From Spirogloea muscicola (Eukaryota; Streptophyta; Zygnematophyceae; Spirogloeales; Spirogloeaceae), in contig WELB01000192.1 in NCBI GenBank assembly GCA_009602725.1, positions 73,308 through 121,434 on the forward strand: 48,127 bases of DNA, in the 5' to 3' direction. Both the position numbers and the translations under genes were made by a program. Below, one piece after another: positions 1 through 48,127 of the stretch (positions are counted from its first letter, which is position 1; the number at the start of each line of letters is the position of its first letter). Below the pieces are notes generated by a model. That model was not told the DNA's origin, searched no databases, and saw only the letters and a list, made by a program, of their open reading frames with translations.

Positions 1-1
1 G

Positions 2-1243
2 GCGCCGGTCGCGCTGCTGCCGCCGCCGCCGTCGCCGCCGCGCCGGCGGCTGGAGCTAAGCTTCCGGCCGCCGCGGTACCTCTGGCGGGCCGTCGCGGCG
101 CTGGTCATGGCCGGCCAGGTACGCCGTCGCCAGCGTCCATGGCCTCCATGGCGGCACAAGCTTGGTTGCGCCACCAAGGCTTTGGCTCTCGCTGCATGGC
201 GCACGCAGTCAAGTTAACGGCCAAAATGGCCAGATTAGTGGCCAACTCAAAGCGCAAACCCACAGTAAAGTACTCCTAAGTGCGCTCCTGCGCCCTGCTG
301 CTGCGCAGGTCCTGCTGCGCACGCTGCGAGCTCGCGTCCATTGGAAGAACACGCTGACGCAGCTCGAGGAGGTGGGGCCCAACTCGCTGGGCGTGGCGCT
401 GCTCACCGCATCCTTCGTGGGCATGGTCTTCACGATCCAGGTGAGCGCTCGCTGCCGCAGTCGCCACGGACTTTGAACGGTCGGTTGCCGCTGCTGCCGA
501 GCTGAGGCGTACTGAGCTCCACGGCTACGGCCTGGCTGCCGACGGCGCCGCGCAGTTCGTGCGGGAGTTTGCGCGCCTCGGCCTCACGCGCTCCGTCGGT
601 GGCGTGCTGGCCCTGGCGCTGTCGCGTGAGCTTTCCCCGGTCGTCACTGCCATCATCGTCGCTGGCCGGGTCGGCTCGGCCTTCGCTGCCGAGCTCGGCA
701 CCATGCAGGCGAGCGCCGCCCCGGTCGCCGATGAGCTGGCACTCCCTCTCTCTGCCGCCGCCAGCTGACCCAAGTGCCGCCTCTGGCCATTGCTGATCCT
801 TGCAGGTATCGGAGCAGACGGACACGCTGCGTGTCCTCGGCACTGACCCGGTGGACTACCTCGTCACGCCCCGCGTTATCGCTTGCTGCGTCGCCATGCC
901 CGTTCTCACCCTCCTCTGCTTCGCCGTCGGCATGGCTGCCTCGGTGCTGCTCGCCGACGCCGTCTACGGAGTCAGCTCCAACATCATCCTCGACAGCGCA
1001 GCACGCGCGCTGCAGCCCTGGGACGTGCTCTCCACGCTCTTCAAGAGCGTCGTGTTTGGGTACATCATCGCGCTCATCTCCTGCGCATGGGGGATGACCA
1101 CGCTCGGCGGCGCCAAGGGTGTCGGCGAGTCCACCACGTCAGCCGTTGTCATCTCCCTAGTCTGCATCTTCATCGCCGACTTTGTGCTCTCCTGGCTCTT
1201 CTTCCAGGGAGCCGGTGACGCGCTCAAAGCTGCCTTGGGCTAG
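2..1243 (+). CDS. TGD1: TGD1-like MlaE-family lipid ABC transporter permease, chloroplast envelope (5' partial)
   Basis: Four exons fit one frame: 2-118, 309-440, 556-708 and 806-1243 (TAG stop), giving the last 279 residues; the N-terminus and transit peptide lie before the window. The pieces match the plant TGD1/MlaE permease order: FRPPRYLWRAVAALVMAGQ, then RVHWKNTLTQLEEVGPNSLG, then VGGVLALALSRELSPVV and AGRVGSAFAAELGTMQ, then EQTDTLRVLGTDPVDYLVTPR. Several hydrophobic helices follow, up to the C-terminus. Known role: TGD1 forms, with TGD2 (MCE protein) and TGD3 (ATPase), the inner-envelope importer of ER-derived lipid for plastid galactolipid synthesis. The third intron (709-805) uses a GC donor (CAG|GCGAGC). 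The neighbour cutC is convergent. The family call is secure; naming it TGD1 rather than another plastid MlaE homologue is an inference. Confidence 0.9.
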
Positions 1244-2097
1244 ACTGCAGTTTAAGGATAATTGTTGGTTAACACCGTTAAAACTGAGGCTTGCAATCTC
1301 ACAAGGCGAACCTGTACCCTCTCCTCCACACATGACTTTTGTTTGCAGCACTTAACTGCAGCGCAAGTGCTTGCCAGAGTCGTGGCTCCGACAAAATTCA
1401 GCTACTCATGAAGACCACACGTGCCGCACCGATGCCGCATGCACACCTGCTGGACGATGTGCATGTTACTCATGCTGCGTACCATGTGCTAGGATGCTCT
1501 TGCAGGGTAGCTTGCTTGATTGTCAAGGTGAGGCTTAGAGTTGCACAAAACAAAGCTGTACCAGTCGTTCCACGCATGACTTTAGATTCTGCTTGCAGCA
1601 CGTACTTGCGGTGCAATTGCTTGAAGTTGTGGCTTCGACAACGCTCAGCTACTCTTTCAGACCACACCTGCCCCTTCGCTGCCCCATGTACGCCCGCTGA
1701 AGTATGTGCATACTGCGCACGCTGCGTAGCATGCACATGAACACAGATGAAAGGACCTCCATAGGCTTCAGCCGCTTTACCTGGTTATCAATCCAATCGC
1801 ACATCAACAACCACGGAAAGTTGGTGTTGAAACACGTAACATGTTCAATACAACCACCTGTTTTGGCCACTAGGACGTCCTCAGCAATTGTGTGAGTAAA
1901 CATCAGTGTGAGGCAGAAACCCTTGATGGGTGGCTAAAGACCAGTAAATTTCATGGTACAGCTTGACATGCTCATTTAGGCATGTGGTTTGAATACCGAT
2001 ACAAACAGCTGTATCCAGTGGCATCTAACATGCTGCAGATGTAGGGCCTCAACATAGGCCTCTATCAAGTATGAAGAGACGTCCTCGGTCTGCGTGA
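1244..2097. other. Intergenic region between convergent TGD1-like and cutC genes, with a diverged tandem duplication
   Basis: No convincing gene. It holds the 3' flanks of both convergent genes and a diverged direct duplication: unit 1 about 1327-1491 and unit 2 about 1570-1737. They share, in order, a CATGACTTT start, a TTGCAGCAC block, CAATTGCTTG/CAAGTGCTTG, GTGGCT[C/T]CGACAA, CAGCTACTC and AGACCACAC. The rest looks unstructured. Confidence 0.6.
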
Positions 2098-4043
2098 TTA
2101 AGTCCTGACAAGTGCCTCACTTGAAGCAGCCCATATAATCCTTCGGACTGCTGCCGCCGAAGTCACCGTCCAGTCTTGCTCAGCTTCTCCACCCAAGCCA
2201 AACCTGACCTTTGAATTGCTGAAAGTCATCAGTGACTTCCTCGCAACCCTACAGGATGCATGCAGCTCCCTCACGCGGGTCGACCACAGGATGTCAGCTG
2301 CATTGTCAGCCGTAACTCCACCTGCAGCATGGGTGTCGGGGGAGCTCATCACCAGTGTCTAGATAGCTCAACACTAACAAAAGGACTTGTGTAGCATATG
2401 ATGCAGACTAAATCAACTGTTAAATGATCTCCAGAGCTCGCATTGACAGAAGATTAAAATGCAACATAAGGAGTTCTGGGCCGATAGCTCACCTCCTGCC
2501 ATGATGGTGATGCGATCGCCAGCCTGCTCCACCAGCCGGCAAATCAGGTCCTTCCCCTCTGCCGCAGTGGCCTCCTGCCCGGAGGTGAGCACGCGGCTGA
2601 TGCCTGCGGAGACCAACGCCTGGGAATGCAACAGGCATGCATCTATCGATAGCGCAACCACGAGCAAGGATATATATCCTGCACAAGCAGTCAAGCTACT
2701 CCATTCTGTCTATTTGCTGGTGAATATATATCAAGCAGGCATTTGGAGCACTGAGTCAATGCCAGGTTCTTTATTGTGTTTGAGACTGTACCTCTAGCGC
2801 TTTGAACGGGTTCCTGCACACGTCAAAAGCCCGATGAAATGAGACCTCAAGCTTTAGCTTTTTGCAGAGGCTGACCACTTGACACAACTGAACAACACAA
2901 CCCAAGAACAGCACAGAGTAAGCGGCAGTCAGTCAAGCTGTCAGTTTGTTGCTTGGATATGCTGCAATAGAGACCACAAATCCCTGCAGTAGCACAATAG
3001 CAGCAGTAGGACTGATCCTAGAGAACAGCTGCACAGCATTCCGCCACAGTGTGGAAGCTGTTACCAGGTCTATGTCGACATCACCTTCGGGTGTTAAAGC
3101 GCCCAGGACCACCCCGTCCACACCAGCCCCTGCCAGGGCTTTTATATCCTCCTTCAAAACCTGACCAAGCTAGATATGTCACTACTACAACTTATGGTGG
3201 GCTTGTTATTATTCCAGTCTACCCCAATTCGCTATGGCCTCACAAGTATAGGCATTGCATGATTGTGCATATCACGAAGTCCGTATTGTTTCCTCATCTT
3301 ATTGCCCAGTTGAATGTTAATGCACCTCAATCTCCGTAGCTGTGTAGAGAAAGTCTGCGGGCCTTGGTCGGACGAGGACAAAAAGGGGGATTGAAACTGC
3401 CGAACGCACAGCTTTCACCACTGATCGCAGAAAGGAGAGCAGGCCAAGAACAGCTTGCTTACATTACGTCCATTTTACAGCTTCTTGAGAGGTTGCACTG
3501 AAAATCGGTTTTTGGCGATAGTCTGAAGCATACAAGGGCAAGTTTGTGCTATACCCGTACCGAGAGGGATATACTAACACTAGTTTGCATTGGTCCCAAT
3601 TGAAGGCTGATGATACGAGCAAGCTTACTGCCAATGCTGGGAGTCAAGCCACCCAAATTCAAGGCTGCACATAACTCCAACCTCCCTGCTCCACCTGGTT
3701 GTGAGAACCACACCTCCTGGCTGTTAGTTGCTGCACATTGATATTCATAGTTGTCCATCAATATATTGCACAGTCAAGTATGCTCTCTCCTGCACTTATC
3801 GCTGACATACTTGTCGAGCCACCCAAAGCAGACAGGTGAGCTTGCCATAAGCAGAGCATGATGCAATGTGCATGGGCCGTCAACGGTATGGCTGATGATT
3901 GAGACTTGCAATGTCCTTGATATTTCTGAAAAATACTGATTCTTGGTCGATTCTTCACCTTCTTGGGCGGCAATGGCCGACTCAACTGACTCCACGCAGG
4001 CTTCAAAGCAGAAGGCCATCTCTTGCCAATCAGGAGGCATCAT
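2098..4043 (-). CDS. cutC: CutC-family protein (copper homeostasis protein CutC homologue)
   Basis: Seven exons read in order on the minus strand: 4043-3959, 3694-3629, 3420-3326, 3160-3065, 2887-2792, 2619-2493 and 2321-2098 (TAA), total 262 residues. All junctions are GT-AG and the phases agree. Family signatures appear in the right order: CFEACVESVESAIAAQEGG at the start, GRLELCAALNLGGLTPS, IPLFVLVRPRPADFLY, GVDGVVLGALTPEGDVD, VSFHRAFDVC, ISRVLTSGQEATAAEGKD, then GGVTADNAADIL and ELHAS near the C-terminus. CutC proteins are TIM-barrel proteins linked to copper tolerance, but their biochemical role is unsettled. The length is close to the usual 240-270 residues. The start at 4043 is the first ATG of two in tandem before the conserved N-terminus. 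The gene is divergent from the Fd-GOGAT gene, about 1 kb away. Confidence 0.9.
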
Positions 4044-5086
4044 GATTGCCGATCATGAAAATTATGATTCCCAACGGCGCGACGAAGTACGTCCGTGATC
4101 CGCCGGATGGCGGCATTGACGCACCAAGAGCTCCGGGCGAAGCTCTCAACGGAGGACCATATCGTCAGGGCCGTGGGAGCCGACACCAGGGCCCAGCCCG
4201 GCGACAAAAGGCGCCCACCGAAGGTCTGCCGCCACAGCCCGCCCGCAGGATTGCAAGGCCAGCGTCGAGCAAGTGCCTTAGCCGACTGCCGCCGCCGCCG
4301 CCGCCGCCGCCGCCGCGGCGAAGGCCACGGGACGAGCACCTGGCGGAGTAGATTACTCATCAGGTCTCGCCAGCTGCAGCAGATGGCAACATTCTGACTT
4401 TGGTGCTGGCCGACGCAATGCGGCATTTTACCGAGTGATCTGGGCTGCGTCGCCGCGAGCTGCCGTTCTGGGCAAGTTTGCCTGGGAGGGGGAGGGGGGC
4501 TACTCTGGCATTGACGTCTCCAGGTATTATACAGTATTTGGTGGCTATGGATACCGCATCTAGAAAAGTACGTCGTGTGGAGGGGCGCCGTGATGCAGGA
4601 ATCCCTCCTGCCAACGTCGGCGGTGGGCGTACGCAGCCGCGCAGATCGCAAATGACTGACGTGATCCGCAATACCGAGAGCACGATGGAGGCGAGGATCA
4701 CGACGAGGCCGCGGTCGCGGATGGGTGACCAGGGATCAGGTCGCCGATCCAGAAGTGCCGATTCAGGTGGCACCCCTGGTAAGAAGAACAGCGGGGGGGT
4801 CGGGACCGGCGAGCCACCCATTGGCTGTGAGGTCACGCAGGTGGTTGCCCCCGTGCTGCGCCCCCGGCCACAAGCGCTACACCCGCTGCCGATCGCGTCG
4901 ACGCCGTCAGCTCGCCGCCGCCGCCGCCGCCGGAAGCGGCGACCGGCACTCAGCTGCGCGCCACGGACGCGCCTCTGTCCGCCGCCGCGCTCGGCGCTAG
5001 CCCGGAGCTCCGCCGCCCGCTGCCTCTCGTCTGCCGGTCGCGCAGCTCGGCGCGGGCGGGGCCGCGGGCTCCAGCCAGGGCCTGGG
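4044..5086. promoter_or_regulatory. Divergent intergenic region between cutC and Fd-GOGAT, GC-rich with GCC runs
   Basis: About 1 kb separates the two divergent start codons, so it should hold both promoters and 5' UTRs. It contains a CCG/CGC run at about 4288-4319 and a CCG run at about 4914-4934. Long open frames exist on both strands here, but they are arginine/proline-rich, overlap each other and match no family I recognise. I treat them as a by-product of high GC. No clear TATA box was found. Confidence 0.45.
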
Positions 5087-8000
5087 ATGGCCTCGGCGCT
5101 ATGGCGGGCTCCGCTGAGCGCAGCTCTTAGCGCCGGGCAGCCGAGGAGCTCAGAGCGGCGGAGCAGTCCTTCCCAGACGCAGCAGGTTCTCCGGCCTTTT
5201 GGCACAAGCGGCGTGCTCGACCGCCAGCGTGCAGCTGTGCAGAAGCCCCTTGGCACAAGCCCCTCGTCGATACAGACAGGCCTTGATTCCAGCATCCGAC
5301 GAGCTCCCTCGAAGCTGCGCAAGTCCACCTTCTCCAGCACCAGGCGATGGGTGGAGGTCCCACAGGCAGTACTGGCATCTGCGTCTGCTCTGCCGAAGCA
5401 AGACTACCAGGTACACTGACCAGTCTTTAGAATAGCGAGCAAACGTTCCGTCTATTGCAATGGCGTGATATCAGGATCATGTAAACCCTAAACCTGCATC
5501 AGAGGGCGTTGATGGTGGCAAAAGGTTGACCTTCACTGGCACCTCAATCTTTCTTGGCTTCCTTGTAGCGTGCTTGGCATAGGCAAGCCTTCGCATCCTC
5601 TATCATTCTAATGCTAAGAAAGGACGATGAGTGTATTAAAAGCACAAAGAACAAACAGTCAACAGCCGGTGGGTTCCTGTGTCTATTGAATTTAGATCCA
5701 CCTAGCTCAGAACAGTACACACAGTAGGGCATGAGTAGCAAGTAGTGCAGCTAAAGTAGATAGGTTTGCTATACCTGCTCATGTCCTGTATCCTCATGGC
5801 GTCTGAGGACTTAGAGAGCACAAGATGCAGCTCATCTGCTTGTTCTTGCCACAAGCTGCTTCACTTTCAATTGCATTGCTGTCCTTTGTGACAGTGGTTT
5901 CGAGGTTACAATCTCAGCAAGTCATCCTTGATTAGAAGCCACAGTGGCAAAGCAAATTGCTGACTGCAGACAGCTGACATTATTGAGCAATTACCCACAG
6001 GTTGCCGACTTGGAGGAAATCCTATGCGAGCATGGAGCTTGCGGGACGGGCTTCATAACAAGCCTGAAGCAAGAGGCTTCACACAGCATCCTGCAAAAGG
6101 TTGTTAACAGAAACAGCAGTGTCAAAGCCAAAAGTATTCTGGCATTGAGAGTCAGTAGCTTGAACACTGTCAATATTAACATCAATAGCAGCATCAGGCG
6201 TTCATCTTACAAGGTCGACCTGAAAAGCTCATGCCTCCTGGTTTATGTGGTCGCCGTTTTTAATTTACTAGTGGCGGTACACCTGATCCTTGGCTGGGTC
6301 TGTCATGGTCAGATCATTTCCTTTTGGACATCCACTTCTGCTAACAGGGTGCCAGCTTGCAGGGCCTCACGGCGCTGGGATGCATGGAGCACCGAGGAGG
6401 CTGCAGTGCTGATAATGACTCAGGTGACGGTGCCGGTGTCATGACCAAGGTGCCATGGGCTCTGTTCAATGAGTGGGCCAAGAGCCAGGGGCACGGTGAC
6501 CTCGACCCTCAGAGCACTGGTGTTGGTCAGGTCTTCCTGCCTCAACAAAATGCTGATGCTGCCAAACAGTGTGAGTAGTGCTACTGAATGGGCTTTCTAT
6601 GCAGTAGCATTGTCTATCAGCCTCAGACTCTGGAAAGTGCGGCACATGGATGCAAATGCATCCCTAAGAGCTTGTGCTTGTGGAGTTACTCTAGACCTCT
6701 GCAGCATGGCAAGGACTGGAGATAGCAGCACCCCTCTCCTTCGCCCCCCTTCCCTCTGGCTCGGCGCCTCTGCAACATCTCTATGGTCAAGATACGTAGC
6801 AGCATATGTACAGTACAGGGAGCTGCATGGTAAGCCCACACTGTGGAATTTTAGTGAGATGTACGTCACTGTAACAAGTGGGTAGTTGACATGTTTGTGC
6901 AGTGGTGGAGTCTGTGTTGGTTAAGGAGGGCCTTGAGATACTGGGTTGGAGGCTTGTGCCAGTGGATGATGCTGTTGTGGGGAGCATCGCTAAAGCAGAG
7001 CAACCTGTCATACAGCAGGTCTTTGTGAAGGTATGTGGTACGCAGGTCCAAGGCAGGTCCTTTCACATGGTAGGAAGACAGATTGTCTACCAGGGGTTAA
7101 CTGACTAATCTGCCAGGGAGTGTCAGTCCAAGTTGTAGCTAGAAATACTCCTATCACTCCTACAATCAGTGCAAGCCAATCACTGGTACTAGAAGCACAT
7201 GCTGGTGATTGAAAATACACAGAATGGGATGCTACGTAAGCAAACTGAGCAGAAACTTTCTCACTGAAGTATTGGTAAGGGATTGGAAAGAAAGTGTAAG
7301 CAAAGGACTTATCTTATACAATTGAGGAGGTAGAGGTATTATTCACATCGAGCTTTGGATGTTGCTTGGAAAGCTTTTTGTTTTTTATCTGCTTGTTACC
7401 GGCCTGGAAGCAAAAGCTCACGGCTTTTTGAAGGCACAAGGCGTTCAATTAAAGACGGGTCTGCCTCTGGTACTCTGGTGCATTGCAGGTGCCTGGACAG
7501 CTCAGTGCCGCTGATGTCGAGCGTGAGCTGTGCATTGCCCGTAAGCTTGTAGAGAAGGCGAAGCTGGCAGAGGCGTGGGGCGAGGATCTTTACTTATGCT
7601 CCTTCTCAAGCCAGACGATCGTGTACAAAGGAATGCTGCGATCGGTCATTCTCAAAAACTTCTACAAAGACTTGACAGATGATTTATATACCACCCCGTT
7701 CGTTATATATCATCGGCGCTACAGTACAAACACCACTCCAAAGTGGCCCCTTGCTCAGCCAATGCGTTTCCTCGGTCACAATGGGGAGATCAATACAGTG
7801 CAGGTCAGTGCAAAGCTGTACACTCTCCTCAGTAGCTCATCTGCACTCTGCTGTAGTGATTGATCCTGTAGCGAGGGGCTTACAGCGATGACATATTATC
7901 AGGTCCAGCCTCCTGCTCAAGGAGAGGCGCTCTCTGGGTTGTTCCGTTTTCAAGTCAAACTTGCTGCTCCAAAGTGGCCTTCACAGTCTTGACCACATTC

Positions 8001-11000
8001 GGGAGGCCACTGTTTAGTCGCTGCGGTGTCTTCAAGGGACGGCCTTAAGTACGCCTTCAGAATATGTGCAGGCCTGTGATCTGATGGCATTGACTCTTGC
8101 CATGTCACTCAAATGCGCCTGCCGCTAATGCAACAGGGCAATCTGAACTGGATGGCTTCTCGGGAGGCAACTCTCACATCTCCGGCTTGGAAGGGCAGAG
8201 AAGACGAACTTCGTCCAATTGGCAACAGCAAGGCTTCAGATAGTGCCAACCTGGACGCTGTTGCTGAGGTATGACATACTACGCGTTGAGTGGATTGCAT
8301 ATCAGCAATTTCGAGTGGACATGTGGGGCACTTTGGGTTGGAAGGAGGTCCTTGTGTCTGTTGTTTGCTCGTGGTACACCAGCTCCGTACCCGTACACCA
8401 GCTTCTTATTTGCTTCACTTGTGGTTGAATCTGTTAATACTTTGGTTGTCCATGTCAGTACTTGATCAGGAGCGGTCGTGATGTGGAGGAAGCTCTCATG
8501 ATACTGGTGCCAGAGGCATACCAGAATCACCCCACACTGCAAGTCAAGTTCCCTGAGGTACTTTCCTGTTGTGATTTATCATGGCAGCAAAACTTATGGT
8601 GCTGATCTTGAAACCTTATCTATTCATAGCATCTGCCTGTCTTAAGTGTCCAGCTGGATTCTCCAATACAGGTCATTGACTTCTATGAGTACTACAAAGG
8701 TCAAATGGAGGCCTGGGATGGTCCTGCTCTGCTTGTATTCAGGTGCATGGCTGATCCATACCATCACAATGGCAGTAATTGCAGGCATTGCATTCGTTTT
8801 GCGAAGATGCATTTGCTGTTTCCTCACGTGTTGTGCTTTCTACCCTTGTTGACAGGCATATTCATGCGGCTAACATGAAGGGGGGTTCTGTTTTTCCAGT
8901 GATGGCAGGACTGTGGGTGCTTGCCTGGACCGTAACGGCCTTCGCCCAGCCCGCTTCTGGCAAACAAATGATGGCATGCTCTATGTTGCCTCCGAGGTAT
9001 ACTTGGCACTAGATTGCATTACTAGGTTGATCGTAGTCTGAAATGGTATGAGAAACGAGTGAGGTACTTGCAGACAAGCTCAGAAAGTCATGTCCATGTT
9101 CTTGTCATGATGCAGGTGGGAGTTTTGGACATTGATCCGGCTATGGTCATTGAAAAAGGGCGTCTGGGTCCTGGGATGATGATTTCTGTGGACATCGAAA
9201 GTGGCGAGGTGTGGTGATGCTTATCTGCACGAAGAGCCTTGGCATATTGCAACCTACATACTTGCGTCTTGATTCAACCTCTTAGCGTTGTGAGTTATAT
9301 GCACCTTTTCTCTTCCTGAGCAGCCTATGATGACTTACTGTCCTCTGTGGCAGTTCCGTGACAATACTGCTATCAAGAGGAGGATAGCAGGTGCTCAGCC
9401 TTATAAGAAGTGGCTGGCCGAGAAGAGCAGAGTGCTTGCTCCAGCTCCGTTCAATTCTGCCACTGCTCTAAACGCGGACACCCTACTTCGCCGACACAAG
9501 TGAGCTCTGCTCCTGCCTAGGGGCTGTGCGCAGCAGTGCAATCACTGCCGCAGCATAGAGACAGCTCACAAGGCGACTTCCAGGGCTAGGATACATCATG
9601 CTCTTAGTGCTTATAGATATAAGACAACTTCACAAGCTCCTAGTCGTGATTGTCATCATCAGCTGTGACATACTTATCTGCATATTTTGTCTGGTCATTT
9701 CTGCAGCTCCTTTGGCTACTCTTCAGAGGATGTACAGATGGTCATTGAAAACATGGCGTCGCAGGGCAAGGAGCCCACATTCTGCATGGGAGATGACATT
9801 CCCCTTGCGGCACTCTCAGAGAAGGCTCACATGCTATTTGACTACTTCAAGCAGCGATTTGCCCAAGTAAACATTCACCCTCTACATAAGCTTTAATTAC
9901 ACAACTCCGATTAAGTCTACCACTTCAAGCATTAGAGCGTTGGACATGCAAGAACTCAATCATTTGATGACGGTGATTTACCTCCTGAGTTCTGGTAGAC
10001 ATCACACTGCAACCTAGCTCTGACTGCATCGTGGTCAATTTGTCCACTGGTTTGATTTGTCCACTTTATATTTCCTCTGTCATATGATCATGACAAAGCT
10101 GAGATTTGCTCTTTGTGCAGGTGACAAATCCAGCCATCGACCCTCTTCGCGAAGGGCTTGTGATGTCCCTTGACACAGTTATTGGCAAGCGGGAGAACTT
10201 ACTTGAAGTTGGCCCTGAGCACGTCAATCAGGTCAGTAGGCATGATGACACTACTCGGCAGTCCTGGGCTCATACGTTTTTGGCAGTCACATATATATTT
10301 CAGCGTGCAGAAACAGCTACTGATACTTGAAAGTGTGATGGCCTTCCAGGTGCGCCTGAGCAGCCCAGTTCTGAATGAAGAGGAGTTGAGCGCCCTTGCT
10401 GATGACCCATCATTGAAGGCTGTTAAGCTTCCCATATTCTTTGACGTGTCTCAAGGCAAAGAAGGTGCTCTTCGCAAAGGCTTGGACAAGCTGTGCGAGG
10501 CAGCAGACAAAGCTGTCAAGAGCGGAGCACAGCTTCTCATTTTGTCAGACTCGTCAGAAAAGCCAGTGAGTCGGGCAATACTACAGTCACTTCTCGTCTC
10601 ATTTGCACCAAAAGGACTGGAGATATTGACAAATGCAGTGCCTTTCTTTTGTGTTGTGATAGCAAGAAATGGAGGGTGTTTGCATGCTTCGAATCTGTAT
10701 GCCGTTGTCAGAGATTGATCCAGTCTCCGTGCAGGAAATTGATTGATCTTTCTACTCTGCTGTCTGGTTTTGATGTGGTCTTCTTAGGAAGCTGCCAAAC
10801 CTGCCATCCCCATACTCTTAGCGGTCGGGGCTGTTCACCACCACCTAATTGAGAATGGCCTTCGCTTGAGGGCGTCAATAGTTGCCGATACAGCACAGTG
10901 CTTCTCCACGCATCACTTTGCCTGCCTCATTGGTTATGGTGCAAGGTATGTTTTCTGCAGTTTCGACATACACTTCTTGCTATTCTGCAGCATTCCCCTC

Positions 11001-14000
11001 TGTGTGTTCAGCTGACCAGTAATGGGGCAAAAGCAGTACTTGAATCTGGAAGCACGACCCTGATGCATATGTGGGTATACTTCTGCAGCGCTGTATGTCC
11101 CTATCTAGCACTTGAGACATGTCGGCAGTGGCGGTTAGCCAACAAGACTGAGAAGCTCATGCAGATAGGGAAGATTCCTACAGTCTCGATCGAGCAGGCG
11201 CAGTCTAATTTCCGCAAGGTAAGGAGTGTGCTTTAGTTGTGAGCCAGCTCCAATCCCACCAAGTGTCATATTGCTAGTATCTTGAGCAGGCTTTGTTCTG
11301 CTTTGATACTGGGAGGGCGCGAATGCTGGGCACCCCCTGTTGTCAGCCAGCAGTCAGTGTACTGCTTCCATGTATACAATCCACAAAGCTTGAAAGGCTT
11401 GGGGTACTTCCGCCTGGGTAGCTCCAGTCCTTGTTGGTGATCGGTCACGAACATATCCGGTGAACTTGACAAGGATGTCATTGAGGATCATATGCAGAGA
11501 AAGGCGTGTACGGATTCTTATGTAGTATGTTGCAAACTTAATCATTGACTGGTTGTCATGCCACAGGCCGTTCATGCTGGTCTGCTGAAGATTCTTTCAA
11601 AGATGGGCATTTCCTTGATAACAAGGTAACAGACGAATCAGAACCTTATCAAAGTGATTGCTCCTTGCAGCTTTTGCTTAGAGTAAGCTTCCAGGACAGC
11701 ACAACATCAACCTGAACAGATCCTCTCTCTTGAGCAGTTATTGTGGTGCTCAAATCTTTGAGATCTATGGACTTGGCAATGAGGTTGTTGACTACGCCTT
11801 CCGGGGCAGCGTATCGCGCATTGGAGGGCTAATGTTGGATGAGGTATATTCTTTACTGACTCCCTTGGCATGGGCTTGGATTGACATCACTAGATAGGGA
11901 GTGCACTGTTATTTACGACATTCTTTACCACTCTTTGACATGACTGTGTTGCTCTCAATAATATCTACAGTTGTCATCAGAGGCTATGTTGTTCTGGTCC
12001 AAGGGCTTTGTAGAAGAAGCTGGCAAGAAGCTGGAGAATTTTGGCTTTATCCAGTCTCGAGTTGGAGGTCTGTGACACATCAACTTTCTCATATGCTGGT
12101 CTCTTGTTGTTTAGTCAGGGAGCTACGTATGACAGCTGTGTATGACATCCATTGCAGAGCACAGAATTTTACATCATATCAGCGGCAGAGTTCCTTGTAA
12201 TCTGGACCCTTTGCTCAGCCCGTCTGCTCCATCTCTTTGAATTGGTTTTACTATTGCAGCAGCCTCTTTATTTTGTTAGTCATCCTCTGCACTTGCTCAG
12301 TCTTGTAGGTCGTTTGCTGCAGGTGAATATCATGGCAATAATCCAGAGATGACGAAGCTTCTGCACAAGGCCATTCGTGAGAAGAATGCTCTTGCTTACT
12401 CTACATACCAGAAGTACCTGGCCTCAAAACCCGTCAATGTTCTCCGTGACCTGGTTGAATTTGACAGTGATCGGGAGCCCATCCCAATTGAAAAGGTCGA
12501 GCCAGCAACAGTTATTGTTGAGAGATTCTGCACCGGAGGAATGTCATTGGGAGCTATATCTCGTGAGACCCACGAGGCTATTGCCATTGCCATGAATCGT
12601 ATTGGGGGCAAGTCAAACTCTGGTGAGGGTGGAGAGGTATGTACTGCTTACCTTGGCATGGCCGACAAAGTTAGAGGAATTTATCCTATCTGATGATATT
12701 AAGTTTCTAAGCTTTTCAGCTATGCCACTGACTGATTTTACATGTGAATTGACCACAAACAGGACCCTGTAAGATGGCGGCACTTAAGCGATGTGTCTGA
12801 TGATGGCAACTCACCAACGTTCCCTCACTTGCGCGGCCTTCAGAATGGGGACACAGCCACTAGTGCAATCAAACAGGTATTAATCAGTACAAGCAAACTC
12901 TAGCTCGACCTGGAAGCCATATTGCTTGCTGAAGTTCACAGCCTTTCATCTTGCAGACTAATTATTGTCCCAGTGAACTTGGACGGCTTCACTGGACACA
13001 ACAACCTGATTGACGTCCTTCGGTTGGCCCTGTCGTCCAGGTAGCGTCTGGTAGATTTGGGGTGACACCAACATTCTTGGCAAATGCCGAGCAACTAGAG
13101 ATCAAGGTTGCTCAAGGGGCTAAGCCAGGTGAAGGAGGCCAGCTTCCTGGAAAGAAAGTGAGTCCTTACATCGCTAGTCTTCGCAATTCCAAGGCCGGAG
13201 TTCCACTGATCTCTCCCCCTCCGCACCACGATATCTACTCCATCGAGGACCTGGCACAACTTATCTTCGATCTCCACCAAGTGCGTTACGACCCCTGTAT
13301 CAGATTTTTGTAGAGGCCTTGATGAAATTGACATTATGCAGCCACGGGTCATGTCTTTCTGTCCTATCATGCAGCAGTTATGCACATCATGCATGTCTTC
13401 ACAGTGAACATGTCAAGTTGACACCTTGGCTGGAATGGCAACCTGCTCAAGCATGTGCTTCTCAGGAATGGCAGTAGCTTTAATATATGCTTGTGTGCAT
13501 TTGTAGGTGAATGCCAAGGCCAAGGTTTCTGTCAAACTTGTGGCAGAGGCTGGCATTGGCACAGTTGCAAGCGGAGTCGCCAAGGCCAATGCTGACATTA
13601 TCCAGGCAAGGGCTCACTGCTTTCAATTCTATATAGACATCCCTTCTACTCTCATGGTGCGGTGGCTGTGACAATCGGCATGAATCTCATGCCAGGTGTA
13701 TGGTACTCTTTCATGACACCGAATTTAACAGTTCCCGGCATGGCTTTTGTCACCAGATATCTGGCCACGACGGTGGCACTGGAGCCAGCCCTGTCAGTTC
13801 CATCAAGCATGCCGGTGGCCCTTGGGAGATGGGCCTCTGTGAGACCCAGCAGACCCTCGTTTCAAACGGCTTGCGAGAGCGAGTTGTCCTCAGAGTTGAT
13901 GGAGGCTTCAAGAGCGGTGTGGATGTCATGGTTGCCGCTGCCATGGGCGCGGACGAGTTTGGCTTCGGGTCCATTGCGATGATCGCTACTGGCTGTATCA

Positions 14001-17000
14001 TGGCTCGAATCTGCCACACAAACAACTGCCCAGTTGGCGTTGCCAGTCAGGTACCTGCTTCAATCGAGACTCTCATGTAGTAGATGATATGCAGTTGTTG
14101 GACCGTTAAGTACTCTGGAATGCTGTGAAACTGCATCTTCCTTCCAGTATAAAAGCATTACATGCAGGGCCATTGAGACCAATGCTGGCAACAACATATG
14201 TCCTGATAGAGCCACTTTAAGCTCAAATGCTCACAGAGCTTGAGTGATCCGGTTGTGCTACATGTGGCCCTTTGGAGGCCTCATTGCCTATGGTTTTATT
14301 GAATAAATTGTCTGTTGGGGAGGTACAGAGGGAGGAACTCCGTGCGCGGTTTCCAGGAGTCCCTGGAGATCTTGTAAATTATTTCCTTTATGTGGCAGAA
14401 GAGGTATGTAGCTGACAAATCAGATGATTTTGGATGATGATTTTGGATGATGGAAAACATGAAGAAGAGGTCTTCTCAGGGAACAACTGCTAGCTTTTGT
14501 TGTGTAAGTTGTACCGAAGGCACAAATTATGGTATTATCTTGTCGGTAGTATGAAGGCAATTTGATGAGGTTATGCCTTGTCCTTGTGCAGGTCCGTGAG
14601 GTCCTTGCTAGTCTTGGCTACGAATCACTGGACGACATGGTGGGAAGAGTCGACCTGCTGAAGCCCCGAGGACAGCCATTGGCAAAGACCAAGTCTCTGG
14701 ATTTGTCCTACCTGCTTCAGGTCAGATATTTGACTTCAACAACATGAGCTGGACGATGGAGCTTCTGGGTTTCTGTATTGTCTGAGATTGACCAAATGTA
14801 TTGACCAGATTGATTGCTCCTCGCGTGTACAGCTCTTGATGGCTGGCGATGACCATAATAATCCTACCAGCTTCATCTATCTGATGGTCTCTCTGTCTCT
14901 CTGTAGTACTCTGGACCCGCGAACATGACGAGCACAGAGATCAGGAAGCAGCCAGTGCACGAGAACGGGCCTGTACTAGATGATGAGCTTCTAGCGGACG
15001 CAGAGGTGATGATAGTCGCCTTGCTCTCATCTATTATAAACACCATAGTAGCTGCAATGACTGTTTGATAGTCATCTAGAGCCAAGCACGGCACTATAGA
15101 CTCCAGGACATCTCGCTAGCGCGCTGTTAAGATGGGCACTTACGTCTCTCAGGAACGAGACACGATTTCTGAAGCATCAGCTTGTGGACTAAGGTTCTTT
15201 TTTGTAATACTCATGTAGTGGTGTGGAGTTATGCAGATTGCAGCCGCAATCGCAGACGAAAAGTCTGCAGCCAAGACTGTGAAGATCCTGAATGTAGATA
15301 GGTCAACTTGTGGTCGGATTTCTGGCGCCATCGCTAAGAAGTATGGTGAAGGATTTGCTGGCCAGCTCGATCTCACGTATGCCACTTTGACACCTTCACC
15401 AAGTGCTTCAAGGAGCACATATTGCTACTCAGCATATGTTGGTACATGCACGTCACTTGAGCTGTGTACACTGAGGCACCCTTCTCCACCAATACAGACG
15501 CCCAGCTGTTGCCAGTCAGTGTTATCTTGCATCTACCATGTTCATTGAGACAAGAACCTGGTTGTGTTGGCTTGCATACTAGCTTGACTTTAAGGTCTGT
15601 TGCTATGTTACTGCAGATTCTTGGGCAGTGCTGGCCAATCTTTCGGCTGTTTCCTTTCACCTGGCATGTATGTTCGCTTAGTCGGGGAGGCAAATGACTA
15701 TGTTGGCAAGGTATATAATTTCGCTGGTTTCAGCACTAGCATTGTTGAAATTGTTAGCTTGTCGCTTGGAGCTATTTTTGAGTCCAAGATTTTCATGCGT
15801 AGAAATTGGTCATCTAGAGCCAGACAAAGACCCTGTCGACCTAAAGAGAGTGTCAGCAAATTATGAACGTGGAACGTGCTCTTTGCATAAACCTTGTAAA
15901 GAGCAGTGGTAGCTTAGTGGCTGTTTATGCTGGCCCAGGTGAATGAACACTGGAGATTTTGACAGTGACCACAAGGCAACAACCTTTGTTGTGAATGTTG
16001 CAGGGCATGGCTGGTGGCGAGCTGGTCATTGTGCCAGACGAGGGAATCAGCTTTGTGCCGGAGGATTCCATCATCGTGGGTAACACGTGCCTCTATGGGG
16101 CTACAGGCGGCCAGATGTTTGTACGAGGACGCGCAGGGGAGCGCTTTGCTGTACGCAACTCGCTTGCCGAAGCTGTGGTGGAGGGTGCTGGAGACCACTG
16201 CTGCGAATACATGACCGGCGGCTGCGTTGTCGCACTGGGGAAGTAAGTGTTTGGTGCACCTTTCAAACAGCAGCAGAGAGGAGGTGCTTAGAGGGACTGT
16301 GCTGTCTCTGAGTGATTGTGACGATTCTACAAGGTCCTTACTTGTACTCCAGTGCAGCCTCCATCTCTATATGAGGGTTGACGTTTTCTGACTTCCGCCT
16401 GCTTCTCAGGGTTGGTCGGAACGTGGGAGCGGGCATGACTGGCGGCATCTCCTACTTCTTGGACGAGGACGACACCTTCCTGTCCAAGGTTAATGTCCAT
16501 CTTAGCATCCATTAGAGATGGCCCTGTGGGTCATCTGCTTGTCCACTATCAGCAGTTGCTTTCCTTGCTTCTGATCACTCCCATTTCTTATCTCTGACCT
16601 CTTCACGTTGAAGCAGTAGAACTAGGCAGATTGCCTAAGGTTTGTAAAAGTGCGAATGCAGGTCAACAAAGAAATCGTCACAATGCAGCGGGTGTGCACG
16701 CTTGCCGGCGAGACGCAGCTGCGTCGCTTGATCCAGTCTCACGTGGTAGGCTGATGCTGAAGCTCTCAGATTGGTCAAGCCAGCACTAATCACTGTGGAT
16801 TCCCGTATAAATCTTAGCTTTATGTTCCTGTCAGGCCGGCGAGCTCACAACAATCTGCTTGTTCGTGATGCGCAGGATAAGACTGGCAGCAGCAAGGGCA
16901 AGAAGGTGCTGGCAGAGTGGGAGCACTTTTTGCCCCTGTTCTGGCAGCTGGTGCCGCCGAGCGAGGCTAACACTCCAGAGGCTAGCCAAGAGCTTGACAA

Positions 17001-17037
17001 GCAGCCCGCGCAGCGGCTTGTCACACAGTCGGCCTAA
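5087..17037 (+). CDS. GLU1: Ferredoxin-dependent glutamate synthase (Fd-GOGAT), plastid precursor, 33 exons
   Basis: Exons: 5087-5410, 6001-6099, 6348-6570, 6903-7030, 7489-7803, 8137-8268, 8459-8557, 8672-8742, 8900-8996, 9116-9208, 9354-9499, 9707-9866, 10121-10231, 10350-10565, 10788-10945, 11089-11218, 11567-11625, 11738-11843, 11971-12067, 12323-12636, 12763-12876, 13041-13280, 13507-13605, 13757-14050, 14329-14403, 14592-14720, 14907-15005, 15237-15376, 15617-15710, 16004-16242, 16410-16488, 16662-16745, 16876-17037. Phases agree throughout, giving 1641 residues, near the usual plant length. It makes two glutamates from glutamine and 2-oxoglutarate with reduced ferredoxin in the plastid stroma. 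Residues 1-121 are a Ser/Arg-rich transit and propeptide. Cys122 (ACGTGF) is the expected N-terminal nucleophile of the amidotransferase domain. A ferredoxin-loop segment lies near 1030-1060. The 3Fe-4S cysteines are C1257, C1263 and C1268. The C-terminal GXGXG beta-helix domain carries [12 protein letters not shown] and MTGGCVV. The intron after 13605 is GC-AG. Confidence 0.97.
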
Positions 17038-17494
17038 GCTGTCTGTATGACAGCAAGTCTTAGTGCGTGTTTTCCCCACTCCTTACCGCCAGGTTGGGAA
17101 AGCTGAAACTTTGGCGGACTTGGCCTATGCGCTGCCTACCAATCTGATGTTGTTGCGCATTGGCTTGACCTTCCTTCCCCTTGAGTGTTTAGCTTACTGG
17201 CTGTATTGTGCATGTGTGCACAAAACACACCCCTAACACTTTCCTGCCTCGGCAATGGATGAAAAGCCCATGCGCCAAACGTGTGCCTCTGCAGCCCATG
17301 TCTTTGCTCAGTCAGTGTGCCAGTGCATTCCGAGGTCCCGAATGTGGTGTTTATGGTGAATGGAGATACTTATCATAACCGTAAGTGGCCTATCGATAGC
17401 AGCCCTGCGACCTGAATCAGGCAAGCGTGGCTTGGAGTCTGGCGTGAGCCTCTAAGCCCTTTCCCAGTCGTTGCGGCAACTGGGTTGTGTGGCG
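17038..17494. other. Intergenic region between Fd-GOGAT and the DUF3148 gene (convergent 3' flanks)
   Basis: This is the 3' flank of Fd-GOGAT (+) meeting the 3' end of the minus-strand DUF3148 gene. I see no gene, repeat or clear polyadenylation signal here. Confidence 0.5.
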
Positions 17495-18056
<562 letters not shown>

Positions 18057-18131
18057 GCCGCCGCCGCCGCTGGCGCGGCCCGTCGTGACAGGGCCCGCGG
18101 GCGGGCGCGGCGCCGGGCGGAGGCGGGCTGG

Positions 18132-18180
18132 GGTTAGGGTTCCCTCGCGGCGCTCAGGGTTCAGGGTTTAGGGTTTCGGG
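18132..18180 (+). repeat. Short degenerate telomere-like tract (TTTAGGG-type variants)
   Basis: Directly after the gap the sequence reads GGTTAGGGTTCCC and then CAGGGTTCAGGGTTTAGGG followed by TTTCGGG. These are four to five imperfect copies of the plant/green-algal telomere unit TTTAGGG. It is too short and degenerate to be a telomere. It could be an interstitial relic or a promoter-type telo-box. Confidence 0.45.
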
Positions 18181-18209
18181 CTTGTGGGCGGCGCGCGCTG
18201 CTTCACGGA

Positions 18210-18830
18210 AAGAAGATGGCTCGCCCAATGGAAAGAGAAGAAAGTGCTCGCCCATTGAGAATAGGGGCTGGAACAACCAGCCCGAAAGAGAATGAACAGA
18301 GTACGAGAAGGGGGCCAGGGGAAGCGCTAAGTAACAGAAACAAAGCTGCTACGAGACACTCAGTAACCCCTGCTAAGCAGCCGCAGATCAGAGATGCTGG
18401 GCTCCTGGAAGTGGGTCCCCTGGCCAGAGCCAGAGGCAGCAGCGAGGGCTCTGCCGGCACGAAGGTGCAGCGCCCGGGCCAAGAGAGGGGCTCGCAAAGC
18501 CAGCCAGGAAGGAAAGGACAATGTCTGCCGGCCTCTCAAAAGAGGGCGGAGGGCCAAGCCAGCCCCACATCGATGGACAACACAAGCTCTTGTAGAGAGA
18601 GCTGTGGAGTGGAAGCTCAAGCATTTCAATGAACAAGTGCAGACAGAATGGTCGCTGGCTCTTCCAAATGGGGCGAGGCTGTGGAAAGCCAGCTCAAAGA
18701 AATCGTTAAGGTCTGAAGGGCCGACAGGGGCTAACACCACACAGCTATGCAAGTGGCTACGGCGAATGGGAGCTCAGTAACCCCGAGTCAGCAGCCGCAA
18801 GTCGGAGTAAGCTGCAGCTGGGAAGAGTCT
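18210..18830 (-). mobile_element. Mosaic of truncated non-LTR retrotransposon 3' ends
   Basis: Read on the minus strand, 18485-18210 carries the remnant coding tail RALAAASGSGQGTHFQEPSI ending in RLLSRGY plus TGA, then the 3' UTR with the GGGCTGG..CCAGCCCC stem-loop and the terminal block CTCAATGGGCGAGCACTTTC. From 18486 to 18830 further, more diverged hairpin ends follow in the same orientation. One of them has an antisense tail equivalent to SYSDLRLLTRG near 18780-18815. No reverse transcriptase core is present. Confidence 0.75.
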
Positions 18831-19582
18831 CCCTCACCAAACCCCTGGGTTGACTGTAATTTGCACGCCATTCAGCCCTTGTGGACCTAGTCCTTGTTAT
18901 GGGCTTGCCTTTCACAACCATGGCCCCCTTTTACAAAATTTTTTGTGGGCTCGCCGGCCACTTCAGATACCTGCCACTTCCAAAGCTGGTGATGGTACCC
19001 ACTAGACCCATTCATTGCCTTAGCGTTCCCTTGAACACGGCTGCTGCTCGCTCCGGAAAACTCTTGTGAGCTAAGCGCTGCATAGCCCTTGTGTTTGGCA
19101 GTTGTACACGCCCTTACACCTCCCTGGCTACTGAAACCCTTCAACCTCTATTGTCACTCATTGTCACCGCAGATATCAAAGGCTGAGCCCTAGCTGACAT
19201 GTCAAGGGTCTCAGCCCAATGGCAATGCAGCTGAGCACTAGGTGGTGCGCAGACCGTGCCCTCCTCGAGAAACATCAATTACATAATCTGTGTCTTTTAT
19301 TCTGCCCTACATTTCATTGGCTTGACAGGACAGAAGCTAAATGCGGGTGACTAAGTAGTCCTAGTGGCTGCTCTTGATCAGCCAACGTCTCAACCGCCTT
19401 CCTCATCAGCTCGACAAGCTGCCGGCTCTTTTAGAAACCTTGGCTTACTGGCTCACGGACATAAGCTGCACGCTTAGCTTAATCTCCTGTAGTACTTCGT
19501 ATCAGCATCGCCTCAGTGACACTGAAGCCCAGTGAAAGGACTGCCTGTGCAGCAACTTGGAAGCACAGAGCATGTCCGACCC
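18831..19582. other. Intergenic region downstream of the succinyl-CoA ligase gene
   Basis: I see no coding frame with family resemblance, no repeat of the local retrotransposon family and no RNA gene. It lies between the retroelement mosaic and the 3' end of the minus-strand SUCLG1-like gene. Confidence 0.5.
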
Positions 19583-21413
19583 TCACATCAAGCCCCGCTG
19601 CTGGAACATTTCAAGCATGCTCGCCCCAATCTTGGCAGGCGACTCAACTACTGTCACTCCTGCTGCTTGCAATGCTTGAATCTTGTCCTGCGCTGTGCCC
19701 TTCCCGCCAGAAATGATGGCTGCAATTGTCCAGTAATAAGGTATCAGCTCAGACGCCCAGAAGCCAAGAACGCCTCCAGCTGCATCAGGGTCTTTCCTTG
19801 ATAGGAGAATGCTAAGCTGGCATCAAGTTATGTGTGCGACCCAAAGGTTAGTTATATCAAGGCGTTTGAGAGAACCATGTCGAAGGAACTTGGCAAATAT
19901 GACTCTGTAATCTCGGGACAGTTGCAGGGAGTGCGTCAAGTGACATACCACCAGCATGGCCCATGCGACGCCCTGGAGGTGCTGTAAGGCCGGCGATAAA
20001 TGCAACGACAGGCTTCTTAGTGCCACTTGCCTGCAGCAGTCCCAATGATGCTTACATGACTAAGTAATAGCAAAGTATTAATCGATTTGCTTCACTCAGA
20101 GATGATCCTCGTTTTGACATGGTGTTTGACTCCTCCATTCATCAGTCTCCACCGGAGAATCACCTTGATAAATTCAGCAGCATCCTCCTCAGCGGAGCCG
20201 CCAATCTCTCCAATCAATACAATGCCTACAAGTGACAGGTCGATCGGCCAATGATAATTTCAGCTCTCAGGCAAAAGTATGTATGATAGTGCTGTTGCTG
20301 TGGACAGCTGAACCCAGTCATCCTCTCAAAGGCTCAAGGTCACACCTTCTGTCTGAGGGTCCTTGACAAAGCGCTCGAGGCAGTCCACAAAGTTGGTCCC
20401 ATTGAAGGGGTCTCCGCCAATGCCCACGCAGGTCGACTGCCCCAGACCAACTGCCGTGGTTTGAAAGACCTGGTCGCACGTGCTGCAGCAACGTCAGACT
20501 CATCGTCGTCATTAAGCCTGCTGTCAGAATAAGGGACCCTGCTGCATCTACTTGGCGACGTGGACGGCCTGGCGCTGTGACCCATCTGAGATCGGCAGGG
20601 GCTTGCTCGGCGACGCGTTACCGCTTCGTATGTGAGCGTCCCGGATCTGGAGACGATGCCAACACGGCCGGGCTTGTGGATGTAGCCCGGCATGATGCCG
20701 ATCTTGCACTCGCCGGGCTTGATGATGCCCGGGCAGTTGGGCCCGATGAGCCGCGTCTTGGACTGGCTCTTGAGCGCCGCCTTCACCTTGACCTGGGGGC
20801 GCGCGCGTGCAGAGCAGGGTGCAGCGTTGGGCTCTCGGCTTACAGAGGCTGCGCCGGAGCTGGCCCGGCACAGCTTCTAAGCGAGACTAGGATCTGTTTT
20901 AATAATCTCTTATGATTGTAATGATGGGTTTGTTATCTGCAGCAGCTGCGATCGTTCACGGAAGCGGGGGCGGCGGCAGCAATGACCATGTCGTGCTGCG
21001 GGATGCCCTCGGTGATGCACACGACGAGGTCGAGCTCCGCCTCCAGGGCCTCCATGACGGCGCGCGCCGCGAAGGGCGGCGGGACGTAGACGACGGACGC
21101 GGTGGCGCCCGTCGCGGCCTTGGCCTCGGCCACGGTGTCGAACACCGGGAGGCCCAGGTGCTCAGTGCCGCCCTTCTTCGGCGTCACGCCCGCCACCTAA
21201 GGAGCCGCGGCGGCGGCCCGTCTCAGCCGCCGTCTCAGCCGCCACTGCCATTGCCATTGCCGCTGCCGCTGCCGTCGCCGCCGTCGTCGCCACGCAGCGG
21301 CGGCCGCTGCTCACCATCTTGGTGCCGTACTCGATGGCCTGCTCGGTGTGGAAGGTGCCGTTGCGGCCGGTGAGGCCCTGGCACATCACCCGCGTGCTCT
21401 TGTCCACGAACAC
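19583..21413 (-). CDS. SUCLG1: Succinyl-CoA ligase [ADP/GDP-forming] alpha subunit, mitochondrial (5' end damaged)
   Basis: Seven minus-strand exons: up to 21413-21315, 21196-20987, 20792-20622, 20469-20346, 20225-20164, 20030-19949 and 19719-19583 (TGA). Phases agree, giving 294 residues of the mature enzyme. Signatures in order: [20 protein letters not shown] (CoA site), [93 protein letters not shown], then [10 protein letters not shown] with the active-site phosphohistidine, interrupted by the last intron. It converts succinyl-CoA to succinate with substrate-level phosphorylation in the TCA cycle. Upstream of 21413 the frame becomes poly-Gly from a GCC tract and meets a poly-A run (21473-21509) and an N at 21512, so the start codon and transit peptide cannot be placed. 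Confidence 0.92.
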
Positions 21414-21420
21414 CGCCGGC

Positions 21421-21460
<40 letters not shown>

Positions 21461-21471
21461 TCGAGGCCGGA

Positions 21472-21510
<39 letters not shown>

Positions 21511-21512
21511 GN
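21421..21512. repeat. GCC trinucleotide run, 37-base poly-A run and N
   Basis: About 21421-21460 is a GCC/CCG run, 21473-21509 is 37 A residues, and 21512 is N. It interrupts the 5' exon of the SUCLG1-like gene and looks like a local assembly problem. Confidence 0.75.
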
Positions 21513-22488
21513 CCGCGAGTGCCGCCGCGGAGCTCGCCGCGGAGCCCGCCGCGCTCGGCGGCGCCGGCCGCGGCGGCTGATCCGCGATAACCAGGGTTAC
21601 GCTTCGAACAGACCCACTGGCAGATTCTTACGTCCACTAGTGGCCCTCCTGGTCTTTGCAATGCACGTTATGTCTCCGGTGGCCTAAGAATCAACTTCCG
21701 CGGGTTCCTGCCGCTGCCGGACCTATGCATTCCTCTTAGGCTGGCCTCTCACACTTACCGTCGTTTCTGTCAAGTGCTATCTTTCCTTCTACTGGCATCG
21801 CCGTTTGTTGTCAAGTGCTGTCTTCCCTTCGACTGGCCCTGCGCTACCTTAGGCGGTCTGGCTGCTACTTTCTCCGACTCGCGACTGCTGATAAGGATTA
21901 GGCGGCCGGCCATCCTTAGTAGGTCACAAGCTTTCTCGACTAAACTGTGCTTAAGGGGGTCTGAGGGTAGTATCGAGAGGGACGAGAGAGAGAAGAGGGT
22001 GGCGCCAGCGGCATAGGCTGTGGAAGCCAGTCGATTACTTGGAAGAGCTCGTTCAGCCCAAATGAAACTGACACTGCAAGCCAACTTGTTGATTCTTGTT
22101 GTCGTGAATACTGTAGTCAGTTGCTCAATGTTACCGCCACACAAGCGGCCACATTCACGGGCCCCCTCAAGTGGCTCCTTTGCGACGTGGAAGCCTCAGG
22201 TCAAGCTGGCCTGGCTTTGGAGGCCCTCATCTAGCAACCAACCCAGGCAGGCAGGGCGCAGAGTGCTTGCAAGCAGGCAGCTGTGCCAAGCTCTCGAAGC
22301 TCAGAAGCACTGTGTGCACGCAACTGTGTGCTGGGCCAGTCACTTTAAGCAGCTCTATGCAATGTGTCCTTTAGTTTTTTTTGTGACCTGTGGTGCAGCT
22401 CTGCACCAGCTATTAGATCTGTCTTGTCTATTCAGGCGGGAGAAGGAACTGCCAAGTGCAGCAACTTTGCATGCGCAGGCATGGGACT
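21513..22488. other. Intergenic region between SUCLG1-like gene and the GT61 pseudogene
   Basis: The first 80 bases are very GC-rich and may belong to the SUCLG1 5' exon or UTR. At about 21758-21840 there is a diverged tandem duplication of about 45 bp, sharing TGTCAAGTGCT[A/G]TCTT and ACTGG. Otherwise I see nothing that looks coding. Confidence 0.45.
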
Positions 22489-24722
22489 CTAACGCTTGCC
22501 AAAGGAGCGGTCTCTGATGCCGGGTGCAATGTCATGCTCAACAAGGTTGAGAAGCTCAGTGACATTGACTGAAGTTGCTGTGTGGTGGTGGTGGCCACCC
22601 GAGGAGCGCAAGAGGTAAAAGTCGATATCGCACGCGTCTGCAAAGTGATTGAAGCACGCCACCCACTCCTCAACCGGCCTTATCTCGATCACCGCCGACC
22701 CCGATGGCATGAACACCATGTTAGTGAGGTGCGATCCATGTACGCCAATGAACAGGCGCACGGACTGGAAGAAGGCCATGGCCTCAAGCAGCGGCAGGCC
22801 GCCATTGGAGTCTGCAGGCGGGTAAGTGCGCACGCGGCTTGCACCAAATATCTGCACCAGGCCCACCTCCACAGCATCTGTCTCCGCCAGCTGGCGGGTT
22901 TTGTACCGCTTCCCAAGCACGACATGCCAGTCCTGCGCCTCCCTGCGGCTGGGCGTTTGTGCAGCACACGACGGAGTGGTTAAGAATTTGCCCAGGCTAA
23001 GTGTGAGCTCAGCTGCAGCACTGAAGTGGGCATTCAAGCTTAGCTTCCCATGCAGCGAGAGGAGGCTCTGATGGCAGGTGCAGAGAGAGGGAGGTGTGGA
23101 TCAGAGGAGAGGAAGCAGAAAGTGAAGTATGGGCCAGAGGGAGTTGCAACTCGCTGTGTAGACCAAGCGGGACACCACAGTGCAGGCTGCAGAGGCAAGG
23201 TGCAAACACTCACAAAGGAAAGAATGGGAGGGGGGGTCTGCTCGGCTTTGTGTCACGCAGTGGGTTGCGTGGTGCATTCGGCAGCAAGTACTTGGCACGG
23301 ACGTGTTGCCACACCTTCTTCGACGGTTGGGAGCAGGTCTGCAGTGGCAGCAGCCGGACCTTCAAGGGCATCGGCTTGGAGGGCAGGCCGCCCTGGCAGC
23401 GTGTATGAACGGCTTGTAGTAAGCAAGGGGGGGCCAGCAGGCATTCAAGAGCAGCCCACCTGGAAGTTGGGCATGATGAGGCGCTGCACATGGTACAGCT
23501 CGTTGGGCTTTAGCAGGTAGACATTGAAGCTCTCCACAGGCACACCCAGCAGCTCCGGCAAGTCAATGACGTCAATCTGCGCCCGCATCGTGCAGCGCTT
23601 CGCAGGTCGGGCCAGTGCGCAGGCTCAAGGATGTCATGCCCCCGGCTGCTTGAAGCATGACGGGTGGAGGGCATGGGCTGGGACAGAAAGCGGAGGGGGA
23701 GGAGGGGTACAGGAGCCCGGGGCTCACCTGGCCCTTGCGGTGTGCGATGGGAATGCCTGGCAGGTGCTCGCGAACTTTTTCGGTGGCCACATACATTGGC
23801 AGGACCTCGGCGACTCCGTGCCAGAAGTTGCCGGCGTTCCAGTGTGCCAGCGAGAGCATGTCCCGGAAGTACCATACCCTGGTTGCATTGGCGGAGTGGC
23901 TACAGAGGCGAGAGGCAGCAGAGAGAGGAGAGTGGAGGGGAGGAGGAGCAGCACCAGCTTGTTAATCAGCGAGCGTGCACAGAAGGAGGGACAACACCAC
24001 AAGCTCAAACTCAGGCGGCGGGGGGGGAGGAATATGAGCGGGGAGAGGGAAAAGGAGGGGTCCGTCACGAACTTAAAGTCGTCGTCGCAAGCGCAACCAT
24101 GCCGATTAAAGACGTGCGTCTCGTTGAAGGCATTGCCGGTTTCGTTGAGGTATACGTCCTCGAGCACCCAGGTGAGGGAAGATGAACTGGTCATTGTCCA
24201 GTGCCTGCTCTTTGTCGTCTGGCGGGAAGTTGCGTGGCGGAGGTATTGTGCGGGCCAAATCCAATGTAAGGTCGCTGTTGGCGCACGCCCGCACGGTGGA
24301 GAAGTTGCCGCTGCATGTCGAGAAGACCGGGCACTCTGTGACGTCGGAGCAGTGCAGCATCGTCTGGCGCCGCCGGAGATCTGGTGTCAGGTGCTGAGCC
24401 AGCATAGCCTCGGCCATCTCCTGGCGGACGAGGTCGCGCTGCAGCTGACCCACCTGCAACATCGTGCGCAAGGTCAAGTGTAGGGTCAGGCGAGGTCTGG
24501 CCCTCCAGCCTGCTGCAAGGTCAGCTATTGCTGATTACACACAGCGTTACACTAATGAGGCCGGGGATGGGGAGCCTGGCCGAGCATTGGCGGACTTTGT
24601 AGTGGCCATAGCCGCGGAAGGACCCATTGAAGACGTTGTCAGCGCCCACATCGCCGCCGTCTAGCACCCAGGGGGAGCCCGCCTCCAGCCGGAAGAGGGA
24701 GCTGCCACAGTAGCCCCTCCGC
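22489..24722 (-). pseudogene. GT61-family glycosyltransferase copy lacking exon 1, with a frameshift
   Basis: Minus-strand exons align one for one with the intact paralogue at 32317-35156: 24722-24596, 24453-24073, 23899-23728, 23576-23460, 23338-23214 and 22948-22489. Shared blocks are DNVFNGSFRGYGHYK, ECPVFSTCSGNFSTV, VWYFRDMLSLAHWNAGNFWH, GVPVESFNVYLLKPNELYHV, HVRAKYLLPNAPRNPL and IGVHGSHLTNMVF, the last being the GT61/DUF563 C-terminal signature. The exon 24453-24073 has 381 bases where the paralogue has 380. An extra T near 24178-24183 (CATCTTCCCTC against CATCTCCCTC) moves the frame from DNDQFIF to SLTWVLEDVYLNETG. No membrane-anchor exon is found upstream on this strand; retroelement sequence begins at about 24826. 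GT61 enzymes add xylose, arabinose or GlcNAc in the Golgi/ER. A sequencing error could mimic the frameshift, but the missing exon argues for a broken gene. Confidence 0.85.
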
Positions 24723-24825
24723 CTGCAGCAAGGCGGCGGGCGCAAGCGCGGATGTCACACATGCTGCAATGGGCTCCTGCAGCAAGACGCTGGTGCCGCC
24801 AAGCAGGACGGAGCGTGTAATGAGT

Positions 24826-25400
24826 GATGGAGGGCCTGAATGGCCAAGTACGAAGGCAAGCACATGGGCAGATGTGTACGTCACCTGCTGTTAAGCTGAC
24901 CCGCTCAGTAAGTACGAGTCAGCACATAGAGGTCGCTTACTGATGCCCGAATACTGGATGGTGATCGACAAGCCCTTATGCCCCCAGCTAAGGCTCGACC
25001 ATCCGAGCCTTAGCCTAAAGCCAAAGGCTGCAGCGAGAGCCCGGCCAGCACGTAGATGCAAGGGCGTGTGCCATGGACCGCTGAAGGGAGACTGACAAAC
25101 GCATGCGATAGACTTGGGCCCATGAGCCAGCGGCGTTGAAGTCAGCCAGCTCACCTCACCTGCGGGACACAGCGCGCCGCGCAAGCTTGGTCAACAGGTC
25201 GAGCCACTGGGACCCGAGAGCCCCGTGTACATTCACGGCCAGGGGTACGAACTCGTTCCCAGCCGGGTGATCAGCGTGTTTGGCCGCCGTGCAGCCAGCG
25301 GCTTTCGTCGCAGCGCGGCCAGCCCTGGAGGCAGAAAGCCCCGGATTGGATGGATCCACCACATCGGTGGTGACATCATCTGCAAGGACGCGCGGGCGCG
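24826..25400 (-). mobile_element. Non-LTR retrotransposon 3' fragment with C-terminal coding remnant
   Basis: On the minus strand 25365-25156 encodes AKHADHPAGNEFVPLAVNVH, then GALGSQWLDLLTKLARRAVS. This conserved C-terminal segment is also found near 29290-29550, 37790-38080, 41030-41250 and 41750-41980. It continues, with deletions, into RAGRALAAAFGFRL and a tail equivalent to CADSYLLS. The last 70 bases (24826-24895), with CCAAGTACGAAGGCAAGCAC, recur at about 37388-37455. It sits directly upstream of the GT61 pseudogene, inside what should be its first intron. Confidence 0.75.
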
Positions 25401-26230
25401 TTCCAGCGCTTTGCGGCGCTTAGGACCTTGTCGACTTTTCAGGCTGGCTTTTCATAGCCTTCGCCCACCTCGGACGAACTCACTTGTCACAGCCCTCGCC
25501 CTCTTCGGATGAGCTTATATTTGTTCCATTTACGCGCGCCTTTTTCCCGGCTACTACTAGAGGTTACGAAGTGATTATCCTACATGGTACTTGCTTCCTA
25601 TGTGTATCAGTGCTCTTCGGCCCCTTCGAACCTTGTCTAGTCTTTTCGGGCTGGCTTTTCCCAGCCCTTACTGCCTCTGGCTCTGGCCAGGGGACCCACT
25701 TCCAGGAGCCTAGCATCTCCGACCTGCGGCTGCTTAGCAGAGGTTACTGAGTGATTCGTAGCTGCTTTGTTTCTCTGTGTGCTTATTTTTCTTAGCGCTT
25801 CCCCTGGCCCCCTTCTCGTACTCTGTTCATTCTGTTTTGGGCTGGCTTTTGCAGCCCCTATTCTGAATGGGCGAGCACTTTCTTCTTTGGGGAGAGCCAC
25901 TTCTTTCCCAATCCAGTTCGGAAAGCTCACTTCTTCTTTTCAGACATTGTCCATCCCTTTGGGCTGGCCTCTCACAAGAAGAAAGCGTGGCCAGATTGAC
26001 TGGTGGCTGGGAAAGGCCAGCCCAAAGGAATGGACAAGGTCTGAAGGAGCCGGAGTGCGAAGGGCTAGGACAGAGCTTCTGGCCCCTTCGTACTTTGGCC
26101 CCTTCGAGCCTTGTCACCTTGTCCTTTTCGGGCTAACTTCTCACAGCCGTTGCCCCCATTTGGGAGATCCACTACTCACAGCCACCGCCGTCCATATGGA
26201 AGCGCGTTAACCCTCTTCAGTCACCCTGGT
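25400..26230 (+). mobile_element. Cluster of retrotransposon 3' ends, mostly plus orientation
   Basis: The clearest copy runs about 25663-25922: coding tail ASGSGQGTHFQEPSI then SDLRLLSRGY and TGA (25748-25750), a 3' UTR with TTTCTTAGCGCTTCCCCTGG and CGTACTCTG-like sequence, the stem-loop and the block GAATGGGCGAGCACTTTC. Shorter ends flank it: 25420-25510, 25600-25660, 25935-25990 and an inverted one at 25985-26060 with CGTGGCCAGATTGACTGGTG. 26231-26374 is GC-rich and unassigned. Confidence 0.75.
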
Positions 26231-26374
26231 TCTGAACGCACTAATCGCCGGCGCGCCACGCGGCATGCGCCGGGCGCCCTGTTTAGCTCCCGCGCACGTA
26301 AGCGCCCCGGCGTGCCGCCGGGGCCCGCCTGCCCCGAGCTTCCGCTGGGGCAGGCTCCTAGCTACTTTTTTCAA

Positions 26375-27655
26375 TCTTTTGTGGGCTGGCTTTTCTATGG
26401 GCGAGCTCTTCTCTTATCCAGCCCCTATTCTCAAGAAAGAAAGCGCGGCCAGATTAACTGGTGGCTGGGAAAAGCAAGGAAGCGCGGCCAGATTGACTGG
26501 TGGCTGGGAAAGGCCAGCCCAAAGAAAATGGACAAGGTCTGAAAGAATGGCACGCCCATTGAGAAGAGGGGCTGGCAAAGAAGAAAGAGCTCGCCCATAG
26601 AAGAGAGGGGCTGGCAGAAGCCAGCCAAAAAAGAATGGACAAAATCCAAAGAGCTACAACAGGTGCCGAAAAGAAGGGAAACACACAGCTAGGCATCTAG
26701 ACAACTAGACATGATGAAAGCACAGGAAGCTCAATACCCGCGGGTGAGCAACATCAGGTCAGAGTAGCTCGAAGCTGGAAAAGATGCAGCCGGACGAGAC
26801 CCGGAAGCAGCAACAAGAGCACGGCCCGCGCGCGAGTGGACGGCATGAGCGAGGGAGCGTTGAAGCGACACGGAGAGCCGCATCCGGAAGACCTGGGCCA
26901 GGGGAGAAGGTGCTCGCCCATTGAGAAGAGGGGCTGGCAAAGCCAACCCAAAAAGAATGGACAATGTTCAAAGCCAAAGAAAGAGGTGCTGATAAAGGAC
27001 TACACTACAAAGTGCAAGATGGTGCAGAGGGAGATGCAGATGGCTGCTCAGTATCCACGTGTGAGCAACAGCAGATCAGAGTAACTCGGAGCAGGAGAAG
27101 CGGCACTTTGCCGAGACCCGGAAGCAGCAGCCATAGCCAGGGAGCCGGCCGCGTTGAAGCCGGGCAGCCCCCCTGGCGGACCCGGCCGCCGCTCCATGGC
27201 CTGCCGGGCAAGCCGCTGGAGGAGATCCAGCCAGCCGCTGCCATAAGCCCCGTGGACGTCTATGGCAAGGGCCGCGGCAAAGCCAACCCAAAAAGAATGG
27301 ACAATGTTCTGAAGTAGCCGGAGTGCTCAATGGGCGAGCACTTTCTTCTTTTCCAGCCCCTATCCTCAGTGGGCGGGCCCTTCTCCCTGGCAGGCCCACT
27401 TGGCAGCTACCCGCCGAACGGAGGTGTGTTTTCTGCCCGTGATCGCCCTCGTTCCAGCGCACGCAGAACGAGGCCGAAAATGAAATGGAGGCCAATTCAA
27501 GAGAATAGGAGCTGGAAAAGCCAGCCCCAAAAAGAATCAACAACGGACGAGAAAGGGGCCAGGGGAAGCGCTAAGAAAAACAAGCACACAGAAACAAAGC
27601 AGCTACGGCTGAACAGCAAGCCCACAAAAGAGAGAGAAGGCGCGCGGTGCGCATG
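26375..27655 (-). mobile_element. Nested retrotransposon 3' ends, mostly minus orientation
   Basis: At least seven hairpin ends lie here. Read on the minus strand, 27275-27065 is the longest coding remnant: AIDVHGAYGSGWLDLLQRLA, ARQAMERRPGPPGG, then a tail with SYSDLLLLTRGY. The subfamily UTR with CTTTGGCTTTGAACATTGTC is at 26940-26990. At 26440-26520 two near-identical ends stand in tandem (AGCGCGGCCAGATTGACTGG twice). Confidence 0.7.
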
Positions 27656-27850
27656 AAATTAAAGCGAGGCCAATTCAAGCCATTACATTGTTCAGGCAGA
27701 AAATGCAGAAAGTGCAAAGAAGAACAGCCATCGCCTTGCACGGGTGGAGGAGGTCCAGGCGGCGGCGGCCATGGCGGCGCAGCGGTGGCGGGGCCCGCCC
27801 GCGGCGCCCACCACGAGGGCCTAGAATGCGGCGGCACGGCAGCCGTCCGG
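27656..27850. other. Unique sequence upstream of the orphan GT61 exon
   Basis: After the last retroelement end at about 27655 the sequence is unique, with a GGC-rich stretch and two ATGs before the chosen exon start. It probably represents the former 5' UTR or promoter of the orphan exon. Confidence 0.4.
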
Positions 27851-28008
27851 ATGCCGGCGCCGGCCATGGCGTGGCTCGACGGCGGCGGCGGCGGCTTCGG
27901 CCGGCCATGGCCGAGCGCGGGGCACCTTCATTGGCTTTGTGCCGCCACCACGATCGTCTTCCTCGTCGCGCTCGTCGGCAGCAACTACTGGGAGAATGTG
28001 CAGAACCT
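27851..28008 (+). pseudogene. Orphan first exon of a GT61-like glycosyltransferase (type II membrane anchor)
   Basis: The frame from ATG 27851 reads MPAPAMAWLDGGGGGFGRPW, a spacer, then LHWLCAATTIVFLVALVGSN and YWENVQNL, ending two bases into a codon before GTGCGC. The intact GT61 gene begins MPPTSMAWLGGGGRGEKAIQ and has LRWLLAVSIATALVLLGAIY then YQKLVQAL, ending in the same phase before GTGTGG. So this is a homologous exon 1: short cytosolic tail and one signal-anchor helix. Only about 70 bases of intron-like sequence follow before retroelement sequence. No exon 2 lies downstream on this strand until the intact gene 4.8 kb away, which has its own exon 1. It may be the missing exon 1 of the minus-strand copy or the remnant of a third copy. 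Confidence 0.75.
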
Positions 28009-28074
28009 GTGCGCTGCCCCCCCCTCTCTTCCTCTCCTTCAGTCCTCCACTCTCCTGGCATCGTCTTCTCGATG

Positions 28075-30370
28075 CAGGTCCAACTGGGGCCCGTGGATGT
28101 GAATCTGCCTCTAGATGGCTTTCTCCAGGCGGAATGGTTTCCGGCAGCTCGTCTGTCGTTTGAGGCTCCTCACTCGTAGCTACTGAGTGGTCCATCCTCC
28201 ACCCTTTCTGCCATAGCCCTTTAGGCCCCGCCGTCATTTGGCCCTTTCGAACCTCTCTGTCAACTCTTTTCGGGCTGGCTTTTCACAGCCCTTGCCCCCA
28301 TTGGGAGAGCCTCTTCTTCCTTCAGCAGTCCATATCACGCGCCTTGCATCTGCGTGCTGGCCGTGCTCTGGCTGCAGCCTCTGGATTTCGCCAAGGGGAG
28401 TTTTCCGGCATTTAGTCTTTCGGATTTGAGGCTCCTAACTCGTCGCTACTGAGTGTTCCGTCGTCCTTCCGCGCTTTAGAATAAGTGGCTCTCCCGATGG
28501 GGGCAAGGGCTGTGAAAAGCCAGCCCGAACAAGGTCGACAAAATATTCGAAGGGGCCAAATAACGGAGGGGTCTAAAAAGGAAGCGCGGCCAGATCGACT
28601 GGTGGCTGGGAAAGGCCTGCCCAAAGGTCTAAAGCGCTATGGCAGAACGGGTGGAGGATGGAACACTCAGTAGCTACGAGTGAGGAGCCTCAAATCCGCC
28701 AGACTAGAAGAAGTGGCTCTCCCAATTGGGGCAAGGGCTGTGAAAAGCCAGCCCGAAAAGGATTGACAAAAGGTTTGAAAGGGCCAAATGACGGAGGGGT
28801 CTAAAGCGCTATCTTCTACGGCAGAACGGGCACTCAGTAGCTACAATTGAGGAGCCTCAAATCCGACAGACTATCTGCCGGAAAACAATCCCCCTGGAGA
28901 AAGCCAGAGGCTGCAGTGAGAGCCAAATGACGGAGGAGCTTTAGCCCCTTCGAAACTCTGTCACTTCTTTTCGGGCTGGCTTTTCACAGCACCAGTCAAT
29001 CTGGCCGCGCTTTCTTCTGCCTAGTGTGAGAGATCCATACGAGAAAGTGCTCGCCCACTGAGGATATGGGCTGGAAAAGTTAGCCCAAAAAAGAATGAAC
29101 AGAGTTCGAGAAGGGGGCCAGGGGAAGCGCTAAGATAAATAAGCACACAAAGAAACAAAGCAGCTACGAATCACTCAGTAACCCCTGCTAAGCAGCCGCA
29201 GATCAGAGATGCTAGGCTCCTGGAAGTGAGCCCCCTGGCCAGAGCCAGAGGCAGCAGCGAGGGCTCTGCCGGCACGAAGGTGCAGCGCCCGGGCCATAGA
29301 CCTCTGCAGCGAGACGGCCAGGCGCATACGTTACAGTTGCGCCAGCGACCCGGCTGCAGGAAAGTCGACCGGCTCCCCATGGAAGCGACGGGCGATGGTG
29401 TGGCGGGCGTGCTGGGTGAGCAGCTCGAGCCACCGAGCGCCATGGGTGTCAATTGCCAACGGGAAGAACTCGTCTTCCCGCGGACGGTCGGCGTACTTGA
29501 GCTCTTCAGCCCGTGGTGGCACATTGGGCTGGGTGTGAGCCGTCATATGCGTTGGTGGTTACCACGTCCAGGAGAAGACGTGGCCCGCCGGCCTTGTTTT
29601 CTTAGCGCTTCCCCTGGCTAGCTACTCAGACTTGCATCTCCTGACTAGAGGTTACTGAGCGTTCCCTGGCTGATGTCTTAGTCCTAGTCCGTCGCACTCG
29701 GGCTCCTTCGGACCTTGTCCATTTCTTTGGGCTGGCCTTTCCCAGCCACCAGTCCATCTGGCCGCCCTTCCTTCTCGTACTCTGTTCATTCTTTTTTGGG
29801 CTGGCTTTTCAAGCCCCTATCCTCAATGGGCGAGCACTTTCTTCTTGTGGGGTGGCCACCACGTCTACGCGACGGGCGTGGAGACCGTCGGCCCTTTCCT
29901 GGAGCGGTATGACGCCGTGCTCCGCTGCTGGAATAGGGGCTGGAAAAGTACGCGCGGCCAGATTGAGTGGTGGCTGTGAGAGGCCAGCCCAAAGAAAGTG
30001 CTCGCCCTTAGAGAGTGCTCGCCCACTCAAGCTCCCTCAGACCTTGTCCATTCTCTTGGGCTGGCCTTTCCCAGCCACCAGTCAATCTGGCCGCACTTTC
30101 GGCATTAGAGAAGAGCGGCTGGCAAAGCCAGCCCAAAGGAATGGACATGGTCTGAAGGAGCCGGAGTGCTAAACACCAATGCAACAGCAAGGGGGCTAGA
30201 AAAGCCCAGCCCAGAAAAGAATGAACGTGCGAGAAGAAGGGGCCAGGGGAATGGCTCTCGTAATGGGGGCGAGGACTGTGAACGGCCAGCCCGAAAACAA
30301 TGGACAAGGTCCGAAGGGCCAGAAAGCGCAAAAACGGAAGATACGCTCTTTCAAAGGAGAAACCCGCATG
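28075..30370. mobile_element. Dense nested retrotransposon 3' ends in both orientations
   Basis: About fourteen hairpin ends lie here. Plus-strand ends include 28255-28325 (CGGGCTGGCTTTTCACAGCC with CCCCCATTGGGAGAGCC) and 29715-29845, where two subfamily ends follow head to tail. Minus-strand ends include 28485-28560, 28585-28640, 28715-28800, 29040-29600 and 29930-30000. 29846-29930 is a short foreign piece with the frame GGHHVYATGVETVGPFLERY, which I cannot place. Confidence 0.75.
29040..29600 (-). mobile_element. Longest contiguous retrotransposon copy on the minus strand
   Basis: Read on the minus strand the remnant runs through EELKYADRPREDEFFPLAID, THGARWLELLTQHARHTIAR, RFHGEPVDFPAAGSLAQL, RMRLAVSLQRSMARALHLRA, GRALAAASGSGQGAHFQEPS and ISDLRLLSRGY plus TGA. 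The 3' UTR follows, with the hairpin at about 29060-29090 and the GGGCGAGCACTTTC block. Small frame breaks show it is dead. Confidence 0.75.
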
Positions 30371-30690
30371 TAGTAACAACTTTGTATAGCTGCGTGCTAT
30401 GTGGACGTTGTCAGCTCCTAAGCTTATTGTTCTAATTATGGTTCCATTGACATTTATTGGAAGAGCTGTTCTGTTTCTTCGATCTCCTTCCACAGCCATA
30501 CTGTGGAAGGAGATCATTCCCTGCTTTCAGAAGCTTCTTTTAGAGAAGCCATTGCCCCCTTAAAATATGCTACCTTTTCCAAATAATTTGATGACTTTAT
30601 GAGAGAGGAGGAGCATGTTTCCTGCGTGGTTCTCCTTGCCGACTCTTCTGGTTGTGAAGAGCCCACTTGCTGACGTCTTGGAGGCTTGTA
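30371..30690. other. Unassigned spacer inside the retroelement mosaic
   Basis: AT-richer than its surroundings. I see no coding frame and no hairpin end. At 30493-30513 there is a small inverted pair, CCATACTGTGG. Confidence 0.4.
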
Positions 30691-31920
30691 TCCTGCGTTT
30701 TGCGTCATCCGGCCCTTTCAGACCTTGTCCATTACTTTGGGCTGGCCTCTCACAGCCATTGCTGTCGATTTGGAAGAGCTGTTGTCTGGACCTTGTCAGT
30801 CTCTCGTGGCTTGGTCTTTACTAGCCCTCTTTCAAAGAACTTAGCTCTTCGAAAGGGGCCAGGGAGCGAGCTCTTTGAAAGGGAGCGAGGGCTGTTGATA
30901 GCCAGCCCAAAAGATTGAACAAGGTCCAAAGCGCCGAAAGGCGCCAAATAGCTATGCAAGAGATGACAGCACTTGGGGAGCTTAGCAAGCCTGAGTCAGC
31001 AGCCGTAAGTCGGAGTAACTTGCAGCTGGAAAAGAGGCACCCCGACGAGAATCAGAAGTAGCAGCCAAAGCGCGGCCTGCCCGCAAGTGCACTGCGTTAG
31101 CCTGGAACTTTTGGAAGTTCCACCGTCTCTTTCACAGAGCTGCTTCATTCCGGCTGCACGTACTCTGACTCGTGGTTGCTGTGATTAAATCTTGAGCAGC
31201 CAGTCGTACTCTCCACGCCCAGGTAGTTCAGCGCTTTCCTCAAGGAGGCGGTGCAGGGGAGTAAGCGAATGCCGAGGTTGGCCGCTCAGTAACCCCCAGT
31301 CAGTAACCGCAAGTCGACGCTTTCTAGCCAGGACCTTGTCCAACCATTTTCTGGGCTGGCCTGCCCAGCCATCACCCATGAAGCTCCCATTCGCAGTGTC
31401 TCTTGCATAGCTGTGTGACTTTGGCGCCTTCCAAACGGAAAGTAGAAGCTCTTCCAAAAGTATGGCAAAGGCTGTGAGGCCAGCCCATAGAAAGCAAAGA
31501 CAGAGAAGTGAACAAGGTTTAAGATGGCCGGCGATGGACTCAGGACTCGACGGGAATATGCATGTATGTGAAACAAACGAAGGCCAAAACGGCCAAGGAC
31601 AATGGCAAGCACATCTCATGACGTACATCTACAGCAGATTGAACGGCTCAGTAACCACGAGTCAATACAGCAAGGTCACTAATCGATGTCTGAATACCAG
31701 GTGACAGAGTCGAAGCCCTTCTGCCACCAACTAAAGCTCGCCCAGCTTTCTAGTGCAAAGCGTGAGCCTGAGGACGCTGCAAACAGGCCGAGGTGGAAGC
31801 AAGCGCGGCCACACTAACTGGTGGCTGGGAGAGGCCAGCCCAAAGGAATGCACAAGGTCTGCAGGAGCCGGAGTCCGAAGGACTAAATAAGACATTAGCA
31901 AGGGGGACGCTCAGTAACCT
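30690..31920. mobile_element. Scattered retrotransposon 3' ends, diverged
   Basis: Hairpin ends occur at about 30715-30775 (+), 30860-30925 (-), 31335-31390 (+), 31440-31520 (-) and 31800-31880 (-). An antisense coding tail equivalent to SYSDLRLLTRG lies at about 30980-31060. The subfamilies differ in the UTR but keep the ACCTTGTCC block, the GGCTGG/CCAGCC hairpin and the terminal block. Confidence 0.65.
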
Positions 31921-32316
31921 CTAGGGGGGCACGTGGAGTGACTGAGATGGAGGGAATAGTCGGCCAGAGGCGCCCAACACAAGTGGGGTTGCCGGCCGAC
32001 CGCCGCCGCCGGCAGCCCCCGGCCGCCGCCGGCGCCCGCCGCCGGCAGCNGAGAGGGAGGGAGGGAGGGCGAGCTTGCGAGCGAACGAGCGAGCGAGAGA
32101 GCACGGAGGGAGGGGGGCCGCGCGCCGGGGGGCTATAGAAATGTGGGCTTTGGCAGAGATCGGCTGCTGAGCTGCGCAAACTGAGAGCGGCAGCATTGTG
32201 GGCTTTGGCAGAGGTCGGCTGCTGAGCTGCGCGAGCTGAGAGCGGCAGCTATCAGGCACGGGCTTGACAAGAAGACATAGCCATGGTAGCAAGCTGATGG
32301 TGAAGCTCTGGCCAGG
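31921..32316. promoter_or_regulatory. Upstream region of the intact GT61 gene with a 55-bp tandem duplication and TATA-like site
   Basis: A GCC/CGG-rich stretch (31995-32048) with an N at 32050 is followed by GAGGGAGG and GCGAGCGA runs, then GGCTATAGAAATG at about 32131-32143 (TATA-like). Two adjacent copies of a 55-bp unit follow, starting at 32142 and 32197 and beginning TGTGGGCTTTGGCAGAG. They are nearly identical. The start codon is at 32317. Confidence 0.5.
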
Positions 32317-35156
32317 ATGCCACCGACAAGCATGGCATGGCTCGGTGGCGGTGGCAGAGGCGAGAAGGCCATTCAGGGCCTCGCCGCAGGCCCAAGCGGC
32401 GAGAATGAGAGGGCGGACGAGCACGTGTCACCCAGGGCTTCTGTGGCAGCATGGCAGCGCGAGGGCCTGAGGTGGCTGTATGCGCACCGGCCGGAGCGCT
32501 CAGGGTCGCCGCGCGGCCGCTCCCTGAGAGTGCCGCGGCCAGGAAAGCTGCAGTCGCCAGCGAGCACTGCACCTCTGCGCTGGCTCCTGGCGGTCTCCAT
32601 CGCAACTGCACTTGTCCTCCTGGGCGCCATCTACTACCAGAAGCTCGTGCAGGCCCTGTGTGGCCTCCTCCTCCCGTCCTCTCTCCTCTCTCTCCCTCCT
32701 CTCTCCTGATGCTCTCTCCCTCGTCTCCCTCACACATACCTACCAATTATGAGCACTCATTGCGAGGCAGCCAATCCATGCTGCAGAGCTTCTGACGCAA
32801 GTGGTTGGCTTGGCCTGCACTCAATTTTCTGCAGGCAGGACGGTGGCTGGGGTGGTGCCCCTCTTGGGCAGGCTGCCGGCAGTGCAGTTCTCCTCAAGGA
32901 GAGCAGTGATGCGGAGGCGACACCCCCTGATAACATCTTCAATGGCTCCTTCAGCGGCTACGGCCACTACAAGGTCCGCAGCGGCTTACTGCAGCTCCGC
33001 TCCTGTGCCCGACCGTCTCAAGGTGTGTTGAGGACGAAGGCGTGGAGGTTGGTGCTGACGTGGCAGGCCCTGGGGGAGAGACCCTGCTGACCTGGCAGCT
33101 GACCTGGCACTCGACGTAGCAGGTGGGCCTGCTCCAGGTCGACCTGCGGCGCAAGGACATGGACCTGGCATTCCTGGCCCAGCACTGGAACCCCAACAAG
33201 CAGCGTCGCCAGGTGGTGCTGGAGTGTCCTGGCCGCGCCGAGTGCCCGGCCTTCTCGTCGTGCGGCGGCAACTTTTCGGCTGTGCAGGCATGCGCCAACG
33301 GCGACCTCACGTCGGGCCCGGCGCACTACCTGCCGCCACCGCGCAACCAGCCGCCCAACAGCGAGGATGAGGCGCCGTTCCATGACCAGTTCATCTCCCT
33401 CACCTGGGTGTTTGAAAATGTGTACATCAACGAAGCCGGCCAAGTGTTTAATGAGACGCATGTCTTCGACCGCAATGGCTGCGGGGCTATTGCCGACTTC
33501 AAGTGCGTGCTGGCACCTCCTCCCTACTTGCAGCCCACTGCATTCTTCCTCCCCCCTCCCATCTTCATCAGTTGCCACCAGCTATTGCTGCCTCCTCTTG
33601 CACGCTTGGTTAAGACCGCTTGCCAGCCTCCTCCTTCCTCACTCCCCTATCTTTTGCTCCTGCACCTGCGTAGCTTCTACGCCACTGCGACCAAGGTGTG
33701 GTACTTTCAAGACATGTTGTCGGTGGCGCACTGGAATGGTGGCAACTTCTGGCACGCAGTCACCGAGGTTCTCCCGCTCTTTGTCGCGACTGAGAAGGTC
33801 CGCGCCCACCTGCCGGGCATCCCCATCGCCAACCGCCGCTCCCAGGTGTGTCGCCGACCTCCGCTCAGATTCGCAACCTCTTCTATAGCACTCACACCCC
33901 TGCTCACAGAATGTCCTCCTCGCTGCGGCCCTTGCGCGGCTGGGCACAAGCCCCCGCTTTTCTGCCTGCGGCGTGCAGCTCCCGCTTGACCCCAGCTTGC
34001 CACACAATGCTGACTTCGGTGCAGCTTGAGATGGTCGATTTGGCGGTGCTTGTGGGCGTGCCAGTCGAGAGCGTCAACTGGTACCTACTCTGGCCCAATG
34101 AGATCTTCCATGTGCAGCGCCTCATCATGCCAAATCACCAGGTGGGACTCGGCAGTGACCAAGTGCCATGCTCTGCTTGCATTCTGCACTCCATCTCTCA
34201 TACTATTATTATAATGGCCTGACCATTCATATCTTCCTCCTACCATTCCTCCCATCAATTCATGCCCGTCCTTGACGAGGCTCCTTGTCCAAATACGACC
34301 GCTGGTTGGCAGACGTGCGGTCACCCATCGAGGGCAGTGTTCTCACACATCCGAGCCAAGTACTTCATGCCAGGCGCGCCGCGCAGCCCGCTGCTCAGTC
34401 TGAGGCCGAGCAGTCACCTCCTGCCCTTCTTTGGGTGAGCAGCTCACAGCTGGACTGCTCCTTGCAGCCTGCCGGGCCTGAGGCCTGGCCCAGCAGTTGC
34501 AGTTCTGACTGCCCTGCTCGCATTTTTCCCCTGCTTCAACCCTCTCCTTTCCCAAGAAATTCCAAATCCTCCCTCCTCTGTCATTACGAAGGCCTGAGCT
34601 GTGGCTTGTATATTGCCTTCTCGCACTGTACTTTACTTCACAGCCTTGTCAAATCTGAGCATCCAAGTCAGGCACCAAGTCGACGCAATCAACTGACGTC
34701 GCCTGTGTGTGCCACATGCTGGCCAGCCAACGGGCGCTGGACTGGTACATTGTGCTGGTGAAGCGGTCCCGTAGCCGACAGCTGGTGGAGACAGACGCAG
34801 TGGAAGCAGGCCTGGTGCGCATCTTTGGCGCACGCCGCGTGCGCATCTTCGAGGGCGGGCTGCCACCGCTGGAGGCCATGGCCTTCTTCCACAAGGTGCG
34901 TTTTCTTGTCGGCGTGCACGGGGCGGGCCTCACCAACCTGGTGTTCCAACCACGGGGGTCGGCGGTACTAGAGATCCGGCCGATCAAAGAGTGGAATACA
35001 TGCTACCACCACCTCGCGGACGCGTGCGAGCTGGACTATTACCTACTACGGTCCACTGGCAGCCACCATAGTGTGACGTCCGCAAATGTCACTGAGCTCC
35101 TCGACCTTGTCAAACACAGCATCGCGCCAGGCATTCGGAGCCGCTCTTTTAGGTAA
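32317..35156 (+). CDS. GT61-family glycosyltransferase (DUF563), type II membrane protein
   Basis: Exons 32317-32657, 32835-32973, 33123-33502, 33674-33845, 34025-34141, 34313-34434 and 34727-35156 (TAA) join in phase to 566 residues. The N-terminal tail (about 1-88) is followed by a signal-anchor helix, LLAVSIATALVLLGAIYY, typical of Golgi enzymes. The lumenal part holds DNIFNGSFSGYGHYK, VFENVYINEAGQVFNETHVF, VWYFQDMLSVAHWNGGNFWH, EVLPLFVATEKV, GVPVESVNWYLLWPNEIFHV, HIRAKYFMPGAPRSPL, ETDAVEAGLVRIFGARRVRI and FLVGVHGAGLTNLVFQPRGS. The last is the GT61 hallmark (VHGAGLTN, then VLEIRP). Family members include plant beta-1,2-xylosyltransferase, arabinosyltransferases and EOGT; donor and acceptor cannot be told from the sequence. 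The donor after exon 2 is GTCCGC, unusual but shared with the paralogue at 22489-24722. Confidence 0.88.
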
Positions 35157-35860
35157 ACCTAGAGGGCAATCTTGCAGCTTGTTTGTGGGTTTGATATAAG
35201 TAAATTTATAAGAGTACACAGCTTGGCCACAAATGACCAAGCAACAGAGCACACCTTGGAAGTCGCCTGAGAGCACACACCAGCTCTCTCAGCAGAGCTT
35301 TGTGCTCCATGAGCGCGTGTCCAAAGCTGCTCATTGATAAACTCAAACTCCTGCCTGGCGGTAGGAGCTGCTAGTGTTCGCAAGGACTCATGGCACCCTG
35401 TGGCAGGCTTGCTAAACAGCCTGACTAAGTACAGACTTCAGAGGAGCCGCAAGCTGCAGGCTGCTCAAGAGTCCGAAACCAGTACGAAAAGAGCAAGTGC
35501 TTTTCAGACGGGAGATTCTGCGGTGGAGGGCTTAACAAAAGAAGAAGTTGGAAAAGTGGCTCTCAAAGTGGCAAAAGGCCTAGTGAAAAGTTTCTCTCAA
35601 GGCCGCTTGTGCCGACCTGGAACAGTGCCGCTGGCTTGGGAGGGTGGGCGACTGGCCACAGCCGAACACATGATTGCATGATCGGCGGCAATGGCTTTTG
35701 AGACTGCATACAAGGAACTAGTGTCTCGGTCTCTTGCCATTCTGACATTCCAGCCTTGCCATCGTGTGCGGCGTTCTGCAGTGCTACTGCGGCGCAACTG
35801 CACAATGCGCCTTTTGCACGGGGAAGGCAGCACAGCCGATGGTATGTGACTGCTTGCTGG
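35157..35860. other. Intergenic region downstream of the GT61 gene
   Basis: I see no gene. Around 35545-35600 a weak resemblance to a retroelement end appears (AAAAGTGGCTCTC). The rest is unassigned. Confidence 0.45.
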
Positions 35861-37180
35861 GCTTTCCGGCCCTTCGGACCTTGTCCAATCGTTTCAGGCT
35901 GGCCTTTCACAGCCATCGCCACCTTTGGGAGAGCCACTTTCTTGTTCGTTCTTTTATTCTGGGCTGGCCACTCACAGCTATCGCCCTCTACAGGAAGAGT
36001 CTCTCTCTCTCGTCCATTGGGAGAAGCCTTCTTTCACGCCTTATTTCGTTGACCGTGTGGTGGCTTGCCAGCCTATGAGACCGCCGTCCGATTAAGCAGG
36101 CCAGGGCAGATTGCCCATGGGGCAGTAAGCAGCTACAAAGCACTCAGTAACCCCTGCTAAGCAGCCTGAGGTTGAACAGAAGCGGCTGCTGATATCAAAA
36201 AATCGGCTGTAAACTGCCAGCCAGATGCATACAGGTGTTCATGACGGAGCCAAAACGGAGCGGTTAGAGAAACTTGGGCAGCTGCCGCCTGCCCCACAGA
36301 AGAAAGAAGAAAAAAGCGTTCGTCCATTGAGGATAGGGGCTGGAATAGCCAGCCCAAAAAAGAATGAACAGAGTACGAGAAGGGGCCAGGGGAAGCGCTA
36401 AGAAAAACAAGCACACAAAATAAACAAAGCAGCTACGAATCACTCAGTAACCCCTGCTAAGCAGCCGCAGATCAGAGATGCTAGGCTGCCTTATGTTGAA
36501 AGAAGAAGAGCTCGCCCATACAGAAGAGGGGCTGGCAAAGCCAACCCAAAAAGAATGGACAATGTCCAAAGCCAAAGGAAGAAGTGCCGACAAAGGACTA
36601 CACTACACAGCACGAGATGGTGCTGAGGGAGATTAAGATGGATGCTCAGTATCAACGTGTGAGCCTGTAAAACTGTCCACGTGTGGACTGTCTGCCTATG
36701 TTGATGGTCCCAGAAGGCTGGTGGGCCGTCCAGTGTTGCCGGTGCCTGGGCCACTATCCTTAAGGAATGGACAAGGTCTGAAGGAGCCGGAGTCGAAGCA
36801 GTCAGTTGTACGAAGGACTAGGACTAAGACATCAGCCAGGGAACGCTCAGTAACCTCTAGTCAGGAGATGCAAGTCTGAGTAGCTAGCCGACGGAAAGAC
36901 GTCGCCCTGACGGAAGCCGGAGGCCGCCGCCAATGCTCGGCCTGCGCGCAAGTGAACCGCGAAGGCAAGGGACTGCTGCATCGAGATGGCCAACCGCATT
37001 CGGAAGACTTGAGCGAGGGGAGGTACAGATACTTCTCTGCACCTCTGCACCATCTTGCACTTTGTGGTGTAGTCCTTTTTCAGCACCTCTTTCTTTGGCT
37101 TTGAACATTGTCCATTCTTTTTGGGTTGGCTTTGCCAGCCCCTCTTCTCAATGGGCGAGCACCTTCTTCTTTTCTTCTCT
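35860..37180. mobile_element. Retrotransposon 3' ends, several subfamilies
   Basis: Plus-oriented ends: 35870-35940 and 35955-36000. Minus-oriented: 36310-36490 (block GTTCGTCCATTGAGGATAG, hairpin, and antisense RLLSRGY tail near 36440-36480) and 36510-36590. 36760-36940 is a minus-strand coding tail (FRQGDVFPSASYSDLHLLTR) with its UTR. 37040-37180 is the plus-oriented subfamily with CTTTGGCTTTGAACATTGTC. Confidence 0.7.
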
Positions 37181-37489
37181 GGCAGGTACCCGTGGCAAAT
37201 GGTGGCGGGCCTGGCCGGCAGCTTATGGCGGGCCCGACCCGTCTGCGGTTGTGTAGTGTCAGGCTTATTTGTCGTGCCCAACCGGCTGGACTCATACCTG
37301 TAATCTGTGCGCCTTCCCCCTTGGAGCAATTTCCTTCATCAAATCTGTTTTCTCCACAGCCCCTCGCCCCGTTCGGAATGCGTGTGTATTAAGAGATGGA
37401 GGGCCATGTGTGGCCAAGTACGAAGGCAAGCACATTGACAAATGTACGTCACCTGCCGTTTGGAGGAAGAAGTGGCTCTCCCAATGGAG

Positions 37490-38640
37490 GCAAGGAGCGC
37501 AAATACGTGGATCACCCGGTTGGTAATACGCGGCCCTAGCGATCGATGTACACGGGGATTTCGGCAGCCGCTGGCTGGATCTCCTCCAGCGGCTTACCCG
37601 TCAGGCCATCTAGACTTTCCTGCAGCCGGGTCGCTGGCGGAAGTGTATCGAATGCGCCTGGCCGTCTCGCTGCAGAGGTCTATGGCCCGCTGATATGTCA
37701 TCGCTGATGTGGTAACTGCCGATTGCGTTGATTCGGCCAACCCCGCGAGGTCCGCGACGCTCGTCGGGCACGCGGTCGCTCTGGCGGCTCGGAGTAAGGA
37801 GCGCAAGTACTCTGACCACCCTCCAGGCGATGCCTTCGTACTCTGTTCATTCTTTTTCGGGCTGGTTGTTCCAGCCCCTATTCTCAATGGGCGAGCACTT
37901 TCTTCTGATGCCTTCGCGGCACTGGCCATTGACGTACACGGGGCATTTGGAAGTGGCTGGTTGGATCTCCTCCAGCGGCTTGCCCGGGAGGCCATCGAGC
38001 GGCGGCAGGGTTCGCCAGGCTTCAATGCTGCCGGCTCCCTCTCGCAGGTCTTTCGGATGAGGCTGGCGGTCTCGCTGCAGCGCTCTTTGGCTCTTCTTCT
38101 TCTTTGGCTCATGCGGTCCACGCGCGGGCTGGCCGTGCTATGGCTGCTGCTTCCGGGTCTCGGCAAAGTGCCGCTTCTCCTGCTCCGAGTTACTCTGATC
38201 TGCTGTTGCTCACACGTGGATACTGAGCAGCCATCTGCATCTCCCTCTGCACCATCTTGCACTTTGTAGTGTAGTCCTTTTTCAGCACCTCTTTCTTTGG
38301 CTTTGAACATTGTCCATTCTTTTTGGGTTGGCTTTGCCAGCCCCTTTTCTCAATGGGCGAGCACCTTCTTTCCATGGCCCGGGCGTTGCACCTTCGTGCC
38401 GGCACTCGCTGCTGCCTCTGGCTCTGGCCCGGGGACCCACTTCCACAAGCCTAGCATCTCCGACCTGCGGCTGCTTAGCAGAGGTTGCTGAGTGATTCGT
38501 AGCTGCTATGTTTCTCTGTGTGCTTGTTTTTCTTAGCGCTTTCCCTGGCCCCCTTCTCGTACTCTGTTCATTCTTTTTTGGGCTGGCTTTTCCAGCCCCT
38601 ATGCTCAATGGCCGAGCACTTTCTTCTATTGACCGGCGGG
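37490..38640 (+). mobile_element. Nested plus-strand retrotransposon copies with a TSD-flanked mini-insertion
   Basis: 37490-37690 is one degraded C-terminal remnant. 37695-38080 is a second: ADVVTTADCVDSANPARSAT, SKERKYSDHPPG, then after the insertion DAFAALAIDVHGAFGSGWLD, LLQRLAREAIERRQG and VFRMRLAVSLQRSLA. 38150-38385 carries SYSDLLLLTRGY with the CATTGTCC-type UTR and hairpin. 38400-38630 is the SISDLRLLSRG(C/Y)-type tail with CTCGTACTCTGTTCATTC, hairpin and terminal block. Confidence 0.75.
37829..37916 (+). mobile_element. 68-bp retrotransposon 3'-end insertion with 10-bp target-site duplication
   Basis: GATGCCTTCG occurs at 37829-37838 and again at 37907-37916. Between them (37839-37906) are 68 bases beginning TACTCTGTTCATTC, with the stem-loop CGGGCTGG..CCAGCCCC and ending in CGAGCACTTTCTTCT. 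Removing the insert and one duplicate restores the frame DHPPGDAFAALAID of the host copy, so the insertion is younger than the host fragment. Confidence 0.8.
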
Positions 38641-38681
38641 CCTCGCTTTGGCTGCCAACTTGCCCTGCCAAGGACGTGGCT

Positions 38682-39005
38682 ATGTCCAGCAGCACTGACA
38701 TGTGTCTTCTCGCACAGCACGCTATACAAGTCATTAACGGCGAGCCAGGAAGCCAGAATGACCTGTCAGCAAGGAGAGTCCTCGCGGCCACCTTAAGATC
38801 ACTCTGGTCCTGGAACCTCATCGTTACAGCTGTAGTGATCGCCCTCTGTGTGCTCTTACCAGGCAAAAGGCAATGGCTACATGCCAACAACCTCAGTAGC
38901 ATTCAACCTCCAGAACATTGGGCAGGCAATGTGTCCAGCACCTCACTGCAAAAAGGGCCGTGGAATCGAGACAGTCATGGAAGACTGGTCAAGCTGGAGG
39001 AGTAA
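38682..39005 (+). CDS. Hypothetical small membrane protein (107 aa)
   Basis: The frame from ATG 38682 to TAA 39005 starts MSSSTDMCLLAQHAIQVING and has one strong hydrophobic helix, WNLIVTAVVIALCVLLPG, around residues 53-70. A polar tail with an N-glycosylation-type NVSS follows. A basic stretch (SARRVLAATLR) precedes the helix, so a type II signal anchor like those of the GT61 proteins nearby is possible; this could be a first exon whose partners are lost. It begins about 45 bases after a retroelement end. I do not recognise a family and it may not be a gene. Confidence 0.3.
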   Translation: MSSSTDMCLLAQHAIQVINGEPGSQNDLSARRVLAATLRSLWSWNLIVTAVVIALCVLLPGKRQWLHANNLSSIQPPEHWAGNVSSTSLQKGPWNRDSHGRLVKLEE

Positions 39006-40232
39006 CCAACTTTTGTGACTATTACGTTGTTATCAAGACGTCTTGACACAATTTTGCTCACTTGTGAGATAGCGTACTAAGCCTGCTTCCAGCGAGGAAT
39101 CTTCTTGAGATAGAGTGAACCCCTCAACTGACGGAGTCAGAACCGAGAGGACGTTGTTCCTGCAGTCTACCCTCACAGAGTTCATGTGAGGCTTGAAGCC
39201 GAAGCTGATTTGCAACTAACTACGGGACGAACACCACGTGGGCGGCAAGCGACAAGGAAGCAAAAGCTGAGATGGGGTCTGTATTATCATAAGTGTATAA
39301 GTGCAAGATTCTCCAGGGCAAGCCGAAGGTGGGGTTCATTCGCCCAGGCTCTCTCACGTCTCTACCTCCCGCAGAACCTTCTCTCCGACACCCGTCACTG
39401 TTCTAGGCTGATACCCGTCAGGGGGAGGATGAATCACTCAATAGGAACGAGTCATTCATCCTACTGATACCCGTCCACTGCTTTAGTTCCTGAGCGGGTC
39501 AATGCAGCAGCATGCGGCCCAGAATTGTGTATGTATGTTCCTGGTTAGATCTAACCGCTCTGCCCCTCTATCATTTGGTACACTATGTACATTGGGCCAG
39601 GGTTTCATGCACAACCGTAAGACAGGGATCATTCTCCAGCTAGATCGCCACACAAATTTACAAAGTTTCAAGGCATCTCGTACTCAAATTCAACTTGAGC
39701 TTCGCGAGGCATCAATGACGCATCCCACCACTGCTTTGATACCAGGGCCGTCTGTAAAAGAAGTCTTGTGCCATGCTGGCCTCACGCTTGCTTCTTGGGA
39801 AGCTGTTCACCTCAAGGCAAGGCACGACTGAACACACTGCACATGGACTGACTCTTAGCCAACTGATGCAAGCAATGTGGGCGTCAGAAGCGGGGAGCCT
39901 CAACAAAATTAGCCTCCGTCGCCGTCATCGATCTCGCGCCAGCTTCAGTGGCATCCCACCCCTAAGTCTCTCTTCGTGCATGCATCAATTCCTGGAGGAA
40001 GCGGACTGCCTGGCTAGGTGGTGGCCAGCCTCCCAACCATCCACTGATTATGAGGCTCTCCTGGGTAGCGGACCGGAGTATATCTTGCGTAACTCTTATG
40101 CCAATAGGGTCCATTTTAAGGGCAGCTTACTAGCGCCACAGCCTGAGCTATCCTCAGTTTCTGTGGCGGATATCGAAATTTGCGTGCAGGCCCCGCGCGA
40201 GTGGTCACACGCTGCATCATACGCCTGCAAAG
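39006..40232. other. Unassigned region with overlapping open frames and a flanked inverted repeat
   Basis: Overlapping plus-strand frames at 39502-39831 and 39773-40246 have no recognisable family. An imperfect 13-bp inverted repeat (39427-39439 with 39449-39461, one mismatch) is flanked by the direct repeat CTGATACCCGTC at 39409-39420 and 39464-39475. No retroelement ends are seen here. Confidence 0.4.
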
Positions 40233-40505
40233 ATGTCCGGCGATGAAGAGATGAGGTCCAGCCTTATTCATAGCGCGCAGCAGACCTTGGGAGACCTGGT
40301 GTACACGGTTGTCTTCGATACCTGCAATGAGATGATATCAGCGGGGCTGGAGCAGGGCACAGTGCTCGAGTGTGCCAACCTAGTAGTAAACAAGTACGTT
40401 AACGAGGGCATAAAAATGCGCAAGAAACCTGCGCCTAGAGCCGCTAAGCCCAAGCAGCGCCATTGTAACAGTCAACGTCCTAGATCCAGAAGTCCTGACA
40501 GCTAG
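40233..40505 (+). CDS. Hypothetical small basic protein (90 aa)
   Basis: ATG 40233 to TAG 40505. The first two thirds look like a compact helical domain (TLGDLVYTVVFDTCNEMISA, VLECANLVVNKYVNEGI), followed by a basic tail (MRKKPAPRAAKPKQR) ending RPRSRSPDS, which resembles a nuclear-type or nucleic-acid-binding tail. I do not recognise the family. Even composition and the domain-plus-tail layout make it more plausible than other frames nearby. Confidence 0.35.
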   Translation: MSGDEEMRSSLIHSAQQTLGDLVYTVVFDTCNEMISAGLEQGTVLECANLVVNKYVNEGIKMRKKPAPRAAKPKQRHCNSQRPRSRSPDS

Positions 40506-40869
40506 CATGTACAGAGTCGGTAAGCGTGCACACGATCAATTGCAATCTCTTGCAAATATGTATGCATACATGTGCCTTGGTCATAGCAGAACTCCGTGCA
40601 CTTCTTCATTTATTCATCAAACAAGCATGTGCATGCATGAGATGCGTGCATCAAGCATGCATGTGTCTGCCTAAGGTGCACAGACCATATGCTTAAGAAG
40701 GAAGGTGATGGACGAGTTGGCAGGTGGTGTAGCAGGTGGTTGCCTGACACCAGCTTACGCAACACACCTACTCATTGTTTTATTGTACTGTAAAATAGAA
40801 AAGATCAGGATTTCTCCTTTTCAGAAGCTTCTTACATGTTATCACCCTTTCCTGAACGGCCCTTGCTGG
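40506..40869. other. Intergenic, GCATGC-rich stretch
   Basis: 40555-40670 is rich in overlapping ATGCAT/GCATGC motifs (at least eight GCATG or CATGC words). No gene is visible. Confidence 0.4.
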
Positions 40870-42300
40870 CTGCTAGTAATGTTACTGAGCGTTCCCTGGC
40901 TAATGTCTTAGTACTAGTCCTTCGCACGCCGGCTCCTTCAGATCTTATCCATTCCTTTGCCTACGACCGCTCACACCCAGCTCAATGTGCCTCCAAGGCC
41001 GGGTATGCGGTCGCCTGCGCTGCTCGGGCCAAAGAGCTGAAGTACGCGGACCATCCGCGGGAAGACGAGTTCTTCCCGTTGGCCATTGATACCCATGGGG
41101 CGCTGGGCGCTCGGTGACTCGAGCTGCTCACCCAGCTCGCCCGCCACACCATCGCCCGTCGCTTCCATGGGGAGCCGGTCGACTTTCCTGCAGTCGGGTC
41201 GCTGGCGCAAGTGTATCGAATGCGCCTGGCCGTCTCGCTGCACAGGAAGCGCGGCCAGATTGACTGGTGGCTGGGAAAGGCCAGCCCAAAGGAATGGACA
41301 AGGTCTGAGGGAGCCTGAGTGCGAACGACTAGGACTAAGACATCAGCTAGGGAACGCTCAGTAACCTCTAGTCAGGAGCTGCAGAGGTCTATGGCCCGGG
41401 CGTTGCACCTTCGTGCCGGCAGAGCCCTCGCTGCTGCCTCTGGCTCTGGCCAGGGGACCCACTTCAACGAGCCTAGCATCTCCGACCTGCGGCTGCTTAG
41501 CAGAGGTTAACTGAGTGAATCTCCTGTAGCTCTTTGGATTTTGTCCATTCTTTTTTGGCTGGCTTCTGCCAGCCCCTCTCTTCTATGGGCGGATGGCCGC
41601 ATCCACACCCGGCGCGCCGACCTCGTCGCCAGCGCGCTCGGCGGGGGGCCTCGGCTCATCGCAGACGTGGTCACCACTGACAGCTTTGCTTCCAACAGTG
41701 CAAAACGCTCGTCGGAGGAGGCGGGCTACGCAGTCGGCCAAGCGGCGGGCGAGAAGGAACGGAAGTACTCTGACCACCCGGTGGGCGACGAGTTCGTTCC
41801 ACTGGCAGTGGACGTGCACGGAGCCTTTTGGCTCTTTGGCTCCAAATGGCTTGACTTGCTCCACCGCCTGGCGCGGCGTGCAGCGGCCCGCCGCCTCGGG
41901 CAGTAGGGCGAGCAGCCCGGCTTCAACGTAGCCGGGTCCCTCGCTCAGGTGTTCCGTATGCGTTTGGCCGTCTCGATGCAGCGGGTCCCTCGCCGTCGCG
42001 GTTCACTTGCGCGCAGGCCGAGCTTTGGCGGCGGCCTCCGGCTTCCGTCAGGGCGACGTCTTTCCACCAGCTAGCTACTCGGATCTGCATCTCCTGTCTA
42101 GAGGTTACTGAGCGTTGCCTGGCTGATGTCTTAGTCCTAGTCGTTCGCACTCAAGCTCCCTCAGACCTTGTCCATTCTTTTGGGCTGGCCTTTCCCAGCC
42201 ACCAGTCAATCTGGCCGCGCTTTTCTATGGGCGAGCTCATTCTCTTTGGGCTGGCCTTTCCAAGCCACCAGTCAATCTGGCCGCGCTTTTCTTTAGTAAT
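40870..42300 (+). mobile_element. Plus-strand retrotransposon copies abutting the GT37 fusion gene
   Basis: 40955-41245 encodes AKELKYADHPREDEFFPLAI, DTHGALGAR, then TGA (41115-41117) where the copy at 29290-29550 has Trp, then LELLTQLARHTIARRFHGEP. 41245-41390 is an inverted end, and 41390-41520 an LLSRG tail. 41590-42235 is the most 5'-extended copy: TRRADLVASALGGGPRLIAD, VVTTDSFASNSAKR, KERKYSDHPVGDEFVPLAVD, VFRMRLAVSMQR, YSDLHLLSRGY, UTR and hairpin, with a premature TAG near 41905. 42236-42296 is a second hairpin end in tandem. The RRADL..IADV segment resembles the PD-(D/E)XK-like domain at the end of some retroelement ORFs; that is an inference. Confidence 0.7.
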
Positions 42301-42442
42301 GTCTAAAGTAAGCAGGAAAACTGATGGACTCCCTGTCTCATATGAATACTGTATTCAGATCTCAGAAGTTTCCACGAACTAGTAAAATTGTCGGCACCTA
42401 CTTAGGCAAAGGACGAAGTGGAGCAGTACCGCTCAGCAGCCC

Positions 42443-42457
42443 ATGGCCGTCGCTTAG
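42443..42457 (+). promoter_or_regulatory. Short upstream ORF before the GT37 fusion start
   Basis: ATG GCC GTC GCT TAG lies 15 bases before the chosen start at 42472. If it lies in the transcript it would be a four-codon uORF. The transcription start is unknown. Confidence 0.3.
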
Positions 42458-42471
42458 CCGCAGCGCCGCGC

Positions 42472-42472
42472 A

Positions 42473-42514
<42 letters not shown>

Positions 42515-45500
42515 GTGGAGGAGGAGGACGTTGTGTGTCCCTCGTAGTCTTGCAGCTACTGCTGCCGTTGCTGCTGCTTCTGCCACCGCTCGTCGCCGCC
42601 GCCCAGACTCCTCGCCGCCACCACCGGCTGCGCGTGTCCGACCCCGAGTACTGGCTCCAGCGCCTCGGCAACGCTTCCGACGGTGGTGCGCGCTCGCGCC
42701 CCCGCCGTCGCCGCGCTCGCCGCCGCGCTTGCCGCTGCGCTGCCGAGGCGGCCGCAATCGATCGCCAGGNGGCGCGGCCTCAGGCGGCGGCGGCGGCGGC
42801 GGCGCCACGCACGCCCGGCTCCTCAGCCGCCTCCGCCACTACGACGCCTTCCACCACGACGTGCGTTACTCAGGGCCGCGCCGTCAGTTTTCTGGCGCCG
42901 TTTCGTTGGCGTTGCCTCCGTCGACACCCCGGCGGCCTCCTTGGAGCTGCCTGCAGAGCAGGGGCCGAGACTGGCAGCCTCGTCCTGCACAAGCGCCAGC
43001 GCCCGACTCGCAACTGACGCTTCGTGGCGATGGCAGTGCCTCGCTGCGGCGGAGGTGCCGCTGGCCGAGCTGGTGCGCGCGCGGCAGCCGCCGCCGTGCG
43101 CCTACCTGCTGTGGCGCCGCCGCCCCAGCGAGAGCCTCGCGTCCCAGATCCTCTCCCTGGTCTCCGCCTTTGCCTATGCCCTCGTCTCCGAGCGCGTCCT
43201 GCTGCTCGCCGGCGCCGGCGACGACGACGGAGCCGCCACCGCAGGCGCCGAAGGCACCGCTTCCCTTGCGGACCTCTTCTGCGAGCCGTTCCATCGCTCG
43301 TCCTGGCGGCTCCCGCCCAGCTTCCCGCTCGCCGAGCTCGCGAGTGGCGCGACCGCTGTGCAGGACTACTTGTCGTCGGCGGCAGCGCAGCAGCAGCTGC
43401 AAGCGGCTCCGTTCGCCGTCGCAGGTGCCATCCTGGCTGATGACAAGTCGTGGGCCGCGCTGTTCTGCAACAACGCCACCCATGACGCCGGGCACCTGCT
43501 GGCGGCGCCGCCCTTCCTCCTCCTCGAGAGCGACCAGTACTTCCTGCCGAGCGTCGCCGCCATCCTCCCGGACGGGCGGCGCCGCGCGGAGTTTGCATCG
43601 CTGCTCCTCGCGCCTGGCGCTGCGCCCTTCCGCGACCTCTCGCACTTCCTGCTCCACCCTGCCAATGCCATCTGGGACCGTGTCAGCCGCTACCGCAGGG
43701 AGCACGCCCCGGGCGGCGGCCTCACTGCCACTCTCGGCGTGCTGCTGCCTCCCGGCAGCTCCATAGCTAAGCGGGAGGACATTGGGCAGGCCGTTCTCCA
43801 ATGCGGGCAGGCTCGGGGCATCCTCCCTGCGATATCGGCCGCCAGTGCAACCAACGTTTCCATCAAAGTGCTCGTCACTGGCAGTGAGGAGGTCGCTGAA
43901 GTCCTGGCCGCTGCGCTTGGGGGTGACAAGAACTCCGCACTTGCAGTCCTTCACCCGGCGACCGATGGCAATCAAGCTCTGCTGCCACTGGGTGGAGGCG
44001 GTAGCATCGTCAGCATCGACGAGCGCGACGTCTTTGAGCTCTGGCTCCTGTCCCTCTGGTTGGTCCTGCCAATTCCCCCTCTTAGGGCAGCAATTGCTTA
44101 GACGCCACTGTCGGTCCTCAATGTTTCTGAATATCTCTGTTCCGCCGTCACCACACAGCGACGACCTCATATCGGCGACCCCCATATCGTCGGCAGCGAC
44201 CGTCGTCCATGGGCTGGCAGGCGCTGCACCGTACCTTCTCACCAAGAGCGAGGGGGTGGCAGCAGCTCCTTGCCGCCCGGCGTCCTCTGAGGAGCCGTGC
44301 TTCTGGCAGGCCCCTGCTGATGGTGCATGCAGTGCCCGAGCTTTCGCTCTTCATGACAAGCTCAGCAAGACCAGCAACTTTGTCAAGGTTTGCGATGATG
44401 GTAGCCCTAGACTGCAGCTCGTGCCTAGCGCGTTCTTGGAAGCAATGGACGAGGACAAGGGCGAGGAAAGTGGCAAGGTCAAACTGCAGTGGGTGGGGGC
44501 AGACGCAGTCGAGGCTGGAGTTGCCGCTGCCACAGAGGCGACCGCCAGCAGCATATCAAGTGGCAGCAGCAAGGGCGGCGGCATTCCAGGCAGCCGCCTG
44601 CACTTGGCTGGTGAGGTGAAGCGCTTCCGTGAGCGTATGGCTTGCCTCAGCCGCACTGGGCGATGGGCTCGCAACGATGCCCCCCGGCCGCTCTTCTGGG
44701 GCTGGCTGGGCTGGACGGCAGACCAGTGCGATCGGCGCCTTGCGGAGCTGCGCGGCGGCGTTCACGGCGAGGAGGCAGATATACGGGCCAGGTACATATT
44801 ATTTGCTCGTCAAGATCCATCGGCTTCAGCTCAACAGCTGTTGCAAATTGCGAGGCTGAGCCGCCTGAGGTTTTTCACAGCTCAGGCGGCGCCTGGAATG
44901 TGCGAGAAGCATTAAAGTACGAGTGGGTTGTGGAGGACACAAGCTGCGCGTGGCAGGAATTGACGCGAGAAGGGCTGTGCCGGTAGTGCTCCTCGACTTC
45001 CATCTCTCCTGCACCAACTCTCCCAGCAATTTATTGACGATTGCAGATCCTGTACATTGGTTGCAATGGTGCTCATTGATTGTTATCAGCTGACCAGCAA
45101 GACTGCCACGCAGCTATTGCTGAGCAATTTTCTGCTGTGCCATCTGTGTAGTGCAATTGGTCCACAGCGTAATATTCTGATTGTCGGTGATTCGATAAGC
45201 GGGCAGACATGGGAGTCGATGACAAACGTGCTCCATGGAAGGCGCTTTCAGGCGGAGCCTGACACAAAATGCAGCTGGCACGGCATGTGGAACTACACGT
45301 GCCCCAGCCTTTGCTCCGACCTCCTGGGCGCCGGGAACGGGTTCTCCATGACGTATGTCAGGAACGACGTGATCTCAGGTGGGACACTTCTCATTGTATC
45401 ACAGTGCTCATTGGCCGGAGGTATAAGGCAAGACACTGCAGTGTTGAGTCAAATGTTCATATCCACCATTCATCTTCTGGCAGGTAGGAAGGAAGTTAAC

Positions 45501-46227
45501 GGCGATCCTGTCCACAATGTATATGAGTCCCCTTGGCAACATGTTGTGAAGGAGCAAGATGTCAAGATCGTCATCCTCAACTTGGGTGCTCATTACCAGG
45601 TGGCCAGTCCAAAGCTTATGTGCTGCCTGCTTGACAAGCGGTTCACAAGAGGAATAAAACCTGGATTCTGAGGAGCTTCTTTCTAGTGGCTCACAGAGCT
45701 GGCACTGGTCCTCTTGGCCGTTCCCTCCTGCCAATCGCCCTTTTTGCACTTTCACCGAATCTTAGACTGCGAAAACTGTCTGACTGATTGATTTCAGTCA
45801 CTGTCTTGCGCGGTCTGCCAAACAGCCGGACACGCAGTACGCCAACTATCTGACTTCGGCCCTGGCATTCCTCCGGGAGAAGCACCCCCAGGTCCTGACG
45901 ATCTTCCGGAACACTCCTGCCGGCCACCCGGAGTGCTGGAAGTACATAACGCCACTTGAGCAGCCTCTTGAAGTCTCTGGCACGCCATACCATTGGGACA
46001 GATTTAACGGCCAGAATCGGATTGCCCAGGAGCTGGTTGAGGTTGCTGGTGGCATCTACATGGATGTCGCGACTATGACCGCCCTTCGACCCGACGGTCA
46101 CTACACAGATCACTTCTCCAACGTGAGCCTGGGCACAGACTGCTTGCATTATTGTCAGCCTGGGCCGGAGGATGCGTGGATCCAGCTTCTGTACAATATG
46201 CTTGTTTTACTGGGCTCCAAATTGTAA
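42472..46227 (+). CDS. Fusion protein: GT37 fucosyltransferase-like domain plus TBL/PMR5 PC-esterase (O-acetyltransferase-like) domain
   Basis: Exons 42472-42682, 42769-42860, 42962-44058, 44159-44791, 44881-44982, 45152-45378, 45484-45599 and 45826-46227 (TAA) join in phase to 959 residues. Residues 2-18 are an Ala-plus-poly-Gly run, followed by a hydrophobic signal (VVLQLLLPLLLLLPPLVAAA). The GT37 part (about 85-500) matches plant xyloglucan fucosyltransferases: LLSRLRHYDAFHHD, ILSLVSAFAYALVSERVLLL, DLFCEPF (205-211), SSWRLPPSFPL, LESDQYFLPSVAAILPD, HFLLHPANAIWDRVSRY, ELWLLSLCDDLISATP, VVHGLAG, EEPCFWQAP. The usual GxGNR is replaced by SLASQ (159-163). Then comes a TBL-type region (GRWARNDAPRP, KYEWVVEDTSCAWQELTREG), GDS at 724-726, LNLGAHYQ, VLTIFRNTPAGHPEC, LRPDGH and DCLHYC (D931, H934). 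TBL proteins O-acetylate wall glycans in the Golgi. One N (42770) lies in exon 2. The first two introns are the least certain part. Confidence 0.85.
42480..42515 (+). repeat. GGC trinucleotide run encoding poly-Gly
   Basis: A run of GGC codons, turning into GGT/GGA, directly after the start codon of the GT37 fusion gene. It encodes about 17 glycines before the signal peptide and may vary in length. Confidence 0.8.
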
Positions 46228-47032
46228 TGGTCAGTTAAATCATGGTGAGCGAACATGGTCTCTTACTGTTCTTGTGTTGGACACATCATTGCATGTAAAT
46301 CAGGCAGCATTTGCCTTAAGATCTTCCATTGAGATACAGCAACCTTCATGGCTGCTGATGGCACGCCAACCCTCTACTCATGGTCAACTGTTCGCTCTGT
46401 ACGTGCATCTCTATTCTCTGGCAAGGGGCAAGTCGTCTTATTTGTCAGCAAGTGTGCAATTTGGACATGTACAAGCAAAGCTTTCAGAGCCTGTTCATGG
46501 GCTTGCTTACATGTGACTTGCTACCACACCCCCGAACACAATCACAATCAGATACATAACTGCGAGTTGTCATCCAGCAGAGTAGCAGGAAGTGGCTATT
46601 GTAAGGGGCTCTGAGTGGACCAACACTTCGTCAAGTAAAACAGGAGCAAGAAGCCTGGTACTGCCAAATGTTTTGGCAAACTACCCTGGCCTAAGAGCCA
46701 GGGTAGTTTGATTATGATTGACAAATACAACTCAAGACTACAGAAGCCTAATGCAGGCTCTACGCAATAAGCTGTGCCTAGGCCTAGCAAGTACGAAACT
46801 TCAATCACTCCCAAGGGCATTGCACTTATTGCTGTCATGCAGCAGAAAATGGGGACATCCCCTCTACTCTTTGGAAACATGGGTTGAATAGGGAAGCCAT
46901 CGAAGTGTTAGTAAAAACTGGAATTTTAGTTCAAACTAGAGTTGAGCAATAACCACAGCAGCTTGTTGTCATGGATGCACCATGTAGGCAAGCTCCGTGC
47001 AGCAGAGCAGCCTACTAGTCACTCAGACGATG
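46228..47032. other. Intergenic region between the convergent GT37 fusion and HRGP genes
   Basis: No gene seen. It contains the 3' UTRs of both convergent genes and a perfect 14-bp hairpin at 46677-46710, listed separately. Confidence 0.5.
46677..46710. other. Perfect 14-bp stem, 6-nt loop hairpin
   Basis: CAAACTACCCTGGC (46677-46690), loop CTAAGA, then its exact reverse complement (46697-46710). It lies between two convergent genes. It could be a 3'-end processing or termination structure, a small-RNA precursor or a tiny transposon relic. The sequence shows only the inverted repeat. Confidence 0.7.
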
Positions 47033-48127
47033 TCAGAGGGTTGTGACAGCATTAGAAGTTGACATTATGAAGCTAAAGCCCGCCATAAGTTCCGCAAGTT
47101 CTTGGCTCTCAGCATACTCCAGAAGGACTGCACGGCGGTGCTTGCCCATTGGGGGAGTTGGAGCCTTGTGCACTGGTGGCGGCAGGTGCCGGTGTTTGCC
47201 GCGGGGCCGCGGGGGCGGCGGATGCTTGTGATGGCCCTTGCCAGGCGGGTGGTGGCCTTTGCCCTTCCTCTTGTGCTTCTTGTTCTGGTTTGGTGCGTTG
47301 CCCGGCGGAGGCGGCGGCAGCGGCGGCGGCGGCCGTGGCGGCCACAGTGTGGGCGGAGGCGGCAGAGTGGCCAGGCTAGGAGCGGCAGGCGGCGGCAGCA
47401 AAGGCGATGGCACCAAAAGTGGTGGCGATGTCAAGGCTGGGGCTCGGGGAGGCGGGTTGAGTCGTTGCGAAGGTGAAAGAGGTGGCGAGGACACAGTCAG
47501 CCCGGAGGGCTTTACAGGTACAGGTGGCGGCGGAGACAATAGCGGAGGGGAGTCTGGTGGCAGCTGAGGTGGATTAATAGAGGGGGGGCCGACGTGCGAC
47601 GGTGGCGGCGTCACTGGAGGCGGTGAGTCCTCCAAAGGTGGCGGGGAAGGAGGTGGAGGAGGGTCCAGTGGCGGAGCTGGAGAAGGGGGCGGAGATGAGG
47701 GTGGGGGTGACGCGGGAGGAGGGGAGGCCAGCAGAGGAGTTGGCGAGGAGGGAGGCGGATAGTCCACCACTGGTGGCGGAGTTTGTGGTGGGAAGCTGGG
47801 GGGCGGGCTGGGTTGCGGCCATGAAGGGGAGGCTGGCTCCGGTGCTGGCGATGCTGGTGGCTGTAGTGACGGTGGCGTGTAGGTTGGTGGAGGGGAGGAG
47901 GGAGGAGATAGAGTGACGGGCGGCGGTTCAAGCCGAGGGGGAGACGGACGGTGGGGAGAGGGAGGGGACGGCAGCAGTGGCGGCAGCGGAGAAGGTGAGG
48001 GGAGCTGAGGCGAAGGCGGCGGACTGTGCTTCAGCGGCGCCGCTGGTGGTGTCACCTGCCGTGGAGGGCTGGCCGGCGGGGGTGGAGGAGAGTGGTGAAT
48101 GGGGGGGGGGCTGGGAGGAGGAGGGGG
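47033..48127 (-). CDS. Proline-rich hydroxyproline-rich glycoprotein (extensin/pherophorin-like), N-terminus beyond window
   Basis: A minus-strand frame with no stop from the window edge to 47033. Most of it is Pro/Ser/Leu repeats of the SPPP, SPPPP, PPSP and PPPSPPP type, with few other residues, as in extensin modules and the rods of algal pherophorins. Near the C-terminus it changes to a basic Lys/His/Gly/Pro stretch (NKKHKRKGKGHHPPGKGHHK, GKHRHLPPP, GKHRR), then a non-repetitive tail (LLEYAESQELAELMAGFSFI) ending SNAVTTL. Such proteins are secreted, hydroxylated and O-glycosylated wall or matrix proteins. No signal peptide is visible because the 5' end is missing. Low complexity makes the exact exon structure uncertain. 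Confidence 0.7.
   Translation of the reverse strand, partial: PPPPPSPPPIHHSPPPPPASPPRQVTPPAAPLKHSPPPSPQLPSPSPLPPLLPSPPSPHRPSPPRLEPPPVTLSPPSSPPPTYTPPSLQPPASPAPEPASPSWPQPSPPPSFPPQTPPPVVDYPPPSSPTPLLASPPPASPPPSSPPPSPAPPLDPPPPPSPPPLEDSPPPVTPPPSHVGPPSINPPQLPPDSPPLLSPPPPVPVKPSGLTVSSPPLSPSQRLNPPPRAPALTSPPLLVPSPLLPPPAAPSLATLPPPPTLWPPRPPPPLPPPPPGNAPNQNKKHKRKGKGHHPPGKGHHKHPPPPRPRGKHRHLPPPVHKAPTPPMGKHRRAVLLEYAESQELAELMAGFSFIMSTSNAVTTL

What the first reader, a model, noticed from the sequence alone, without database searches (positions are those of the whole stretch)
42472..46227. Single-frame fusion of a GT37 fucosyltransferase-like domain with a TBL/PMR5 PC-esterase domain
All exon junctions are GT-AG and in phase from the signal peptide to DCLHYC, with no internal stop or alternative start between the domains. 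In plants these are separate proteins: FUT1 (GT37) fucosylates xyloglucan and AXY4/TBL27 O-acetylates the galactose of the fucosylated side chain. A fusion would couple the two modifications on one glycan. I know of no described protein with this architecture. The esterase Ser726 (GDS) and D931-x-x-H934 are intact.
Basis: partly seen in the sequence, partly recalled or inferred. Interest (0 to 1): 0.9.

Follow-up and report, generated by a model that had tools for sequence, protein, structure and literature searches.

The report
Dead fucosyltransferase fused to sugar acetylase
A green alga carries one gene that joins a fucosyltransferase-like half, apparently stripped of its catalytic residues, to an intact-looking cell-wall sugar-acetylating half, suggesting that a retired sugar-adding enzyme was reused as a helper for a second enzyme.

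Summary
The spliced model (42472-46227, 950 aa) matches Pfam XG_FTase/GT37 (E 6e-35) and PC-Esterase (E 4e-15). The GT37 end and the TBL-type C-x4-G-R-W motif share one exon. A collinear second copy on contig C380, about 10% diverged, keeps exons 3-8 without indels, all GT-AG junctions and an open frame; exons are 94.6% and introns 86.9% identical. That argues against mis-assembly and two genes. Of 8 contigs with GT37 matches, only these two also have PC-Esterase matches. The GT37 half lacks GxGNR, GIQxR (R366 of AtFUT1) and STFGY in both copies; the genome's other 6 GT37 loci (two genes) keep all three. The esterase triad motifs are intact and this half is more constrained (dN/dS 0.10 against 0.40; controls mixed). 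Best reading: a TBL-type O-acetyltransferase (or esterase) whose GT37-derived domain is a non-catalytic glycan-recognition or scaffold module. Expression, activity and occurrence in other species are untested; the N-terminus is uncertain.

The parts
42472..46227 (+). whole gene: GT37-like / TBL PC-esterase fusion, 8-exon model, 950 aa
42472..42682 (+). exon 1: Gly run and hydrophobic segment (residues ~17-47; signal peptide or type II anchor); boundaries uncertain and not conserved in copy C380
42784..42886 (+). exon 2 (LLSRLRHYDAFHHD; resemblance to plant FUTs is recalled); splice sites uncertain, chosen donor not GT in C380; a single N lies at 42770 in intron 1
43000..44058 (+). exon 3: most of the GT37-like domain
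43133..43147 (+). SLASQ at the place of GLGNR (AtFUT1 G181-R185)
43733..43753 (+). LGVLLPP facing IGIQVRV in the phmmer alignment (AtFUT1 R366 faces P355; G351 in the MAFFT alignment)
44159..44791 (+). exon 4: C-terminal part of the GT37-like domain, linker, and start of the esterase module in one exon
44187..44201 (+). SSAAT at the place of STFGY (AtFUT1 482-486)
44643..44669 (+). CLSRTGRWA, TBL/PMR5N-like C-x4-G-[RKV]-W-[VA] motif
44881..44982 (+). exon 5: YEWVVEDTSC, equivalent of the TBL W-x4-C segment
45152..45378 (+). exon 6: GDS block of the PC-esterase
45186..45194 (+). GDS, nucleophile S717
45484..45599 (+). exon 7: NLGAHYQ segment
45826..46227 (+). exon 8: C-terminal PC-esterase block and stop
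46138..46149 (+). DCLH, the D-x-x-H of the triad (D922, H925)
46294..46298 (+). TGTAA downstream of the stop (its role as a poly(A) signal in some green algae is recalled); in 42000-47500 it occurs at 46223, 46294 and 46600 only, but ATTAAA lies at 44911 and AATAAA at 45653

Best explanation
One gene encodes a probably secretory-pathway protein made of an N-terminal GT37-derived domain that has lost three conserved family motifs and a C-terminal TBL/PMR5 PC-esterase module with an intact Ser-Asp-His triad. The second half most likely transfers acetyl groups to, or removes them from, a wall glycan by the TBL acyl-serine mechanism (inferred from family). The first half is most likely a non-catalytic module that keeps a fucosyltransferase's acceptor-binding shape and so recognises or positions the glycan, or serves as stem and dimer scaffold, for the acetyl reaction (inferred). 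Shown here: the domain pair, the shared exon, conservation of the frame in a diverged copy, motif loss in the GT half, and triad motif retention in the esterase half. Not shown: expression, localisation, substrate, activity.
For: Pfam XG_FTase E 6.4e-35 and PC-Esterase E 4e-15 in one product. PDB sequence match to AtFUT4 9nqh E 1.7e-22 and AtFUT1 5koe E 2.5e-19. ESKIMO1/XOAT1 6cci is matched weakly (whole-sequence E 0.0045, neither stretch significant alone) at the GDS block and at DCxHxC-PG. GT37 end and C-x4-GRW in one exon; that motif hits 14 times in 453,856 six-frame residues of loci picked for TBL and GT37 genes (12 TBL-like hits at 10 places, 1 fusion copy, 1 apparent chance hit) and once in the window's 96,250, at 44643. 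Copy on C380: 2,539 exon nt with 0 indels, 94.6% identity against 86.9% in five introns (Fisher p 7.5e-11), all GT-AG. dN/dS 0.30 [0.20-0.41] over residues 106-950, esterase 0.10 [0.05-0.20], GT37 0.40 [0.24-0.64]. Three motifs kept in 6 of 6 other GT37 loci (two genes) and 0 of 2 fusion copies. 18 of 44 columns invariant in four other GT37 rows are changed in the fusion, 11 of them in the three motifs. In land plants XGOAT/AXY4 acetylates only fucosylated galactose in vitro (PMC11360243 and PMC9201394 passages), a functional link between the two families.
Against: No transcript. The GT37 half is still constrained (dN/dS interval below 1, no indels from exon 3 on) and keeps the D300 equivalent, so some activity cannot be excluded. 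Constraint is not diagnostic: the motif-intact C59-type GT37 gives dN/dS 0.62-0.64 and a plain TBL (C90) 1.08, while the C67-type gives 0.04-0.09. Between the domains the intervals include 1: tail and linker 0.49 [0.20-1.78], PMR5N-like part 0.58 [0.19-3.99]. Three of the five introns also lack indels, so the exon frame alone is weaker evidence than the identity contrast. PMR5N (PF14416) is not detected, and the R-N that follows GDS in several TBLs of this genome reads S-G here. The binding role is inference; the structure model was unusable (pLDDT 33.8).
Confidence: 0.6

Rival explanations
1. Bifunctional enzyme: an active GT37 fucosyltransferase and an acetyltransferase on one chain.
For: GT37 profile score far above cut-off; D300 equivalent kept; GT37 half under some constraint.
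Against: No arginine in the GIQxR segment; GxGNR and STFGY gone in both copies, kept in 6 of 6 other GT37 loci. Chain 5kx6 of AtFUT1 carries K at the R366 position where 5koe has R, so that site has been probed; that R366 is needed for activity is recalled.
Confidence: 0.07
2. The GT37 half is a decaying passenger or mere stem with no role beyond length, kept only because the gene starts there.
For: Motif loss; dN/dS four times that of the esterase half.
Against: No stop or indel in exons 3 and 4 of either copy at roughly 10% divergence; dN/dS interval 0.24-0.64 excludes 1; 26 of 44 family-invariant columns kept.
Confidence: 0.2
3. Two neighbouring genes, or two transcripts from one locus (intron retention ending at the stop 44913-44915; internal start at 44445 or 44637).
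For: In-frame internal ATGs, and a stop on intron retention; ATTAAA at 44911 and AATAAA at 45653, possible poly(A) signals; GC3 falls from 0.79-0.91 in exons 1-3 to 0.58-0.71 in exons 4-8.
Against: The TBL N-terminal motif shares an exon with the GT37 C-terminus; the fused frame is open in both copies with no indel over 2,539 exon nt; no TGTAA between the domains; the twelve best hydrophobic windows listed all lie at residues 17-47, so an internal start would lack an evident secretion signal.
Confidence: 0.05
4. The GT37 half is still a glycosyltransferase but with a different donor or mechanism (neofunctionalised).
For: Profile match and residual constraint; D283 and the HPANAIWD block kept.
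Against: The motifs lost are shared by the plant and algal GT37 compared here, and no arginine stands in the GIQxR segment.
Confidence: 0.08

Closest known systems
Arabidopsis FUT1 / FUT4 (GT37, Pfam XG_FTase)
   Same: Domain covered from profile position 99 to 470 of 475; CEPF, YF.PS, HP.N..W and EPCF blocks shared.
   Different: GLGNR, GIQVR (R366) and STFGY absent; C-terminal PC-esterase added.
TBL/PMR5 polysaccharide O-acetyltransferases (XOAT1/ESKIMO1, XGOAT/AXY4)
   Same: GDS nucleophile block, DCxHxC-PG end block, C-x4-GRW start motif.
   Different: N-terminal GT37-derived domain of about 400 residues; PMR5N segment below Pfam detection; SG instead of RN after GDS.
The genome's own two other GT37 genes (contigs C67/C9/C137 and C59/C105/C210)
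   Same: Same family; all-motif versions of the domain.
   Different: No PC-Esterase match on those six contigs at E 0.001, nor any match to the fusion's esterase half in the fetched loci at E 0.5.
C7orf58-type proteins (ATP-grasp fused to PC-esterase, animals)
   Same: A PC-esterase carrying a second catalytic-type domain N-terminally (PMC2824669 passages).
   Different: Different partner domain; animal-specific.

Membership tests
GT37 xyloglucan-type fucosyltransferase | Match to Pfam PF03254 above its curated cut-off | tested here: met
   121.1 bits against 23.4
GT37 xyloglucan-type fucosyltransferase | G-x-G-N-R motif near the N-terminus of the domain | tested here: not met
   SLASQ; 6 of 6 other GT37 loci match G[LV][GA]NR, a pattern widened after to admit their GLANR
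GT37 xyloglucan-type fucosyltransferase | GIQ[VI]R with the donor-site arginine (R366 of AtFUT1; that it is the donor-site residue is recalled) | tested here: not met
   LGVLLP, R faces P355 in phmmer and G351 in MAFFT; 6 of 6 other loci keep it
GT37 xyloglucan-type fucosyltransferase | S-T-F-G-Y motif | tested here: not met
   SSAAT in the window; LAAAT in C380
GT37 xyloglucan-type fucosyltransferase | Fucose transfer from GDP-fucose | not testable with these tools
   needs enzyme assay
TBL/PMR5 PC-esterase | Match to Pfam PF13839 above cut-off | tested here: met
   57 bits in the whole protein, 60.8 in the C-terminal part, cut-off 27
TBL/PMR5 PC-esterase | GDS and D-x-x-H catalytic motifs | tested here: met
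   GDS at 715-717 and DCLH at 922-925, both aligned with ESKIMO1; kept in C380
TBL/PMR5 PC-esterase | N-terminal PMR5N/TBL domain | tested here: inconclusive
   PF14416 not reported at E 10, but C-x4-G-R-W and W-x4-C are present in order
TBL/PMR5 PC-esterase | Secretory N-terminus (signal or type II anchor) | tested here: inconclusive
   Hydrophobic segment in window exon 1, not found in the C380 copy, which has an N there
XGOAT/AXY4 (acetylates fucosylated galactose of xyloglucan) | Acetyl transfer to XXFG/XLFG | not testable with these tools
   needs enzyme assay; the next best matches of the esterase half in the genome are remote (E 1.2e-4 and weaker)

The most novel reading that the evidence does not exclude
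A 'reader-writer' wall enzyme: a fucosyltransferase that lost donor chemistry but kept acceptor or product binding was fused to a TBL acetyltransferase, so that acetylation is directed to galactose-bearing, perhaps already fucosylated, side chains. It would be a covalent, single-chain version of the dependence of AXY4/XGOAT on prior FUT1 action in land plants, found in an alga.
Probability: 0.28. Interest if true: 0.75.

Novelty: new variant of a known kind. Interest (0 to 1): 0.55.

Why it matters
In land plants GT37 and TBL enzymes act one after the other on the same xyloglucan galactose, and XGOATs need the fucose to be there first (passages). A natural fusion of the two families would make that link physical, and the loss of conserved motifs turns the fusion into a test of whether a retired glycosyltransferase can serve as a glycan-binding module for another enzyme. 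It would also warn against annotating such proteins as fucosyltransferases from a Pfam hit alone.

Tried and rejected
Mis-assembly was judged very unlikely: the same fusion sits on a second contig, about 10% diverged. A local frameshift as the cause of motif loss was rejected: no GxGNR, GIQxR or STFGY pattern appears in any of six frames of window 42301-46300 or of L017. Other fused paralogs in the genome: none among 8 GT37 and 30 PC-Esterase contigs other than C192 and C380, at E 0.001, exon by exon and as lower bounds; the esterase half finds only these two copies strongly. Relative constraint as proof of decay was dropped, because controls are mixed. An AlphaFold model of exon 3 from two sequences was useless (pLDDT 33.8) and no fold search was made. 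One scan of viral contigs with the esterase half found nothing; prokaryote genome contigs were not scanned.

Not answered: the 5.8-billion-protein search; a search of the own genome with the GT37 half as protein; a GRAS-domain search meant to place the organism. Presence in other species is therefore untested. Both other GT37 genes fall on three contigs each, and several TBL groups on two or three, judged by near-equal scores only; GT37, GT61 and TBL are all present. Spirogloea muscicola has a reported genome triplication (PMC11712027 passages). That the window is from it is a guess, not a result.

Literature: no title or abstract start listed by searches names a GT37-PC-esterase fusion. Lists were capped in 72 (8 of 1,058), 76 (8 of 110), 77 (8 of 27) and 78 (8 of 11). 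PMC9915684 reports 209 Pfam domain combinations unique to Zygnematophyceae (passage); its tables were not read and could hold this pair. Searches and look-ups failed.
Full report
What was checked. The window (48,127 bases) is contig C192:73308-121434 of an unnamed 153-Mb, 471-contig genome. I rebuilt the gene from the sequence. Exons: 42472-42682, 42784-42886, 43000-44058, 44159-44791, 44881-44982, 45152-45378, 45484-45599, 45826-46227, giving 950 residues without a stop. The five introns from 44059 on were settled by frame and site context. The first two were not: within the ranges scanned, one search lists 10 and 28 permitted GT-AG pairs, my choice among them is arbitrary, and my donor at 42887 is not GT in the second copy. 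Introns are 89-226 nt.

Two domains, one chain. Pfam gives XG_FTase (E 6.4e-35, residues 136-510, profile 99-470 of 475) and PC-Esterase (E 4e-15) and nothing else up to E 1. The parts scanned alone give E 7.8e-36 and 2.7e-16, with two weak extra matches for the second part below their cut-offs. By sequence the nearest solved structures are AtFUT4 (9nqh, E 1.7e-22) and AtFUT1 (5koe, E 2.5e-19) for the first half. For the second half the nearest is ESKIMO1/XOAT1 (6cci) at E 0.0045; neither of its two stretches is significant alone, but they are the GDS block and DCxHxC-PG.

One gene, not two. The TBL N-terminal motif C-x4-G-[RKV]-W-[VA] was counted in six-frame translations: 14 hits in 453,856 residues of fetched loci, which had been picked for TBL and GT37 genes and partly overlap (eleven redundant loci left out). 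Twelve hits, at 10 places, look like C-D-L-type TBL starts, one is the C380 copy of the fusion and one looks like chance. The window has 1 hit in 96,250 residues, at 44643 inside exon 4. The same exon carries the GT37 C-terminus (EPCFWQAP, FVKVCDD). A second copy lies on contig C380. Six blocks of 84-91% DNA identity match, five of them in the same order from window 32.2 kb to 48.1 kb and one 277-nt block out of order; no block of 250 nt or more was found for C380:1-10000 or C380:28001-38000 against the window and the next 10 kb of C192. In this copy exons 3-8 align over 2,539 nt without an indel, with AG and GT at every junction between them, and the frame is open. Exons are 94.6% and the five introns 86.9% identical (138 of 2,539 against 90 of 685 differences, Fisher p 7.5e-11). 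Three of the five introns also lack indels. Exon 1 is different: the hydrophobic segment of the window is not found in C380, and both copies have a single N nearby (window 42770, L017:1701). The N-terminus therefore stays open.

In-frame ATGs do exist between the domains, at 44445 and 44637; ATTAAA lies at 44911 and AATAAA at 45653. If intron 44792-44880 is kept, the frame of exon 4 stops at 44913-44915. A short GT37-only product is possible in principle.

The GT37 half looks catalytically dead. On the 5koe alignment, R366 of AtFUT1 faces P355, G181/N184/R185 of GLGNR face S/S/Q, and T483/F484/G485/Y486 face S/A/A/T, while D300 faces D283 and is kept. In the MAFFT alignment the register at GIQxR differs and the arginine faces G351; LTATLGVLLPP holds no arginine in either case. 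The numbering offset of 82 is inferred from the D of KTDNYF being D300; it puts the arginine of GIQVR at 366, the position at which chain 5kx6 has lysine. The same genome holds two other GT37 genes, each on three contigs (C67/C9/C137 and C59/C105/C210). All 6 loci carry G[LV][GA]NR, GIQ[VI]R and STFGY; the window gene and L017 carry none of them in any frame. The six are copies of two genes, not six independent cases, and the first pattern was widened to admit GLANR seen. Of 44 columns invariant in AtFUT1, AtFUT4, C59-type and C67-type (159 shared columns; algal rows are joined blocks with guessed edges), the fusion keeps 26, and 11 of the 18 changes fall in the three motifs. In leave-one-out comparison C59-type, C67-type, AtFUT4 and AtFUT1 keep 44 of 57, 65, 52 and 45 columns, where the fusion keeps 31, 37, 30 and 26; the overall deficit is moderate, and the weight lies on where the changes fall. 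How far D300 matters is disputed in the literature (PMC9201394, passages). That R366 is needed for activity is recalled, not read.

The esterase half looks alive. GDS (S717) and DCLH (D922, H925) are intact in both copies. Mutation of these motifs abolishes activity in five plant TBLs (PMC11360243, passages). Between the copies dN/dS is 0.10 [0.05-0.20] for residues 703-950, 0.40 [0.24-0.64] for the GT37 half, 0.49 [0.20-1.78] for residues 511-617, 0.58 [0.19-3.99] for 618-702, and 0.30 [0.20-0.41] for 106-950. This contrast fits the reading but does not prove it. Controls between other duplicate contigs range widely: GT37 C67-type 0.04 and 0.09, C59-type 0.64 and 0.62, TBLs 1.08, 0.05, 0.78 and 0.15.

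One such gene, in two copies, in the genome as searched. At E 0.001 PC-Esterase matches (63) fall on 30 contigs and XG_FTase matches (21) on 8; only C192 and C380 are in both lists. The searches work exon by exon and call their counts lower bounds. The other six GT37 loci show no match to the esterase half at E 0.5 in the fetched flanks. The esterase half's next best genome matches are remote (E 1.2e-4).

How it may work. TBL enzymes transfer acetyl through an acyl-serine intermediate, and XGOAT/AXY4 acts only on galactose that already bears fucose (PMC11360243 passages; PMC9201394 passages). A GT37 that binds the same galactosylated side chain but no longer transfers fucose could present that side chain to the acetyltransferase. 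This step is inference. Acetylesterase activity in place of transferase is equally open from sequence. A rival with real weight is that the GT37 half is only a tolerated passenger or stem.

Known and not known. [quoted passage not shown] GT37 sequences occur in charophycean algae (PMC8211770, passages) and are expanded in Zygnematophyceae (PMC9915684, section 10). PC-esterase fusions named in the passages I saw of the defining paper are with a 10TM acyltransferase, ATP-grasp and adhesion-type domains (PMC2824669). No title or abstract start in the answered paper searches names a GT37 fusion (four of these lists were capped). The large protein database was off, so I cannot say whether other algae have the pair.

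Noticed in passing
window 22492-23100 (-) and 34659-35153 (+): Two GT61-family exons (PF04577, E 3.8e-9 and 6.2e-10) in the same window; the second has a counterpart beside the C380 copy of the fusion (C380:14947-15171). The genome search lists 36 GT61 matches (lower bound).
   Followed up: partly
window 797-1240 (+): MlaE permease exon (PF02405, E 9e-45); likeness to plant TGD1 is recalled.
   Followed up: no
window 7453-7860 and 12280-12690 (+): Glutamate synthase (GOGAT) exons: GATase_2 E 2.3e-42 and Glu_synthase E 1.2e-26.
   Followed up: no
window 47036-48127 (-): Long open frame rich in PPPPSPPP, like a hydroxyproline-rich wall glycoprotein by eye; no Pfam hit.
   Followed up: no
window 36000-43000: Dense dispersed direct and inverted repeats, arms up to 166 nt at 92%, reaching up to the start of the fusion gene.
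   Followed up: no
genome contigs, e.g. C67/C9/C137, C59/C105/C210, C53/C194/C5, C29/C337/C97, C8/C6/C24: Several wall-enzyme genes seem to occur on three contigs each, others on two (grouped by near-equal scores), as in a triplicated genome; the fusion is found on two.
   Followed up: partly
window exons 1-3 against 4-8: GC at third codon positions falls from 0.79-0.91 to 0.58-0.71 along the gene; cause not determined.
   Followed up: no
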